DNA from: Streptomyces paludis
GTDB taxonomy: Bacteria > Actinomycetota > Actinomycetes > Streptomycetales > Streptomycetaceae
DNA: 64,000 nt
Direction of reading: 5' to 3'
Assembly: GCF_003344965.1 (NCBI RefSeq)
Contig: NZ_CP031194.1
Span: 6,820,001 to 6,884,000 of the forward strand
Shown here: piece by piece, positions 1 through 64,000 of the stretch
Position numbering within the stretch: the first letter of the stretch is position 1
Layout: each line of letters opens with the position of its first letter
Program-made: the position numbers and the translations under genes
Notes under the pieces: model-generated
Seen by the model: the letters and a program-made list of their open reading frames with translations, nothing else
Database searches by the model: none
What the model was told of the DNA's origin: nothing

Positions 1-2157
1 GGTGTCACCGCTCCAGTGGACGCGCAGGACGACCTCGTCGGCGTCGGCGGGGATACCGGTCACCCGGACCCGGTGGATCTCCGCCCGCTCGTACGCCTCG
101 GCGGGCGGGGCGCTCGCCCGGCCGGGTACGGAGACGACGGTGGCCGGGGGCGGGTCCGCCGCGCGGAGGCGGTCCGTGGTCACCCGTACCGTGTCGTCGT
201 TCCGTATCCCACGGTCCGGTGTCAGTGTGTAGCGCGTGAACACACCGTCGGCCGCCGGGGTGAGTGTCGCGCCCGGTGTGCCGGGGAGGCGGTCCGGGGC
301 GGGCAGCAGCGCGAAACCGGGCCGGTCGCGGGCGGTGTGCAGCCGGAGCACACCGTCGTCGGCGGTGACGGCGTCGGGACAGAGCACCAGCCGCTCCGTA
401 CCGAACACATCGAGGCGTACGGCCGTGCGCGCCGTGGCCGCGTCCAGCAGCAGGATGTCGGTCGCGCCCGTGTCGGTGGCGACGGTGATGAGACAGTCCG
501 TACCCGGCCGGGCACCCTCGACCAGCAGTGTGTCGCCGGTGTCCGTGACGGTGGCGCCCTCGGGCAGGGCGAGCACGGCCGGCGCGGGACGGTCGAACGC
601 CAGCTCGGCGGGGATCCCGGCGGTGGCGGCCAGCACCAGCAGCGGGCGCCCGCCGCGCTCCGCGACCGGGCCCAGCACACACACCGGCTGCGCGGTCGCC
701 CACGCGAGGCGCACCCCGGCCGTCCGCAGCCCGACGGGCCAGCAGAAGTACGCGCCCGACGGTACGGTCACCGGCCGGTGCGGGAGCCGGACGCGGCGGC
801 CGGCCGGCAGGGCGAGATCGAAGCGCACGTCGTGGTGGTCGGGGAGCCGGTCGTACGGCTGGTGGTTGGTGACGAAGAGCCAGCCGCTCTCGCCGTCGGA
901 CCGCAGGGCCCAGCGCAGGGTGGTGGTGTCCTCGGCCCCCGCCGGGGTCCGCTCGGGCAGCACACTGTCGCAGGGGGCCAGCTGCTCCCCGAAGCCGGCC
1001 AGCAGCTGGTGCTGTTGGCGCAGGGCGAAGTAGTGCGGCCGGGCCTGGCCGTACGCGCCCAGCGGCGCCTGGAAGTCGTAGCTCAGCTCCGGCACGTCGT
1101 TGGGGTATCCGGTCGCGTGGGACTCCTGGAGCCCGGGGGCCGGGTTGGTGCCGCCGTGGAAGACGTAGTAGCCCTGCCAGTTGGAGCCGCAGCCCAGTTT
1201 GGTCAGCGCCTGCGCGGCGATGTCGTCCGGCTCGGTCCGTACCCTGCGGTGGTACGCCTGGGTCATACCGCCGCCCAACTCGCAGGTGGCGAAGGGGAAT
1301 CGGCCGGCGGGGACGGCGCCGTCCCCGGGCGCGTGCGGATCGGTGCGGAGGTCGGCGCCGATGCCCGGGTCGTCGCGCTCGTGCCGGTAGTGGAAGTTGG
1401 CGCGGCACCCGGCGTCCCAGGGCTCGTCGGCGTCGAACCAGAAGCCGTCGGTGTAACCGCCGTACAGCGGCAGGAGTTCGTCCCCGGGGAGCTGGGCGCC
1501 GCCCCACGCGGTCGCGGTCCACAGCGGCGCGTCGAGCCCGGCCCCGGCGGCGAGCTTCTTGAGCGTGGCGAGATGGCCGGCGTCCGCGAACAGCTCGTTC
1601 TCGATCTGGACGGCGAACACCGGCCCGCCCGACGCCCGTTCGAGGCCCCGGAGCTGGCCGGCGATCGCGCCGTACCAGCCGCGCACCAGCTCCAGATAGC
1701 CCGGATCGTCGGTGCGCGCCCGGATCTCCCCGGCCGCGTCCCGCGCCATGAGCCAGTCGGGCAGCCCGCCGTTGCGCGCCTCGGCGTGCACCCACGGGCC
1801 GATCCGGGGGACGAAGTCGAGCCCGAGACGCCCGCACAGCTCGGCGAAGTGCCGTACGTCGAACCGGCCGTCGAAGCGGAACCCGCCCTGGTCCGGGGCG
1901 TGGTGGAGCCAGAAGAGATAGCTCGCGACGGCCGTGGCACCACCGTCCCTGATCTTGCGCAGCGCCTGTTCCCAGCGGGCGCGGGGATGCCGGCTGTAGT
2001 GGTACTCGGCGGTCACTGGGATGAAGGGGACGCCGCCCCGGGTGAGCCAGCGGCCGGTCACCTCGACGGGACGGGGGACACCCGGGCGGTCGCCCATGTC
2101 CAGATGGCCGCGCAGGGGCGGCTCCGGCCGGTCCGGCATCCGCAGTGTGTACTCCAT
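1..2157 (-). CDS. Glycoside hydrolase family 35 beta-galactosidase (3' end missing)
   Basis: Expected to remove non-reducing terminal beta-galactosyl residues. The frame is open from an ATG at 2157 to the window edge (719 residues visible), so the C-terminus is missing. The N-terminal TIM barrel carries the GH35 sugar-site segment TAEYHYSR (about 49-56), the acid/base motif QIENEL (Asn187-Glu188) and the probable nucleophile in TCELGGGM (Glu293). The downstream part is beta-rich, as in GH35 accessory domains. No signal peptide is seen, so it is probably cytoplasmic and acts on imported oligosaccharide. It is the last visible gene of a leftward unit with the aldolase (97 bp upstream) and the SIS protein, which suggests galactoside or galactosamine breakdown. 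Family assignment is firm; substrate is inferred. Confidence 0.88.
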   Translation of the reverse strand, partial: MEYTLRMPDRPEPPLRGHLDMGDRPGVPRPVEVTGRWLTRGGVPFIPVTAEYHYSRHPRARWEQALRKIRDGGATAVASYLFWLHHAPDQGGFRFDGRFDVRHFAELCGRLGLDFVPRIGPWVHAEARNGGLPDWLMARDAAGEIRARTDDPGYLELVRGWYGAIAGQLRGLERASGGPVFAVQIENELFADAGHLATLKKLAAGAGLDAPLWTATAWGGAQLPGDELLPLYGGYTDGFWFDADEPWDAGCRANFHYRHERDDPGIGADLRTDPHAPGDGAVPAGRFPFATCELGGGMTQAYHRRVRTEPDDIAAQALTKLGCGSNWQGYYVFHGGTNPAPGLQESHATGYPNDVPELSYDFQAPLGAYGQARPHYFALRQQHQLLAGFGEQLAPCDSVLPERTPAGAEDTTTLRWALRSDGESGWLFVTNHQPYDRLPDHHDVRFDLALPAGRRVRLPHRPVTVPSGAYFCWPVGLRTAGVRLAWATAQPVCVLGPVAERGGRPLLVLAATAGIPAELAFDRPAPAVLALPEGATVTDTGDTLLVEGARPGTDCLITVATDTGATDILLLDAATARTAVRLDVFGTERLVLCPDAVTADDGVLRLHTARDRPGFALLPAPDRLPGTPGATLTPAADGVFTRYTLTPDRGIRNDDTVRVTTDRLRAADPPPATVVSVPGRASAPPAEAYERAEIHRVRVTGIPADADEVVLRVHWSGDT

Positions 2158-2254
2158 GGCACCGCTCCCTCTCCCGTACGGTCCGCCCGGTCGCGGCGCT
2201 CCGACTCCCCCCCATCATGGCGTGACGCCGGTCTCCCGCACCCGGTGGACTCCC

Positions 2255-3118
2255 TTACGTGGTGGGCTCCTTGACCCGGTGGGCCGCTTCACCGGCGACG
2301 GCCCGCAGACACTCCGCGACGGCGGTCGCGGTCGCCTCGCGCGCCGACGCGAGGTAGCGGCGCGGATCGACCAGCGCGGGATTCTCGCCCAGGACCCTCC
2401 GGACCGCGCCCGTGAAGGCGATATTGAGCAGCGTGCCGATATTGATCTTGGTCATGCCGTGGCCGACGGCGTCCCGCAGCGCCGTGTGCGGAATGCCGGA
2501 CGACCCGTGCAGCACCAGCGGTACGGGGACGGCGTCCCGCAGCCGGGCGATGAGCCCGAGGTCGATCCTGGCCGTCCGGCTCAGCATCGCGTGGCTGCTG
2601 CCGACGGCCACGGCGAGCGCGTCCACCCCGGTCGCGGCGGCGAACGCGGCGGCCTGGGCGGGATCCGTCCGTACCCCCGGAGTGTGGGCGGAGCCCTTGC
2701 CGCCGATCTCGCCGAGTTCGGCCTCCACGAACAGCCCCCGGGCGTGCGCCCACGCGGCGGCGGCGCGGGTGGCGGCGAGGTTCTCGTCGTCCGGCAGCCG
2801 GGAGGCGTCGAACATCACCGAACTGGCCCCGCAGTCGGCGGTCCGGTGCAGCAGGGCGAGATCCTCGACATGGTCGAGATGGAGCGACAGCCGGGCGGTG
2901 CTGTCCGCCGCGAGCGCGGCGACCGCCGCGGCCAGGGGCGTCACACCGCCGTGGTAGCGGACGGCGTTGTGACTGATCTGGAGGATGGCGGGCAGCCCGG
3001 TCCGCTCCGCCGCGGTGGCGACGGCCTCGGCGTGTTCGAGCGTGATGACGTTGAACGCGGCGACACCGGTGCCCGACTCCCGGGCGGCGGCGACCAGTTC
3101 GGCGGTGGTGCTCAGCAT
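2255..3118 (-). CDS. Class II fructose/tagatose-bisphosphate aldolase
   Basis: Zinc-dependent aldolase of the FbaA/GatY/KbaY family, which cleaves ketose 1,6-bisphosphates to glycerone phosphate and a glyceraldehyde phosphate. At 287 residues it has GatY/KbaY length. Visible elements are the LHLDH motif (Asp82 as general acid/base, His83 as zinc ligand), the EAELGEIGGKG loop (132-142), His176 in GSSHAML and His204 in HGSSG as further zinc ligands, and a phosphate-site NIG near 226-230. It lies between an AgaS-like SIS protein and a GH35 galactosidase, which favours tagatose-bisphosphate over a housekeeping glycolytic role. That preference comes from context, not from a diagnostic residue. Confidence 0.85.
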   Translation of the reverse strand: MLSTTAELVAAARESGTGVAAFNVITLEHAEAVATAAERTGLPAILQISHNAVRYHGGVTPLAAAVAALAADSTARLSLHLDHVEDLALLHRTADCGASSVMFDASRLPDDENLAATRAAAAWAHARGLFVEAELGEIGGKGSAHTPGVRTDPAQAAAFAAATGVDALAVAVGSSHAMLSRTARIDLGLIARLRDAVPVPLVLHGSSGIPHTALRDAVGHGMTKINIGTLLNIAFTGAVRRVLGENPALVDPRRYLASAREATATAVAECLRAVAGEAAHRVKEPTT

Positions 3119-3140
3119 GGTGGAGTACTCCTCGCGGTCG

Positions 3141-3150
3141 GTAACGTTAC
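3141..3150. promoter_or_regulatory. GTAACGTTAC palindrome upstream of the aldolase
   Basis: A perfect 10-bp palindrome in the 61-bp gap between the SIS gene and the aldolase start. It could be an operator or part of an internal promoter. No clear -10/-35 pair is visible, so the role is a guess. Confidence 0.3.
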
Positions 3151-3179
3151 GGGCCGCGTCGCGGTCGCTGGTTCGGGCC

Positions 3180-4061
3180 TCACGCGTCCAGCACCACGGA
3201 CCGCGTCAGATTCCGGGGCCGGTCCGGATCCAGCCCCTTGCGCCCGGCGAGCGCGGCGGCCAGCCGCTGCACCCGTACGAGATCGACCTGCGGATCCTCG
3301 GGATGGTCCACGAACAGCGCGCCGGTCGGCGCCACATCGGCGCGCAGCCCGTCGGCGTCGGGGCCGAAGTGCCAGACGATCCGGCCGGGGGCGGCGATGC
3401 TGACCGGCCCGTGCCGGTACTCCATGGAGGGATACGCCTCCGTCCAGCCCTGGGTGGCCTCACGCATCTTCAACGCGGCCTCGCGCGCCACACCGTGGGC
3501 CCAGCCCCGCCCCAGGAAGGTGATCTGGTCCGCGCTGAGCCACTCCTCGGGCAGCGGCTCGGTCCGTACCGACTCGGCCGCCGCGGCCAGCGGTTCGACC
3601 GGCTCGCCGAGGCTCGCCCGCAGCGCGGTGAGCGCCGTCGTCGCGAACAGGGTCTGTACGACGGAGCGTTCGTCGGCGAAGGAGAGATCGACGAGCTGAC
3701 CGGCCACCCCGGCGATCGGGGTGGCGGTGTCGGCGGTGAGCGCCACGGTCGGGCGGATCCCGCGCTGCCGGTCGAGCAGCTCCAGGATCTCCGTCGTGGT
3801 CCCGGACCGGGAGATCGCCACCAGCCGGTCGTACGGGCGCCCTTCCGGGAACTCGGACGCGGTCCAGAAGTCCGTCTCGCCGAGCCCGCGCCGCTCGCGC
3901 AGCACCGCGTACGCCTCGGCCATGAACCACGAGGTCCCGCAGCCGACCACGGCGACCCGCTCGCCGGGCTCCGGCAGTCCGGTGCCGCCCTTGGCGACGA
4001 CGGCGGCGGCCCGGCGCCAGGCCGACGGCTGCCGGTCGATCTCCTCGTCGATGAACGACAT
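3180..4061 (-). CDS. SIS-domain sugar-phosphate isomerase/deaminase (AgaS-like)
   Basis: 293 residues with two tandem SIS (sugar isomerase) domains. The first has the nucleotide-like VVGCGTSW loop (about 38-45) and the phosphate-binding SRSGTTTE (84-91). The second contains FLGRGWAHGVAREAALKMREATQGWTEAY-type sequence with EALK-like residues. There is no N-terminal glutamine amidotransferase domain, so it is not a GlmS glucosamine synthase. AgaS-family proteins deaminate or isomerise galactosamine 6-phosphate. First gene of the leftward SIS-aldolase-GH35 unit, divergent from the DeoR-family regulator across a 186-bp gap. Family is confident; the exact reaction is inferred from neighbours. Confidence 0.8.
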   Translation of the reverse strand: MSFIDEEIDRQPSAWRRAAAVVAKGGTGLPEPGERVAVVGCGTSWFMAEAYAVLRERRGLGETDFWTASEFPEGRPYDRLVAISRSGTTTEILELLDRQRGIRPTVALTADTATPIAGVAGQLVDLSFADERSVVQTLFATTALTALRASLGEPVEPLAAAAESVRTEPLPEEWLSADQITFLGRGWAHGVAREAALKMREATQGWTEAYPSMEYRHGPVSIAAPGRIVWHFGPDADGLRADVAPTGALFVDHPEDPQVDLVRVQRLAAALAGRKGLDPDRPRNLTRSVVLDA

Positions 4062-4164
4062 ACATGCTCCTCACGTGCGATGGGGGCAGTGCTTGAGGCA
4101 GGTCTGAGATGCAAGGTCCCCGGAAGCGTAGGCGCTCGTAAGTGGCCGCTCAATGGCATCTGTG

Positions 4165-4186
4165 AGCAGTTTCGAGCATTTCTGCT
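4165..4186. promoter_or_regulatory. Candidate DeoR operator in the divergent gap
   Basis: AGCAG at 4165-4169 and CTGCT at 4182-4186 form a short inverted repeat around an AT-richer core in the 4062-4247 gap between the SIS gene and the DeoR gene. Position fits an autoregulated divergent control region. Short arms make this tentative. Confidence 0.25.
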
Positions 4187-4247
4187 ACGATCCGGCAACC
4201 TCGCGCGCCGGCCCCCGTGCGCCGGGGACGAGGGAGGGACCAGGGCC

Positions 4248-5078
4248 GTGAACCGCTACGCCCGGATGAACGCGCTGCTCGACGCCATGGCCGCCGAGGG
4301 CCATGTCGATGTCGACAGCCTCGCCAGACAGTTCGGTGTCTCGCCCACCACCGTCCGGCGCGACCTCAACCACCTGCACGAACAGCAGCTCGTGACCCGC
4401 ACCAGGGGCGGCGCCGTGGCGACCACCGTCAACTACGACCTGCCCATCCGCTACCGCCGCGCCAGCCACGCCCCGGAGAAGACCCGGATCGGCCGGGCCG
4501 CCGCCGCGCTCGTGGGCACCGGCGACGTGGTGGGCATCAACGGCGGTACGACGACGACGGAGGTGGCCCGCGCGATAGCGGAGGGCCGCCCGGACGACGA
4601 CACGCCGGGCCACGACCTGGCGCGTTCCGACGCGGCGCGCCACGACACGAGGCCGCCCGAGCAGATCACCATCGTCACCAACGCCATCAACATCGCGGGC
4701 GAGCTGACCGTCCGCCGGCACGTCAAGCTGATCATGACCGGCGGGGTGGCCCGGCTCCAGTCCTTCGAACTCACCGGCCCGCTGGCCTACGACACCCTCG
4801 CGCAGATCGACCTCGACTACGCGATGCTCGGTGTCGACGCCTTCGATCCGGCGCTCGGCGCCAAGGCGCTGGACGAGGACGAGGCCCGGATCAACCGGCT
4901 GATGGCCGAGCGGGCCCGTACGGTCGTCGTCGTCGCGGACAGCAGCAAGCTGGCCGCCCGCGCCTTCGCCCGGATCTGCCCGCCGGGCGCCGTCGACTAC
5001 CTGATCACCGACACCGGCGCGCCGCTGGTCGTGGTCGAGGAGATCCGCGACGCCGGGGTGCGGGTCATCGTGGTCTGA
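4248..5078 (+). CDS. DeoR-family sugar-phosphate-responsive repressor
   Basis: 276 residues from a GTG at 4248, chosen because an AGGGAGGG Shine-Dalgarno lies about 9 nt upstream and the protein then begins at the winged-helix domain. Residues about 1-55 form the DeoR HTH (VDSLARQFGVSPTTVRRDLNHL), followed by the TRGGA hinge. The C-terminal DeoRC effector domain has the NGGTTTTEVA and TNAINIA phosphate-contact signatures and VVVVADSSK near 225. A polar insert (about 110-140, rich in D/R/H) enlarges the effector domain. It probably represses the divergent SIS-aldolase-GH35 unit in response to a sugar phosphate. Its stop overlaps the end of the convergent dehydrogenase by 14 nt. Confidence 0.87.
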   Translation: MNRYARMNALLDAMAAEGHVDVDSLARQFGVSPTTVRRDLNHLHEQQLVTRTRGGAVATTVNYDLPIRYRRASHAPEKTRIGRAAAALVGTGDVVGINGGTTTTEVARAIAEGRPDDDTPGHDLARSDAARHDTRPPEQITIVTNAINIAGELTVRRHVKLIMTGGVARLQSFELTGPLAYDTLAQIDLDYAMLGVDAFDPALGAKALDEDEARINRLMAERARTVVVVADSSKLAARAFARICPPGAVDYLITDTGAPLVVVEEIRDAGVRVIVV

Positions 5079-6420
5079 ACGCGTGTGTCCGCGCCTGGAT
5101 CTGATCGGGCGTCAGATAGGTGTCGGTGTACTCGAAGTCGCGCAGGGTGGCCGGGCGGCGGAGCTGGAAGCCGGTACGGACGTAGTCATCGCCCGCCGTG
5201 GCGTTGAGGATCCAGTTGGTGAGCGTACGGACCTTGGCGACATTGGTGCGCAGCGCCATCAGATGGTAGCCGCGCGCCACCGCCTGCGCGGGGAGCCCGG
5301 TCAGCTGGAGGCCGAGCGGACGGGAGACGGCGTCCTTGCCGCCGAGGTCGACGACCAGCCCGAGATCCTTGTGGATGTAGGGGCGGGCCGGTGTCCCGCG
5401 CAGCGCGGCCACCACATTGGCGGCGGCGGTCCGCCCCTGGCGCTGTGCGTGCTGTGCGGTGGGCGGGCAGATCGCGCCGTCGCCCTTGGCGAGGTCCGGC
5501 ACGGCGGCGGCGTCCCCCAGCGCGAACACCCCGTCGGCGCCGGGGACGGTGAGCCGGCTGGTCACGGCGAGCCGGCCGCGTACGGTCTCGGCGCCCAGGG
5601 TGGCGACCAGCGGACTCGCGGTGACACCCGCCGTCCAGACGAGGGTGCGGCACGGCAGCGCGCGGCCGTCGGTGAGGGTGACCAGCTCCGGCTCGACCTT
5701 GGCGACCGAGACCCCGAGCGACACCTCGATCCCGCGCTGCCGGAGCACCCGTAGCGCGTCCGTGCCGAGCCGGTCGCCGAGTTCGGGCATCAGCTTCGGC
5801 GCCACGTCGATGAGATGCCACTTGATCAGCCGGGTGTCCAGCCGCGGATAGCGGCGGGCCGCGGCGGTGGTGATGAGCTGGAGACAGGCCGCGGTCTCGG
5901 TGCCCGCGTAGCCGCCGCCCACCACGATGAACCGGAGCCGGGAGGCCCGCTCGGCCGGGTCGGTCGCCGCGTCGGCCAGATCGAGCTGGGCGATGACATG
6001 ATCGCGCAGGTACGCGGCCTCGGCGAGCGTCTTCATGCCCCGGGCGTGCTCGGTCAGGCCCGGGATGTCAAACGTACGGGTGACACTGCCGGGCGCCAGG
6101 ACGAGGTGGTCGTACGGTTCGTCCACGATCTCGTCGGTGATCTTCCGGACGACACATACCTTGGCCTTGGTGTCGATACCGATGGAGCCGCCCGGGATGA
6201 CGCGGGTGTGGTGCAGCCCCCGGCGCAGCGAGACGGCCACGGACTGCGGGGTGAGCACACCGGAGGCGACCTGCGGCAGCAGCGGCAGATAGAGCTGGTA
6301 GCTGAACGGCGCCACGAGGGCGATCCGGGCCTCGCCCGGCGACAGCGCGCGTTCCAGGCGGCGGGCGCACTCAACTCCGGCGAAGCCGCCGCCGACGATC
6401 AGGATCCTTGCTCGTGTCAT
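5065..6420 (-). CDS. ndh: Type II NADH dehydrogenase (NDH-2 / pyridine nucleotide-disulphide oxidoreductase)
   Basis: 451 residues, the usual NDH-2 length. It transfers electrons from NADH to quinone at the inner face of the membrane through FAD without pumping protons. The N-terminal FAD-binding Rossmann motif is GGGFAG (10-15), the NADH-binding motif VVGGGYAGTETA lies near 165-176, and the FAD-contacting GVFALGDAA motif is near 300. The C-terminal ~70 residues contain the amphipathic region expected for membrane attachment. The start overlaps the end of the upstream MFS gene by 50 nt on the same strand, so the two may be co-translated. Function is confident for the family; a carotenoid- or other oxidoreductase role cannot be excluded. 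Confidence 0.82.
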   Translation of the reverse strand: MTRARILIVGGGFAGVECARRLERALSPGEARIALVAPFSYQLYLPLLPQVASGVLTPQSVAVSLRRGLHHTRVIPGGSIGIDTKAKVCVVRKITDEIVDEPYDHLVLAPGSVTRTFDIPGLTEHARGMKTLAEAAYLRDHVIAQLDLADAATDPAERASRLRFIVVGGGYAGTETAACLQLITTAAARRYPRLDTRLIKWHLIDVAPKLMPELGDRLGTDALRVLRQRGIEVSLGVSVAKVEPELVTLTDGRALPCRTLVWTAGVTASPLVATLGAETVRGRLAVTSRLTVPGADGVFALGDAAAVPDLAKGDGAICPPTAQHAQRQGRTAAANVVAALRGTPARPYIHKDLGLVVDLGGKDAVSRPLGLQLTGLPAQAVARGYHLMALRTNVAKVRTLTNWILNATAGDDYVRTGFQLRRPATLRDFEYTDTYLTPDQIQARTHAFRPR

Positions 6421-7747
6421 GCTCCGACTCTGCGCGCCGCGCGGGGGATCCAGTACCGGTGGAGCGGCATTCGGGGGAACGGGGGCCGGGACCGGCCCCG
6501 GCCCCGCGCAGTGCTCCGTACGCGGCGACGGCCAGCAGCTCGCACAGGGCGGCGGCCGTCAGGGCGGCGGCCAGGGACCGTTCGGCGAGCGGCCCGGCGA
6601 GCGCCGCGCCCACGGCGAACCCGGTGATCTTCAGGCTCGCCCCGGTGGTGAAGATCTGGCCGCGCAGCCGCTCCGGCGCCTCCCGGTGCCGTACCGCGAA
6701 CAGCGCGGTGAGCTGCGGACCTTCGGCGATTCCGGCGAGTACCACGGCGCCGGCGAGGAGTACGGGCCCACCGGCCGCCGCCAGCAGAAAGGCCACCGCC
6801 AGGACCAGCGCCCCACACCACAGGACGGTGTCGGGACGCGGCTGCCGGGGGAGGGGGAGCCGGGCGAGCACCGCGTTCGCCCCGAGCGACACGGCGGCGA
6901 CCCCGGCGAGCAGCAGCGCGCCCCGGTCCCCCGAACCGAGATCCCGCGCGCCGAGCGCCGGCGCACACACCACCAGCGCGCCGGCACCGGCGGAGGAGAT
7001 CACCGAGGTCAGCGTGGCACGGGCGAGCGGCCGGTTACGGCCGATGACGCGGAACCCGGCGGCGAGATCCCCGAGGACGCGGGTGGCGCCGGAGGTGCCG
7101 GAGGCGCCTGGGCTGCCCGTGGCGGCGCTGCCCGCGCCGCCGGAACGTTCCGAGTCGGCGCGCCCCCGCCCCCGCCCCCGCGCCCGCGGCAGCGGCAGCG
7201 CCAGTGCCGAAGGAAGCGCCAGGCAGATCAGCGCGACGGACGTCAGTACGCCCGCGTGCGCTCCGTACAGGCCGGCGATCAGGCCGGCCAGCGCCGGGCC
7301 TGCCAGGCTCGCGGCGTTGAAGGTCATGGCGTCCAGCGCCGTGGCACGCGGCAGCGCTCCGGGCGAGGGCACGACGCGCGGCAGTTGGGCGGTCCAGCCG
7401 CCGGACAGGGCCGGGCCCAGCAGTCCGGCCGCCGCCGCGATCAGCAGTGTGACCGCGACCGGCGCGCGGCCGAGGCACAGCAGGACGGCGACGAGCGCCG
7501 CCGCGTAACCGGCGAGCGCGCCGGCCAGCAGCCGCCCCGGCGCCGCCGAGCGGTCCAGCAGGACGCCGAGTACGGGACCGCCGGCCGCCGCCGAGACCAG
7601 CACGGCCGCGAGCAGCGACGACGCGGTGGCGGTCGAGCCGGTGACGGCCAGGCCCGCGAGCAGCAGCGCGGGCCCCGACATCTCGTCGCCGGTACGGGCC
7701 ACCGTCGCCCCCGCCGTGTACACACTCAGCGCGTAACGCTTTCTCAT
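6371..7747 (-). CDS. Major facilitator superfamily transporter (drug-efflux type)
   Basis: 458 residues from the ATG at 7747; a GTG three codons upstream is possible but has no better ribosome site. About 12 hydrophobic segments alternate with short Gly/Ala-rich loops, and the central cytoplasmic loop (about 195-225) is Arg/Gly/Ser rich. The N-terminal half resembles MFS_1/MFS_3 exporters of the macrolide-efflux type. The promoter region is shared with the divergent CGNR regulator and contains a perfect palindrome 8 bp upstream of the ATG. An exporter controlled by that regulator is the simplest reading; substrate unknown. Confidence 0.75.
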   Translation of the reverse strand: MRKRYALSVYTAGATVARTGDEMSGPALLLAGLAVTGSTATASSLLAAVLVSAAAGGPVLGVLLDRSAAPGRLLAGALAGYAAALVAVLLCLGRAPVAVTLLIAAAAGLLGPALSGGWTAQLPRVVPSPGALPRATALDAMTFNAASLAGPALAGLIAGLYGAHAGVLTSVALICLALPSALALPLPRARGRGRGRADSERSGGAGSAATGSPGASGTSGATRVLGDLAAGFRVIGRNRPLARATLTSVISSAGAGALVVCAPALGARDLGSGDRGALLLAGVAAVSLGANAVLARLPLPRQPRPDTVLWCGALVLAVAFLLAAAGGPVLLAGAVVLAGIAEGPQLTALFAVRHREAPERLRGQIFTTGASLKITGFAVGAALAGPLAERSLAAALTAAALCELLAVAAYGALRGAGAGPGPRSPECRSTGTGSPARRAESEHDTSKDPDRRRRLRRS

Positions 7748-7754
7748 GCGCGTC

Positions 7755-7772
7755 ACGTTACGTGTGTAACGT
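7755..7772. promoter_or_regulatory. Operator palindrome between MFS exporter and CGNR regulator
   Basis: ACGTTACGTGTGTAACGT: 7-bp perfect inverted arms around GTGT, lying between the MFS start (7747, minus) and the CGNR start (7786, plus). Extra half-sites occur at 7731-7739 (GCGTAACGC) and 7788-7794 (GCGTTAC). The position suits repression of both genes. Little other leader sequence exists, so one or both transcripts may be nearly leaderless. Confidence 0.6.
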
Positions 7773-7785
7773 AAAGAGTAATGAC

Positions 7786-8373
7786 ATGCGTTACATTGCC
7801 CGGATGGAACCCTCCCTCGACGACAGCCACGACGACTGGTCCACCCGGCACTCCGTCCGGGCCACCGCCCTGCGCACCGTCGCCCTCGTCAACGCCCTGT
7901 CCGTCGAACACCCCGACCCGGAGGGCGTCGCGGACGTACTGCGCGCGCACGGCGAGAGCGGCGACCTCGGCCTCACCCCCGACGACCTCGGAGACCTGCG
8001 GGCCGCCGCCCTGCTGCTGCGCGAGGTCTTCGCCGCGCGGCGGGTGGACGACGCGGTCACCGCCCTCAACCGGCTGCTCGCGCGCGGCGGCACCGGCGCG
8101 CTCCGCCTCACCTCGCACGGCGCCACCACCCCCTGGCACCCCCATCTCGACAGCGACGACGACGCGCCCTGGGGTGAGTGGTTCCTCGCCTCGTCCTGCC
8201 TCGCGCTGACCGTCCTCCTCTGGGACGACCAGCGCCCGCCCGGTGCGCTCTGCGCCTCTCCGGCCTGCCCGAACGTCCTGCTCACCCAGGGCGGCGGGCC
8301 CCCGCGCCGCTACTGCTCCCGGCGGTGCGCGACCCGGGAGCGGGTGGCGGCCCACCGCCGTGCGAAGGCATAA
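7786..8373 (+). CDS. CGNR-type zinc-finger transcriptional regulator (ABATE domain)
   Basis: 195 residues from ATG 7786 (AAAGAG 7 nt upstream; ATG 7804 is an alternative). The N-terminal ~130 residues match the ABATE (putative stress-induced regulator) domain pattern, with an RHSVRATALRTVALVNAL start and a DDLGDLRAAALLLREVF helix. The C-terminus has paired cysteines: CASPACPNVLL followed by YCSRRCATRERVAAHRR. This is the CGNR zinc-ribbon/HTH layout, although the CGNR tetrapeptide itself reads CATR here. Probably the local regulator binding the palindrome at 7755-7772 and controlling the MFS exporter. Confidence 0.72.
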   Translation: MRYIARMEPSLDDSHDDWSTRHSVRATALRTVALVNALSVEHPDPEGVADVLRAHGESGDLGLTPDDLGDLRAAALLLREVFAARRVDDAVTALNRLLARGGTGALRLTSHGATTPWHPHLDSDDDAPWGEWFLASSCLALTVLLWDDQRPPGALCASPACPNVLLTQGGGPPRRYCSRRCATRERVAAHRRAKA

Positions 8374-8390
8374 GGCATGTTGGAAACTGT

Positions 8391-8403
8391 CGGAAATTTT
8401 CGG
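8391..8403. promoter_or_regulatory. Near-palindrome upstream of the aldo-keto reductase
   Basis: CGGAAATTTTCGG pairs at 5 of 6 positions around a central T, in an AT-rich patch just after the CGNR stop. Possible operator or promoter element for the reductase. Confidence 0.25.
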
Positions 8404-8526
8404 AACTTGTTTGTCTTCCGTGCCGCGCTCCGCGTGTGTAGCGTCGGCACGGACCGGTTGCCGTCCGTACGGTGCCGTCCCGGCACGCTTCCCGCACCGG
8501 CCTCGGCCATGTCACAGGAGAGTTCG

Positions 8527-9546
<1,020 letters not shown>

Positions 9547-9559
9547 CACACCCCGCACT

Positions 9560-9589
9560 CGCGACGGACGGGCGCGCCCGTCCGTCGCG
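9560..9589. terminator. Bidirectional hairpin terminator
   Basis: A 30-nt perfect palindrome (15-bp GC-rich arms, centre at GCGC) between the convergent aldo-keto reductase and XRE genes, abutting the XRE stop at 9590. No U-run, which is common in actinobacteria. Confidence 0.75.
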
Positions 9590-10459
9590 TCAGCGGTCCA
9601 GCTCCGCCCGGAACCCGGTCAGCAGCTCCTTCGTCCGCGTCGCGGGCTCCGCGTGCGTCACCATCCGGTCCATCGCCTGCATGTGCGCCAGGACCTCGCT
9701 CTCCTCGTCGAGATAGAGCGCGCCCGTCAGATACTCGATGTACACCATGTCGCGCACCTCCGGGATTCCGAACCGGAAGAGCACGAACGGGCTGTACGTG
9801 CCGGGGTGCGGCCCCGTGGCGAACGTGGCGATCTGGAGCGTCACCCGCGGCATCTCGATCGCCTCCAGCAGCCGGTCCAGCTGCGCCCGCATCACCGCCG
9901 TCGACCCCACCGCCCTGCGCAGCACCGTCTCGTCCAGCACCGCCCAGAACGCCGGCGCGTCCGGCCGCTCCAGCAGCGACTGCCGCTCCAGCCGCAGGGC
10001 CACATGGCGCTCCACCCGGTCGCGGTCGACCGTACGGCCGATGGAACCGGAGGTCAGCACATGGCGCGCGTACTCCTCGGTCTGGAGCAGCCCGGGCACG
10101 AAGTGCGGCTCGTACGCGCGAATCGTCCTGGCCGCCTCCTCCAGGCTGACATAGCCGCTGAACCAGTCCGGCAGGACATCGTGGAACCGCTGCCACCAGC
10201 CCGGCTTGTTCGCCTCGTCCGCCAGCCGCAGGAAGACCTCGGTCTCCTCGGGGTCCAGCCCGTAGGCGGGCAGCAGCAGCTGTACGTACGGGATCTTGAG
10301 CGCGACCTCGGCCATCTCCATCCGGCGGACGGTCGCCGCGGTGACCCGCAGCAGCTTGCCCGCCTGTTCCCGGCTGAGCCCCGACTTCTCGCGCAGTGAC
10401 TTCAACTGCCGTCCCAGGACGAGCTGTCCGATCGTCGGGGCGGACCGGGGCTCGCTCAC
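9590..10459 (-). CDS. XRE-family HTH regulator with DUF5753 domain
   Basis: 289 residues from GTG 10459 (GGTGGGGT just upstream). The N-terminal XRE HTH (about 10-70) reads QLKSLREKSGLSREQAGKLLRVTAATVRRMEMAE. The rest is DUF5753, recognised by the WWQRFHDVLPDWFSGYVSLEEAARTI segment and by FVPGLLQTEEYA, which is near-universal in this family. These abundant streptomycete regulators often pair with a DUF397 gene; none is adjacent here. Target unknown. Confidence 0.85.
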   Translation of the reverse strand: MSEPRSAPTIGQLVLGRQLKSLREKSGLSREQAGKLLRVTAATVRRMEMAEVALKIPYVQLLLPAYGLDPEETEVFLRLADEANKPGWWQRFHDVLPDWFSGYVSLEEAARTIRAYEPHFVPGLLQTEEYARHVLTSGSIGRTVDRDRVERHVALRLERQSLLERPDAPAFWAVLDETVLRRAVGSTAVMRAQLDRLLEAIEMPRVTLQIATFATGPHPGTYSPFVLFRFGIPEVRDMVYIEYLTGALYLDEESEVLAHMQAMDRMVTHAEPATRTKELLTGFRAELDR

Positions 10460-10588
10460 ACCCCACCACCGTGTGCCAGCGCCATGCCGGGCAGTCTGCC
10501 ACAGCAACTGGCGCGGGGGCAGAGCCGCTTGACAACTCTTACGGAACTGATCACCGGCCCCCGTCCGCCACGGTCCGCCACCGCCCGC

Positions 10589-11443
10589 TCACTGACCGGC
10601 CAGTCCCGTCCGCGCCAACCCCCGGACGATCTGCCGCTGGAAGAGGGCGAAGACGACCAGCAGCGGCAGCCCCGCGATGACCACCGACGCCATCATCTGC
10701 GCGTACCGCAGACCGTACGAGGACTGGACGTTGACGAGCCCCACGGGCAGGGTCATCCCGTTGGGGTCGGTCGTCACGAGGAACGGCCAGAGGAAGTTGT
10801 TCCAGGTCGAGATGAACGTGAAGATCGCGACGGCGGCGAGCACCGGGCGCGACAGCGGCACCACGATCGTCCAGAAGACCCGCCAGCGCCCCGCGCCGTC
10901 CACGAACGCGGCCTCCTCCAGCTCGCGCGGCACCCCGTCGAAGAACTTCACGAGAATGAACACCATCGCGGGCACCGCGACCTGCGGCAGGATCACTCCC
11001 CAGTAGGTGTCCACCAGCCCGAAGCTCACCATCTCCGCGAAGAGCGGCGCGATCAGCACCTGGGGCGGCACCATGATCCCGGCCAGGACCACCCCGTACA
11101 GCGCCTTCCTGCCCCGGAAGTCGGTGCGCGCGAAGCCGTACGCGGCCATCGCGCAGCACACGACGGTCAGCAGGGTCGTCATCACCGAGATATAGGCGGT
11201 GTTGAACATCCAGCGCCCGATGTCACCGGCCTCCCACACCTGCCGGTACGCCCGCAGCGTCACGGTCGAGCCGATCCAGCGCAGAGGGGTACGGGTCGCC
11301 TCCGCCTCCGGTTTGAGCGAGGTCGCCACCGCCCACGCGAGCGGCGCCACCCACACCGCGGCGAGCACCACCGCCCCCGCGAGCAGGGCGAGCCGGCCGG
11401 GGGTCCAGCGGGCCCGGCGTCCCTCGTCGGCGACGGCGCTCAT
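10589..11443 (-). CDS. Carbohydrate ABC transporter permease (MalG type)
   Basis: 284 residues with six predicted membrane helices and the ABC permease EAA loop EEAAFVDGAGRWRVFWTIVVP (about 190-210), which contacts the ATPase. MalG-type inner-membrane subunit of a sugar importer. Its ATG overlaps the stop of the MalF-type gene by 4 nt (ATGA), giving translational coupling. No ATPase gene follows. In Streptomyces such importers share the MsiK ATPase encoded elsewhere (established knowledge), so absence is not a defect. Confidence 0.9.
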   Translation of the reverse strand: MSAVADEGRRARWTPGRLALLAGAVVLAAVWVAPLAWAVATSLKPEAEATRTPLRWIGSTVTLRAYRQVWEAGDIGRWMFNTAYISVMTTLLTVVCCAMAAYGFARTDFRGRKALYGVVLAGIMVPPQVLIAPLFAEMVSFGLVDTYWGVILPQVAVPAMVFILVKFFDGVPRELEEAAFVDGAGRWRVFWTIVVPLSRPVLAAVAIFTFISTWNNFLWPFLVTTDPNGMTLPVGLVNVQSSYGLRYAQMMASVVIAGLPLLVVFALFQRQIVRGLARTGLAGQ

Positions 11444-12378
11444 CCGGACTCCTCACCACGGCGACGGGACAGCCGCAGCTGCACCAGGGAGACGATCACG
11501 ATCAGGGCGAAGAAGAGATACGAGACGGCGGAGGCGTAGCCGATGCGGTATCCGGTGAAACCCGCCTGGTAGACGTACTGGAGGATCGGCCGGGTGGAGT
11601 CGTCGGGACCGCCGCCCGTCATGATGTACACCTGATCGAAGATCTTGAGCGACGCCAGGACCTGGAGCACGACCACCACCCCGGTCGTCCGGCGCAGCAG
11701 CGGCAGGGTGATGTGCCACAGCCGCCGCGGACCGCTCGCGCCGTCCAGCTCCGCCGCCTCGTACACGTACCGCGGGATGGACTGGAGCGCCGCGAGATAC
11801 AGCAGGAAGTTGAAGCCGACCGTCCACCACACGGTGGCGAGGACGATCGACACCATCGCGTACCGCTCGTCGGTGAGCCAGCCGATGCCGGGACGCAGGC
11901 CGACGGAGGCGAGCACCTGGTCCGCGAAGCCGAAGTCCGACGGGTAGATCACCCAGAGGAAGAGCAGCCCCACCACCCCGGAGGGCAGCAGGAACGGCGC
12001 GAACCAGGCGAGGCGCCAGAGCCACTCGACAACGCGGAGATGGTGCGAGAGCAGGGCGAGCACCAGCCCGCACACCACCAGCGGGACCGTGGACAGCACG
12101 GTGAACCAGACGGTGTTGCCCATCGAGGACCACACATCGGGGTCCCGCACGGCCTCGGCGTAGTTGTCCAGACCGACGAACTCGCCGCCGGATCCGGTGA
12201 TGTTGTCGCTGCGCAGGCTCATCCTGACGCCGGAGACCAGCGGCCACAGCAGGAAGAGGGAGTAGGTGATCAGGAAGGGGGCGACGAACAGGAGCCCGTG
12301 CTCGGTCCACTTGCGGCGGATTCCGACGGGCTTGGTGGTGCCGGTGGTTTCAGCGGTCCGGGCGGAAGGCGAGGTCAC
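11440..12378 (-). CDS. Carbohydrate ABC transporter permease (MalF type)
   Basis: 312 residues from GTG 12378, whose GTGA overlaps the stop of the solute-binding gene. A cytoplasmic tail of about 28 residues precedes six membrane helices, with an APFLITYSLFLLWPLVSGVRMSL first helix. The EAA loop is YEAAELDGASGPRRLWHITLPLLRR (about 215-240). Forms the heterodimeric channel with the MalG-type subunit. MIMTGGGPDDST-like sequence near the C-terminal third (YIMTGGGPDDSTRP) is characteristic of sugar permeases of this family. Confidence 0.9.
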   Translation of the reverse strand: MTSPSARTAETTGTTKPVGIRRKWTEHGLLFVAPFLITYSLFLLWPLVSGVRMSLRSDNITGSGGEFVGLDNYAEAVRDPDVWSSMGNTVWFTVLSTVPLVVCGLVLALLSHHLRVVEWLWRLAWFAPFLLPSGVVGLLFLWVIYPSDFGFADQVLASVGLRPGIGWLTDERYAMVSIVLATVWWTVGFNFLLYLAALQSIPRYVYEAAELDGASGPRRLWHITLPLLRRTTGVVVVLQVLASLKIFDQVYIMTGGGPDDSTRPILQYVYQAGFTGYRIGYASAVSYLFFALIVIVSLVQLRLSRRRGEESG

Positions 12379-13802
12379 GCGGAGCCTCCCGTACCGCCGA
12401 GCGGGTCCGGTGTGTCCAGCAGCTGCCGCAGCCGCGCCTTGGCCTCGCGCAGCGCGTCCCGGGGCGTACGGGAGCCGGTCAGCACCCCGGAGAACACGGC
12501 CCCCAGCTCGATCCACAGGAGGGAGGCCGAGCCCGCGAACCAGGCCGGCCGGTCGAGGACGACGTCGTTGATGACGGAGCGGTACGCGGACTGCGGGGTG
12601 AGCCGCAGATAGTCCGGGTCGGCGAGGGTGGGCAGATACGCGGGTACGTGACCGCCCTCCGCCCAGTCCGCCGAGTGCTTCAGCATCCAGGCGGTGAACG
12701 CGTGCGCCGCCTCGTTCGACGCGCCCGAGCGGCCCTGCTGGTGGGGCAGGACGAAGGAGTGGCAGTCGGCCTGGACGGTGGCGCGCCCGAAGAGCGCGGG
12801 CACCCGGGTCATGGAGAACGGCAGCCCGGAGGTCTTGAACGTGGTCACCTCCCACTCGCCGTTGAGGTGGAAGGCGGTCCTGCCGTCGTTGAACACCCCG
12901 ATGGAGCCCGGGTAGTCGGTACGGCGCACCATCAGGCCCTCCTCGGCGAGCCGCGCCATGAAGTCGAGAACCTTGAGGGCCTTGGTGTCGTCGAGGGCGA
13001 GGCGCTTCCCGTCCTCGGAGAGAACCTCGCCGCCCGTCTGCGAGTAGAAGGTGGCGAAGAGCCGCCAGGGCGTGGCGGCGTCCGGGCCGATGGTCTCGGT
13101 GGTGAGCGCCGGTACGCCGGTGTGCCGGCGGGCCGTCCGCAGCGCGGCGAGGAACTCGGCCGTGCCGCGCAGGGGTCCGAGCTGTCCGTCGGCGCCGAGC
13201 AGGCCGGCCTTCGCGCAGATGTCGAGGTTGTAGTAGAGCACCATCGGATGGGTGTCGAGGGGGATCGCGTACTGCTCGCCGTCGACCTGACCGCGCCGCC
13301 AGATGTCCGGCGGGAACCGGTCGGGGGTGATGCCGTGCCCGGCCAGCAGGTCCAGGTCGAACGGGTCGAGCAGCCGGCCGGGCGCGAAGCCCGCGAGCCG
13401 GGTCAGATGGAGTACGGCGACCTCGGGCGCCCGTCCGCCGGCCCCCGCCATGCCGAGTTTCGTGTAGTACGGACTGCCCCACGCCAGCTGGGTCGCCTCC
13501 AGCCCGATGTCCGGGTGCGCGGTGGCGAAGGCGTCGACCATGCCCGTCATCGTCACACCGTCGCCGCCGCCGAAGAGATGCCAGTAGCGCAGCCGGGTCT
13601 TCCCGGCGGTGGCGCCCGAGGGCGCGGCGCAGCCCGCGGTGGTGGCGGTGGCGGTGGTGAGGGCGCCGGTGGCGAGCACCGCGCCCATTCCGGTGAGCGC
13701 GTGCCGGCGGCTCGGGGCGGATCGCCCTGCTGGATCCGGCTGCCCTGCTGGCTCAGGCCGTTCTGGCTGTTCCGGCCGTTCTGATCGTCCGGGTCGTCCC
13801 AT
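12375..13802 (-). CDS. Extracellular sugar-binding lipoprotein (ABC transporter)
   Basis: 475 residues, COG1653/UgpB-type periplasmic-fold binding protein. The leader is unusual: a Pro/Glu/Arg-rich stretch (1-30), then SRRHAL (31-36), which resembles a twin-arginine motif, a hydrophobic Ala/Thr segment and a lipobox TAGC with Cys58 as the likely lipidated residue. Body signatures include RYWHLFGGGDG, VVLHLTRLAGFAP-like strands and HLNGEWEVTTF. It delivers ligand to the two permeases encoded downstream in the operon. ATG 13802 has GAGGTGAGGT upstream. Substrate unknown; the divergent hexarate cluster makes no direct link. Confidence 0.87.
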   Translation of the reverse strand: MGRPGRSERPEQPERPEPAGQPDPAGRSAPSRRHALTGMGAVLATGALTTATATTAGCAAPSGATAGKTRLRYWHLFGGGDGVTMTGMVDAFATAHPDIGLEATQLAWGSPYYTKLGMAGAGGRAPEVAVLHLTRLAGFAPGRLLDPFDLDLLAGHGITPDRFPPDIWRRGQVDGEQYAIPLDTHPMVLYYNLDICAKAGLLGADGQLGPLRGTAEFLAALRTARRHTGVPALTTETIGPDAATPWRLFATFYSQTGGEVLSEDGKRLALDDTKALKVLDFMARLAEEGLMVRRTDYPGSIGVFNDGRTAFHLNGEWEVTTFKTSGLPFSMTRVPALFGRATVQADCHSFVLPHQQGRSGASNEAAHAFTAWMLKHSADWAEGGHVPAYLPTLADPDYLRLTPQSAYRSVINDVVLDRPAWFAGSASLLWIELGAVFSGVLTGSRTPRDALREAKARLRQLLDTPDPLGGTGGSA

Positions 13803-13940
13803 ACCTCACCTCATTGTTCGGTATTTCGGATGACGCACGTGAGGGCGAACGGGACGCGACCGTAGGGGCGTTGGGGCTCCGCGTCAACGACGCGCACACG
13901 GGAACCCCTGGCTCTCCGCCCGCTTCCGCGCCGCCGAGTC

Positions 13941-13969
13941 TTGACACGTCGCGGCGCGAATCCTACGGT
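13941..13969 (+). promoter_or_regulatory. Sigma-70-type promoter of the ACS permease gene
   Basis: TTGACA (13941-13946), 17-nt spacer, TACGGT (13964-13969). Good fit to streptomycete housekeeping promoters. The shared operator begins 27 nt after the last -10 base. Confidence 0.7.
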
Positions 13970-13995
13970 ACCGAGTGCCGATAAACGGAACTGCA

Positions 13996-14010
13996 TCCCA
14001 ATGAATGGGA
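13996..14010. promoter_or_regulatory. Probable IclR operator, copy 1
   Basis: TCCCAATGAATGGGA: perfect TCCCA/TGGGA arms. It matches the site at 17421-17435 at 14 of 15 positions and sits at the same distance downstream of its promoter. The IclR gene lies between the two sites. Confidence 0.65.
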
Positions 14011-14069
14011 CTTCATGGAGCGCCTGACCGTTCGGCTCCTGTCACTGACGACGGAAGAAGTGGCCGCGT

Positions 14070-15485
14070 ATGACCTCGCACGTCAGTAGCCCGGACCTGT
14101 CCGGGCAACACCTTCTGAGCGCCACCGGGAAAATACTCCGCCGGGTGGTCCCGCTCTTCGCCATCATGATGATGTGCAATCAGCTCAACCGTTCCAATAT
14201 CGGCTATGCCCAGTCGCATCTGGAGGCCGATCTCGGTATCGGGGCCGCCGCCTACGGGCTGGGTGCCGGGCTGTTCTTCGTCGCCTACACGCTCTTCGAA
14301 GTTCCCAGCAATGCGCTGATGGCCCGGTTCGGCGCCAAGATATGGCTCTCCCGTATCTGTGTGAGCTGGGGAGTGGTCTCCGCCTGCATGCTCTTCGCGC
14401 AGGGGGAGTGGAGCTTCTATTTCCTCCGGTTCCTGCTCGGAGTGGCCGAGGCGGGATTCGTGCCGGCCGTTCTCTACTACCTCACCAAATGGCTGCCGAA
14501 CTCGCACCGGGGCCGGGCCAACGCCCGTTACGCGGTGGGCGCGCTGGTCGCCTTCTCCCTCTCCGGGCCCCTCTCCGGTCCCCTGCTCGCGCTGGACGGG
14601 ACATGGGGACTGACCGGCTGGCAGTGGATGTTCCTGACGGAGGGTCTGCTCTCCGTCGTGGTCGGGGTTTTCGCCTTCTTCTGGCTCGACTCGAAGATAG
14701 AGGAGGCCCGTTGGCTGACCGACGAGGAACGGCGGGCGCTGACGGAGGCCATCGCGGCCGACGACGCGGTCGCCTCGGCCCAGCACGGCGGCGCGCCCGG
14801 CGGTCTGTGGTCGGTGGTGCGCGCCCCGAAGGTGCTGCTGCTCTCCTTCATCTACTTCTCGGTCCAGATGTCCATCTACGCGAACACCTTCTGGCTGCCC
14901 TCCATCGTCCGCGGTATCAAGGGCACCAATGACATGACGGTCGGGCTGCTCTCCTCCCTGCCGTGGATCTGCGCCATTGTCGCGATGTTCACGCTCGCCC
15001 GGATCGGGGACCGCACCGGCCGCCGCAAACCGCTGCTCATCGGCGCGCTGCTGATGGCCGCGGTCGGCTCGTATCTCGCGGCGATCTCCTCGCCCGTGGT
15101 CGCTCTCGTGATGCTCTGTGTTGCCGCCATGGGATTCAAGAGCATCAGCCCGATCTTCTGGCCCATTGTGCAGGGGACGATCCATCCGATGGTCATCGGA
15201 ATGGCCATCGCGCTCATCAACTCCCTGGCGAATCTGGGCGGATTCGTGGCGCCGTACGGATTCGGCCTGGTGCAGGAGCACACCGGCAGTACGGCCTGGG
15301 GGCTGATAGCGCTGGCCGCTTTCTCGCTCATCGCCGCGTGCGCGGTGTGTTTCCTCTCCGACGCCCCGGCGGCGACACGGAAAGACGTGCGTACGGATAC
15401 GGACAAGGGGACGGGGGCGGGTGCCTCGGGACCCCCGCCCTCCGTGCAGGGCGCTCCCTCAGCACATGGCACTCCGTCCCACTGA
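14070..15485 (+). CDS. MFS transporter, anion:cation symporter (hexarate/tartrate/phthalate permease type)
   Basis: 471 residues, 12 membrane helices. ACS-family marks include CNQLNRSNIGYAQSHLEADLGI in the first helix/loop region, FEVPSNALMARFGAKIW and RFLLGVAEAGFVPAVLYYLTKWLP. The C-terminal ~40 residues are a polar, Gly/Ser/Thr/Pro-rich cytoplasmic tail. Members import organic anions such as tartrate, galactarate, rhamnonate or phthalate with protons. With a talarate/galactarate dehydratase 3.4 kb downstream under the same operator, uptake of an aldaric or aldonic acid is likely. First gene of the cluster. Confidence 0.85.
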   Translation: MTSHVSSPDLSGQHLLSATGKILRRVVPLFAIMMMCNQLNRSNIGYAQSHLEADLGIGAAAYGLGAGLFFVAYTLFEVPSNALMARFGAKIWLSRICVSWGVVSACMLFAQGEWSFYFLRFLLGVAEAGFVPAVLYYLTKWLPNSHRGRANARYAVGALVAFSLSGPLSGPLLALDGTWGLTGWQWMFLTEGLLSVVVGVFAFFWLDSKIEEARWLTDEERRALTEAIAADDAVASAQHGGAPGGLWSVVRAPKVLLLSFIYFSVQMSIYANTFWLPSIVRGIKGTNDMTVGLLSSLPWICAIVAMFTLARIGDRTGRRKPLLIGALLMAAVGSYLAAISSPVVALVMLCVAAMGFKSISPIFWPIVQGTIHPMVIGMAIALINSLANLGGFVAPYGFGLVQEHTGSTAWGLIALAAFSLIAACAVCFLSDAPAATRKDVRTDTDKGTGAGASGPPPSVQGAPSAHGTPSH

Positions 15486-15543
15486 ATAGGATGCCCCCGC
15501 CGTACGGTGGCGGGGGCGCCGTCCCTCCCCGGGAGAACCCCTC

Positions 15544-16494
15544 ATGCATCTGGCCACCCTTGTCCACCAGAGCCGTCGCAGGCTCGCCGGCCGGCACGGC
15601 CCCGGCCCCGAGTCCGGCCCCGGACACGCCTGGTATCTCGCGCCGCCCGGTGTCACGCTGGAGGACGTCATCGCGGGCGTCGCCCCACCGCCGGATCCGG
15701 ACGGCGAGCCGGTCACCGACGCCGCCCCCGTCCTGCCGTACCGGCCGGGCACCCTCCACGGAATCGGCCTCAACTACCGTGACACCATCGCGGAGATGGG
15801 CTGGGAGACACCGGCCGAGCCCTATCTCTTCCCGAAGCTCGCCTCCAGTGTCATCGGCCCCGGCGAAGCCGTCGTCTTCGACCCGGAGCTGACCCGGCGG
15901 GTCGACTGGGAGACGGAACTGGCCGTTGTCATCGGCGCCGAGGCCCGACACGTACCGCGGGCACGGGCGATGGACCATGTCTTCGGCTACACCGTCGCCA
16001 ACGACATCTCCGCCCGGGACCTCCAGGACCGTGACGGGCAGTGGCTGCGGGGCAAGGGGCTCGACACCTTCTGCCCGCTCGGCCCCGTCGTCGTCACGGC
16101 CGACGCGGTCCCGGACCCGCACCGGCTGCGGGTACGGACCCGGGTCAACGGCGAGACCGTCCAGGACGGCACGACCGCCGACATGGTCTTCCGTGTCCCC
16201 GAACTCATCGCCCACCTCAGCCGGTTCTTCACACTGCGCCCCGGCGATGTGGTGCTGACCGGGACCCCGGCCGGCTGCGGGGACTTCATGCGGCCCCCGC
16301 GCGCCCTGCGCGACGGCGATGTGCTGGAGTCGGAGGTCGAGGGGATCGGACGGCTCGTCAATCCCGTACGGGAGACGGCGGCCGGGCCCGAACCCGAACC
16401 CCGCCCCGGTGACCGCGCGGCCGCCGCCCGATCCGGATCCGGCCCGGCAGCGGCGCGGCGCCCGGCGGTCCCTCAGGAGGCGGGCGGCAGATAG
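15544..16494 (+). CDS. Fumarylacetoacetate hydrolase (FAH) family protein
   Basis: 316 residues. The FAH fold is supported by HGIGLNYRDTIAEMG (72-86), metal ligands Glu123, Glu125 and Asp154 in VDWETELAVVIG and NDISARDLQ, and the GDVVLTGTPAGCG loop. The family covers hydrolases, 2-keto-4-pentenoate-type hydratases, isomerases and oxaloacetate/acylpyruvate decarboxylases, all using a divalent metal on 1,3-dicarbonyl or 2-keto acids. The last ~45 residues are low-complexity Pro/Ala/Arg and dispensable looking. GGGAGA lies 8 nt before the ATG. It may act on a 2-keto product of the dehydratase pathway. Its end overlaps the convergent IclR gene by 22 nt. Confidence 0.82.
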   Translation: MHLATLVHQSRRRLAGRHGPGPESGPGHAWYLAPPGVTLEDVIAGVAPPPDPDGEPVTDAAPVLPYRPGTLHGIGLNYRDTIAEMGWETPAEPYLFPKLASSVIGPGEAVVFDPELTRRVDWETELAVVIGAEARHVPRARAMDHVFGYTVANDISARDLQDRDGQWLRGKGLDTFCPLGPVVVTADAVPDPHRLRVRTRVNGETVQDGTTADMVFRVPELIAHLSRFFTLRPGDVVLTGTPAGCGDFMRPPRALRDGDVLESEVEGIGRLVNPVRETAAGPEPEPRPGDRAAAARSGSGPAAARRPAVPQEAGGR

Positions 16495-17276
16495 CCCAGG
16501 TCCGCCGACAGCTCCCGGCACACCTGTGCCACGACCGGACCGTACGTCGCGACGAGCGGCTCCATCCGCTCGGCCACGCCCGCCACACTGATGCAGGCGA
16601 CCGGCAGACCGGTGTGGTCGTACACGGCGGCTCCACAGCAGCAGCTGGACTCGTCGAACTCCCGCAGATCCGACGACCAGCCGCGCTCGCGGGTCCGCTC
16701 GATCTCAGTGTGCAGCTCGGAGACGGTGGCCGCGGTCACCGGCGAGAGCGGCGAGCGGACCAGCTCCATCAGCGTCTCCTCCAGCTTCGGCTGGGGGAGA
16801 GCCGCCAGATAGGCGCGGCCCAGGGAGGTGGAGTGCAGCGGCCGGGAGGCCCCCAGCTCCGCCGTCACGGCGGCGGGCCGGGTGCCGCGCTCGCGGTGCA
16901 CGAACACCATCGTGAGGCCGTTGGGCACACCGAGACTGACGGTCTCCTGGGTGAGATCGGCGAGCTTGCGCAGGGCGGGCGCCGCCGCGTCCCGCAGATT
17001 CGTCGAGGCCACCGCCGCCGAGGCCAGCCGCACCGCCGCCGCGCCCAGCCGCCACTGGCCGGCGGCCGGGTCGTGGGCCAGCCAGCCCTGCTCGTGCAAC
17101 CGGTCGACCAGCCGGTACGCGGTGGAGCGGGTCAGCCCCAGCGCCCGCGCGATCTCCGGTGTCGAGGCGCCGCGCGCCCCGGCCACATGGGTCAGGATCG
17201 CGAGCCCCCGGTCCAGCGCCCCGGCCGCCCGCTCGCCCGTACCGCCCGTGCCGTCCGCCCGCTCCGCCTCGCTCAT
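16473..17276 (-). CDS. IclR-family transcriptional regulator
   Basis: 267 residues. Residues about 15-85 form the winged HTH (ILTHVAGARGASTPEIARALGLTRSTAYRLVDRLHEQGWLAHD pattern). The remainder is the IclR effector domain, with TSLGRAYLAALP near 150 and RERGWSSDLREFDESSCCCGAAVYD near 205-230, including the Glu/Ser/Cys-rich ligand pocket. It sits between two promoters that carry the same TCCCA-N5-TGGGA palindrome, so it is the obvious candidate to control both the permease-FAH unit and the RraA-SnoaL-dehydratase unit. Effector probably a sugar diacid; inferred. Confidence 0.9.
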   Translation of the reverse strand: MSEAERADGTGGTGERAAGALDRGLAILTHVAGARGASTPEIARALGLTRSTAYRLVDRLHEQGWLAHDPAAGQWRLGAAAVRLASAAVASTNLRDAAAPALRKLADLTQETVSLGVPNGLTMVFVHRERGTRPAAVTAELGASRPLHSTSLGRAYLAALPQPKLEETLMELVRSPLSPVTAATVSELHTEIERTRERGWSSDLREFDESSCCCGAAVYDHTGLPVACISVAGVAERMEPLVATYGPVVAQVCRELSADLGYLPPAS

Positions 17277-17364
17277 GGTCCCTCTCGGTCTCTCCCGCGC
17301 TCCGCGGCCGTACCCGGCCCGGCGGATGAGACTACCGACCCATCAGTGGCGCTGTCACCGGGAC

Positions 17365-17394
17365 TTGTGCGGCTCTGGGACCGCTTGCTACGTT
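17365..17394 (+). promoter_or_regulatory. Promoter of the RraA-SnoaL-dehydratase operon
   Basis: TTGTGC (17365-17370), 18-nt spacer, TACGTT (17389-17394). The operator starts 27 nt after the last -10 base, exactly as at the ACS permease promoter. Confidence 0.6.
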
Positions 17395-17420
17395 CAATGT
17401 ACCCAACCAACAAGACTAAG

Positions 17421-17435
17421 TCCCAATTAATGGGA
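17421..17435. promoter_or_regulatory. Probable IclR operator, copy 2
   Basis: TCCCAATTAATGGGA, 5-bp perfect arms with an AT-rich core. Near-identical to 13996-14010. Located in the leader just after the predicted start of transcription, where a bound repressor would block elongation or initiation. Confidence 0.65.
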
Positions 17436-17470
17436 TTACCTGATGCGTCGGGCAATGCAAAAGGAATGCG

Positions 17471-17575
17471 ATGAGGAGTGCGATGAACGACCCGCCCCGC
17501 ATCAGCGGCCACCCCGACCGAACCCCAGCCCCCTCCCGACGTTCCGAGGTGAGCCCGAATGTCCCCCGCTCATGA
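17471..17575 (+). CDS. Possible 34-residue leader peptide
   Basis: A short frame begins at ATG 17471 (AAGGA upstream) or ATG 17483 (GAGGAG 7 nt upstream, a strong ribosome site) and ends at 17575, overlapping the RraA-like start (17559) out of frame. Translation of it could couple to the downstream gene. The sequence is Pro/Arg/Ser rich and shows no known family, so it may be incidental. Confidence 0.25.
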   Translation: MRSAMNDPPRISGHPDRTPAPSRRSEVSPNVPRS

Positions 17576-18293
17576 GCCCGCGCCCCTCGACCCCCGGGTC
17601 CTGGACAAGCTCCGCCGTACCAGCACGGCCACCCTGGCCACCCGGCTCTTCGCGGTCGGACTGCGCCAGCAGTTCCTCGTCGGGCTCTCCCCGCTCAACC
17701 CGGATCTGGACGGATTCGTCGGTGAGGCGTTCACCATGCGCTTCATCCCGGCGCGCGAGGATCTCGACACCCTGGAGAGCCTCCCCGGCGAGGACAACCT
17801 CCAGTGGCTGGGCGTGGAGAGCCTCGGCCCGGGACACGCGCTGGTGATCGACAGCCGCGGCGACATCTCCGCCGCCTCGGCCGGCGACATGCTCGTCACC
17901 CGTGCCCTGCACCGCGGCGCCGCGGCGTTCATCACCGACGGCGCGTTCCGCGACGGCCATGTCCTGCGGACGCTGCCGCTGCCGACGTACGCGCGCGCCA
18001 TCACCGCGACCACCCGCCTCACCAGCTTCCACGTCGCCGACCTCCAGGTGCCCATCGGCTGTGCGGGGGTCGCCGTGTACCCGGGTGACGTCCTCGTCGG
18101 CGACCGGGACGGTGTGATCGTCGTACCCCGCCATCTCGCGCCCCGGATCGCGGACGAGGCCCTCGAACAGGAGGAGCTGGAGGCGTATCTGCACACCCGG
18201 GTCCACGCGGGCGAGGCGCTGCTGGGCGGGCTGTACCCGCCGAGCGACGAGACCAAGGAGCAGTACCGCCAGTGGAAGAAGGCCCGAGCATGA
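17559..18293 (+). CDS. RraA-like aldolase (HMG/CHA aldolase-type fold)
   Basis: 244 residues, longer than RraA (~160) and close to the 4-hydroxy-4-methyl-2-oxoglutarate aldolase group. The active-site signature GDMLVTRALHRGAAAFITDGAFRD (109-132) contains the conserved Arg131-Asp132 pair. VPIGCAGVAVYPGDVLVGDRDGVIVVP follows as the usual strand motif. Characterised relatives are metal-dependent pyruvate aldolases and oxaloacetate decarboxylases. With a galactarate/talarate dehydratase in the same operon, cleavage of 5-keto-4-deoxyglucarate to pyruvate and tartronate semialdehyde is a reasonable inference; GarL normally does this. The stop overlaps the next ATG by 4 nt. Confidence 0.8.
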   Translation: MSPAHEPAPLDPRVLDKLRRTSTATLATRLFAVGLRQQFLVGLSPLNPDLDGFVGEAFTMRFIPAREDLDTLESLPGEDNLQWLGVESLGPGHALVIDSRGDISAASAGDMLVTRALHRGAAAFITDGAFRDGHVLRTLPLPTYARAITATTRLTSFHVADLQVPIGCAGVAVYPGDVLVGDRDGVIVVPRHLAPRIADEALEQEELEAYLHTRVHAGEALLGGLYPPSDETKEQYRQWKKARA

Positions 18294-18874
18294 CCAACGC
18301 CCCCGAAGCGACCGAAGCACCTGAAGCGACCGAAGCCCTCGCCGCGCCCCCGGCCCCCGCCGCGACCCCGGCCCCCGCCCCGCCCGCGTACCGGGATCTC
18401 GACGAGCCGGGACGCCGCGCGTGGATGGAGGCCGCCATCCGTACGTACTTCGACGGCTGCAACGAGGCCGACACGGCGAAGACGGCCGCCGGCTTCCACC
18501 CCGACGCCGTCCACTACTTCCCGCCCGGTCTCGACGGGCCCTGGACCGGCGCCGCCACCATCGCCGCGCACTGGCGCCGGCTCACCCTCACCATCGGCTC
18601 CGCCTGGACCATCGACCGGCTGATCACCGACCCCGCCACCCACCAGGCCGTGATCGAGTGGACCCACTACAAGACCGCGCCGGGCGGCTTCCTGCGCGGT
18701 GACGAGTGGTACGCCTTCGACCCGGACACCGGCCTGATCACCGAGATCCGCGCCTACTACGCGTCCCGCTCCGACGGCCGCGACCACGTCGAACTCGAAG
18801 GCTTCGACTACGGCGCCCGCGGCTACCAGCTGTCCTGCCCCGTCGACCGCCCGCACCCCGACGCCCAGTACTGA
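18290..18874 (+). CDS. SnoaL-like / NTF2-fold protein
   Basis: 194 residues from ATG 18290, coupled to the RraA-like gene (ATGA). The first ~33 residues are an Ala/Pro/Glu-Thr repeat linker (EATEAPEATEAL, then APAATPAPAP). The rest, from YRDLDEPGRRAWMEAAIRTYFDGCNEAD, is an NTF2-like alpha+beta barrel of the SnoaL type, with FHPDAVHYFPPGLDGPWTGAATIAAHW as the typical pocket segment. Such proteins act as small-molecule isomerases or cyclases. A role in ring-opening or isomerising a sugar-acid lactone would fit the operon but is speculative. Confidence 0.7.
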   Translation: MTNAPEATEAPEATEALAAPPAPAATPAPAPPAYRDLDEPGRRAWMEAAIRTYFDGCNEADTAKTAAGFHPDAVHYFPPGLDGPWTGAATIAAHWRRLTLTIGSAWTIDRLITDPATHQAVIEWTHYKTAPGGFLRGDEWYAFDPDTGLITEIRAYYASRSDGRDHVELEGFDYGARGYQLSCPVDRPHPDAQY

Positions 18875-18890
18875 ACCGAGGAGACACCGC

Positions 18891-20072
18891 ATGACCTCCG
18901 CCATCCGCCCGGACCGGTCCAAGCCCTTCGCGAGCGCCCCCGGGGAAGCCTCCCTCGACCGTATCTCCGCCGTGCGCGTCTCGCTCGTACGGCTGCCCCT
19001 GCACGCCCCCATCAGCGACGCCAAGGTACTGACGGGCCGTCAGAAGCCGCTCACCGAGATCGCGTTCCTCTTCGCCCGCATCACCACCGAGGGCGGCCAC
19101 GAGGGGATCGGCTTCGGCTACTCCAAGCGCGCCGGCGGACCCGGCCTCTACGCCCACGCCCGGGAGATCGCGCCCGAACTCATCGGCGAGGACCCCAGCG
19201 ACACCGGACGCCTGTGGACCAAGCTCGTCTGGGCCGGCGCCTCCATGGGCCGCAGCGGTCTCACCACCCAGGCCGTCGCCGCCTTCGACATCGCGCTCTG
19301 GGACCTCAAGGCCCGGCGCGCCGGACTGCCGCTCGCCAAACTGCTGGGCGCCCACCGTGACTCCGTACGCTGCTACAACACGTCCGGCGGCTATCTGTCG
19401 ATGCCCATCGAGCAGGTACGGGAGAACACCAGCCTCTCCCTGTCGCGCGGTATCGGCGGCATCAAGATCAAGGTCGGCCAGCCGGACACCAAGGAGGACC
19501 TGCGCCGCGTCCAGGCCGTCCGTGAGCACATCGGCGACGACGTCCCCCTGATGGTCGACGCCAACCAGCAGTGGGACCGCACCACCGCCGCCCGGATGGG
19601 CCGCACACTGGAGGGCTTCGACCTCACCTGGATCGAGGAACCCCTCGACGCGTACGACGCCGAGGGCCACGCCGCCCTCGCCGCCTCGCTCGACACCCCC
19701 GTCGCCACCGGCGAGATGCTCACCAGCGTCGCCGAACACACCGGCCTGATCATGACCGACGCCGCCGACTTCATCCAGCCCGACGCCCCCCGCGTCGGCG
19801 GCATCACCCCGTTCCTCCAGATCATGGCCCTCGCCGACCACAAGGGCCTGGCCATGGCCCCGCACTTCGCCATGGAGATCCACCTCCACCTCGCCGCCGC
19901 CTACCCCCGCGCCACCTGGGTCGAGCACTTCGAGTGGCTGGAGCCGATGTTCAACGAACGCCTCGAACTCCGCGACGGCCACATGACCGTCCCCAGCCGC
20001 CCCGGCCTCGGCCTCTCCCTCAGCGACCAGGCCGCCGCCTGGACCTCGGACGAGATCACGGTCACGGGCTGA
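18891..20072 (+). CDS. L-talarate/galactarate dehydratase (enolase superfamily, mandelate racemase group)
   Basis: 393 residues. N-terminal capping domain and C-terminal barrel. The SDAKVLTGRQKPLTEIAF and SYSKRAGGxGLYAHA-type loop (YSKRAGGPGLYAHA, 77-90) are hallmarks of the characterised talarate/galactarate dehydratases, as recalled from the family. Catalytic Lys194 lies in the KIK pair (192-194) and His325 in APHFAMEIH; metal ligands are Asp223, Glu249 and Glu275. It removes water from the hexarate to give 5-keto-4-deoxyglucarate. GAGGAGA 7 nt before the ATG; third gene of the RraA-SnoaL operon. Confidence 0.88.
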   Translation: MTSAIRPDRSKPFASAPGEASLDRISAVRVSLVRLPLHAPISDAKVLTGRQKPLTEIAFLFARITTEGGHEGIGFGYSKRAGGPGLYAHAREIAPELIGEDPSDTGRLWTKLVWAGASMGRSGLTTQAVAAFDIALWDLKARRAGLPLAKLLGAHRDSVRCYNTSGGYLSMPIEQVRENTSLSLSRGIGGIKIKVGQPDTKEDLRRVQAVREHIGDDVPLMVDANQQWDRTTAARMGRTLEGFDLTWIEEPLDAYDAEGHAALAASLDTPVATGEMLTSVAEHTGLIMTDAADFIQPDAPRVGGITPFLQIMALADHKGLAMAPHFAMEIHLHLAAAYPRATWVEHFEWLEPMFNERLELRDGHMTVPSRPGLGLSLSDQAAAWTSDEITVTG

Positions 20073-20098
20073 ATCCCACAGGCCGAATCAGGGGAGCC

Positions 20099-20129
20099 GG
20101 TACGGGCCCGGTGGACCTGGGCTCGTACC
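20099..20129. terminator. Hairpin terminator between the dehydratase and the pPIWI-RE gene
   Basis: GGTACGGGCCC (20099-20109) pairs with GGGCTCGTACC (20119-20129) at 10 of 11 positions around a 9-nt loop, in the 63-bp convergent gap. It marks the boundary between the metabolic region and the defence island. Confidence 0.65.
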
Positions 20130-20135
20130 TCTCCC

Positions 20136-23100
20136 TCAGAACAGCGGTAGTTGTTCCAGGGGATCGGACTCCGCGACGGCTGAGCCGTCCTCCGCCCGGT
20201 CGGGGTCCGGGTCGCCGCCCCCGTCATCGGTCGCTTCCACGTCGCCGCCCGGCACGTCGCCCTCCTCCTCGACGAGCATCGGCAGAACATAAGCCTGGGC
20301 GAGGCCCGCGAGATGAAGCGGGAGAGGCAAGGACAGGGCGTCCGGATAATCCGGCGCCTGCCGCAACTGGTGCATGGCCATCGCGAGAGCCTCCGGACTG
20401 TCGGCCCCCTCGTGCCCGGCCGGTTCCGGGTGGCAGCCCAGAACGGCGATTTCCACCAGCCCGGGGTTCCAGGCCCCCGTCCCCGCCTGCGAGATCAGAT
20501 TGCCCTTCTCCGTCACGCGTGCGGCGAGCCGGTCGAGGGAGGGGGAGATGGGAAAGGACTGGGCGCGCTCCGTTGTGCTGTAGAAGACGCGCCCATCGCT
20601 GTGAGACCTGCCTTCCACACTGTCGGGCAGCGCCCAGAATCCCGCCGGCAGGCCGTTGGCACCCTTAGGTCCGTCCGTGCCCCACCACTGGGCCGTCTCC
20701 CGCCCCGCGCCGCCGCGTACACGTACCAGTCTCAGATCCTCGTCGAGCCGCTCGGCCGGTGCGTGCCCCAGCTTGACCAAGTCACGGACCGCCTGCCCGT
20801 CCTGCAGCCAGGGCCAGTGCGACCTGCTGTTCTGGGCATGGGTGATGAGTACGGTCGGCCGTCCCCTCAGGGAGTGCAGCATCCGCTGAAGGAAGCGTGA
20901 GGTGACCTGACGTTGCTCCGCCATGTTTGCGCGCCACTGTCGGGAGGTGACCCGGGGCGGGGCGGGTGCCGTACTCGACTCGTTGCGCGGCGAGGGGATG
21001 GCGGAGACGGGCTCGCTGTACGCGTCCGCACCGATCTCCGCCTTCTTCACCAGGCCGAGGAGGAAGGCGGGGTACGGAATCCAGTCGCCGAGGTCGTCGT
21101 CCCAGCCCTGTACCCGGGCGAGACCGTCGGGGCCCTCAAGCGGGGTCACGAGCACGGCGACGGGCAAATGCCTGGGCAGCCTTGTGGGGCCGTCCTTGCG
21201 GCGTTTGACCATCCACAGCGCCGCGTAACGGAGTTCGGCCGGCAGATCTCCACCCCGGGTGTGCTCGGGGAGTACCCGCACACCGAGCTGTCGTAGACCG
21301 TCCAGCCACGCGTTGCGCACCCGGTGGCCCAGGTTGTCGGTGTTCTGGATCTTCCAGTCGTTCGACGGGGTGACGGCGAACTGGGTGAGGACGCCGGCGT
21401 CCGCACACCCCAGACGCATGGCGAACTTGGGGTCGGTGCCCGCGGCGAAGAAGGTGCTGCGATGAGCGATCTCCACCAGTCCTAGTACGGGCCTTTCCGG
21501 CACGGCGCCATCGGACTTCAGATGGCGCAGTACGGCGAGTCGACGGCTGCTGATGGCCGCCGCGATACGTGCTCCCTTGCCCTTGATTTCCGGGTCCGGT
21601 GCAAGACTGTCCCCCAACCCGTCCGTCAGTGGAAGGCAGTTCAACCGAAGGTCGAGTTCGGGTGTCCGCCACTCCAGTACGAATGCGCTGCCCGGCCTGG
21701 CAGAGTCGAAGGCTCGCTCCAAGGCATCGGGGTCCTCCTCACTGTTCCGGGGCGCACCGCCGTCACCATCGAGGCCCAGCACCTCGCAGAACGCTTCGAT
21801 GGCCCGGTCCCGCAGTTCCGGGCTCTGCCACAGCAACCGCGCCTCCACGACGGGGAGTCCGGCGCCGGAAGTGTGATGGTCCGGTAGGCCGTCGCGCGCG
21901 TCGAGAGCTGACACCGTGGCGAGCGCGGCCCGCCTGGAATGCGCGGCACGGAGCGACTCGGCCTGCTTTGCTTCCTCCCCGCGAGGCTTGGGGCGTCGGT
22001 TGGCCGGGGCTGATACGCCGCGGCCGCGCCGGACCAGATCGGGGAGGCGTACGAGACCTTCCGGCAGGGCCTCCTCGGCCCAGGAAGTGATCTCGGACCG
22101 CTGGTTGGACATAAGTCCGGTGCCCACCTCGTGCGCTCCCATGTGATTGCTGTGGACCACACAGGCGCGTACGCCAGGGCCGTCACCGATCCAGTCCACA
22201 GGTGCACGGAGCAACGCCTCAGGGGACGGAAACCGTTCGTTCAGGCTCAGCCGGTGCAGGATGCCTGCCGGATCATGGTGCAGCCAATCGATTCCGTTCC
22301 CCTCGGAGTCCCGCCGTCGCGTCAGCCTGGCCACGGCGTAGCGGTCGCTGGGCGGGGCGCCGGGAAGCCACGGGATGGTGGGCGTGAGATAGACCGAAGT
22401 AGCTTGCCGGAAGGGCAGGTTGAGACGGCCGGTGCGCTCCTGTGGGTGCGTGGCCCAGCGCCGCACCCCGCTGTGCAGATGGAGCCGGGGGAGAGGATCG
22501 AAGGGGACGGTGTGCAGCGAGATGTTGAGGATGATGGAGAACCACCAGTCCTTGCGCTTGATCCGGCGGCACAGAGGCTGTGACATCAACTCCGCCCCCT
22601 GCTGCCTGGGACCGCGCGGTACGGCGCGAAAGCGCAGCTCGCCACCCTCGAAGGGATAAGGCGTAAGCGTCATGATCCGGCGTGCCAGCGCGTCGGTGGC
22701 GAGCTGGAACTGGCGGGGGGACGGCACTGCCGTGCTTCCCTTGCTCAGGGACGTCCCCAGCAGGTCCACTTCGGAGACGTCCTGCCATACCGGTAGATCG
22801 TCCTGGAGGGCGGCGGCGGTCCGGATCAGCAGGGAGCGGTGTTCGGGATGTTCCTCCACTCCCTTGGGGCCCAGCGTCCGCAGCCACGCGGCCAGCAGTC
22901 CGCGCATCGCGGAGTCGGGCAGCGGATGCGCCGAGTCGCGTGGCGCGTACAGCCAGAAGTCTTCCTCCACGGGGGCGTCCTGGCCGAGTGGGGTATGCGG
23001 TCTGGGGCGGACGATCAGCTCAGGGGCCAGCGTTTGAAGGACTCCGTCGAGCCTGCGAGTGGGCACGGTTCTGTGCTGGTCGGGGCTGTTTCTGCCGAGG

Positions 23101-23234
23101 TTGTGGAGGGCGAGCAGCTCCGCGCGCCAGTGCTCCGGGAAGGACAGGGCTCGGTAGTCGGCGGTCCACGGGATCCTGTTCGGCGCTGTATGGGGGACCG
23201 ACTGGTATGCGGCACGGCGGATGGTTTCGTACAT
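20136..23234 (-). CDS. pPIWI-RE family Argonaute-like protein
   Basis: 1032 residues. Recognised as the prokaryotic PIWI-RE family (described by Burroughs, Iyer and Aravind, 2013) from three things: size, operon partners and the C-terminal RNase H-like PIWI domain. The PIWI part starts near 792 (RPTVLITHAQNSRSHWPW) and runs through VEIAVLGCH (927-935) to LPLPLHLAGLAQAYV (969-983), comparable to the terminal P-LH-A-LA motif of Argonautes. The N-terminal ~400 residues correspond to the family-specific module, and a MID-like region lies between. An acidic tail (990-1032) ends in QLPLF. I did not assign a full catalytic tetrad, so cleavage activity is uncertain. GAGGT 7 nt before the ATG; 44 bp after the helicase. 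Confidence 0.8.
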   Translation of the reverse strand: MYETIRRAAYQSVPHTAPNRIPWTADYRALSFPEHWRAELLALHNLGRNSPDQHRTVPTRRLDGVLQTLAPELIVRPRPHTPLGQDAPVEEDFWLYAPRDSAHPLPDSAMRGLLAAWLRTLGPKGVEEHPEHRSLLIRTAAALQDDLPVWQDVSEVDLLGTSLSKGSTAVPSPRQFQLATDALARRIMTLTPYPFEGGELRFRAVPRGPRQQGAELMSQPLCRRIKRKDWWFSIILNISLHTVPFDPLPRLHLHSGVRRWATHPQERTGRLNLPFRQATSVYLTPTIPWLPGAPPSDRYAVARLTRRRDSEGNGIDWLHHDPAGILHRLSLNERFPSPEALLRAPVDWIGDGPGVRACVVHSNHMGAHEVGTGLMSNQRSEITSWAEEALPEGLVRLPDLVRRGRGVSAPANRRPKPRGEEAKQAESLRAAHSRRAALATVSALDARDGLPDHHTSGAGLPVVEARLLWQSPELRDRAIEAFCEVLGLDGDGGAPRNSEEDPDALERAFDSARPGSAFVLEWRTPELDLRLNCLPLTDGLGDSLAPDPEIKGKGARIAAAISSRRLAVLRHLKSDGAVPERPVLGLVEIAHRSTFFAAGTDPKFAMRLGCADAGVLTQFAVTPSNDWKIQNTDNLGHRVRNAWLDGLRQLGVRVLPEHTRGGDLPAELRYAALWMVKRRKDGPTRLPRHLPVAVLVTPLEGPDGLARVQGWDDDLGDWIPYPAFLLGLVKKAEIGADAYSEPVSAIPSPRNESSTAPAPPRVTSRQWRANMAEQRQVTSRFLQRMLHSLRGRPTVLITHAQNSRSHWPWLQDGQAVRDLVKLGHAPAERLDEDLRLVRVRGGAGRETAQWWGTDGPKGANGLPAGFWALPDSVEGRSHSDGRVFYSTTERAQSFPISPSLDRLAARVTEKGNLISQAGTGAWNPGLVEIAVLGCHPEPAGHEGADSPEALAMAMHQLRQAPDYPDALSLPLPLHLAGLAQAYVLPMLVEEEGDVPGGDVEATDDGGGDPDPDRAEDGSAVAESDPLEQLPLF

Positions 23235-23278
23235 GGTTCTACCTCATGGCGTGGGCGTAGGTGCGCAGGTCGGGCAGT

Positions 23279-26200
23279 TCAGGAAGGGGTGGTGCCGACA
23301 TGGAGCCGGTCCAGCGCCTCGTACAGAGGTTGGTAGAGCATCCGGACCAGCGCGGCGTCGGCGGCGGGTATGCCATGACCGTCACGGAAGTAGGGCGCGA
23401 GCACCTGCCGAAGCCGCACCAGCAGCCCAGGGTCCTTGAGCCAGGAATGGGCCCGGCCCGTCAGCGGCAACGGCGCTCCGGAAGCGGCGAGCAGGGGCGC
23501 GAACGCGGCATCGACGAAGACGACCCTCGCCGGCACACCGCCACGTACCAGACGTCCGATGACCTGCCAGATCGCGACCAGCTGATCCCAGGCGAACGAC
23601 CACTTCTCGCCGTCCGAGAGGCGGGAGTACATGTACTGCCGCGACAGCAGATGCCGCCACTCGCGGCGAGAGGCGGTCCGGAACGACTTTCCGGCCGCGT
23701 CGAGGTGACTCTCCTTGCCCACCATTTCACCGAAGGTGCCCTGCGCGAGACCGGGATGGTCCCGTACGAAGCGGGTGGCCCAGTCATTGATCGCGAAGAT
23801 GGCCAGAGAGAGGTCGTCGGGGCGTGGATGAGGCCGGACGAGGAAGAAGACCGTACCGAAGGCGGCCACCCGCTCCTCGTTGGGCCGCTGCGGGACGGTG
23901 AGAATGTTGTGACCGCGCTCGATCGCGAGCAATGGCGCCACCAGGATCTCCGCGTCCGGATCCTCGGCGAACGAGGCGAGATCGCCGCGTCGCACGACAC
24001 CGGCCGCCGGGGCACCGTCGGGGTAGGCGGAGTTGTGGCCCGTCAGGCTGACGTCACCCACTGGATCGAGTTCGGCGTCGTCCGCGGCGAGAACCCGGAC
24101 GCCGGCCTGCCATCGGGGGATGTGGCGTAGCGCCTCGGCAGCGGCCGTGGCCTCGCGATAGCTCCCGACGAGCAGCAGCGCCCGGCGGCGGCGCGCGTCA
24201 CCGATCTGCGCGAGTTCACGCTGGAGTGGGCTGGTGTCCCCGCCTCGGCCGGGCCTGGCCAACTTGTCGATCATCAGACGCAGTACATCCGGCCGGGTGT
24301 CCGGATCCTGCCCGGAGAGCCTGATGGGTCCGCCCTGACTGTCGTAGAGGAACTCGGTGCGGAAGCTCGTGCCCCGGATGGCTTGGAGTGCCCGCTCGTT
24401 GGGTTTGAGGACGGCTCGGACAGGCGCCAGGACATGGGCGCGTGTCGAGGTGCCGGCCCAACTGGTGCCCGACATCAGCAGGACATGAGGGCCACGGTGC
24501 CCACGCACATGGTCGGCACCGAGATCGGGCAGGTTCAGCAGTAGTTCGCGGCCGACCCCCGCACATCGGAAGAAGCGCAGAGTCCCGATGCAACGCCCTT
24601 CTGAGTCACGAGCGTTGGACTGCTCGTCCGGAAGGTACTGGAACCCCAGGACATTGCCCATCGGGGCTTCGGGAACCAGCGGCGCATAGTCGAGCGGAGG
24701 ACGGCGGGTGAGGTCACCGCCGTCGGTGTCCAGATGGAGAGCCGCCTCGACCTGGGGCCAGGGAAAGGTGAGTCGGTCGAGCCGCTGATGCAGCACCGCG
24801 AGGATCAGTGTGAACTCCAGCCTCCACGCCGCTCGCTCGAACCAGGCTTCCGACCCCCGGACCGAATCGGGCTCGGTTGTCTCGTCCTGGTCCGCCGGAT
24901 CCGTCGATGGATCATGCTCGGCGGTCAGCAGAGCGTCGAGGAACGTACGCACCCGTCTGCGGGTGTTCTTCTCGATCAGGGTGTGCAGCAGGTCATGGGC
25001 GAGACGGATCAGTGTGTCCGTTTCCGTGCCGTACGGACCGCGGTCGCCGAGCGGATCGTCACGGAAGGCATCGAGCAGCCGGGTCACCTCCTGGCGGCGC
25101 CGGGCGCGGGCGTCGACCGGTGGGCCGAAGGCCGGATCCAGCTCCTCGTCGTCCTCGTACAGTTCCCACTCGTTCTCCACCTGTGCCTCCGCAGCGGAGT
25201 CGGAACCGGAGGCGGAGGGGTGCGCCGGGTACCACTCGTGCAGCAGCTTCTCCTGAAGGGTCCAGGCACTGAAGTAGTCGATCTGGGCCCAGTCGCGCAA
25301 CTTCTTGTCGCTGATGAGCATCGCGTACAGCCGGTTGGTGGCCGCGCTGACCACATCGAGCGAGGCCGACCACCGCTCCACATCGCGATCGGAGAGGGGG
25401 AGTCTCCCCTGGCGAGCCAGCTCGGCGATCTCATCGGTCTGGAGCCGGTCCAACCAGGAGTCCGGCCCCTTGGTGACCAGAGTGGCGGACGGGGCGAACA
25501 TACGATCCAGCGTCATCTGCACACGGTCGACCTCGTCCACGATCATCATGTCGCTCCGCAGACAGGCGAGTTCCAGATACCGCAGACGCTGGGCATTCAA
25601 TTGCCGCGGTACCGGAGACAGGACGAGGCTCGCCGGATTCGCCACCCAGATCAGCGCGTCGACAAGGTCGCGCGCCACCGAGTGCCGGGGGCAGGCGCTC
25701 CACAACGGGCAGGCGTGCACCGGTTCCTGGGGTCCTTCGTCCCCGGCGCCCGCCGCCGGCACTCCGAGGCTGTCGTCCGGAGAGGCGGGCGCGGCGCCAC
25801 GGGCCCGCAGCAGTGCGAGACCGGCCTGGAGCACCGGCGACTGCGGTTGCGCGGAAGCCTGCCGTACGGGGTGCAGACCGCCGCACGGCGCGTCCGCGTA
25901 TCGCAGTGGCACGGCGGCTTCGAGGCCGCGTTCCGCGTCCAGCGGACAGGCGGTGCTCAGCAGATCGAACGCACGGTCCTGGTGAGCCAGCAGAGAGGAC
26001 TCGCCCCGGGCCGAGAGCCGACGGTGCAGCCGCTGGGTGTGCTGCTCCCGAGTGGTGTTCCCCTGGATCGGCGCGGCGCTCAGGCCGAGGGAGCGGAAGA
26101 TTTCGGTCAGGGTCAGCTGCTCGGCGACATCCCCGACGACGAGCGTGGTACGCAGACCCTTTCGATGGCCCCAGACAGCGATCAGGCTCATCAAGGTGCT

Positions 26201-26992
26201 CTTTCCGGCACCGACCATTCCCACCAGATGTGTCAGCCCATGGAGAGTGAGGCGATCGGCCTTCTCGAAGGCGATGCCGTCGGACGCGCGCGTGTCCAGC
26301 TGGAGGTCCCCGAGGCGCCGCGACCAATTTCCGGGGCGCAGCCCCTTGCGCGACTCCTCCGCGTCCATCCAGCCGGCGGTCTCGGCCAGTTCGGTCAGCG
26401 GCACATCGAGGGGCCCGGCGGTCGCGGTCCGCACATCGACGAGGGGATGGCCGACGGCCGGTTCGAGAACCAGGTCCTCCGGCACGGACACGGAGGCGTA
26501 CCGGCCGCGTTCCAAGAACCGGTGGGAACCGGCTCCGGCCCGGGGCAGCGGGTTCTCACTGAAGTCGGGAACTCTTCCCAGGTGTTTGTCGTAGAGGCCG
26601 AAACGGTACGAGGCGACGGGTGGATCCACACGCCGGGCCGGCCCCCCGGCCAACGGCACCCGGTAGCCACGAAGGCGCTCCGGGAGTTCCAGGTACGCGT
26701 CGAGACTCTGCTGCCACATACGGCGGCGCCGCAGCGGCCACAGCAGATGGCGTGCGGCCACCAGCGCCAGCTCCTCGGCGGGGCCGGCTGCGATCCCCGC
26801 CGCCTGCGCGAAGGGGTAGCCGCCGAGCAGCACCCACACCCCGTCGGCGGCCTGCCCGGGGTCCAGTGTCTCCAGCAGCCGCAGACCCAGCTCCACCTGG
26901 CACAGCAGAGCCGGCTTGGTTCCGGCGTGCTCCTGCGGCCAGGGGCGGAACCCCTTGACCAGGTCGCTGTACCAGCCACTTCGGTCACGCAT
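23279..26992 (-). CDS. DinG/XPD-type Fe-S helicase of the pPIWI-RE operon
   Basis: 1237 residues from ATG 26992 (AAAGGAA upstream), overlapping the preceding stop by 8 nt. Helicase motifs: Walker A GMVGAGKST (258-266), DEVD box (486-489) and motif VI QVIGRLVRGG (1143-1152). Four cysteines between motifs I and II (Cys349, 370, 428, 434) match the position of the XPD/DinG iron-sulphur cluster. The first ~250 residues are an operon-specific N-terminal domain. An acidic insert near 600-640 and a long helical insert separate the two motor domains. Expected to unwind or remodel nucleic acid for the PIWI-RE and nuclease partners. Confidence 0.82.
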   Translation of the reverse strand: MRDRSGWYSDLVKGFRPWPQEHAGTKPALLCQVELGLRLLETLDPGQAADGVWVLLGGYPFAQAAGIAAGPAEELALVAARHLLWPLRRRRMWQQSLDAYLELPERLRGYRVPLAGGPARRVDPPVASYRFGLYDKHLGRVPDFSENPLPRAGAGSHRFLERGRYASVSVPEDLVLEPAVGHPLVDVRTATAGPLDVPLTELAETAGWMDAEESRKGLRPGNWSRRLGDLQLDTRASDGIAFEKADRLTLHGLTHLVGMVGAGKSTLMSLIAVWGHRKGLRTTLVVGDVAEQLTLTEIFRSLGLSAAPIQGNTTREQHTQRLHRRLSARGESSLLAHQDRAFDLLSTACPLDAERGLEAAVPLRYADAPCGGLHPVRQASAQPQSPVLQAGLALLRARGAAPASPDDSLGVPAAGAGDEGPQEPVHACPLWSACPRHSVARDLVDALIWVANPASLVLSPVPRQLNAQRLRYLELACLRSDMMIVDEVDRVQMTLDRMFAPSATLVTKGPDSWLDRLQTDEIAELARQGRLPLSDRDVERWSASLDVVSAATNRLYAMLISDKKLRDWAQIDYFSAWTLQEKLLHEWYPAHPSASGSDSAAEAQVENEWELYEDDEELDPAFGPPVDARARRRQEVTRLLDAFRDDPLGDRGPYGTETDTLIRLAHDLLHTLIEKNTRRRVRTFLDALLTAEHDPSTDPADQDETTEPDSVRGSEAWFERAAWRLEFTLILAVLHQRLDRLTFPWPQVEAALHLDTDGGDLTRRPPLDYAPLVPEAPMGNVLGFQYLPDEQSNARDSEGRCIGTLRFFRCAGVGRELLLNLPDLGADHVRGHRGPHVLLMSGTSWAGTSTRAHVLAPVRAVLKPNERALQAIRGTSFRTEFLYDSQGGPIRLSGQDPDTRPDVLRLMIDKLARPGRGGDTSPLQRELAQIGDARRRRALLLVGSYREATAAAEALRHIPRWQAGVRVLAADDAELDPVGDVSLTGHNSAYPDGAPAAGVVRRGDLASFAEDPDAEILVAPLLAIERGHNILTVPQRPNEERVAAFGTVFFLVRPHPRPDDLSLAIFAINDWATRFVRDHPGLAQGTFGEMVGKESHLDAAGKSFRTASRREWRHLLSRQYMYSRLSDGEKWSFAWDQLVAIWQVIGRLVRGGVPARVVFVDAAFAPLLAASGAPLPLTGRAHSWLKDPGLLVRLRQVLAPYFRDGHGIPAADAALVRMLYQPLYEALDRLHVGTTPS

Positions 26993-28172
26993 CCGGAGTT
27001 CCTTTCCGCGGGTGGTCAAGAGGCGCGATCCGGGCAGTGGCGCCACGTTCGCCACGCAGCCGGGCGGCTGCGGCGGCTGTGAGTTGACTGTCCGTCATGA
27101 GCCGCAGGCCGGCCGCCCGGTCGCCGCGCTCCCGTTCGTACGCGGCCAGATAGTCGCCGCGTACCTCCACCCGGAACCGCGGCACCACCCAGCACGCCTC
27201 GTCGTAGTAGGGATCGGGGCGTACGGCTTCCGCCTTGCTGCCCAGCAGCCCCGGATGAGCCCAGTCCTTGACGTCGACTGCCCAGACATGGCCGTCGGGG
27301 AAGGTGATCCGCAGGTCGTACGCGTCGTAGCCGGGCCACATCTCGACGGTGACGTCCATACGCCGCAGCGTTCGTTCGAGGTCTGTCTCGGCACGCCCGG
27401 GGCCGGTGACGAACTGCCGCAGCGGTCGCCTGAGCTGGCGGACCTCACCTGCCTCGTCGACGGGTAGGGGGCGGCCAGGGACAGGGACGCCGTAGTACCT
27501 GCACTGGTCCCGCTCGCACCACCAGCCGCCGTCGGCCAGGGGTGTGAGCAGGGTGCGGCAGCGAGCACACGGGGTGTACGCGCCGTCGCGGACGAGGCCG
27601 GCCGGCACGGCGGCGTAGATCTCGTCGAGAAGCGCCCGCACCGGATCCAGATAGAGATCGGTGGTGATGTCGAACCAGTCGGCGCTGGTCAGCACGGGAC
27701 GCTCGACCAGAAGCCGGCGGAACGCGGTGTACGACTCGGGTGAGGAAGCGTCGCGGCACGCGCGCATCGCCTCACCGATGACAAGCCGGTCGTACTGCCG
27801 CGCGGCGCTGTCGCCGCGCTCGTGCACGGCCCATTCGTGACAGAGCTGGCTCGGCGCACCCGAGGCCGGGTCGATCAGCCGGTCGTTCTCACCGAACACA
27901 TCGGGGGGCAGTCGATCGAGTGGCCAGCCACCGACGGCCCGCGTCCGGCACCAGCGCAGCAGATCCGGCAGGCTCGCCGGTGGCCGGGCGCCATTGCGCA
28001 GACACGCCAGTACGACGCGGTCCAGAGCTTGCTGCGCCTCCGCGGGATAGGGAAGGGTGAACGAATCGAGTCCGGAGACATCGGCCAGCCGGACGACGGC
28101 TGTGGCGACACTGCGCAGCAGACGGACATCGGGGTTGGCGAGCCAGTCGGTGACGGGCGGTGCGTCAGACAT
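26985..28172 (-). CDS. PD-(D/E)XK nuclease with zinc ribbon (pPIWI-RE REase type)
   Basis: 395 residues from ATG 28172 (GAGGGGA upstream), overlapping the preceding stop by 8 nt (ATGTCTGA). The C-terminal half holds a restriction-endonuclease fold: Asp286 in YDAYDLRITFPDG and Asp300-x-Lys302 in WAVDVKDW. A four-cysteine zinc ribbon precedes it (Cys202, 205, 219, 224). The N-terminal ~195 residues are helical. This is the composition of the REase that accompanies pPIWI-RE and its helicase. It likely supplies DNA cleavage guided by, or processed for, the PIWI-RE protein; that role is predicted, not shown. Confidence 0.8.
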   Translation of the reverse strand: MSDAPPVTDWLANPDVRLLRSVATAVVRLADVSGLDSFTLPYPAEAQQALDRVVLACLRNGARPPASLPDLLRWCRTRAVGGWPLDRLPPDVFGENDRLIDPASGAPSQLCHEWAVHERGDSAARQYDRLVIGEAMRACRDASSPESYTAFRRLLVERPVLTSADWFDITTDLYLDPVRALLDEIYAAVPAGLVRDGAYTPCARCRTLLTPLADGGWWCERDQCRYYGVPVPGRPLPVDEAGEVRQLRRPLRQFVTGPGRAETDLERTLRRMDVTVEMWPGYDAYDLRITFPDGHVWAVDVKDWAHPGLLGSKAEAVRPDPYYDEACWVVPRFRVEVRGDYLAAYERERGDRAAGLRLMTDSQLTAAAAARLRGERGATARIAPLDHPRKGTPDA

Positions 28173-29943
28173 GTGCGGTCCCCTCGGGCTCGGGGACGGT
28201 CGCCGCCGCGGGCGCGGCCGTCGGTTCGGACATCGGTTCGTGCGTCGCGTTCGCGGCGACATGGTCCGTGCCCGCCAGGCACCATCGCCGCGCGTCGCAG
28301 TCGTGACAGTGCCGTCCGGTCCGCGGCTCGTATGCCGTGTCGTGGAGCAGCGGCTGCGCCAGATCGGCGATCACTTCACGCGCCTCCTCCACCACCTCGG
28401 GTCTGCCGGGATCGATGGATTCCAGGGCGGCGTCCGTCGCGTTCAGCAACTCGAACTCCACCCGGGTGCGTGCGGGATCACCCCCCACCGCGCCGGCCGC
28501 CAGCAGGAGCACTCCCAGGGCCAGTTGCGGGTACTGACGCATGAGCGGCCTGCCTTCCCACAGAGCGCGGGCGGAGGTCTTGGTCTCCCGCCAGATCCAG
28601 TGGCCGGAGCGGGTGTACAACAGATCGGGGACGGCGAGTACCACGACATCCAGCTCGGGCACGTAGCCCGTCACCTGATGCTGCGTGAGGACTTGCTCGG
28701 TCTCTCCGAGCCTGTCCAGTGGGCACAGTCTGCGGTGCTCGTCGAGCATCCCCGCGGCCTCCCGCGCCGACTCACCTTCCAGCCGGTGCCCGTCGGCCGA
28801 CCAGGTGTCCCGATCCGGATGCGGCGGCAGATCGCGGCAGCCTCGCGGTAGTCGCGTGGCGTGGGCCTGGTTCAGCCAGGCGTCCACGGCGCGCCCGCGC
28901 CCGGCCCCTGGGCCTTCGGACGCCAAGGAGGTCAGGCCGAGCCGGCGTGTGAGGTGGTATTTGGCGGGGCACTCGCCATGGACCCGCAGATCCCATGCGG
29001 AGACGGAACGTCGGGGCCGCGGTGGTACGACGGGCGTTCCGCCCCACAGGCCGGGGGTTCTGGGCAGGGCGTCGCAGTCTCCGATGACCTTGCAGGAGAC
29101 GCAGCTGGGTCCCGGCGCGGTGGCTGTTCCCGTGGCGGCCCGGTGGAAGGCCGGCGCGGCGTACGTGGTGAAGTGCGTCCGTACCTCCTCGCGGCCCCAG
29201 TCCAGCAGCGGTGCCGCGACCCCGTCCGCGCACCCGAACCCGAACACCCGTACCCGGTCAGGCAGTCCGGACCCGCCCGGAGCCTCGGGATACGGCTTTC
29301 CGTACCGGGGGCGCCGGCATGCCTCGCCGTTTGCCAGTACGTGTGCCAGCGCGCCTTTTTCGGCCTTCGGTCTTTCGTGCCTGGCCCGGCCGAAGGACGG
29401 CAGCCACAGATCGCGCAGCGTTCCGTCCGCCGACGCGTACCGGCGGCCCCACGCCGTGTGCTCGTACTGCCGTGCTCCACGCCCGTCGGGCATGCCGGAG
29501 ATGGGGGTACGGGCCATCCACTCCAGCCGCTCGGGCTCGGTCCCGGGCAGTCCGGCGGCCCTTGCGGCCCGTTGCTCCTCGGCACGGGCGAGGACAAAGC
29601 GCTCCACGGCCTCGGCTGTCCAGCGCAACAGTGCCGGATCCGCGGGCGCCTTTCCCCGGCGTCCGAAAGTTCCCCGGGTGAGGGAGAGTTGCTCGATCGT
29701 CCTCTCCAGAGGCCATTTCTGGTGTTCCATGGCATCCAGGGCCGCCATGAAGGGCCCCATTCCGAACTCCTCGCGTGGATTGGCTCGGAAGGAAGTGGAC
29801 GGGATCGCCGGAACGAGCGGGCGTACGGCCGCGTGTACGGCGGCGGGGCAGTGGCGCGGGGACGGCCGGGTGACGGTGCTGCTCACCCTGATGAGCCAGC
29901 GCGGGTCGTGCGGAGTGCGGGGAGTTGTCGGCGGATTGGGCAT
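28165..29943 (-). CDS. Cas4/RecB-like Fe-S nuclease, first gene of the pPIWI-RE operon
   Basis: 592 residues from ATG 29943 (GGGGGTGG upstream). ATG 29760 has a better GAGGAG site but would remove an apparently ordered segment. The C-terminal half is a RecB/Cas4-like PD-(D/E)XK nuclease: Pro-Asp440 in AVPDLLYT, Glu453-x-Lys455 in WRETKTS, then QYPQLALG. The Cas4-type cysteines are Cys325 in HGECPAKYHL and Cys546-x2-Cys549-x5-Cys555. The N-terminal half ends in a second cluster with the same spacing (Cys281-x2-Cys284-x5-Cys290), so the protein may be a tandem with a degenerate first copy. It is not part of the classical three-gene pPIWI-RE set. Confidence 0.75.
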   Translation of the reverse strand: MPNPPTTPRTPHDPRWLIRVSSTVTRPSPRHCPAAVHAAVRPLVPAIPSTSFRANPREEFGMGPFMAALDAMEHQKWPLERTIEQLSLTRGTFGRRGKAPADPALLRWTAEAVERFVLARAEEQRAARAAGLPGTEPERLEWMARTPISGMPDGRGARQYEHTAWGRRYASADGTLRDLWLPSFGRARHERPKAEKGALAHVLANGEACRRPRYGKPYPEAPGGSGLPDRVRVFGFGCADGVAAPLLDWGREEVRTHFTTYAAPAFHRAATGTATAPGPSCVSCKVIGDCDALPRTPGLWGGTPVVPPRPRRSVSAWDLRVHGECPAKYHLTRRLGLTSLASEGPGAGRGRAVDAWLNQAHATRLPRGCRDLPPHPDRDTWSADGHRLEGESAREAAGMLDEHRRLCPLDRLGETEQVLTQHQVTGYVPELDVVVLAVPDLLYTRSGHWIWRETKTSARALWEGRPLMRQYPQLALGVLLLAAGAVGGDPARTRVEFELLNATDAALESIDPGRPEVVEEAREVIADLAQPLLHDTAYEPRTGRHCHDCDARRWCLAGTDHVAANATHEPMSEPTAAPAAATVPEPEGTAHV

Positions 29944-30036
29944 TTCCACCCCCGGGGGATAGGGCATGGCGGACAGGGCCGTGCTTTTCCGGATACGCCT
30001 CGGATGACCGGGGCGCACCCCAGCATGGCACATGTC

Positions 30037-30055
30037 TGTGAACATAGTCCATGAA
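30037..30055. promoter_or_regulatory. Shared defence-island element, site A
   Basis: TGTGAACATAGTCCATGAA in the divergent gap between the Cas4-like operon and kinase 1. It resembles the elements at 33751-33769 and 56120-56138. On the minus strand it offers TGGACT as a possible -35. Confidence 0.5.
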
Positions 30056-30143
30056 GATAAGAGGTGGTGATCGATTCACGCTATGCTGCCGGTGCGGCAG
30101 CCGGTGATGGCGCCGGCCGCTGGAACAGCGTGGAGAGGCGGAC

Positions 30144-31643
30144 ATGCGGGATTCGGAAGTGCGCGACGGGGAAGTCATCCGCGACCGCTACAAGCTCGTG
30201 GCGCCGATCGCCAGCGGCGGTATGGGCCATCTCTGGCGAGCCGAGGATCTGCTCGACGGCGGATTCGTGGCGGTGAAACTGGTCCGCTTCGACCAGGAGA
30301 ATCTGCGCCGACTCGACACGCGGGAACGGGTGGCGGAAGAGGGGACGCTGCGAGGCCGGTTCAAGAACGAGGGGGATGTTCAGCGCTGGTTGAAGCACCC
30401 CAACATTCCGGAGATCTACTGCCAGGGTGTGCACCGGGGGATGGACTACCTGGTGATGCGCCTGGTCGAGGGCCAGTCGCTGCACGACTTCTTGGAGGGG
30501 GGTCGGCAACTCCCCCTCGGGCCCGCCGTTGCCGTGGCCGTACAGGTGGCCGAGGCCCTCGCCTGCGCGCACGACCGGTCGGTCGTGCACCGGGATGTCA
30601 AACCCGAGAACATCATGCTGCCCTGGGAAGGCGGAGCGATGCTGCTGGACTTCGGAATCGCGCGGTCTCTCCATTCGGCGGCGCCACGGTACACCAAAGA
30701 GGGCACCAGCATCGGAACCCTCGGGTACCAGGCCCCCGAACAGATCGTGGGGAAGGAACTCACCACCCGCACGGACTCGTACGGCCTGGGCTGCGTCATG
30801 TACGAAATGCTCACCGGCCGCGGCCCGTTTCTCGCCGCGGACCCGGACGTGCTGGCGGCCAAGCACCGTTTCGAGGAACCCCTGCCGCCCAGCTGTCACG
30901 CCGCCGGTATTCCCCCTGAACTTGACGACCTTCTCCTGCGTATGCTCGCCAAGGACCCCGGCCGACGCCCCGGTATCCATCAGGTACTCGCCGAACTCCG
31001 TCCGTTCCAGCCCGTTCTCGGCGACCCGGCGCCGCAGCCCCGCCTGCACCCGGATCCCACGCTTCCGCTGCGTGTCCCGCCGGAGAACCCGCCCTCCACC
31101 GCCCCCCTCAGGCATCCCGGCGGCCCCGTGCAGGACGAATGGCTGAGCGAGTCGGCGACGAAGAAGACATGCGAACAGGCGGAGTCCGAACTGGCCGTGG
31201 GTGCGCCGGGTGAGGCGGTACGCCGCCTCGCCGAACTCGCGCCACGGGTACGGGAGGAGTGGGGAGCCCGGCGTCCTCTGGTCCGCCGGGTGTGGGAGCT
31301 GGCGGCAGAAGGACTGCGGCTCCTCGGGGACTGCGCGGAGGCGGCCCCGCTCTACGAACGGCTCGCCGAGGACGTGAAGCGCCGTACATCGGACGAGGAC
31401 CGGACGGAGTACGCGGTGCTGCGGCTGCGTGCGGCCGAATGCGGCCTGGTCTTCGGAGAGATCGAGCCGGCCGCGGCGGCGCTGGCGGAGGCCCGCTCGC
31501 TCCTCGGGCAACTCTCCGATCCGCGACGAGCGACACGAGTGCGGAGGGTGATTCAGGAGGTGGGAGCCGACTCACTGGAGGTGTGCACCGACCCCGGGAT
31601 CACGGCGGCCATCGAGGACGTCCTGCGCGAGCCCGGCGCGTAG
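30144..31643 (+). CDS. Soluble Ser/Thr protein kinase 1 with helical C-terminal domain
   Basis: 499 residues; GGAGAGG 6 nt before the ATG. Hanks-type kinase domain at about 16-285: Gly loop IASGGMGHLW (22-31), Lys45, HRDVKPEN (149-156), DFG (169-171), GTLGYQAPE activation segment. A Pro-rich linker (about 290-330) leads to a ~165-residue alpha-helical, TPR-like C-terminus. No membrane segment or PASTA repeats, unlike PknB, so it is a cytoplasmic sensor or regulator. Divergent from the pPIWI-RE operon across shared site A. A signalling role in the island is inferred. Confidence 0.85.
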   Translation: MRDSEVRDGEVIRDRYKLVAPIASGGMGHLWRAEDLLDGGFVAVKLVRFDQENLRRLDTRERVAEEGTLRGRFKNEGDVQRWLKHPNIPEIYCQGVHRGMDYLVMRLVEGQSLHDFLEGGRQLPLGPAVAVAVQVAEALACAHDRSVVHRDVKPENIMLPWEGGAMLLDFGIARSLHSAAPRYTKEGTSIGTLGYQAPEQIVGKELTTRTDSYGLGCVMYEMLTGRGPFLAADPDVLAAKHRFEEPLPPSCHAAGIPPELDDLLLRMLAKDPGRRPGIHQVLAELRPFQPVLGDPAPQPRLHPDPTLPLRVPPENPPSTAPLRHPGGPVQDEWLSESATKKTCEQAESELAVGAPGEAVRRLAELAPRVREEWGARRPLVRRVWELAAEGLRLLGDCAEAAPLYERLAEDVKRRTSDEDRTEYAVLRLRAAECGLVFGEIEPAAAALAEARSLLGQLSDPRRATRVRRVIQEVGADSLEVCTDPGITAAIEDVLREPGA

Positions 31644-31670
31644 TCCCGAAACCGCGCGGCTTCCACGCGC

Positions 31671-33701
31671 TCACCGTCCCGTGAGCCGGCCCGCCACGAG
31701 CCCGTCACTGAGATCGTGCACGATCTCCTTCCCGAGGATGTCCAGCCGGTTCAGCAGCGACTCGAAGTCGGCCAGATGACGGAACGCTTCGCTGTGCCGC
31801 TGTTGTTCCCCCAACGGCATTTGCAGTACCTGGAGTTTGCGAACGTCCACCCGGGACGTGCTCGACGCGTGTGTCCCCGCCTGACGGCCGTTCGAGGGTG
31901 CGCGCAGACACCCCGCGAGAAACCAGGGGTCGAGCCGCTCCGGAGCGGCCCGCAGGGCGTGCAGCTGCGGGCCGAGCAGCATCGGCGGGCCCTGGTGCAC
32001 CCAGGCCGAGAAGCCTCTGCTCACTCCCACCACCACGACATCGCCCGGTTCGGCCAGCACCGCCGATGGAGCGTCCGCCGCCTCGGCGGGGAGCCATCCG
32101 CCGGGCCGGCCGTCGTACAGCACATCGGGCACAGTGAGCACGGGGACACCGGTGCCGGGGAACAGGTCACTTGCCGGGGCCGGTTGTACGGTGGGCTGCT
32201 GTCCGGTCCGCAGGGTGAGTGCTCCGGCGCGGATGAGTTCACCGACCGTCGTCGTGCGCTGTTTCCCCGTCTCGTCGGAGACGAGCGTGAGCCCGGCCAG
32301 TTTCCGCCCGATGTCCCGCACGCCATCGGCCAGTTCACCGAACCGGATCCATGAATCGCGGAGTCCCGGTGCGTCCTGACCGGGGGCTCTGGGAACATGC
32401 CGCGCCGGTGTGAGGTCGACCTGGTCGTCCAGAAGCTCGATGGCGGGTACGGCGACGGCGCCGCCGGCCCCCTTCGCACCGTTGTCGAGCGCGTCCGTGA
32501 TGTACGCGGTCAGTGCGGGCCAGTCGACGCCGGAATCCCGGAGAGTCTCACGCTCCGGGCCCGCCGCGTCGATCAGGAGGAGGTTCCCCGTCCCTGGGTA
32601 GGAACCCGCCGTCCCCGTGACATCCGGGGCGCGCAGCACCCACAGCTGGAGCGAGACGCTGTGCGGCTGGGCACAGCCGGCCGGCAGTGCGATCACCGCG
32701 CGCAGCAGTCCGTTGCGCAGCAGCCCGCCCCGGATCCGGCGCCCGGCCTTGCGGGAGGCCACCGCCGGAGGCAGCAGCACCACAGCCGTTCCCCCGGGGG
32801 CGAGCCTGGCGGCGATGTGCTGCACCCAGGCGAGTTCGGGCTCCGTACGCGGTGGCAGACCATAGGTCCAGCGCGGGTCGGTGGCGAGTTCCTCGTACCC
32901 CCAGTCCCGTTCGTTGAAGGGCGGGTTGCACAGGACGATGTCGGCCCGTGCGGAGGCGAACGGATCGGCCCGCAGCGAGTCTCCCTGCCGTACATCGCCG
33001 TGCCCGGGTCCGCCGGAGGCGGTACTCGCCACCTCCAGCCGCGCGGCGGCCAGCGCGGCGAGCGTGGAGTCCTTCTCGCACCCGCTGAGCGTGGCGGGAC
33101 CGAGGCCCTCCGACATCGCCGCGGCGGCCAGGAGATGGCCCGCGCCGCAGGCCGGGTCGAGTACGGTCGTCGGCCTTCCGGTCACGGCCGTGCCACGTGC
33201 CCGGACGGCGATGCCTGCCATGAGGGCGGCCAGTGGTTCGGGTGTCGCACTGATCTGCCGTACGTTCACGTCGAGCCAGCGTCGCAGCAGGAAGGCATAG
33301 GTGTCCGCCGCGCCTTCACGACGGCCCAGCTCCACCGCCTTGCGTACCAGCTTCTCCGCGTCGGCCGACAGATTGAACGGCACCGGGCGGCCGGAGCCCG
33401 CTGCGCCGCGGCTCATCCGGTGCCCGGCCGCCGCGATCGCGAGGCCTGTCTCGTCCCTGCCGCGCAACGCCTCGAACTGGGGCCAGAGCCATTCGCGGCC
33501 CCCGGTCTCCTTGATCTTGTTCTGCGCACGCAGCCAGGTCTCGACATCGGCCAGCGCGAACTGGGGGCTCGCCTCGGTGCCGCCGACGGGTGCGGGGAAG
33601 GAGCTGTGCCGCCGCCGCCAGTTGCTGACCGCCGCTCTGCCCACTCCCGCGATCCGCGCGATCTCCGCGAGGGTCACCGGTACAGCGCGAGCTGACGTCA
33701 T
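31671..33701 (-). CDS. HTH-fused N6-adenine DNA methyltransferase (HsdM-like)
   Basis: 676 residues from ATG 33701 (GGAG 8 nt upstream; TTG 33704 is possible). Residues 8-60 form an HTH with VTLAEIARIAGVGRAAVSNWRRR. The central N6_Mtase domain has motif I DPACGAGHL (182-190) and motif IV NPPF (259-262). The C-terminal ~250 residues look like a DNA-recognition domain of the HsdS type fused to the methylase. No HsdR gene is adjacent. An internal Asp/Gly-rich region separates the domains. Promoter in the 33702-33785 gap carries shared element B. It may protect self DNA or act with the adjacent UvrD helicase. Confidence 0.83.
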   Translation of the reverse strand: MTSARAVPVTLAEIARIAGVGRAAVSNWRRRHSSFPAPVGGTEASPQFALADVETWLRAQNKIKETGGREWLWPQFEALRGRDETGLAIAAAGHRMSRGAAGSGRPVPFNLSADAEKLVRKAVELGRREGAADTYAFLLRRWLDVNVRQISATPEPLAALMAGIAVRARGTAVTGRPTTVLDPACGAGHLLAAAAMSEGLGPATLSGCEKDSTLAALAAARLEVASTASGGPGHGDVRQGDSLRADPFASARADIVLCNPPFNERDWGYEELATDPRWTYGLPPRTEPELAWVQHIAARLAPGGTAVVLLPPAVASRKAGRRIRGGLLRNGLLRAVIALPAGCAQPHSVSLQLWVLRAPDVTGTAGSYPGTGNLLLIDAAGPERETLRDSGVDWPALTAYITDALDNGAKGAGGAVAVPAIELLDDQVDLTPARHVPRAPGQDAPGLRDSWIRFGELADGVRDIGRKLAGLTLVSDETGKQRTTTVGELIRAGALTLRTGQQPTVQPAPASDLFPGTGVPVLTVPDVLYDGRPGGWLPAEAADAPSAVLAEPGDVVVVGVSRGFSAWVHQGPPMLLGPQLHALRAAPERLDPWFLAGCLRAPSNGRQAGTHASSTSRVDVRKLQVLQMPLGEQQRHSEAFRHLADFESLLNRLDILGKEIVHDLSDGLVAGRLTGR

Positions 33702-33750
33702 CAAGATCTCCGGGGTCGAGTTAACTGGCGGGTCACGTCAGGCTACTACG

Positions 33751-33769
33751 ACCGTTGACTTTGTTCACA
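33751..33769 (-). promoter_or_regulatory. Shared defence-island element, site B
   Basis: On the minus strand reads TGTGAACAAAGTCAACGGT, followed by TAGCCT at 33748-33743 or nearby as a candidate -10. Upstream of the HTH-methyltransferase. Confidence 0.5.
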
Positions 33770-33785
33770 GTGTGCGAGGGGATGT

Positions 33786-35996
33786 TTACGCGTTCATGAC
33801 CGGGTGTCCCCGGCGAGGGCCGACGGCAGGGAGCAGGAATCGGCTTGGCTCTCCGTGCCAGGACACGTGGAGCGCTTCGCGCGCCCGGGTACAGGCGACG
33901 AACAGCAGGCTCAGTTCGCTCTCGAGGTCTTCCTGATGTCGCTGGGCATCGACGGCCGCGGGAGTGATGGCCGCGGGCATCGGCACCGTACCGTCACTCA
34001 CACCGGCTACCGCCACACAGCGGAATTCCAGGCCTTTCATCCGATGCATCGTGCCGACCCGAACACCCGGTCCCGGTCCCGGCGCGCCCGACCCCAGGAC
34101 GTAGGCGGCGATCCCGTCCCGCTCCAGGGCCCCCGCCAGTTCGCGCCCGAACTGGGCGTAGCGGACGGCGACGCCGATGTCCTCCGGTTCGACGCCGGCG
34201 GAGATCCACTCCCCGGCGCGCGTCACCAGCGCGCCGATCTCCTCCGTCCTGCCGTCGCAGCCGAGCGTTTCGGGGCGTGCGCCCCGCAGCGTCGAGCGGT
34301 AGCCGGACAGGGTCTCGTCCCCGCCGTCCATGTCGTCCGGCTCCTCGCCGGTCAGCAAGGACGCCGCCCAGGCCAGAATCTCCCGGGTGGTGCGGTAGTT
34401 GATACGGAGCCGGTACGAGCGTCCGACCACCTGGACGCCGATGGAGCGGAGCGAGACCTTGTTGCCGTAAATGCGCTGATGCGTGTCGCCGGCGAGGAAG
34501 AGATCGTCGGGTCCGGGAGGGACGAGCGCACGCAGGAACCGCCACTGGGCGGGGTGGAGATCCTGCGCCTCGTCGACCACCACATGCCGGAACGGGCGCC
34601 CGCCTGCCCCCGTTCCCTCCCCACCGCTCTCCCCGGCCCGCTCGTCGAGCACGCGTGCCGCCTCCGAGCACACCTGCAGAAACGTGAACTCACCGTTCTC
34701 GGTGAGCTGTTTCTCGAACTCCGCCACAGCGCGCCACAACCGGGCCCGTTTCAGCGGCGCGAGCCGCGTGCCACGGCCTGCTCTGACCGCCTTGAGGTAT
34801 GCCTCGGGGGTGCGGATGGCCTGCGCCAGCACCACCTGCCGCCACTCCTGGTCGAGGAAGACATCGGTGAAGTCCAGCCCCAGCCGATCGATGATCCGCG
34901 TCCAGCGCGCGGTGATCTCCCGCTGGTCGACGAGCAGTTTCAGCGGCTTCCCGCCGTTCGCCGTCCGCAGGGTCTGGTTGGCCAGCGCGTCGACATGGAC
35001 CACCCGCACCTTGGCCCGTACGGTGCGGTCCGTGACCAGCAGCTCCAGACAGCGTTCCAGCTCGGCCGCGAGATCTTTGGTGTACGTGGTGAGCAGGATC
35101 GAGCCGTTGGGCGCGTCCGCCGGGAGCCGCCGGGCCAGGTGGTACGCGCGGTGGAGCGCGACCACGGTCTTGCCCGTCCCCGGGCCACCGCTGACCCGTG
35201 CGGGTCCGGCGTACGAGCCCCGGTAGGCCACCCGATGCTGACTCGGATGGAGGAAGATCCGCCACGCGTCGAAGGGCCGCCGGAGGATCTCCATGAGCTC
35301 GTCGGGCCCGGACACCAGCGTGACCCGGCCGCGCGAGCGTGCCATCGCGCCGGCCAGCCCGTCGTCGTCGGACGTATCAGGGGTCTCGGCGGCGGTCTGG
35401 GCGTACGCCTGAACGAGTTCGCGGTCGATCTCCTCCGGTTCCATGCCGGTCGCGAGCCCGAGCAGCACGTCGTACTGCTGCTCCGGCAGGACCTTGTGCA
35501 GCGCCTCCAGGTGCCGCTCGTCGGGGATCAGCCGGATGATCGGCAGGATCTCCGTGTCCACACCGAGACTGCGCAGGATCTTGTCCGGGTACGAGGCCAC
35601 GGTGAACAGGCGGCTCGGCTCATCGGCGGCCACGGCCCGCAAACTGGCCGTCGCGCGCTCCAGGGCGACATCGTTGCGGATCTCGATGCCTTGGGTGGCC
35701 TCGTTGACCGACGCACGGTGTTTGGACGCCCAGGCGTTCGCCTTGTCGTGCGGCAGGACCTTCAGCAGGAGGAAGCTGTCACCCCGCTCGGACTTGAGGA
35801 CGACGCCCCGCCAGAAGTTGTTGATCCTGATGGTGCGCAGTCTCGGATCCCGCTGGTGTGTGAGTTTCTCCAGGTGCAACCCGCTGTGGGTGGCGGAGGC
35901 GAATTTCTCGAACGCCTCGTGGACCCGCTTCTGTACCGGCTTCTCCAACGCCGCGAACTCCAGCAGGAAGTCCCGGTGCATTCCCAGCGTCGCCAT
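33786..35996 (-). CDS. UvrD/Rep-type SF1 helicase with RelE-like N-terminal domain
   Basis: 736 residues from ATG 35996 (GAGGGG upstream). Residues 1-100 (MHRDFLLEFAALEKPVQKRVHEAF..., HLEKLTHQRDPRLRTIRINNFWRGVV, LLLKVLPHDKANAWA) match the RelE/ParE toxin fold. The SF1 motor follows: Walker A GGPGTGKT (270-277), DEAQ (475-478), LAGDTHQRIY (motif III), NYRTTREI (IV), TMHRMKGLEF (V) and FVACTRAREAL (VI). A helicase with a RelE-like module suggests coupling of ribonuclease or ribosome/RNA binding to DNA unwinding. No antitoxin gene is next to it. Same strand as the methylase, 84 bp upstream. Confidence 0.84.
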   Translation of the reverse strand: MATLGMHRDFLLEFAALEKPVQKRVHEAFEKFASATHSGLHLEKLTHQRDPRLRTIRINNFWRGVVLKSERGDSFLLLKVLPHDKANAWASKHRASVNEATQGIEIRNDVALERATASLRAVAADEPSRLFTVASYPDKILRSLGVDTEILPIIRLIPDERHLEALHKVLPEQQYDVLLGLATGMEPEEIDRELVQAYAQTAAETPDTSDDDGLAGAMARSRGRVTLVSGPDELMEILRRPFDAWRIFLHPSQHRVAYRGSYAGPARVSGGPGTGKTVVALHRAYHLARRLPADAPNGSILLTTYTKDLAAELERCLELLVTDRTVRAKVRVVHVDALANQTLRTANGGKPLKLLVDQREITARWTRIIDRLGLDFTDVFLDQEWRQVVLAQAIRTPEAYLKAVRAGRGTRLAPLKRARLWRAVAEFEKQLTENGEFTFLQVCSEAARVLDERAGESGGEGTGAGGRPFRHVVVDEAQDLHPAQWRFLRALVPPGPDDLFLAGDTHQRIYGNKVSLRSIGVQVVGRSYRLRINYRTTREILAWAASLLTGEEPDDMDGGDETLSGYRSTLRGARPETLGCDGRTEEIGALVTRAGEWISAGVEPEDIGVAVRYAQFGRELAGALERDGIAAYVLGSGAPGPGPGVRVGTMHRMKGLEFRCVAVAGVSDGTVPMPAAITPAAVDAQRHQEDLESELSLLFVACTRAREALHVSWHGEPSRFLLPAVGPRRGHPVMNA

Positions 35997-36025
35997 CCCA
36001 ACCCCTCGCGCTCCGTGCCCGCCGT

Positions 36026-36038
36026 GTGATCCGATCAC
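36026..36038. promoter_or_regulatory. GTGATC-C-GATCAC palindrome in the UvrD/kinase 2 gap
   Basis: A perfect 6-bp inverted repeat with one central base in the 140-bp divergent gap between the UvrD-like gene and kinase 2. Possible operator serving both genes; it differs from the GTGAAC element. Confidence 0.4.
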
Positions 36039-36136
36039 TGTACTGACCAGCCGCTCAACCACGAGGCCCGTCAAGGAAGTCGTACTTCTGGACTCCCGGA
36101 CGGACTCATCGGCGAGGAAGGAACGCCACGGACGCC

Positions 36137-37099
36137 ATGAACGCCATCTACGGTGCCCCTCGGGGAGACATCCGGGCAGGAGCCCTGCTGGGCCATCGAT
36201 ACCGCCTCGAACAGCCGCTCGGTCGAGGGGCGATGGGCCAGGTGTGGCAGGGGCGCGACGAGCACCTGGAGCGAAAGGTGGCGGTGAAGACAGTCGTCTC
36301 CGAACTGCTTGTCGAGGCGGTGGAACGTGAGCAGGCCCAAGCTCGTTTCCAGCGGGAGGCGAAGGCCGCCGCGGCGCTCGATCACACCAACATCGCCACA
36401 GTCCACGACGCGGACATCTCCGGTGATGTCTTCTGGCTGGTGATGCAGCTCGTCGACGGAGCGACACTCGCCACCGTCCTCGACGAGCGGGACCGCCTCG
36501 ATCCGGACGCGGCCGCCGCGGCCGGCGCCCAGCTCTGCTCCGGGCTGGCCGCCGCCCACGCCGCCGATCTGGTACACCGTGATCTGAAGCCCGAGAACGT
36601 CATGGTGCGCCGGGACGGAGTCGTGAAGATCCTCGACTTCGGTCTGGTCAAGTTGGTCTCGGACCCGGGCCCCCGGCTGACCGCCACCGGGATGCGCGCC
36701 GGTAACCTGCTCTACGCGTCACCGGAGTTGATCGGCGGCAGTCGGGATCTGGACGGCCGCAGCGACCTGTACAGCGTGGGTTGTCTGCTCCACCACATGC
36801 TGACCGGTGCGCCGCCCTTCCCGGCCGCCGGCCCGGCCGCTCTTGTGCGCGCGCATCTCACGGAGCCGCCGCCCGTGCTCGCCGACTCCGGTGTCACCGT
36901 GCCCGACGGCCTTCAGGAGTTGGTGCACACCCTGCTTGCCAAGGACCGCGACGACCGTCCTGCCTCGGCCGCCGAGGTCTACGCGGCTCTCGGGCCGTTC
37001 CTGCCGGTCTCCGCACCGGGCGCCGACACGCTGCGGCGGTTCGGGCCCGAGGACCCCCGGCGGCCGTTCGTCATGCCACTGGGGCCCTACCCGGTGTGA
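36137..37099 (+). CDS. Soluble Ser/Thr protein kinase 2
   Basis: 320 residues, almost all kinase domain (about 20-285): Gly loop LGRGAMGQVW, Lys51, HRDLKPEN (147-154), DFG (167-169), LYASPELI and LYSVGCLLHHMLTG in the C-lobe. No membrane segment and only a short tail (about 290-320). AAGGAA lies upstream of the ATG, a little far, so the start has some doubt. Followed after 75 bp by kinase 3 and then drmD on the same strand. Confidence 0.85.
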   Translation: MNAIYGAPRGDIRAGALLGHRYRLEQPLGRGAMGQVWQGRDEHLERKVAVKTVVSELLVEAVEREQAQARFQREAKAAAALDHTNIATVHDADISGDVFWLVMQLVDGATLATVLDERDRLDPDAAAAAGAQLCSGLAAAHAADLVHRDLKPENVMVRRDGVVKILDFGLVKLVSDPGPRLTATGMRAGNLLYASPELIGGSRDLDGRSDLYSVGCLLHHMLTGAPPFPAAGPAALVRAHLTEPPPVLADSGVTVPDGLQELVHTLLAKDRDDRPASAAEVYAALGPFLPVSAPGADTLRRFGPEDPRRPFVMPLGPYPV

Positions 37100-37174
37100 C
37101 GAGTGGGACACGCAGAGAGTGAGAGGATGAGCGGGGCATGCGGGGCGGGGCGCCGAGACAGTGGGGGACAGAGC

Positions 37175-38719
37175 GTGAATCAGTACGTGAATCAACGGAT
37201 CCTGGGGCGGTACACGCTCGAACACCTACTGGGCCGGGGCGGCATGGGCGAGGTCTGGGCGGCGCGCGACGGGCGGCTCGAACGGTCGGTCGCGGTCAAG
37301 TTCCTCGCTCCCCGGGGCCAGAGCAGCTCCCTTTCCGCGATCGAGGAACGGTTCCGCCGCGAGGCCCGGTACACGGCGCGGATTCGGCACTCAGGTGTCC
37401 CTGTCGTCCACGACATCGGCCGGCTCGAGGACGGCCGGCTGTATCTGGTCATGGAACTGGTCCGCGGAGACACGCTCGCGACGCTGCTCAAGGACGGCGG
37501 ACCGTTCGCCGTACCCCGCGCGGCGGCTGTCGCCGAGCAGACCGCCGGCGTACTGGTACGGGCCCATGGCGTCGGTGTGGTGCACCGTGACCTCAAGCCC
37601 TCGAACCTGATGCTCACCCCGTCCGGAAAGGTCAAGGTCCTCGACTTCGGCATCGCCGCCGCGCTCGAACCTCGCCCCGACGAACCCAGGCTCACCACGA
37701 CCGACGGAATCCCCGGCACCCCCGGGTTCATCTCGCCCGAGCAGGCGGACGGCGGCCCCGCGACCGAAAGCAGCGACCTGTACGCGGTCGGCTGTGTGCT
37801 GTACGAACTCCTCGCCGGGGTGGCGCTGTTCGCGGCGCCAACCCCGCACGCTCTGATGTACAAGCACGTGTACGAGACGCCCCGGCCGCTCGGGGAACAC
37901 CGTGCAGATCTTCCCGCGGACCTCGCCGGTCTGGTGATGCGATTGCTCGCGAAGAAGCCCCAGGACCGGCCCGGCGCGGCGGAAGTACGAGAAACGGCCC
38001 GTCGCTGGACGGTTCGTTCGCCCGCTGAGCGGCCGGCGAGGACCGGTACTCCCGAGCGCCGTACGGACCCCGCGACCCTACGGCTGCCGGGCGGCCGGGC
38101 GGACCGGGCGAGCGCGCCGGGCCGGACCGCGGCCGGTGACGACGCGTCCGATGTGGTGCGGGCGCGGCTCCGGAAGGTGCTCGACACACAGGACGTCCAA
38201 GGGGCATTGGCCCTGGTGAAAGAGCAGCTTCACGGTCTGAGCCGGCCGCTGGACTGGGTCGTGCCCGCGGCCGACTGGCTCAGACTCTTCGAATTCCTGA
38301 TGGGCGCGGAGATCTACGTCGTGGCGATGTCCGGCTATCGGGGGCTCCGGCAGGCACTGGTGGAAGCCGTTCCTGAGGCCCGCGACAAGGACATCCTGGC
38401 CTGCCGTGCCGGGTTTGCCAGATGCCTGGCCGAACTCGGTCGGACGCAGGAGGCGCTCAACGCCTACCAGGCCCTCCTTCCCGCCCAGCGGAGCGCCGTC
38501 GGCCCGTCCGACCCGGCCGTGCTCGATATGCGCTATGAGATCGCCGCCATCAGGGCCCGCATGGGAGACCGGCCGGCCGCACAGCGGGAGCTGCGGGACT
38601 TGCGCCACGACCTGATGCGTCACCTTCCGGACGACGGTGACCGCAACGAGCGCGTGGACGCGCTCCTGGGACGGCTCGCCCGTATCTCGCGGGCGGTACC
38701 CACGGATCCTGCACATTGA
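37175..38719 (+). CDS. Soluble Ser/Thr protein kinase 3 with TPR-like C-terminus
   Basis: 514 residues from GTG 37175, chosen because GGGGGA lies about 7 nt upstream and the protein begins close to the kinase domain. ATG 37127 would add 16 residues but has no spaced site. Kinase motifs: LGRGGMGEVW, Lys42, HRDLKPSN (137-144), DFG (157-159), GTPGFISPEQ, LYAVGCVLYELLAG. An Arg/Thr/Pro-rich linker (about 280-340) precedes a helical TPR-like domain (ALALVKEQLHGL..., LACRAGFARCLAELGRTQEALNAYQALLPAQ). Cytoplasmic. Ends 3 nt before the operator of drmD. Confidence 0.85.
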   Translation: MNQYVNQRILGRYTLEHLLGRGGMGEVWAARDGRLERSVAVKFLAPRGQSSSLSAIEERFRREARYTARIRHSGVPVVHDIGRLEDGRLYLVMELVRGDTLATLLKDGGPFAVPRAAAVAEQTAGVLVRAHGVGVVHRDLKPSNLMLTPSGKVKVLDFGIAAALEPRPDEPRLTTTDGIPGTPGFISPEQADGGPATESSDLYAVGCVLYELLAGVALFAAPTPHALMYKHVYETPRPLGEHRADLPADLAGLVMRLLAKKPQDRPGAAEVRETARRWTVRSPAERPARTGTPERRTDPATLRLPGGRADRASAPGRTAAGDDASDVVRARLRKVLDTQDVQGALALVKEQLHGLSRPLDWVVPAADWLRLFEFLMGAEIYVVAMSGYRGLRQALVEAVPEARDKDILACRAGFARCLAELGRTQEALNAYQALLPAQRSAVGPSDPAVLDMRYEIAAIRARMGDRPAAQRELRDLRHDLMRHLPDDGDRNERVDALLGRLARISRAVPTDPAH

Positions 38720-38721
38720 TT

Positions 38722-38736
38722 GTGAACTGTGTTCAC
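38722..38736. promoter_or_regulatory. Perfect GTGAAC-TGT-GTTCAC operator upstream of drmD (site C)
   Basis: A 15-bp perfect palindrome immediately after the kinase 3 stop, in the 113-bp leader of drmD. Its minus-strand reading GTGAACACAGTTCAC shares GTGAACACAGT with site D upstream of drmA. A TTACGCT candidate -10 follows at 38751-38757. Confidence 0.6.
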
Positions 38737-38832
38737 GATCGGCTCTCTTTGTTACGCTGCCCCAGTGCTCGCCCCTGAGACAGCGCAGACCACCCGCACG
38801 CCCCGCCAGGACCGAGAGAAGGCGATCCAGCG

Positions 38833-41800
38833 ATGACGCAGGCCGCTCACCGTGCAGCCACCCCGGCCTCGGCGCCGGCCCCGGACGCACGGCTCCCCAA
38901 GGAGAACGAGCTGGTCGAGGTACGCGGCCAGAGCTGGGTGGTCGCCCGGGTGGAGCCCGGCGGACCACCGTCCGAAGCCGCTCCCGTATCCGCTGCCGCC
39001 GCCACCGCGACCCTCGTCCATCTCCAGTCAGTCGCGGACGGTCGCTTCGGTGACACCCTCTCCGTCATCTGGGAGGTCGAACCGGGCCGCCGTGTGCTCC
39101 CCGCCGGATCGCTCCCCGACGCCTCCACCGGCCAGTACGACACACCGTCCCGCCTCGCCGCGTTCCTCGACGCGGTCCGCTGGTCGGCGGTCGCCTCCGC
39201 CGACGCCAAGACGCTCCAGGCTCCGTTCCGCTCGGGCGTCGCGATCGAGCCGTACCAGCTCGAACCCGTCTCCCGGGCCGTCGGGGCTCCGCGTGTGAAC
39301 CTCCTCCTCGCCGACGACGTCGGCCTCGGCAAGACCGTCGAAGCCGGGCTTGTCATCCAGGAACTGCTGCTGCGCGGCCGGGCCCGCCGCGTCATGGTCG
39401 TCTGCCCCGCCGGACTGACACTGAAGTGGCGCGACGAGATGGCCGAGAAGTTCGGCCTTGACTTCACCATCGTCGACTCCGAGCACTGCGCCCGGCTGCG
39501 CCGCACCCACGGCACCGCCGCGAACCCCTTCCGTGTGCACCCTCTGACCATCGTCTCCCTCCCCTGGCTGCGCGGTCAGAAGGCACAGCGCCTGCTCGGC
39601 GAGATCATCCCGTCCGGCGAGCGTACGGACGAGGCGGTGCCGGGACGCGACAGTGAAATCAAAGAAGCCGACGGACCGCGCCGCTTCTTCGATCTCCTCG
39701 TCCTCGACGAAGCCCACCACGTGGCACCGGCCGCGCCCAAGCAGGTCTACGCCGTCGACTCCCAGCAGACGAAGCTGATCCGATGGCTCGCCCCGCACTT
39801 CGAGCACCGGCTGTTCCTCTCGGCCACCCCGCACAACGGCTACCCCGAGTCGTACACCGCCCTGCTGGAGATCATCGACAACCAGAAGTTCATGCGGGGG
39901 ATGAACCCGGACGACAAGGCAGTCCGGGAGGCCGCCAAGGAGACGGTCGTCAGACGGCTGAAGAGCACGGTCAAGAATCCCGACGGTACGGACCGCTTCC
40001 GCACCCGCACGACACAACAGCTCCCGGTCGACTACACCGACCGCGAACGCGAGATCCATACCCTCCTCTCCGAGTTCGCCGCCCTCCGCAAGAAGCGCAT
40101 GACGAACAAGGCACGCGGCGGACGCCGTGCTGCCGACCTGGTCACCCTGCTGCTCAAGAAGCGGCTCTTCTCCTCCCCGGCCGCCTTCCTGCGTACCGTA
40201 CGGATCTACCTCTCCCACCTGGACAACACCGCCGGCCGGCCCCGCGCGGCAGCGGCCGACATCCCCGACTGGCTGGCCGAGTTCCCCGAACTCGCCGCCG
40301 AACTCGACGACGAGTCCCTCGCCGACGCCGAGGACGACGCACTGACCCGGTCCACCCGGCTCACCCCGGAGGAGGACGGCGAGGAACTGCGCCTACTGCG
40401 CGAGATGGAGCGCTGGGCGCTCACTCACGAGGCCACCGCCGACTCCAAGGCGGCAGAGCTGATCACCTATCTCAAGGCCGTCTGCCGCACCGACGACCAG
40501 CACTGGCAGAACGAACGGGTCGTGGTGTTCACCGAGTACCGGGACACCCAGAAGTGGCTGGTCGACCTGTTGCGCCAGGAGGAGATGACCGACGGAGGCC
40601 GGGTCGCCCAACTCCACGGCGCTCTCGCCACTCCCGAACGCGAACAGATCCGCCTGGGCTTCCAGGCCGCCCCCGACGGCGACGAGGGCAGGGTACGGAT
40701 CCTCATCGCCACCGACGCGGCCAGCGAGGGTATCGACCTGCAGAACCACTGCCACCGTCTGGTCAACTACGACATCCCCTTCAACCCCAACAAGCTCGAA
40801 CAGCGCATCGGGCGCATTGACCGCTGGGGGCAGCGGAAGAACCCGGAGATCTTCCACTTCGTCGGCACGGGCTGGGAACAGGCGGACGTCGGTTCGTACG
40901 AGGCCGACCTGGAATTCCTCTCCCGAGTCGCCAAGAAGGTCGCGAAAATGGAGGAGGACCTCGGCTCCGTCAACGCGGTCATCGCCGACGCCGTACAGCG
41001 CAGAATGGCCGGCGACCCGACCCCCGTCGACATCGAGAACGCCAGACCCCGGCTCATCGCCGGCCGCAGCACCGGCGGAAACGTCGCCGCCGACCAGAAC
41101 ATCACCGCCCAGGCCAGACGACTCGCCGAACAGTACGACGAGTCCGTCACCACCCTCGGCCTCAACCCCGCCACCATCAAACGCGTCGTCGACACGGCCC
41201 TCGCCCTTGACCACCAGCAGCCGCTCAGCCCCTGCCACGACCTCGCCCAGGACATCGACGGCGACCTGTTCACCGTCCCGCCGCTCACCGGCACCTGGGA
41301 ACGGGCGACCCGCGGCCTCGCCCACAAGCTGCGCCCCGCCGAACTGCGCCCGGTCACCTTCGACGCGAAGGTCGCCGCCGAGGGCCGTGACGACGTCGTA
41401 CTCGCCCACCTCAAGCACCCGCTCGTCGCGCTCTCCACCCGGCTGCTCACGGCGGCCGTATGGAACGCCGACAGCGTCGGCCTGCACCGCGTCACCGCGG
41501 TGGTCACCGACGATCCCGCCGTCGAGACCACTCTCGTCAGCGCGTACGCCCGCTATGTCCTCACCGGCACGGACGGTACCCGGCTGCACGAGGAAATCCT
41601 GTACGCGGGCGGCTGGTTCGGCGACACCGGACGCTTCCGCCGCTGGGAGTCGGTACGTTCCCAGGGCGCCACCCTCGCCCACGCGCTCACCACCGGCACA
41701 CCGGCCGCGCCGCATCTGCGCGACGGCCTCTCCGAAGCCTGGCCCCGGCTCGGCAAGCCGCTGTACGACTCTCTCTCCGCCCGCGCCCGCGAACTGCGCG

Positions 41801-42138
41801 CGAGCCTGGAAAGGCGCCTTCAGGAACGCAGGGACGAGGAAGAACGCCGGATCAACGCCACGCTCGACCGCTTCGAGGCCACTCTGCGCGCCAAGCTCAA
41901 GGAGGAGGGCGACAGCGTCGGCGACCAGATGGCCCTCTTCGGCGACCGCGAGGTCACCGCCACCGAACAGCACCAGTACCAGGAAGACCGCAAGCGCTGG
42001 AAGCTCCGCCTCGACAGCCTCGACGCGGAACGCACCCGTGAGCTCGCCGCCATCGCCGGCCGTTACCGTGAGCCCGGCTCGCACCTCTTCCCCGTAGCCG
42101 TCGTCTTCGTCATCCCCACCAAGGAAGCCCGCCGATGA
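38833..42138 (+). CDS. drmD: DISARM class 1 SNF2-like helicase DrmD
   Basis: 1101 residues. SF2 motor of the RapA/SNF2 type: DDVGLGKT (161-168), DEAH (292-295), LSATPHNGY (motif III), FTEYRDTQKWLV, ATDAASEGIDLQ and QRIGRIDRWGQ (motif VI, about 665). A long helical C-terminal region (about 740-1101) includes a Arg/Glu-rich coiled coil (1000-1060). In class 1 DISARM, drmD precedes the adenine methylase drmMI, as here, with the two genes coupled by ATGA. It carries out DNA translocation in the restriction complex. Driven by operator site C. Confidence 0.88.
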   Translation: MTQAAHRAATPASAPAPDARLPKENELVEVRGQSWVVARVEPGGPPSEAAPVSAAAATATLVHLQSVADGRFGDTLSVIWEVEPGRRVLPAGSLPDASTGQYDTPSRLAAFLDAVRWSAVASADAKTLQAPFRSGVAIEPYQLEPVSRAVGAPRVNLLLADDVGLGKTVEAGLVIQELLLRGRARRVMVVCPAGLTLKWRDEMAEKFGLDFTIVDSEHCARLRRTHGTAANPFRVHPLTIVSLPWLRGQKAQRLLGEIIPSGERTDEAVPGRDSEIKEADGPRRFFDLLVLDEAHHVAPAAPKQVYAVDSQQTKLIRWLAPHFEHRLFLSATPHNGYPESYTALLEIIDNQKFMRGMNPDDKAVREAAKETVVRRLKSTVKNPDGTDRFRTRTTQQLPVDYTDREREIHTLLSEFAALRKKRMTNKARGGRRAADLVTLLLKKRLFSSPAAFLRTVRIYLSHLDNTAGRPRAAAADIPDWLAEFPELAAELDDESLADAEDDALTRSTRLTPEEDGEELRLLREMERWALTHEATADSKAAELITYLKAVCRTDDQHWQNERVVVFTEYRDTQKWLVDLLRQEEMTDGGRVAQLHGALATPEREQIRLGFQAAPDGDEGRVRILIATDAASEGIDLQNHCHRLVNYDIPFNPNKLEQRIGRIDRWGQRKNPEIFHFVGTGWEQADVGSYEADLEFLSRVAKKVAKMEEDLGSVNAVIADAVQRRMAGDPTPVDIENARPRLIAGRSTGGNVAADQNITAQARRLAEQYDESVTTLGLNPATIKRVVDTALALDHQQPLSPCHDLAQDIDGDLFTVPPLTGTWERATRGLAHKLRPAELRPVTFDAKVAAEGRDDVVLAHLKHPLVALSTRLLTAAVWNADSVGLHRVTAVVTDDPAVETTLVSAYARYVLTGTDGTRLHEEILYAGGWFGDTGRFRRWESVRSQGATLAHALTTGTPAAPHLRDGLSEAWPRLGKPLYDSLSARARELRASLERRLQERRDEEERRINATLDRFEATLRAKLKEEGDSVGDQMALFGDREVTATEQHQYQEDRKRWKLRLDSLDAERTRELAAIAGRYREPGSHLFPVAVVFVIPTKEARR

Positions 42139-45100
42139 GCCGCCGCCCCGACTCCGCCGCCCGCGGCCTTGCCGCCGCCAGGGCCAAGGCCCTCGACGGC
42201 CGGGCCCAGCACCAGGAATGGCTCGACCTCACCGAGGTCACCGGCCCCTTCCTCACCCTGCCCGTACTGCGCGGGACCTGGCCCCAGCTCGACGCCATCG
42301 AGAAGTCCCAGCGCGAGGCTCTGCGCGGCCGGCACGCCGACTGGCAGACCGATCCCAGGGCGGGTCGCGACGAATGGATCGCGCATATCCTGCGCGACCT
42401 GCTGGAGTGGGGCGACGCGCTCACGCTGCGCCAAGGGGATGACGACGATCCGCTCCTGGACCGCTTCACGATCCACGTCCCCGAACACAACGCGCGGCTC
42501 AGGGCCGACTTCGCTCTACGTGAGCCCGGCAGCGACCCCGCCGCCGAACCCGACACGGCGGCGGCGGCCAAGCGGGTACCCCTCCTCGGCATGATCCTGC
42601 CCGCGGGTACCGTCCCCACCGCGCGCGACGACGGCGCGGGCGGCGGCACGCGAAGCGGCAACGGTACGGCCGGGAGTACGCGAGGAAGCGCGGCGGGGAG
42701 CACGGCCGGAAGTATGGCCGGGAGTACGGGCGGCACCTGGTCGGCCACCCCCGCCGACCGCCTGGCCCGCCTCTGCCGCCACCACGGCATCCCCCTCGGC
42801 CTTGCCACCGACGGCCGTTGGTGGTGCCTGGTCTGGGCCCCGGTCGGCGGGGTGACCACCACCGCGGTCCTCGACTCCATCGGCTGGAACGAAGCGGCGG
42901 AACGCAACGTCGTGCGCGCCTGGATCTCGATGCTGCGCAGATCCCGCTTCTTCCAGTACGAGGAGAAGGACACCCTCGTCGGGCTCCTGAAGCGCAGCCT
43001 GGAAGCGGGCGAGGAAGTCACGGACGCACTCGGTGTGCAGGTCCGCCAGGCGGTTGAGCTCCTCGTCGACGCCATAAGCCGGGCGGACGCCCGCGCGATG
43101 GAGAACGGCGCGCCGGGCCTGTACCGGGAGGACATCGCGGCCGACGACGTCTACCGGGGCGCGGTCGCCGTCATGATGCGCGTCGTCTTCCTGCTCTTCG
43201 CCGAGGAACACGGTCTGTTGCCGGCGGACAACGAGGTCTACGCCCGCTCCTACTCGGCCCGTTTCCTCCGCGCCGAACTCAAGGCCCGGGCCGACGCCGA
43301 GGGCGAGGCATCCCTTGAACACACCACCGCGGCCTGGCACAGGCTGATCGCGCTCTTCCACGCCGTACACGGCGGTGTGAACCACCCGGAGCTGAACCTC
43401 CCCGCGTACGACGGCTCACTGTTCGACCCACGGAAATACGCCTGGCTGGAGTCCACCAACCCGCTCCTCCCCATCGACGACCGCACGGTCCTCCACATGC
43501 TCCAGGCCGTACAAGAGGTCCAGGTCGGCACGGGAAAGAACCGCGAGATCCGCACCCTCAGCTTCCGCACCCTCGGCGTCGAAGAGATCGGCTACGTATA
43601 CGAGGGTCTCCTCTCGTACGACGGCGAGCGCGCGGTCGACACCGTCGTCGGCCTGATCGGACCGACGGGCCGCGAGCACGAGGTCGAGCTGCGCGAGCTG
43701 GAAGCCCTGGCAGCGGGCAGCCAGAACATCAAGACGTTGGCGAAGAAGATCGTCGACGCGTACAAGGAGCCCAAGCCGGGCATCGGCACACCGGCGAAGA
43801 TCGAACGGCTCCTGGCACCCCTCACGGGCGAGCAGCGCACAGAGGCGGAACGCCTGATCGACGCGGCGTGCAAGGAAAGGGAGTTGACGCAGCGCCTGCT
43901 GCCGTTCTTCGGCATCATCAGGCGTGACCTGCGCGGCCTGCCGGTCGTGATCAGGCCCGGAGCCCTGTACGTCACCGAGTCCCCGCTCCGCAAGAACACC
44001 GGCACGCACTACACACCCCGGCGCCTGGCGGAGGAGGTCGTCCACCACGCGCTGGAGCCCCTGGTGTACGAACCGGGCCCGCTGCAGACGGCGGACCGCA
44101 CGCAGTGGGTCCTCAAGAAGCCCCATCAGATCCTGGAACTCAAGGTCGCGGACATCGCGATGGGCTCCGCGGCCTTCCTGGTGGCGGCCTGCCGCTACCT
44201 TGCCAACAGCCTGATCGAGGCATGGGAGAACGACGGCCGCCCGGAGGCACTGCGCTACCGGGCGGGCCGGCGAGGCGACGCGATCACGGCGGTCGACGCC
44301 GAGTCGGACCAGGTCGTTGTCGAAGCGCGCCGCCAGGTCATCGAGCACTGCCTGTACGGCGTGGACATCAACCCCATGGCCGTCGAGATGGCGAAACTCT
44401 CGCTCTGGCTGGTCTCGATGGACCCGACCCGCCCGTTCACCTTCCTGGACGACCGCTTGGTGGCGGGGGACTCGCTGCTGGGGGTAGCCAACATGCAGCA
44501 ACTTGAGTCCATCCATCTGAAGCCGACAGGCCACGACGACATTTTCGGATGGGTCGAGGGCGCTCGCACGCGGGTGGACCAGCTAACTCGCGAACGGCTC
44601 GCCATCACTGCGATCAAGGGCATTGATCTGCCTGCGCTGCTCGACAAGCGTGAGCGCTTGGCACAGGTCAACCTTCACGCAGCACGGCTTCGGCTTGTCG
44701 GCGACTTGATCGTCGCGGCGGGGCTTGCCACGTGTGCCTCCGGCCGTGTGCACTGGTACGACGAGCAGGGTGGTACCCGCTTGCGAGACCTGTTCCCCAC
44801 GGCGGCCAGCATCGTCGGTGGCATTGTCGCCGCAGGGGTAGCTGACGATGCAGAGTCGGTGTGTGCCGCACGAGCGTCGGCGAATGAATGGCTGCGCAGC
44901 GAACTACCTGACGGTGGCCTGGAACGGCGTCCAGTGCATTGGCCGTTGGAATTCCCCGAGGTGTTCTCGGGACGCAGTGGGTTTGACGCGATCATTGGCA
45001 ACCCGCCGTTCCTTGGAGGACAGAAGCTAACGGGCGCGATGGGGGAGGCGTATCGGGAGTACCTGGTGGACTACCTTGCGGGCGGTAAACGGGGTAGCGC

Positions 45101-46460
45101 CGATCTTGTGGCCTACTTTGAGCTAAGAGCGCACAGTTTGCTGGGTGAATCCGGGCAAACTGGACTAATCGCGACGAATACCCTGGCCCAGGGTGACACC
45201 CGTGAAGTCGCCCTTGATCAGCTCATGGACGGCAAGTTTCAGATTCGCCGGGCTGTAAAGAGCGAGAAGTGGCCTTCGAGGTCTGCCGTGTTGGAGTATT
45301 GCGCGGTGTGGACCACGGCTCGTCCTCTTGACGCTGGCGCTGTGAGGATCCTTGATGGCTTGGAGGTTCGAGGTATCACCTCGTCCCTGTATCCAGAGTC
45401 GCGGGTGTCCGGTCGTCCGCATCGTTTGGCGTCCAGGGCGGGGCAGTCGTTCCAGGGTTCGAACGTGCTCGGCAAAGGATTCGTTCTCACCTGGGAGCAG
45501 GCCGAGGAGCTCATCGAGAGCGACCCGCGCAACCGGGATGTGATCTTCCCTTACCTCAACGGAGAAGACCTGAACTCCCGGCCAGACTGCTCCGCAAGCC
45601 GTCAGGTGATCAACTTCCACGACTGGACTGAGGAGCAAGCCCGCGAGTACCCGGAAGTATTCGCCATCATCGAGCGAGACGTGAAACCTGAACGAGCCAA
45701 GAACAAGCGAACCGCCAGGCGCGAACGGTGGTGGCAATACGCCGAGCGCGCGCCGAGGTTGTACGCAAGCATCGCCGGGATCGACCGTGTCCTGGTGGTA
45801 GCACGCGTGAGTAAAACAGGACTTCCAGTTCTTACATCCACAGCCCAGGTGATGAGCGAACAGACAGTTGTTTTTTCTACCGGTCGACTGCACCACCTGG
45901 CCTTTCTTAGTAGCGGGGTCCACTACACGTGGGCCGTCACCCGGGCGTCAAGCCTAAAAGGCGATCTTCGCTACACGCCGTCTGATGTTTATGAGACGTT
46001 GCCTCAGCCTGTGGCAACGGAACAAATGGAGAGAGTCGGAACCGCGCTCAATGAGTTGAGGGGCGGGATTATGGCCGATCGGCAACTGGGATTGACGAAG
46101 CTATACAACATGATCAACGATCGAACTGTTGTGGATAGCGATATTTCCTCCCTCCGCGGTGTCCACCGAGAGATTGATGCAGTCGTGACCGAGGCGTACG
46201 GGTGGTCTGATTTGACTCTCGGGCATGGTTTTTATTCAACCCGACAGGGCGCAAGATTCACGGTTGCACCTTCCGTGCAGACTGAAATTCTAGACCGTCT
46301 CCTGGAACTGAACCATGCTCAGTACAGAATGGAGGCAGTCAATGGGATTCACGCATCAAGGACGAGGTCATCAATGCGTCGAAATGCATCCACTCTCGGA
46401 GGATCGCCCAATAAATCAAACATGAATACCGATTCCGTCGCCTTGGATTCACTGTTTTGA
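42135..46460 (+). CDS. drmMI: DISARM class 1 adenine methyltransferase DrmMI, with an invertible C-terminus
   Basis: 1441 residues of the large PglX/Type IIG-like methylase class. Motif I is ADIAMGSAAF near Asp673; motif IV is NPPF (956-959). A Gly-Ser-Thr repeat linker occupies about 170-198. The last ~256 residues (from about 1186) should form the DNA target-recognition part. This part begins in the 41-bp repeat 45650-45690, contains the 272-bp repeat 45979-46250, and meets an opposite-facing alternative copy. In DISARM the methylase marks self DNA. The GC content falls in the C-terminal third, consistent with cassette exchange. Confidence 0.88.
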   Translation: MSRRPDSAARGLAAARAKALDGRAQHQEWLDLTEVTGPFLTLPVLRGTWPQLDAIEKSQREALRGRHADWQTDPRAGRDEWIAHILRDLLEWGDALTLRQGDDDDPLLDRFTIHVPEHNARLRADFALREPGSDPAAEPDTAAAAKRVPLLGMILPAGTVPTARDDGAGGGTRSGNGTAGSTRGSAAGSTAGSMAGSTGGTWSATPADRLARLCRHHGIPLGLATDGRWWCLVWAPVGGVTTTAVLDSIGWNEAAERNVVRAWISMLRRSRFFQYEEKDTLVGLLKRSLEAGEEVTDALGVQVRQAVELLVDAISRADARAMENGAPGLYREDIAADDVYRGAVAVMMRVVFLLFAEEHGLLPADNEVYARSYSARFLRAELKARADAEGEASLEHTTAAWHRLIALFHAVHGGVNHPELNLPAYDGSLFDPRKYAWLESTNPLLPIDDRTVLHMLQAVQEVQVGTGKNREIRTLSFRTLGVEEIGYVYEGLLSYDGERAVDTVVGLIGPTGREHEVELRELEALAAGSQNIKTLAKKIVDAYKEPKPGIGTPAKIERLLAPLTGEQRTEAERLIDAACKERELTQRLLPFFGIIRRDLRGLPVVIRPGALYVTESPLRKNTGTHYTPRRLAEEVVHHALEPLVYEPGPLQTADRTQWVLKKPHQILELKVADIAMGSAAFLVAACRYLANSLIEAWENDGRPEALRYRAGRRGDAITAVDAESDQVVVEARRQVIEHCLYGVDINPMAVEMAKLSLWLVSMDPTRPFTFLDDRLVAGDSLLGVANMQQLESIHLKPTGHDDIFGWVEGARTRVDQLTRERLAITAIKGIDLPALLDKRERLAQVNLHAARLRLVGDLIVAAGLATCASGRVHWYDEQGGTRLRDLFPTAASIVGGIVAAGVADDAESVCAARASANEWLRSELPDGGLERRPVHWPLEFPEVFSGRSGFDAIIGNPPFLGGQKLTGAMGEAYREYLVDYLAGGKRGSADLVAYFELRAHSLLGESGQTGLIATNTLAQGDTREVALDQLMDGKFQIRRAVKSEKWPSRSAVLEYCAVWTTARPLDAGAVRILDGLEVRGITSSLYPESRVSGRPHRLASRAGQSFQGSNVLGKGFVLTWEQAEELIESDPRNRDVIFPYLNGEDLNSRPDCSASRQVINFHDWTEEQAREYPEVFAIIERDVKPERAKNKRTARRERWWQYAERAPRLYASIAGIDRVLVVARVSKTGLPVLTSTAQVMSEQTVVFSTGRLHHLAFLSSGVHYTWAVTRASSLKGDLRYTPSDVYETLPQPVATEQMERVGTALNELRGGIMADRQLGLTKLYNMINDRTVVDSDISSLRGVHREIDAVVTEAYGWSDLTLGHGFYSTRQGARFTVAPSVQTEILDRLLELNHAQYRMEAVNGIHASRTRSSMRRNASTLGGSPNKSNMNTDSVALDSLF
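45650..45690 (+). repeat. Outer inverted repeat, left arm (41 bp)
   Basis: Identical, in inverse orientation, to 47222-47262. Encodes EVFAIIERDVKP of DrmMI. Sequence diverges immediately on both sides. Likely recombinase crossover site. Confidence 0.9.
45979..46250 (+). repeat. Inner inverted repeat, left arm (272 bp)
   Basis: Matches the reverse complement of 46662-46933 with one difference (C at 46157, silent Arg codon change). Encodes the conserved SDVYETLPQPVATEQ to YSTRQG block of DrmMI. Confidence 0.92.
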
Positions 46461-46661
46461 TTTCACGGATCAAAAAAGCGCGTCCATCCGCGCGGGCCCG
46501 GAATTTCCATCTTTGTCGCCGGTTGACCTGCCGGGTAGCAGAGTTTGACTACCGACGCTGATCAGGCAATGCGCACTCTCGGCATTCTTTTGTGTGTGAT
46601 TAAGCTCAAGGAGACGGTCCAGAATCTCGGTCTGCACGCGAGGCGAAACTGTAAACCTTGT

Positions 46662-46933
46662 GCCCTGTCGGGTTGAATAAAAACCATGCCCGAGAGTCAA
46701 ATCAGACCACCCGTACGCCTCGGTCACGACTGCATCAATCTCTCGGTGGACACCCCGGAGGGAGGAAATATCGCTATCCACAACAGTTCGATCGTTGATC
46801 ATGTTGTATAGCTTCGTCAATCCCAGTTGCCGATCGGCCATAATCCCGCCCCTCAACTCATTGAGCGCGGTTCCGACTCTCTCCATTTGTTCCGTTGCCA
46901 CAGGCTGAGGCAACGTCTCATAAACATCAGACG
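46662..46933 (-). repeat. Inner inverted repeat, right arm (272 bp)
   Basis: Pair of 45979-46250. The 411 bp between the inner arms hold only the two alternative C-terminal tails. Confidence 0.92.
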
Positions 46934-47221
46934 ACGAGTAATTAAGATCCGCCTTCATCGTTGATGAGTTGCGCCATGCCCAACTTGAGTGCAATGAACT
47001 CGACATGAGGGCGAGATTCGCGTTGTCGGGCAGGGTGAAGACGCCCAACTTGTGAGACAGAACCTGCCTGCTGGGAACAAGAGTCGGCATTACCGTTCGG
47101 CTCACAAGCGATACCACCAGGACACGTTCCAAGTCGTGAATAGCCTTCAGCATCGCTGGCCGCTTCTCGGCGTACTGCCACCAATAGCGACTGTACATCG
47201 TCCGATTATTTGTCAGCCGCA

Positions 47222-47262
47222 CAGGTTTCACGTCTCGCTCGATGATGGCGAATACTTCCGGG
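47222..47262 (-). repeat. Outer inverted repeat, right arm (41 bp)
   Basis: Pair of 45650-45690. The recombinase gene begins 147 bp beyond this arm, outside the invertible segment. Confidence 0.9.
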
Positions 47263-47280
47263 GATCGCCCCGCTTGTGTC

Positions 47281-47384
47281 GATAGTTAAACGTCCTACAT
47301 TGGTAAAAACGTCAAGGGAGTGCGATCAATCAAGATAATAATCGTTCAAAATTTGACAGATTCCTGACGAATCGTTTAACGATC
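47281..47384. repeat. Imperfect 12-bp inverted repeat in the recombinase leader
   Basis: GATAGTTAAACG (47281-47292) and CGTTTAACGATC (47373-47384) pair at 11 of 12 positions in an AT-rich leader. Possible recombinase or regulator binding arms; the right copy overlaps the candidate -10 box. Confidence 0.4.
47353..47383 (+). promoter_or_regulatory. Promoter of the recombinase gene
   Basis: TTGACA (47353-47358), 18-nt spacer, TAACGAT (47377-47383) in an AT-rich stretch just after the outer repeat. AGGGTG ribosome site follows at 47389-47394. Confidence 0.55.
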
Positions 47385-47408
47385 TTGTAGGGTGATCATT
47401 TTTTGCAT

Positions 47409-48257
47409 ATGACCCTTGATAGTTATGCGGCGTCCCAGCGTGCTGACGGTTACTCGCAGAACACCATAAATGCCAGAGTTCGATGCGTTCGAGCTATTGC
47501 CCGGGCTGCTGGTGTGGAGCCGGCGGGCTTGCGTGTGGAGCACGTTGGGTCGTACTTGGCTGCGAGGCCCCTCCTTCCTTGGTCGCGTCGAACTTATCTC
47601 AATCACCTGAAGTCGTTCGGTAGATGGTTGGGGGTTGATTTGGTGAAAGGGATAAGGAAGCCTCCTGCGCCGCGTTCCACGCCTAACCCTATAGCGGAAC
47701 AAGACCTCAAGAAGCTGTCCGCTTCAGCGCGGGGTGTTCAGAGAGCGTGGGTGCTGCTTGGTGCCTTCTGTGGTTTGCGTGCTCACGAGACTGCCAAGAT
47801 TGATCGAAAAGATGTGACGATACTTGAAAACGGAGACGTTTTTCTTCGCGTGATGGGAAAAGGTGGGCGAACGGATGTTGTGCCTGTCCCGCCTGTAGTC
47901 TTTAAGGAATTGAACCTCTCGGTTGAAGGTCCATTGTGGGCTGGTGTGCGTGCCGAAAAAGTGTCGCGGTCAATAGCGATTGCCGCATCGAAGCTTGGCA
48001 TTCGAATGAGATATCATCAACTGCGACATAGATATGGCACTGCAGTTTATCGGGCTTCAGGAAAGGATCTACTGCTTACGCAGAAATTGATGCGGCACGC
48101 TTCTCCCGCAACTACCGCCGGATATGCGGCCGTAGCCGATGATCAAGCTTATGTCATAGTTGGAGCGTTGCCAGGTGCTGACCCTAAAACAACAAGACGA
48201 GATATCACGAGGAAGTGGACCTCCTCGGTATGTAGTTCCTGTCAATCGCACAAGTAG
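47409..48257 (+). CDS. Tyrosine recombinase (phage-integrase family), predicted TRD invertase
   Basis: 282 residues from ATG 47409; a TTG at 47403 sits better relative to AGGGTG and would add two residues. An N-terminal SAM-like core-binding domain (about 1-85) leads to the catalytic domain with all expected residues: Arg124 (CGLRAHE), Lys151 (MGKGGR), His203 and Arg206 (YHQLRHRYG), His230 (LMRHASP) and Tyr239 (TAGYAAV) as nucleophile. Small, XerC/D-like size, with no prophage genes around it. Lower GC than the neighbours. Its position next to paired inverted repeats makes inversion of the drmMI cassette its probable job. A hairpin follows at 48313-48347. Confidence 0.87.
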   Translation: MTLDSYAASQRADGYSQNTINARVRCVRAIARAAGVEPAGLRVEHVGSYLAARPLLPWSRRTYLNHLKSFGRWLGVDLVKGIRKPPAPRSTPNPIAEQDLKKLSASARGVQRAWVLLGAFCGLRAHETAKIDRKDVTILENGDVFLRVMGKGGRTDVVPVPPVVFKELNLSVEGPLWAGVRAEKVSRSIAIAASKLGIRMRYHQLRHRYGTAVYRASGKDLLLTQKLMRHASPATTAGYAAVADDQAYVIVGALPGADPKTTRRDITRKWTSSVCSSCQSHK

Positions 48258-48312
48258 CAACTGGCGGGGAAGCCGATTCACTGTCAGTGCCGGTGTCATC
48301 TCTGGGTCGTCG

Positions 48313-48347
48313 GCTGTCCTGCCGGCGCTATGCGCTGGCAGGACAGC
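48313..48347. terminator. Bidirectional hairpin terminator
   Basis: GCTGTCCTGCC pairs perfectly with GGCAGGACAGC, continuing through GCGC/GCGC to a TAT loop. Located between the convergent recombinase and DUF397 genes. Confidence 0.75.
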
Positions 48348-48359
48348 GACTTGGGGGAA

Positions 48360-48581
48360 TCAGAGGGTTACGTCTTCCCGCCCGCTTGCGAAGTACACGA
48401 ACGAGCCCCAACTCTCGGCTGCTACTCGCAGTATCGGTCCCGGCGAACTCTTGGAGTCGCGGACGTGTACCGACCCCGGTGCGAGTGCCACTTCCACGCA
48501 CTCCCCGCCACCGGTACCGCTGTAGCTGCTCTTGAACCAGGCCAGGACTGGAGCGCGCTTGTCCGACTGGTTGTTGTTCAT
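48360..48581 (-). CDS. DUF397 small protein
   Basis: 73 residues. The DUF397 signature is clear: AWFKSSYSGTGGGECVEVAL, then VHVRDSKSSPGP and a terminal FVYFASG-type strand. It is coupled by ATGA to the preceding XRE/DUF5753 gene. In streptomycetes such pairs act as a regulator with a small antagonist, resembling toxin-antitoxin or BldB/WhiJ-like switches. Probably a functional pair here. Confidence 0.9.
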   Translation of the reverse strand: MNNNQSDKRAPVLAWFKSSYSGTGGGECVEVALAPGSVHVRDSKSSPGPILRVAAESWGSFVYFASGREDVTL

Positions 48582-49420
48582 AGCTCCCCTATGGTGCGCT
48601 CGATGAGACGTGCAGACTCCTCCATGTTGAGAGCCTGCGACCGGAGCATTCCATAGCGCAGCCAGAACTTGCTGACGTCGTCAGGTTCGGAGATCACCAC
48701 TCCGATGTCCTGTGATTCGATGTACGCCACGTTCCGGTGTTCTGGCGTCTCCACGAGCACCATGGACCCGTTGAGCCCGGAGTGGGATCCGAAGGCGGTT
48801 GGCATGATCTGGATCTGGACGTTGCGGGTTTCGGCGCGTTTCAGCAGTTGGTGAAGCTGCCGCTTCATGGCCTCTGGTCCACCCACTGGCCTGTGGAGGA
48901 CTGCTTCCTCGATCAGGAAGGATGCCACAAAAGGCGGCTTTTCGCGGTTCAAGATGTTTTGTCGGTCCATTCGAGCCGCGAGCCATTCGTCGATGGTGCC
49001 GGTGTCCAGCGGCGGAAAGTGGGCTGTGAGCAGGGCCCGCGCATACTCCTCAGTCTGGAGCAGCCCCGGGACGACGTAGCCGCCATACCAGAAGAAACTG
49101 ACCGCGTCCGATTCGATCGACGCGAAGTTCTGGAAGAACGTCGGCAGTCGCGCCAGGTCCACGTCCTTCTGCAACGCCTCCAGCGTCCCGTGTGCGGACA
49201 GCCTCGTCTCCGCTGCCTTCGTGAACACCGGCTTCGCCGGTCTGCGGCCCTGTTCGATCGAGCCGACCTGTTCGACCGAGTAGCCCACCACCTCGGCGAA
49301 TGTTTCCTGCGTCAGTCCCGCCCGTTCTCGGAAGAGCTTGACCAGTCTTCCGTAGGCGACCCAGACGCCCGGCCGTTCGTCGCCCTGGGTCCGCTGCTTC
49401 GTCTGACGGCTGGTTCCCAT
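48578..49420 (-). CDS. XRE-family HTH regulator with DUF5753 domain
   Basis: 280 residues from ATG 49420 (GAGG just upstream). The HTH lies at about 20-80 (GRLVKLFRERAGLTQETFAEVVGYSVEQVGSIEQGRR). DUF5753 follows with VVPGLLQTEEYARALL and the C-terminal YIESQDIGVVISEPDDVSKF region. Stop overlaps the DUF397 start. Placed between the recombinase and the second DISARM block, it is a candidate regulator of the switch or island, but no operator evidence links it. Confidence 0.88.
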   Translation of the reverse strand: MGTSRQTKQRTQGDERPGVWVAYGRLVKLFRERAGLTQETFAEVVGYSVEQVGSIEQGRRPAKPVFTKAAETRLSAHGTLEALQKDVDLARLPTFFQNFASIESDAVSFFWYGGYVVPGLLQTEEYARALLTAHFPPLDTGTIDEWLAARMDRQNILNREKPPFVASFLIEEAVLHRPVGGPEAMKRQLHQLLKRAETRNVQIQIMPTAFGSHSGLNGSMVLVETPEHRNVAYIESQDIGVVISEPDDVSKFWLRYGMLRSQALNMEESARLIERTIGEL

Positions 49421-49461
49421 ACGCCTCACACCTCAACGTGCTGACGTGCGCATCAAGTTAA

Positions 49462-49647
49462 CTGCCCAACGCCACGCACCTCATCCACGTCACGGCCCGC
49501 GACTCGTACAAGAGCGACCCCGACCCGTACAAGTTCAACCTTCTACATGAAGCCGTCTCGCATCACCACGTCACTCCATGCGGTGAACTCTGTACGCCGT
49601 CTCCGGGCACCCGAACGGCCGGAAGAGACGTGTCAACGGCCTCTTGA
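49462..49647 (+). pseudogene. Start-less coding remnant in the regulator/hypothetical gap
   Basis: A 61-codon open stretch after an in-frame TAA reads LPNATHLIHVTARDSYKSDP... with protein-like composition, ends at TGA 49645-49647 and has no start codon or ribosome site. It looks like the tail of a truncated gene. Family not recognised. Confidence 0.3.
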
Positions 49648-49701
49648 ACAGATGGAGTTCTCTCCCGGCGCCGCGCCCGTCCACCGGTACGCTTTGGGGC
49701 C

Positions 49702-50901
49702 GTGAGCGAGTACCAGTACTACGAATTTCTGGCCATTGACCGTCCGCTGAGCGCGCGGGAGCGTGAACAGGTACGCGCGCTGTCCAGCCGGGCCGAGATC
49801 ACGTCCACGAGCTTCAGAAACGAGTACCACTGCGGCGACTTCCGTGGCGATCCCACCCAACTGACGGAAGCCTTCTACGACGCCCACCTCTACTACGCGG
49901 ACTGGGGCAGCCGGCGCCTCCTCCTGCGTCTGCCCGCGGCTTCCCTCCCTGCCAAGTCCGTTGCCCCGTATCGCATGGAGGAGTCGCTGAGCGCGTGGAC
50001 GCGTTCTGGGCACACTCTGGTGGACCTCTCCCTCTCGTGGGAGGACGGGGAGGAATGGGACTTCGAGTCCTCGTTCACGTTGGCGTCACTCGTCGGCGTG
50101 CGCGCCGAGTTGGCGGCGGGTGATCTCCGTGCCCTTTATCTGGCGTGGCTCGCCGGGCTGACCGAATGGGAGCTTCAAGAGGATGACGAGGAGTCGTACA
50201 CACTCACCCTGGAACCGCCCGTGCCCGCCGGCCTTGGTGAGTTGACCGGCCCGCAGCGGACCTTGGCCGATTTCCTGAACGTGGACCCCGATCTGCTGGC
50301 CGTGGCGAGCCGTGCCAGTGCGCCCGGCTCGGCCGTGCCGCCCACTGTCGCGCCGGACCTCGGCAAGACGGAGAAGAAGGCGCTGGCGGCCTACGTCGCC
50401 GCACTGCCCGCCGCCGAGAAGAACGCCCTGCTCGTCAAGGCCGCGCTCGGAACAGGGCCGCATCCCGGGCCGCACCTGCTCGCCCGGTACCGCGCCACTC
50501 TCGTCGCCGGTCCGCCCCTGTCCGGCGACGCGCCCACCCGCCGAACCGCCGCTCAGCTGCTCGACGCGGCCTTTCGCCATCGCACCGAGCGTGATCAGCG
50601 CGAGCAGCGGGCGCGTGCCGAGGCCGAGCGGGTCCGTGCACTGGAAATCACCTCGGCCCGCGAGGCGCAGCTGGCGAGTCTTGCCGAGAACACCGACCAG
50701 GCATGGCAGGACGTGTACGACATGGTGGTGGAGAAGAAGCCCACTCGGTACGACCTCGCCGTCACCCTGCTCAAGGATCTTCGCGAGGTTCACGGCCGCG
50801 CGGACACCGGTGGCGTCTTCGACCGGCGGATTGCCGAGCTTCGTGCCACGTACCCCAACCGACCTGCCCTGCTGCGGCGCTTCAGTGAGGCGAAATTCTG
50901 A
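49702..50901 (+). CDS. Hypothetical protein, charged C-terminal half
   Basis: 399 residues from GTG 49702. I do not recognise a characterised family. The first ~180 residues are compact, with conserved-looking EYQYYEFLAIDRPLSAREREQVRALSSRAEIT, SFRNEYHCGDFRGD and YYADWGSRRLLLRLP. Residues about 215-290 are Ala/Leu-rich helices. Residues 290-345 form an Arg/Glu coiled coil (RTERDQREQRARAEAERVRALE), and the end is helical. No membrane segment or enzyme motif is visible. It lies in the 9.7-kb interval between the two DISARM blocks. Similar proteins exist in bacteria as uncharacterised ORFs in my recollection. Confidence 0.6.
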   Translation: MSEYQYYEFLAIDRPLSAREREQVRALSSRAEITSTSFRNEYHCGDFRGDPTQLTEAFYDAHLYYADWGSRRLLLRLPAASLPAKSVAPYRMEESLSAWTRSGHTLVDLSLSWEDGEEWDFESSFTLASLVGVRAELAAGDLRALYLAWLAGLTEWELQEDDEESYTLTLEPPVPAGLGELTGPQRTLADFLNVDPDLLAVASRASAPGSAVPPTVAPDLGKTEKKALAAYVAALPAAEKNALLVKAALGTGPHPGPHLLARYRATLVAGPPLSGDAPTRRTAAQLLDAAFRHRTERDQREQRARAEAERVRALEITSAREAQLASLAENTDQAWQDVYDMVVEKKPTRYDLAVTLLKDLREVHGRADTGGVFDRRIAELRATYPNRPALLRRFSEAKF

Positions 50902-50925
50902 GCCGGCGTTCCGAGCCGGCATTCC
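50900..50925. repeat. Tandem 13-bp repeat after the hypothetical gene
   Basis: GAGCCGGCGTTCC followed by GAGCCGGCATTCC, one difference, overlapping the stop of the 49702 gene. Minor slippage-type repeat. Confidence 0.4.
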
Positions 50926-50990
50926 GAACCGCCCACCCCGCGACGAACCACCTCACGGAAGCCGTGTCGGCGTAGCCCGGTCCGTACAAA

Positions 50991-51002
50991 GATCCTAGGA
51001 TC
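50991..51002. promoter_or_regulatory. GATCCTAGGATC palindrome upstream of the DUF2786 gene
   Basis: A perfect 12-bp palindrome flanked by CCGGT and ACCGG, about 40 nt before the GTG start. Possible operator of the DUF2786 gene. Confidence 0.35.
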
Positions 51003-51041
51003 ACCGGGACTTGGGGCCGAGACTTCATCGGGGAGAACGAC

Positions 51042-53423
51042 GTGGACCAGCGCGAGACCGACCAGTACCGAAGCGATCCTGCCGACAGGCCCGAGGAGTT
51101 CCTGCGGCGACGGCGCGCATGGGTGAGCGGTGTGGTGGACGAGCTCAGCACGTCCTGCGCGAGTCTTGCCCCTGGACTGTGCGCCATGCTTCCCGATGAT
51201 CTCGGGGACCGTCGGTGGGTTGAGGCGCTGTTGGTCGCGCGTATCGCGGCGGCCGAGGCCGGCGTTCGTCCGCCGGACGAGACGCTGGGGGAGCTGACCC
51301 GGATCATCACACCCAGGGAACGTGATCGACGTGCACTCCCCGACACCCTCGATGATGTGCGTGAGGGCCTGCGGAGCAACGAGTTGCCCGTCCTCCGGTC
51401 CTGGCACGCGGAGTCGGTGGAGAGCCTTCTCCTTGCCGAGTGGTTCCATGAGCGCGCCGGTTCTGTAGGCGCGGCACGCGCCGAATCCGAGCTGATGTAC
51501 CGGTGGGGTCTGAGTGAGCCGGGCGAGGCGGTGACCCGTGCGGTGGAGCGGGCCGTACAGGATCATGGGCTGGGGACACTCGCGGAGTTCTTCGGCGAGC
51601 CCGACCGGGACGATCCGACGCGTATCTTCTCCGAGGGCTTCTTCGGCCAGTCCTACCTCGCCGAGCGGATGAGGGACCGGACGCTACGGGCCGGCGAGAT
51701 TCTGGAGACGGCCGGACATCTGACTCAGCTGGCGGAACAGCGTTCCTGGGTAAAGGAGTTCGAGGAGTGGATCGAGGACCAGCAGCAGTGGGCCGAGGCC
51801 CCGCACGCGGAGCAGTTCCTGGAACATATCGGGACCGTCCTCGAGGCGTACTCCGCTGATGTGCTCGACCCCGTCCTCGACGCTCTTTCGGCAGTCGAAC
51901 GCGGCTTGGTGGAGCGCGTCCACGACCCCGAAGCCGACATCGCCGAGCTGTATCTCGCCGAGTTCCTGGACGGCCCGGCCGTCGACGAGGAACAGCCGTC
52001 GGGGAACGGGCTGTCCTGGCGAGGTATGCGTGGCTCCCTGCCGGTCTGGTTCCATGTCGTCACGACCCCTCAGGAAAGGGCCGCCGCATTGGCCTTCACC
52101 GGGGTGGCGGCGCCGCCCGTGGTGCATATCGAAACGGACGCCCCGGGCGCCGAGGAACCGTTCCAATTTCCCTTCGACTTCGGTGAGAACGAGCCCGACG
52201 TATTGCCCGGCGTGCTGGACGCCGGCGAGTGGTATCCGGAGCCGGGGATCCGGCTGGGCTACGGTCGGGACGACGTCGTCGCCCTGTGTGAACTGCTGGT
52301 CCTGGGGCAACTCGGTTATGCGCGGTTGGAGTTCCTGATCCGCGACGCGAGCGGAGCGCTCCGCGTTCTGCGAACCGTCCGCGCCGAGCTGCCCGCCGGC
52401 CGCGGGAGGGTTCTGGCGTACGCGGCGCTCCGGGCGTTGAGCCGTCTTGTGTCGAGCCCGGAGCAGCTGGCATCGAAGTTGACCGGTGCGTACGAGGAGT
52501 TGGACGACGAGTACGGCGACGAGGGCAGCGACGAGTACGGCGAGGAGTGCGAGGGCGGTTCCGGTGGAGAGGGGCTTGCCCATGGAGGCGAAGCCGAAGG
52601 AGACAGCGGGGCCGGGACCGGAGCGGGAGCCGGGGTGGAGCGCCGTGACGGCCAGGCCGAGGACCTTCTCAACAAGGTGCGGAGTCTGCTGCGCAAGGGG
52701 GAGGACGAGGGCGCCACGAAGGAGGAGGCCGAGACATATCTGAAGAAGGCCGCCGAGCTGATGGCGAAGTACGGCATCGAGCAGGCGATGCTTCATGCCG
52801 ACCGTCCGGACTCCGATCACCCGGCCGACCAGCTCGTCGTTGTCGCCGACCCGTACGCCCGGCAGAGTCAACGGCTGCTTTCCCTGATCGCGTTCGCGCT
52901 GCGGTGCCAGAGCGTGTATCTCGACCGGAAGACCCCCGGGACCGGTCGGGTGGTGCGACGGGTCCACATCTTCGGCTTCGCGTCCGATCTGCGGCGGGTC
53001 ACCGTGCTGTACGCCGGACTGAGGCTCCAGATGCTGCATGGCGCCGAGCGGGCGGACAAGGTGTTCCGGCGGCCCGACGAGAACAGTAAGGCCTACAAGC
53101 GGTCGTGGATGTACGGGTTCATGGCGGAGGTCCGTGTCCGGATCGAGGAGGCGGAACGCGCCGCGCGGGGCGACGCCGAGCGTGAGCGGCAGGCGGAAGA
53201 GTCCAGCGACCAGCGGCCGGCCGGGCGGAGTGTCGCGCTGGTGCTGGCCGACCGTACGACTGTGGTCGAGGCTCGCATCGCCGAGACGTATCCCAAGATC
53301 AAGAAGGCCGGGAAGATCCGTTTCCAGGGCACTGGCTACCGGCAGGGCCGTACGGACGGGCAGCGGGCCGACATTGGGGGGCCCACGGTGGCCGACGCCG
53401 ACATCCCCGTTCCCCTGCTCTGA
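51042..53423 (+). CDS. Large protein with C-terminal DUF2786/DUF7168-type domain
   Basis: 793 residues from GTG 51042 (GGGGAGAACGACG upstream). The N-terminal ~500 residues are acidic and mixed alpha/beta, with no recognised domain. A linker (about 495-535) is Asp/Glu/Gly-rich. DUF2786 follows at about 541-583 (LLNKVRSLLRKGEDEGATKEEAETYLKKAAELMAKYGIEQ), and a DUF7168-like segment (about 600-715) contains VYLDRKTPG and FGFASDLRRVTVLYAGL. These domains are frequent in phages and mobile DNA of actinobacteria; molecular role unknown. Convergent with the GmrSD-like gene, with a strong hairpin between. Confidence 0.72.
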   Translation: MDQRETDQYRSDPADRPEEFLRRRRAWVSGVVDELSTSCASLAPGLCAMLPDDLGDRRWVEALLVARIAAAEAGVRPPDETLGELTRIITPRERDRRALPDTLDDVREGLRSNELPVLRSWHAESVESLLLAEWFHERAGSVGAARAESELMYRWGLSEPGEAVTRAVERAVQDHGLGTLAEFFGEPDRDDPTRIFSEGFFGQSYLAERMRDRTLRAGEILETAGHLTQLAEQRSWVKEFEEWIEDQQQWAEAPHAEQFLEHIGTVLEAYSADVLDPVLDALSAVERGLVERVHDPEADIAELYLAEFLDGPAVDEEQPSGNGLSWRGMRGSLPVWFHVVTTPQERAAALAFTGVAAPPVVHIETDAPGAEEPFQFPFDFGENEPDVLPGVLDAGEWYPEPGIRLGYGRDDVVALCELLVLGQLGYARLEFLIRDASGALRVLRTVRAELPAGRGRVLAYAALRALSRLVSSPEQLASKLTGAYEELDDEYGDEGSDEYGEECEGGSGGEGLAHGGEAEGDSGAGTGAGAGVERRDGQAEDLLNKVRSLLRKGEDEGATKEEAETYLKKAAELMAKYGIEQAMLHADRPDSDHPADQLVVVADPYARQSQRLLSLIAFALRCQSVYLDRKTPGTGRVVRRVHIFGFASDLRRVTVLYAGLRLQMLHGAERADKVFRRPDENSKAYKRSWMYGFMAEVRVRIEEAERAARGDAERERQAEESSDQRPAGRSVALVLADRTTVVEARIAETYPKIKKAGKIRFQGTGYRQGRTDGQRADIGGPTVADADIPVPLL

Positions 53424-53433
53424 CGTCGTTGAG

Positions 53434-53480
53434 CCGGTGCCGAACCGAGGCGTCCACTCGACGCGTCGGTTCGGCACCGG
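53434..53480. terminator. Bidirectional hairpin terminator
   Basis: A perfect 15-bp stem (53434-53448 with 53466-53480, beginning CCGGTGCCG) around a 17-nt loop, in the convergent gap between the DUF2786 gene and the GmrSD-like gene. Confidence 0.8.
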
Positions 53481-53495
53481 GTGGACCCGGCGGGA

Positions 53496-56042
53496 TCAGG
53501 GCCGACGGGAAAGGTCCAGCGCGGCTGCGTGGACGAACCACTCCAGGACCGCGCTGATCTCCTTGTCATGCTTCGCGAAGACCTGAAGGGGGAACGACGG
53601 GCGGAGTTCGAGCTTCGACTCGGGGAGGTCGATGCCGTCGATCTCGTTGAGGCGCCGCAGCAGCTGGCGTCGGTGTTCCGTATCGTCGAAGGGAGCCCGG
53701 TCCTTGAGGTACTGGAAGACGACTTCGACCACCCCGGTGACCGGATACAAAGCCATGGGCCACAACCGATGCTCTTTGGAGGCTGTGCCCGCGTCGAGCA
53801 TGGGAAAGCAACTGGTCTCGTCGTGGCGGCCGTATTCGAGGTAACCCCCCTGCCGTCGCCAGAACGCCAGCGCGGCGAGGACACCGGCTGCCGCTTCCGG
53901 CTGGTTCTGTGCCAGTTGGGTCTCGAAACGGTGGGCGGCCTGAGTGTTCTCTCCCTCCGGCAGAGGATCATGCACCGCGTCCTGCGGCACTTCCTTGCCG
54001 ATCAGGGTGGCGAGTTCGGCGGCGGACAGCCGGTGCGAGGAATGGCCACGGCCCGCGGCGTCGAACGGCACCCCTTCTTGTTCCAGCAGCCCCTGCGGCG
54101 TGTCGTCCCGGCCGTCGAGCCAGCGGAACGCGGGAGACACCCTGCCGTCCGAGGTCAGTACGCGGAAGGCACCGATGATCTCCGGAGTGGAGGCAAGATG
54201 GTTGCCGACGGGCTTGGGGTGACTGCCGATCAGCTCGGCGATATCGCCATAGGTCGTCCATGTGCCGCTCGGCATCGCGACCAGTGCCGTACGCAGCTCC
54301 TGCCAGCCGGCCCAGGTGTCGTCGGCCGTCGCGGTCGAGCCGACGGGGCCCGGCCAGAGGGCGGCGGCCCGCTCGGCGAGGCGGTCCGCGCGCGCCATGA
54401 TTTCCGCTCTGCCCCAGCGGAGGGATGTGGCGATCTCCTGGTTCATGCGGAGTGCGCTGGAGTCGTAGATCTCCTGCTTGCGACGGAACGGGTGGTTGGA
54501 GAGCTTGGTGTTCTCGCCGCTCAGGGTGAGATTGCCGATGGTGTGGACCAGGAGATCGTGCAGTTCCTTGGGAGACTGGTCGACCTCGGTCTCCTCGGCG
54601 AGCAGATCGAGCCATTCCCTGGATGGCTTCTGTGGAAGGACATGTTCGATGCTCAGCTTCGCCTTGGTGAAGTCGACGGGTTCGGCGGAACCGTAGCTCT
54701 CCTCCAGCCGTCGCAGTACCAACCTTCGCTGCTGTGGCTGTCCGCTCCAGTAGAAGGGCTTGGAACGCATTGCCTGCCGCATCACGTCGTCGGCCGGCCA
54801 CCGGCGACGGGGGCTGGAGAGGAAGCGGCGTACCGCCTCGGCGGTGGGACGGTCCCGCTCCAGCTCCTTGGGGGCGTCCATGAAGATCCGGGTCAGGCTG
54901 TTGGTCGGGGTCTGACAGATCAGGCGCCGGACCAGGTACGACTCCACGTAGAGGAGCGCTTCCGCCGCATCCTCGGCGGTGGTCTGCCCGGTGTCGACGA
55001 GGTCCAGCAGATGGAGTGCGAGCGGGAGGTGCGTTCTGCCGCCCCAGTCGACCAGTCGCCGCAGCGCGGAGCGCAGCGGCGCCGAGCGCTCGCGCTCCGG
55101 TTCCAGTACGCGTAGCAGGCGGTCGCCGCGCTCGGCGAGTGCGGCGATCTCCTGTTCCAGCGCCGCCTCGTCATTGGCCAGTGGTTCCAGGCGGGTTTGC
55201 TGTTCCCGGTAGACCTCGGTCTGGGTGACCTTGTTCCGGCCGCGCACCACGAGATCGAGCCAGGCCAGCAGCTCCAGCCGCTGGGGGCCGAGTTGTTGCT
55301 GCATCGGCAACCAGAGTTCCGCGTAGACACGCTCGCCCCGGGTGGGCAGGAGCATGAATACATAGTTGCGCAGAAGATCGCTCTGACGGAGTCCCTCGCC
55401 GGTGTTGTTGATCGACTCGAAGATCCGGTAGACGTTGTCGCCGGCCTGAGCCGTGATTTCCACAATGGAGAGAAGATCTTTGAGGACTGTCTCGACGGTC
55501 GGTGCCCAGCCATCGCCGTTCTCCGCGGCACCGTTGGCGAACACGCCGCGAAAGTAGCGGTATGCGTTGCCGATGTTGTCGCTCCCGCCCGCCTGGGGGG
55601 TGCTTCCCATGCAGGCGGTGTAGGCGGCGCGGTCCGCCTGGGTCGGCAGCAGCCGGTAGTGTCCGTTCCCCTCGTGGAATTCGTTGACCAGGATCTGACG
55701 GTGCACCCGGTCGGCCGCCCGTGCGTTTCCGGAGTCCTTGTAGTGGTCGCGCAGCGAGATGAACGCCAGCATCAGTGTGGTCAGCCTCTGCTGGCCGTCC
55801 ACGATCAGCCAGCGCTGTACGCCGCCGGCCTGGATCAGGCCCGGTGCGAGTACTACTGAGCCGAGGAAATGCGGCGGGTGGGGCGTGTCCGAGCCCAACT
55901 GCTCGTCCACCAGTTCGCGCACGTCTTCCCAGAGCCGTTCGAGATGAGTTCGGCGCCAGCTGTAGGTGCGCTGGTACAGAGGTACCTGAAACTGCTTCTC
56001 CCCCTGGACGAGTTTGAGAAACGTGATCTCCTGAGCGCGCAT
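53496..56042 (-). CDS. GmrSD-like restriction protein (DUF262-DUF1524) with alkyltransferase-like domain
   Basis: 848 residues from ATG 56042 (GGAGG about 11 nt upstream). The N-terminal DUF262 domain has QRTYSW (24-29) and the nucleotide-site DGQQRLTT (82-89). The DUF1524 HNH-like domain has Glu466-His467 in LSIEHVLPQKP, then NLTLSGENTKLSN and F-RK-IYDSS. After about 580 comes an alkyltransferase-like (Ada/MGMT-fold) DNA-binding segment with PSGTWTTYGDIAELIG but no PCHR active cysteine, then a ~140-residue C-terminal domain. GmrSD-type proteins cut DNA with modified bases such as glucosylated hydroxymethylcytosine. Divergent from drmA; shares site D. Confidence 0.82.
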   Translation of the reverse strand: MRAQEITFLKLVQGEKQFQVPLYQRTYSWRRTHLERLWEDVRELVDEQLGSDTPHPPHFLGSVVLAPGLIQAGGVQRWLIVDGQQRLTTLMLAFISLRDHYKDSGNARAADRVHRQILVNEFHEGNGHYRLLPTQADRAAYTACMGSTPQAGGSDNIGNAYRYFRGVFANGAAENGDGWAPTVETVLKDLLSIVEITAQAGDNVYRIFESINNTGEGLRQSDLLRNYVFMLLPTRGERVYAELWLPMQQQLGPQRLELLAWLDLVVRGRNKVTQTEVYREQQTRLEPLANDEAALEQEIAALAERGDRLLRVLEPERERSAPLRSALRRLVDWGGRTHLPLALHLLDLVDTGQTTAEDAAEALLYVESYLVRRLICQTPTNSLTRIFMDAPKELERDRPTAEAVRRFLSSPRRRWPADDVMRQAMRSKPFYWSGQPQQRRLVLRRLEESYGSAEPVDFTKAKLSIEHVLPQKPSREWLDLLAEETEVDQSPKELHDLLVHTIGNLTLSGENTKLSNHPFRRKQEIYDSSALRMNQEIATSLRWGRAEIMARADRLAERAAALWPGPVGSTATADDTWAGWQELRTALVAMPSGTWTTYGDIAELIGSHPKPVGNHLASTPEIIGAFRVLTSDGRVSPAFRWLDGRDDTPQGLLEQEGVPFDAAGRGHSSHRLSAAELATLIGKEVPQDAVHDPLPEGENTQAAHRFETQLAQNQPEAAAGVLAALAFWRRQGGYLEYGRHDETSCFPMLDAGTASKEHRLWPMALYPVTGVVEVVFQYLKDRAPFDDTEHRRQLLRRLNEIDGIDLPESKLELRPSFPLQVFAKHDKEISAVLEWFVHAAALDLSRRP

Positions 56043-56118
56043 TGCTGCCCTGCCTCCTCCACGGTGCACCTCACCGCACTGCGTTGCCGGATTGCGATCG
56101 TACCGATCGCTGAGCGCG

Positions 56119-56147
56119 TTGTGAACACAGTCAATGAACTGTAGCCT
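56119..56147. promoter_or_regulatory. Shared defence-island element, site D, with drmA promoter
   Basis: TGTGAACACAGTCAATGAA (56120-56138). As a promoter: TTGTGA (56119-56124), 17-nt spacer, TAGCCT (56142-56147) for drmA. On the minus strand, TTGACT (56134-56129) with AGCGAT 17 nt on could serve the GmrSD-like gene. Confidence 0.55.
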
Positions 56148-56188
56148 CGCTGGGGTCGGCCGCTTCTTTCCGAAAGGTTCCGATCGTC

Positions 56189-59100
56189 ATGCCCTCCCAG
56201 CCCGCCCCCGCACCCGGTGTGCCCCACCCCCTCGAAGAGGTGCCGCAGACCTTTCGCGCCGGCGACTCGTACGACGCGCGCGACGGTCTGGCGACGTATA
56301 TCCGCAGAGACCTTCTCGGTCCGTGGGCGCTGGAGAACGGCGGAGTGAGGGAACAGCTCCCGCAAGGTTCGGCGGGTCCGCGCGACCGCTATCTCGTGGG
56401 GATGCTCGGCCCCCGTTCCCAGGGTGTTACGGCTGATCAGCGGGCTCGTACCGCAGCTCAGGCCACGGAGGGCGAGGCGGGCGGCGACGGGGACGCGAGC
56501 GAGGGCGAACTGCGGGACCGGCTCACCCCGCAGGCCGCCGGACGGATCTGGGCGTCGTCCATGGGGCTCTCCTTCGTGGTGCCCGCTTCGATCGGCACAC
56601 TCAGCGTCGTCGCCTCCTGGGGGCGGTACACGCTCACCGACACCGTCACCGACGCCGGTGGTCCGCGGCGGGTGTGGGAGCGCGAACCGGTGTCCCATCC
56701 GTGCGACATCGACGTCGTCGGAACCGGCGACCGCACGGTGGTTCTGGAGGGTGACGAGGACGCGGGCATTCACCTGAACGTGCAGGTGCGCGAGCGGGGC
56801 GCGGGCCCGGAGCGGGAAGACCTGCGGGTGGTGGAGGTCGCGCTCGTCAACAAACTCCAGGACACGGCGGAGCGCCGCGACGCCAACTGGCTCTTCCAGA
56901 CGGCACTTGTCGTCACGGCGTTCCCCGACGACCGGGCCGCGGTCTTCCTGCCGATCGACGATCCGCTTGCGCCCGGCGCGGCCGGTGACACCGAGGACCG
57001 GGAAGAGGTGCGACTGCGCCTGCTCTACCGCGACACCCTGCGCCACTCGGTCGGCCGCAACGTCGCCGTGAACGCCGAAGTGCGCCGTGGCGAGCGTTAT
57101 GCCCACCGGCTTGCCACCACCTGGCTGCCGGAGTATGACGTACGGGCCACCACCGCGCCCGCGGCGGAGCAGCAGGACCTCCTGACCGGCCTGGAACTGG
57201 GCATGGACGAGCTGGCAGAACTCGCCGTGCCTGCCCGCCGCAAGGAGCTCACCGAAGCGCTCGCCCCGCTCGCCGACGGCTACCATTCCTGGCTCCGGAC
57301 ACAGCTCGCGGCGGCCCAGCCGCTCCCCTCCGATCTGCGGCAGGCCGCCGTGACCGCGATCGAGCAGGCCGAGGACGTCTGCCACCGCATCGCCTTTGGG
57401 ATCGACGCGCTCAGCACCGACGACAACGCACTCGAAGCGTTCCGCTTCGCCAACCGGGCGATGGCGCTGCAACGGCGCAATACCGCCGTCGCCGCCCGTC
57501 GGGCCGGCCGAGAGGACGACGTCTCCTCCTACCGCGAGGCGTACGATGAGGTGTATGCCACCGGGAAGGGCGGCGCCGAATGGCGGCCGTTCCAGCTGGC
57601 CTTCGTCCTTCTCAACCTCGCCTCGCTCACCGAGCCCGGCCACCCGCACCGGTCCACCAGCCGCGAAGCCCTCGTCGACCTGCTCTTCTTCCCGACCGGC
57701 GGTGGCAAGACCGAGGCGTATCTCGGTCTGGCCGCCTACACGTTCGCGTTGCGAAGGCTCCAGGGCGTCATCGGTACGGGAACCGAGGCGCGCAGCGGTG
57801 AAGCCGGCGTTGGCGTGCTGATGCGCTACACACTCCGGCTGCTGACCGCCCAGCAGTTCCAGCGTGCCGCGGCCCTGGTCGCGGCGGCCGAGAAGCTGCG
57901 CCGGGACGAATTCGGCCGGTCGAGGTGCGACCGTACGCAGTGTGCCGGGCGCGCGGCGTGTGCCCATCCGAAGCGCTGGGGCAGGACACCGTTCCGTATC
58001 GGACTGTGGGTGGGCACTTCTGTCTCGCCGAACTGGTTCACCGACGCGCAGGAGCAGATCGCCGGCGCGAAGGAGAGCGGCAGTGACAAGCACGCACGGG
58101 TTCTTCAAGTACTCAACTGCCCTTGGTGCGGTCAAGGCTTGACTGCTCGTCAGAACATGGAACACGACGATGGCCGGCGCCGCGTGCTTCTGTTCTGTCC
58201 GCGTGGAGAAGGTGAGGACCGCTGCCCCTTCTCGCGGCGCGACTCGCCCGGCGAGGGCATCCCCGTACTCACCGTGGACGAGGAGATTTACCGGCTGGCC
58301 CCCGCCATGGTGATCGCCACGGTCGACAAGCTGGCCCAACTGCCCTGGAACGGCTACGCCGGGCTGCTCTTCGGCCGGGTCACCGAATGGTGCGAGCGGC
58401 ACGGCTACCGCCACGACGACCTGGACCAGCAGACCGGTTGCCGCAGCAGACATACCGTCAGGGACGGACTGAAGGCGGTCACCGCGCAGCCCGTCCCCGC
58501 CCGGCTGCGGCCCCCGGACCTGATCATCCAGGACGAGCTGCATCTGATCTCGGGAGCGCTCGGCACCACCGTCGGACTCTTCGAGGCGGCGGTCGATCAG
58601 CTGTGCAGCTGGACCTACACCGACAGTGAGGGCGTCCGCCGGGACGTCGGGCCCAAGATCGTCGCGTCCACGGCCACCACCAAGCGCGCCGCCGAACAGG
58701 TACGTGGTGTGTTCGGCCGACGGGTGGCGGTCTTCCCGCCGCAGGTGCTGGACGTGGGCGACACGTTCTTCTCGCGGCAGATGGAGCACAGCCGTGACCA
58801 GCCGGGTCGCCGCTATCTGGGAGTGTGCGCCCACGGGACCCGTCTGAAGGCGGCCGAGATCAGGGTGGCCGAGATTCTGCTGCTCGGAGGGCAGCAGCTC
58901 TTCGACGACTACGGGGCAGCCGCCGATCCCTATATGACCCTCGTCGGCTACTTCAACGCCACTCGTGAACTCGCGGGCATGCGCAGGTACCTGGACGACG
59001 ACATCACCACCAGAGTACGGAGCAACGGCGGCCGCAAGGGCAGCGATCCGATCGCCGACCGCATCATCACCCGGGCCGGGATGCTGAACATCCAGGAACT

Positions 59101-60112
59101 GACCTCCCGCATCTCCTCGGCGGACATCAGTCTGACGCTCAAGCGGCTGGAGAGCGGCTTCGATCCGGAGCGCGACACCTCGCTGCGACGCAAGGCGCTC
59201 GCTGCCGAGTACCGTTCCGCCCTGCTGGAGAAGCGTGAACGGCGGGCCGCACTGACGCCCTTCGAGAAGCAGGCGGTGGACGTCGTCCTCGCCACCTCCA
59301 TGCTTCAGGTCGGCGTCGACGTGTCCCGGTTCGGTCTGATGCTCGTCGTCGGCCAGCCGAAGAACACGGCCGAGTACATCCAGGCATCGTCCCGAGTGGG
59401 CCGTGACAGACACCGTCCCGGTCTCGTCGTCACGCTCTACAACTGGTCCCGCCCCCGTGACCTGGCGCACTTCGAGGACTTCGCCCACTACCACGCCACC
59501 TTCTACCGGCAGGTCGAGGCGCTCTCCGTCACCCCGTTCACCCGGCGGGCCCTGGACCGCGGCACCGCGCCCACGTACATCGCCGCGCTGCGGCAGGCCA
59601 CGTACGAGCACTCCCGCAACACCGACGCCCAGCACATCGACCTCGACGGTGAGATCGCGGGCGAGGTCGAGCGGCGCCTGCTGGAAAGGGCGGAGCGGGT
59701 CGGTGGCAGCCGCGCGCGGGAGTATCTGCAGGACCGGATCGGGACGCTCAAGGACAAGTGGGCCGATCGGCGCGAGACCGGGGGAGTCCTCGGCTTCCGA
59801 CGGGAGAAGAAGAAGGACACCCTGGTCACGCCGTTGCTGCACAAGGCGGACGGCTCGCGTTGGGACGAACTCACCGTCCCGATGTCCATGCGTGAGACGG
59901 AGAATGAACTCAATCTGCTGATCCAGGGGGGTGGCGCCTTCATGGACCAGCCCTCGAGCAGCGGACCAGGCTGGCGCTTCAGCCCGGCCGGAGGTGATGG
60001 CGCGGACACGGACGCCGTCACCGGCGGCGGCGACACCCCCGTCGACGCCGACGAGTACGGAGAGACGGCGGCCGGCGACGGCGCTGCCGGAAAGGGACGG
60101 CGACAGCGATGA
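56189..60112 (+). CDS. drmA: DISARM helicase DrmA
   Basis: 1307 residues. SF2 helicase with Walker A PTGGGKTEAYLG (Lys507), DELH box (782-785), STATTKRAAEQ (motif III), ATSMLQVGVDVSRFG and QASSRVGRDRHRPG (motif VI, about 1065-1078). Zinc-binding cysteines occur near 575-600 and in CPWCGQGL...CPRGEGEDRCPF between motifs I and II. The N-terminal ~350 residues are DISARM-specific. DrmA and DrmB form the core that loads onto phage DNA ends. ATGA overlap with drmB. Expressed from the site D promoter, separately from drmD-drmMI. Confidence 0.9.
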   Translation: MPSQPAPAPGVPHPLEEVPQTFRAGDSYDARDGLATYIRRDLLGPWALENGGVREQLPQGSAGPRDRYLVGMLGPRSQGVTADQRARTAAQATEGEAGGDGDASEGELRDRLTPQAAGRIWASSMGLSFVVPASIGTLSVVASWGRYTLTDTVTDAGGPRRVWEREPVSHPCDIDVVGTGDRTVVLEGDEDAGIHLNVQVRERGAGPEREDLRVVEVALVNKLQDTAERRDANWLFQTALVVTAFPDDRAAVFLPIDDPLAPGAAGDTEDREEVRLRLLYRDTLRHSVGRNVAVNAEVRRGERYAHRLATTWLPEYDVRATTAPAAEQQDLLTGLELGMDELAELAVPARRKELTEALAPLADGYHSWLRTQLAAAQPLPSDLRQAAVTAIEQAEDVCHRIAFGIDALSTDDNALEAFRFANRAMALQRRNTAVAARRAGREDDVSSYREAYDEVYATGKGGAEWRPFQLAFVLLNLASLTEPGHPHRSTSREALVDLLFFPTGGGKTEAYLGLAAYTFALRRLQGVIGTGTEARSGEAGVGVLMRYTLRLLTAQQFQRAAALVAAAEKLRRDEFGRSRCDRTQCAGRAACAHPKRWGRTPFRIGLWVGTSVSPNWFTDAQEQIAGAKESGSDKHARVLQVLNCPWCGQGLTARQNMEHDDGRRRVLLFCPRGEGEDRCPFSRRDSPGEGIPVLTVDEEIYRLAPAMVIATVDKLAQLPWNGYAGLLFGRVTEWCERHGYRHDDLDQQTGCRSRHTVRDGLKAVTAQPVPARLRPPDLIIQDELHLISGALGTTVGLFEAAVDQLCSWTYTDSEGVRRDVGPKIVASTATTKRAAEQVRGVFGRRVAVFPPQVLDVGDTFFSRQMEHSRDQPGRRYLGVCAHGTRLKAAEIRVAEILLLGGQQLFDDYGAAADPYMTLVGYFNATRELAGMRRYLDDDITTRVRSNGGRKGSDPIADRIITRAGMLNIQELTSRISSADISLTLKRLESGFDPERDTSLRRKALAAEYRSALLEKRERRAALTPFEKQAVDVVLATSMLQVGVDVSRFGLMLVVGQPKNTAEYIQASSRVGRDRHRPGLVVTLYNWSRPRDLAHFEDFAHYHATFYRQVEALSVTPFTRRALDRGTAPTYIAALRQATYEHSRNTDAQHIDLDGEIAGEVERRLLERAERVGGSRAREYLQDRIGTLKDKWADRRETGGVLGFRREKKKDTLVTPLLHKADGSRWDELTVPMSMRETENELNLLIQGGGAFMDQPSSSGPGWRFSPAGGDGADTDAVTGGGDTPVDADEYGETAAGDGAAGKGRRQR

Positions 60113-62004
60113 GCAGCGGCTACTTCCGCAGAGTCGGCGCGGCCCGGCCCAGTCACCTCATGTACACCGCGGGCGTGGGAGCCCTGATCGACCTGCCGAA
60201 CTTCTCCGTACTGGTCAAGGGCCTCGAATCCTGGAGCCACGCGGGCCTCACGGACTACACCATCGACGAGCCCCGGCTGCGTACCGCGGTCAACCGCTCG
60301 CTCCAGCTCTACGGCAACGCGCGGATCACCGAGCTGCGCGCCGCCCCCTGGACCGAGGGCGCGGACAAGTCTCCCAAGGGGACGGCCGCGCAGGACATCG
60401 GGGTGCCGGTCATGCCGTTCCCCCAGTGGTTGCGGTGCACCGCCTGCAACCTCCTCGCCGCCATCGACACCGAGGCGTTCGCGTTCATCAACAGCAATCC
60501 ACGCGCCCCGCACGAAGCGAAGTTCGTGCATGACTGCAAGTCCGGTAAACCGCTTGCCGTGGCGGCCCGCTTCACTCTGGTCTGTGTCGGCGGGCATCTC
60601 GACGAATTCCCCTACAACCCGTTCGTCCACAGCGGTACGGTCTGCCCCAGGACGGCCCGGCCGCTGCTGAGGATGAAGGACCACGGTGGCAATCAGGCCG
60701 CGAACGTGACCATCGAATGCGTTGCCTGCGGCGCGAAGCGCAATATCCGGGACGCGATGGGAGAGCGTGGCCGCCGTAATCTGCCCGCCTGCCGTGGCCG
60801 CCATCCGCACCGTGCCTCGTACGAGCACGAGGGGTGCGCCGAGGAAGCGACCCTCATGGTCGCCGGCGCGTCCAACCAGTGGTTCCCGATCACCCTGAGC
60901 GCCCTCGCGCTGCCGCCGGCCCGAGGCGAGGACATCGCCGAACTCATCGAAGCGCGCTGGGAGGAGCTGAAGGGCATCACCTCCCGGGCCATCTACGACG
61001 TGATCGCCGCGCTCCCCGGATACGGCTATCTCAAGGAGCACGACCCCGCCGCGATCGTCGCCGCCGTCGAGGCCCGGCACCAGGGGGCCACCGGGCAGGG
61101 CGACCAGGAGGCCGCCGCCCCCGTGGACCTCCTCGGCCCGGAGTGGGCCGCACTCGCGTCGGCCGATGTGCCCACGCCGACGGACGACTTCACCCTGGCC
61201 CCCGTCACCGTGCCCCCGGCACTGACGGGCCTTTTCTCGGACGTGCGTCAGGTGGAGCGGCTCCGTGAGGCACGCGCGCTGATCGGCTTCACCCGGCTCG
61301 ACGCGCCCGACCACGAGGCTCCCGAGATCGCCACGCCGGTGACACTGTCCCGTACCTCGCAAGGCTGGGTACCGGCCAGTGAGGTACGCGGCGAAGGGAT
61401 TTTTCTGCGGGTGCGGGAGGACCTGCTGACCGAGTGGGCGCAGCGCATGAAGACGTCTCCGCAGATGGCGGCACATCGCAAGGCGTTCGGCCAGTTCCGT
61501 ACCAACCGCAGATCCGATCGCTCGACCGGCCCCTTCGACGCGATGAGTGGCTGGCCGGGCGAACGCTACATCGCCCTCCACACCCTCTCGCATCTGCTGA
61601 TCCGCACGATCGCCCTCGAATGCGGCTACAGCTCGGCGAGCCTCGCCGAACGCATCTACGCGGGCGACGAGGCGGACCCGAGAGCCGGCATCCTGATCTA
61701 CACGGCGGTCCCCGACTCGGAGGGCACCCTCGGCGGACTCGTCTCGCTCGCCGACGAACCCCACTTCGAACGCATTGTCCGCAGGGCACTCAGGGATGCG
61801 GCGCGCTGCTCCTCGGACCCGCTCTGCGCCGAACGGCTCCCGCACGACACCGCGGACTATCTGCACGGGGCTGCCTGCCATGTCTGTCTCTTCGTCTCCG
61901 AGACGACGTGCGAACGCGGAAACCGGTTCCTCGACCGCCGCTTTCTGGTGCCCCTCGGAGACGGCCCCGACCAGGTGCTGACTCCGCGGGCCCTGCGGCC
62001 GTGA
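60109..62004 (+). CDS. drmB: DISARM protein DrmB (DUF1998)
   Basis: 631 residues. The DUF1998 domain (about 480-615) has YIALHTLSHLLIRTIALECGYSSASLAERIYA and the cysteine-rich end AACHVCLFVSETTCERGN. Extra zinc-ligand pairs are CTACN near 110 and CVACG near 204. It is the obligate partner of DrmA, forming the DrmAB core in DISARM. Start ATG overlaps drmA stop by 4 nt; drmC starts 16 nt after the stop. Confidence 0.9.
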   Translation: MSSGYFRRVGAARPSHLMYTAGVGALIDLPNFSVLVKGLESWSHAGLTDYTIDEPRLRTAVNRSLQLYGNARITELRAAPWTEGADKSPKGTAAQDIGVPVMPFPQWLRCTACNLLAAIDTEAFAFINSNPRAPHEAKFVHDCKSGKPLAVAARFTLVCVGGHLDEFPYNPFVHSGTVCPRTARPLLRMKDHGGNQAANVTIECVACGAKRNIRDAMGERGRRNLPACRGRHPHRASYEHEGCAEEATLMVAGASNQWFPITLSALALPPARGEDIAELIEARWEELKGITSRAIYDVIAALPGYGYLKEHDPAAIVAAVEARHQGATGQGDQEAAAPVDLLGPEWAALASADVPTPTDDFTLAPVTVPPALTGLFSDVRQVERLREARALIGFTRLDAPDHEAPEIATPVTLSRTSQGWVPASEVRGEGIFLRVREDLLTEWAQRMKTSPQMAAHRKAFGQFRTNRRSDRSTGPFDAMSGWPGERYIALHTLSHLLIRTIALECGYSSASLAERIYAGDEADPRAGILIYTAVPDSEGTLGGLVSLADEPHFERIVRRALRDAARCSSDPLCAERLPHDTADYLHGAACHVCLFVSETTCERGNRFLDRRFLVPLGDGPDQVLTPRALRP

Positions 62005-62020
62005 GCGACGGGGAGCGGCC

Positions 62021-62779
62021 ATGAGCCGCAAGGAGTTCGAGGCCGCGGCGGAAGCGGCCGCGGAAGCCCTCGGCTCCTCCCGTACCAAGGACCTGGCCGG
62101 TGTGCTGTCGCGCGGCCGGGGACTGGACCACGCGCTGGACGCGGTACCGGGCCCCGACTCGCGCGACGCTGTCGTGGCGCTGTACGCGGCGACGGAACGC
62201 GCACGGATTCCTTACACCGAGGCCGCCGCGTATATACGCGGATTTGTGGCCGGCTGGGCGCGGCGCCGCGACGAGGTCGACGTCCGTACGGTGTGGAGCG
62301 GGCCCGCCACCCCAGGCGTTCCGGTTCGCGCGACGGCACGGGTACTGATCGAGGTCGTCCGCGAGGCACGCACCGAACTCCTGGCCATGACCTATTCGGC
62401 GCGCCCGTACGCCCCCTTGGCCAGAGCACTGTCGGACGCTGTGGACCGAGGTGTCGAGGTCCACGTGGTCGTCGAGACACGCCGAGGTGCGTCGGGACTG
62501 CTGAGCGGCCCCGAACCGGCCGCCGCGTTCTCAGCGGTCCGGGGGGTTCGGCTGTGGCACTGGGATCCGGCCGAGCGAGAATTCACGCACGCGCGTCAGC
62601 ACGCCAAGCTGGCTGTCGCGGACCGTCGTCTCCTCTTGCTCGGCAGCGCGAACCTCACCGAGTCCGGGGTGCGCAGAAACCTTGAAGCCGGAGTCCTCGT
62701 TAGGGGAGGAACAGCTCCCCAACGGGCGGCGGACCACATAAGAGAACTTCAGCGGCGTCACATTCTGGTGCCCGTGTGA
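62021..62779 (+). CDS. drmC: DISARM phospholipase D-family protein DrmC
   Basis: 252 residues; GGGGAG 8 nt before the ATG. A single PLD-type HxK motif: QHAKLAVADRRLLLLGSANLTESG, with His194 and Lys196, so a dimer would make a complete active site. The N-terminal ~75 residues are helical. DrmC is the usual third gene after drmAB and is reported as dispensable for some DISARM activity. Ends the defence island. Confidence 0.9.
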   Translation: MSRKEFEAAAEAAAEALGSSRTKDLAGVLSRGRGLDHALDAVPGPDSRDAVVALYAATERARIPYTEAAAYIRGFVAGWARRRDEVDVRTVWSGPATPGVPVRATARVLIEVVREARTELLAMTYSARPYAPLARALSDAVDRGVEVHVVVETRRGASGLLSGPEPAAAFSAVRGVRLWHWDPAEREFTHARQHAKLAVADRRLLLLGSANLTESGVRRNLEAGVLVRGGTAPQRAADHIRELQRRHILVPV

Positions 62780-62988
62780 GTGTTGACGTGACGGGGGTAC
62801 GTGGCAGACCATCGCGGTGGTTACGAAACGCGTTGGTCCAGTAACGCGATGTCGAGGGAGCTGCCCATGCGGGGAACAGCCATGAGCGACAGGACCGCGC
62901 GCTTGGTGACGAAGGCGACGGTTGTCCGGCGGATGGCGTGCGGGGCGTGTGCGCGCGGCGGCAGTTCGACCGAGGGCTGAGAGCCGTT

Positions 62989-64000
62989 GTGCCGGGCAGC
63001 TATCTCGACATTGACGAACTGACCCTCCGGGCCGAGGCTCTTGTCTCGGCGTATCCGGGCCGGGCCACGCTGCGGCGGATCGGTTCCTCGCGGGCCGGGG
63101 AGCCGATCCGGCTGCTGTCCGTCGGGCGGGGCAGCCGGCATGTGCTGGTGGTGGCCGGGCCGCACGCCAATGAGCCGGTCGGCGGGGTCACTGTGCTGCG
63201 GCTCGCCCGCCATCTGGCGAACGCGGACGCGAGGGCGGACGAGAAGCCGGGTGCGAAGGCGAACGGGGACGCGAGCGCGAAGGTGAACGGGGGCGCGGGC
63301 GCCGAGGCGTACCGGTCGTCGGCCGGGCCCGCGGACACCGTCTGGCACTTCGTGCTCTCGCTCGACCCCGACGGGGCCCGCCGCAACGAGCGGTGGCTCA
63401 AGGGGCCGATGACCATGGAGCATCACTTCCGGAACTTCTTCCGTCCCGGCTTCGCGGCGCAGCCCGAGTGGCTGCCCACCGCACCGGGAGCGCGGCCCCT
63501 GCCCGAGACCCGGGCGCTCCTCGACATCCAGGACGAGCTTCGGCCGTATCTCCAGTGCTCGCTGCACAGCGCCGACGTCGGCGGCGGCTTCGTCCAGCTG
63601 ACCCGCCGGCTGCCGGGGCTCTCCGGCCCCCTGCTCCGGTCGGCCGGGGACCTCGGGATACCGGTCGAACTGGGCCCGTACGACGCCTTCTTCTGGCCCA
63701 GCCCCGGGCCCGGTGTCTTCGACATGCCGCGGCCGGAGGAGACCGACCAGTTCTCCTCGCTGCCCTCGGCGACCGCCACCTCCACCTGGTTCCACCCGCA
63801 CCGGTACGGCACGGTCACCGCCGTCGTGGAGGCGCCGATGTGGGCCGTGGACGCCGTCGGTGACGCGTCGCCGCACCCCGATCCGCACGGCGCGCTGGAC
63901 ACCATCGGCGGTACCCTCCGGGGCGACGCGCGGCTGCTGTCCGGTCTGCTGGAGCAGGTCAGGGCGGGGCTGCCCGCGACGGCGGGGCCCCTGCTGGCGC
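62989..64000 (+). CDS. M14-family zinc carboxypeptidase (3' end missing)
   Basis: 337 residues visible from GTG 62989 (GAGGG lies ~14 nt upstream, so the start is uncertain; GTG 62947 would add 14 residues). M14 fold marks: VVAGPHANEPVGG with zinc ligands His59 and Glu62, and His193 in QCSLHSADVGGG. A low-complexity Ala/Lys/Asp/Gly insert (78-106) interrupts the domain. No signal peptide, so probably cytoplasmic and perhaps acting on peptidoglycan-derived or peptide substrates. Runs off the window. The 209-bp gap before it holds no gene that I can support. Confidence 0.75.
   Translation, partial: MPGSYLDIDELTLRAEALVSAYPGRATLRRIGSSRAGEPIRLLSVGRGSRHVLVVAGPHANEPVGGVTVLRLARHLANADARADEKPGAKANGDASAKVNGGAGAEAYRSSAGPADTVWHFVLSLDPDGARRNERWLKGPMTMEHHFRNFFRPGFAAQPEWLPTAPGARPLPETRALLDIQDELRPYLQCSLHSADVGGGFVQLTRRLPGLSGPLLRSAGDLGIPVELGPYDAFFWPSPGPGVFDMPRPEETDQFSSLPSATATSTWFHPHRYGTVTAVVEAPMWAVDAVGDASPHPDPHGALDTIGGTLRGDARLLSGLLEQVRAGLPATAGPLLA

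What the first reader, a model, noticed from the sequence alone, without database searches (positions are those of the whole stretch)
45650..48257. Recombinase-driven specificity switch on a DISARM methyltransferase
The C-terminal ~256 codons of drmMI face a promoterless, in-frame alternative copy (46470-47262) across 41-bp perfect inverted repeats at 45650-45690 and 47222-47262. A complete tyrosine recombinase lies 147 bp away. Inversion would replace residues after DrmMI EVFAIIERDVKP with a different recognition segment of near-equal length (about 259 versus 253 residues). Such switches are known for Type I HsdS and for BREX PglX; I know of none described for DISARM. It would let the population change both the methylated sequence and the phage protection.
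Basis: partly seen in the sequence, partly recalled or inferred. Interest (0 to 1): 0.95.

Follow-up and report, generated by a model that had tools for sequence, protein, structure and literature searches.

The report
DNA-inversion switch rewires DISARM's methyltransferase
In this soil bacterium (apparently a Streptomyces), the gene for the DNA-marking enzyme of the DISARM anti-phage system faces a second, backwards copy of its DNA-recognition end between matching repeats, next to a recombinase that is predicted to flip the segment, which would likely change the DNA sequence the enzyme marks and so which phages are restricted.

Summary
Confirmed and extended. The 41-bp perfect inverted repeats are real and beyond chance; in-silico inversion keeps drmMI open (1441 to 1435 aa, first 1185 shared). 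The host system is class 1 DISARM. Nine of nine distinct loci with a close relative of the recombinase (this one included) lie among DISARM genes; in all seven where both copies are readable the backwards copy is open and in frame, whereas 0 of 28 recombinase-less DrmMI loci checked have one in the held flanks. Arms are identical within loci but about 76% between loci. Two sister proteins 99.5% identical over 1100 residues drop to 52% in the C-terminal slice; a third genome (core 98.4-98.8% identical) has one type expressed and the other silent. The swapped part aligns with the MmeI subdomain that reads base pairs 3-6; at least one of two aligned contact residues differs between the two copies in 7 of 7 loci, and in two loci the K-D/E-R pair (G:C versus C:G in MmeI) flips. 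Inversion in culture, recombinase activity and a changed motif are untested; expressed cassettes are biased to one type (6 of 7). The mechanism is of a known kind (inverting HsdS; BREX PglX with integrase); I saw none described for DISARM.

The parts
38833..42138 (+). drmD, SNF2-type helicase of class 1 DISARM
   Evidence: PADLOC DrmD E=0; Pfam SNF2-rel_dom and Helicase_C
42135..46460 (+). drmMI, adenine methyltransferase with MmeI-type target recognition domain, state present in this assembly, 1441 aa
   Evidence: PADLOC DrmMI E=0; Pfam Eco57I, MmeI_Mtase, MmeI_TRD
42135..45689 (+). constant part of drmMI, residues 1-1185, shared by both states
   Evidence: in-silico inversion
45650..45690 (+). 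left 41-bp arm of the inverted repeat, inside drmMI, coding PEVFAIIERDVKP
   Evidence: homologous site in both copies in the seven relatives L013, L005, L006, L007, L009, L010, L048
45690..45980 (+). expressed recognition segment, residues 1186-1282, 39/97 identical to the silent one
   Evidence: aligns with MmeI recognition domain
45948..46315 (+). second, inner inverted repeat (368 nt, 92%); 45981-46250 is 269/270 identical to the silent copy
46470..47261 (-). silent alternative 3' cassette of drmMI, 263 codons, open and in frame with the constant part after inversion
   Evidence: PADLOC DrmMI 7.5e-83; MmeI_TRD; model matches MmeI 697-906
46597..46964 (-). partner arm of the inner inverted repeat in the silent cassette
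47222..47262 (-). right 41-bp arm of the inverted repeat
47403..48257 (+). tyrosine recombinase (likely start ATG 47409, 282 aa), outside the invertible segment
   Evidence: Pfam Phage_integrase; PDB 5vfz Gp33 7e-23; R, K, HxxR, H and Y of the family conserved in a 12-row alignment (their catalytic roles are recalled)
56189..60112 (+). drmA
   Evidence: PADLOC DrmA 2.9e-288
60109..62004 (+). drmB
   Evidence: PADLOC DrmB 7.4e-73
62021..62779 (+). drmC
   Evidence: PADLOC DrmC 1.7e-111

Best explanation
This is a predicted two-state DNA-inversion cassette inside a class 1 DISARM methyltransferase gene: the neighbouring tyrosine recombinase would likely recombine the 41-bp arms and thereby exchange the last ~250 residues of DrmMI, including the second half of its DNA recognition domain, for those of the backwards copy. 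Shown by sequence: the arms, the open in-frame alternative cassette, the DISARM genes, the recombinase outside the segment, the same layout in relatives, arms that are alike within loci and unlike between them, and near-identical sister proteins with either cassette type in the expressed position. Inferred: that the recombinase acts on these arms; that the crossover falls in the PEVF..VKP site near the end of the first recognition subdomain; that the residue set for base pair 2 of the MmeI scheme stays while those for base pairs 3-6 change; that both products are active methyltransferases with different motifs. Inferred consequence: a clone would contain cells with different methylation marks, so that phage progeny carrying the mark of one state would meet cells of the other state unprotected.
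For: Arms and open alternative frame. Class 1 DISARM. Nine distinct loci with a recombinase at least 65% identical (window; L013; L005-L010; L048): all nine carry DISARM genes. Inverted second arm in eight of them (in L006 everything between the arms is N); L008's contig starts inside one. Silent cassette open in 7 of 7 readable loci. Arm-to-recombinase gap 104-149 nt in eight of the nine (L008 not measurable). Control: 0 of 28 recombinase-less DrmMI loci have a second inverted cassette or inverted repeat in the held flanks. Concerted evolution: arms identical over 167-334 nt in six relatives (L010 cut by its contig end), mean 76% between loci over 280 nt (15 pairs of six loci). Both states in nature: P0135 and P0137 are 99.5% identical over 1100 N-terminal residues and 52% in a C-terminal slice; L013 has a core 98.8% and 98.4% identical to them, its expressed segment is 85% identical to P0135's (48% to P0137's), its silent cassette 89% to P0137's. 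Specificity: profile and models match MmeI best; at least one of the residues at MmeI 773 and 774 differs between the two cassettes in 7 of 7 loci, and the 806/808 pair is K-D against E-R in L005 and L048, a pair that sets G:C or C:G in MmeI (PMC4833311, passages and one part of section 3).
Against: No read-level inversion was seen; one assembly gives one state. In 6 of 7 readable loci the expressed cassette has E at the MmeI-773 position, and in 7 of 7 the silent one has H or Q, not what free, unbiased flipping would give, although L007 and P0137 have the H type expressed. The AT-ending codons GAA GTW at the site held in 7 of 7 loci but the eighth, L048, has GAC GTC, and no convincing palindrome was found in the site. 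L013's cassettes are only 85-89% identical to those of its near-identical sisters, so lateral exchange of recognition segments also occurs. In this window both cassettes have K-D at 806/808, so base pair 6 is not predicted to change. Identity to MmeI is about 18% with an rmsd of 10-11, so base-by-base predictions are weak; MmeI columns 723, 737, 738 and 751 could not be aligned reliably.
Confidence: 0.83

Rival explanations
1. The segment inverts, but by ordinary homologous (RecA) recombination between the repeats; the neighbouring recombinase is incidental.
For: Arms of 167-334 identical nt in relatives are long enough in principle; the inner block of 269/270 identical nt in the window points to homologous exchange between the two cassettes; the pneumococcal spnIII inversion is independent of all known pneumococcal site-specific recombinases (title of PMC6620402, search listing).
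Against: Close relatives of this recombinase sit in DISARM in 9 of 9 loci, 104-149 nt from the silent arm in the eight measured; in the window only 41 bp of the outer arm are left; 28 of 28 recombinase-less DrmMI loci lack the cassette.
Confidence: 0.1
2. A relict: the backwards copy is a leftover of a duplication or of lateral exchange of recognition segments, and no longer inverts in this strain.
For: One state per assembly; the outer homology in the window has shrunk to 41 bp; expressed cassettes are biased to one type (6 of 7); segments are mosaic between species.
Against: Silent cassettes are open and in frame in 7 of 7 readable loci, this one included; the recombinase is full length with the conserved family residues; arms are alike within each locus.
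Confidence: 0.1
3. The inversion is an on/off or tail-swapping switch rather than a specificity switch: the alternative product would be inactive, or only the C-terminal tail would change (through the inner repeat).
For: The inner inverted repeat (a perfect stretch of 178 bp) could invert on its own and swap only tails; residues 1283-1372 are identical in the two cassettes.
Confidence: 0.08

Closest known systems
Inverting Type I restriction-modification (hsdS) loci, e.g. SpnD39III and the S. suis system (PMC7394358, passages; PMC4948785, search listing)
   Same: Expressed specificity gene facing a silent variant across inverted repeats, recombinase in the locus, recognition domains exchanged
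   Different: Here the recognition domain is fused to the methyltransferase DrmMI of DISARM; one silent partial copy; no separate HsdS subunit
[quoted passage not shown]
   Same: Fused methyltransferase/specificity protein of an anti-phage system with a partial alternative copy and an integrase
MmeI, Type IIL restriction-modification enzyme (5hr4; PMC4833311, passages)
   Same: Closest solved relative of the methyltransferase and recognition domain
   Different: Stand-alone enzyme; no inverted copy or recombinase is mentioned in the passages I read
Phage growth limitation (BREX type 2) phase variation of PglX in Streptomyces coelicolor (mentioned in PMC9122589, passages)
   Same: Phase variation of a PglX-type methyltransferase in Streptomyces phage defence
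   Different: An on/off variation by slippage in a repeat tract (recalled, not read here)

Membership tests
DISARM class 1 | drmA, drmB, drmC core | tested here: met
   PADLOC matches at 56189-62779
DISARM class 1 | drmD (RapA/BrxHII-like helicase) and a PglX-like adenine methyltransferase drmMI (class I content as in PMC12458937, passages) | tested here: met
   PADLOC matches E=0 at 38833-46460
DISARM class 1 | protects against phages | not testable with these tools
   needs phage plating
Recombinase-driven inverting specificity loci | silent alternative recognition segment in inverted orientation, in frame after inversion | tested here: met
   7 of 7 readable loci
Recombinase-driven inverting specificity loci | recombinase encoded in the locus | tested here: met
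   9 of 9 loci
Recombinase-driven inverting specificity loci | both orientations in one clonal population | not testable with these tools
   no reads; only sister proteins in both states
Recombinase-driven inverting specificity loci | each orientation methylates its own motif | not testable with these tools
   only predicted from MmeI contact positions
Inverting Type I (hsdS) systems | separate HsdS subunit | tested here: not met
   recognition domain is fused to DrmMI
MmeI-type (Type IIL) recognition domain | MmeI_TRD domain and fold | tested here: met
MmeI-type (Type IIL) restriction enzyme | N-terminal endonuclease domain in the same chain | not tested
   the N-terminal half was not folded or searched for a nuclease motif; Pfam listed none there

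The most novel reading that the evidence does not exclude
DISARM has a dedicated specificity-switching subtype: a DISARM-bound tyrosine recombinase flips the recognition half of DrmMI so that a clonal population carries two self/non-self codes, and because only DrmMI changes while DrmA-D stay the same, DrmMI's recognition domain alone must set the motif by which DISARM tells self from foreign DNA. A second inner inverted repeat adds tail combinations.
Probability: 0.6. Interest if true: 0.88.

Novelty: new variant of a known kind. Interest (0 to 1): 0.8.

Why it matters
How DISARM tells self from phage DNA is only partly understood (a methylation-sensitive DrmAB is described in PMC9142583, passages). 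A natural switch that would change only the recognition half of DrmMI makes the question testable: if each orientation restricts phage lacking its own mark, DrmMI's domain is the address reader of the whole system; if restriction is unchanged, it is not. It would also add DISARM to the defences that hedge against phages which have picked up the host's methylation, and it warns that a single assembly or methylome of such a strain may show only one of its states.

Tried and rejected
Whole-DrmMI phmmer against PDB gave nothing at E <= 0.001; the 32-row profile found MmeI. A search for a palindromic recombinase site in the arms gave no convincing core (best mean complementarity 0.51 against a mean of 0.26, sd 0.10, over many placements). 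The idea that GAAGTWTT is an invariant site was dropped when L048 turned out to have GACGTCTT. Recombinase relatives on plasmids are all below 60% identity (72 records; hits H1-H20 listed at 26-35%) and none was found in viral contigs, so a phage or plasmid source was not pursued. Weaker recombinase matches L003, L004, L011, L012 (28-36% identity) showed no DISARM gene in the held stretch (L003 and L004 are under 4 kb) and were left out of the nine. An automatic read-out of positions 773/774 by pattern failed or misread and was replaced by the alignment. A class-wide search (394 genomes) found only the window and a family-wide one (394) added only G830 and G970 (= L007). Literature: in the listings (open-licence PubMed Central only) and in the passages read of PMC12003011, PMC9142583, PMC12707154, PMC7365801, PMC10164179, PMC9122589, PMC9009780, PMC5903667, PMC12602166, PMC12458937, PMC7513527, PMC7394358, PMC7511551, PMC8637289 I saw no inversion or recombinase-driven switching described for DISARM; Ofir et al. 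2018 is not held and most subscription papers are not covered.
Full report
What is there. The window lies in a complete 8.45-Mb chromosome (G000) whose nearest named recombinase relatives are from Streptomyces; the genus itself is not named to me. drmD (38833-42138), drmMI (42135-46460), drmA, drmB and drmC (56189-62779) match PADLOC models strongly, the content of class 1 DISARM. The arms of 41 bp are perfect, against 14-17 bp in 20 shuffles and 17 bp in the rest of the window. Reversing the segment in silico leaves drmMI open with 1435 instead of 1441 residues and the first 1185 unchanged. Within the exchanged part, residues 1186-1282 are 39/97 identical, residues 1283-1372 are 90/90 identical (269 of 270 nt), and the tail differs again. 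DrmMI has two matches in the genome, the gene and the silent cassette, and the recombinase one, itself, at E <= 0.001, so this looks like a two-copy system.

Relatives. Recombinase relatives of at least 65% identity were read in nine distinct places: the window, L013 (G110), L005-L010 and L048 (G830, another genus of the family). All nine lie among DISARM genes. Eight have the inverted second arm; in L006 everything between the arms is N (8351-9555), and L008's contig starts inside a backwards copy. In the seven loci where both cassettes can be read the silent one is open and in frame, and both cassettes end in LF. The arm-to-recombinase gap is 104-149 nt in eight loci. In a sample of 392 genomes of the window's genus, 33 have a DrmMI relative (E <= 1e-60) and 2 a close recombinase, both among the 33. 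Of the other 31, 28 were handed out as loci and examined: none has an inverted second cassette or an inverted repeat within the held flanks; one of them, G122, has instead two full-length DrmMI genes facing each other. Eight of the 120 listed recombinase proteins share their longest-contig length with one of the 120 listed DrmMI relatives (compared by eye; the window's own pair is one of the eight), Nocardiopsis sp. FR4 among them.

Signs of past inversion. Arms are identical over 167-334 nt within six relatives but on average 76% identical between loci: repeats that recombine with each other stay alike. The window keeps only 41 bp of that homology and so narrows the crossover to the PEVF..VKP site, if the site is the same in all. 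P0135 and P0137 are 99.5% identical over their first 1100 residues and identical through the site, then fall to 52% in a C-terminal slice. L013 (core 98.8% and 98.4% identical to them) carries an expressed segment 85% identical to P0135's and a silent cassette 89% identical to P0137's. Of 75 pairs of proteins (over 1300 aa, among the 120 listed) at least 94% identical over the first 1100 residues, 70 are below 70% identical in the C-terminal slice; for most of these proteins I do not know whether a recombinase is present.

Against. The expressed cassette is of the E773 type in six of seven loci and the silent one never; this could be a biased switch, selection in the absence of phages, or slow inversion, and it is the strongest observation against free flipping. 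L007 and the protein P0137 have the H type expressed. L048 breaks the otherwise uniform GAA GTW codons of the site, and no convincing palindrome was found. Recognition segments are also mosaic between species: the ~40 residues after the site and the rest of the subdomain reassort, so lateral exchange contributes to the diversity.

Known or new. Inverting hsdS loci and a BREX locus with full and partial PglX and an integrase are in print. Ten searches of the open-licence library showed me no DISARM inversion (listed under Tried and rejected). I therefore rate it a new variant of a known kind, with the note that most subscription papers were not searchable.

Noticed in passing
L050 (G122) 1721-5851 and 9609-13772: Two full-length DrmMI-type genes facing each other between the end of a drmD and the start of a drmA, without the recombinase; a possible different way of keeping two specificities.
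   Followed up: partly
window 45888-46406 and 46470-47261: PADLOC model PDLC02626, named DrmD (276 aa), matches the DrmMI C-terminus and the silent cassette; it may have been built from such silent cassettes and be misnamed.
   Followed up: no
window 45981-46250 / 46662-46931: 270 nt identical but for one base between the two cassettes of the window, unlike in the relatives: a recent gene conversion or inner inversion.
   Followed up: partly
window, L013, L005, L009, L010, L048: Expressed cassettes carry E at the MmeI-773 position in 6 of 7 loci, silent ones H or Q in 7 of 7: an orientation bias without explanation.
   Followed up: partly
window 30144-38719: Three Ser/Thr protein kinase genes (30144-31643, 36137-37099, 37103-38719) upstream of drmD; the last two match PADLOC PD-T4-6 models strongly, possibly a second defence module.
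   Followed up: no
window 28165-30045 (-): PD-(D/E)XK nuclease domain protein (PF12705) upstream of the DISARM locus.
   Followed up: no
window 48578-55859: Between recombinase and drmA: an HTH/DUF5753 regulator on the minus strand, a DUF2786/DUF7168 protein and three proteins without Pfam match.
   Followed up: no
L006 8351-9555: In the S. aidingensis record a run of N fills exactly the space between the two arms (arms 8030-8350 and 9556-9876); an assembly gap, as mixed orientations could cause, or masking in the collection; not tested.
   Followed up: partly
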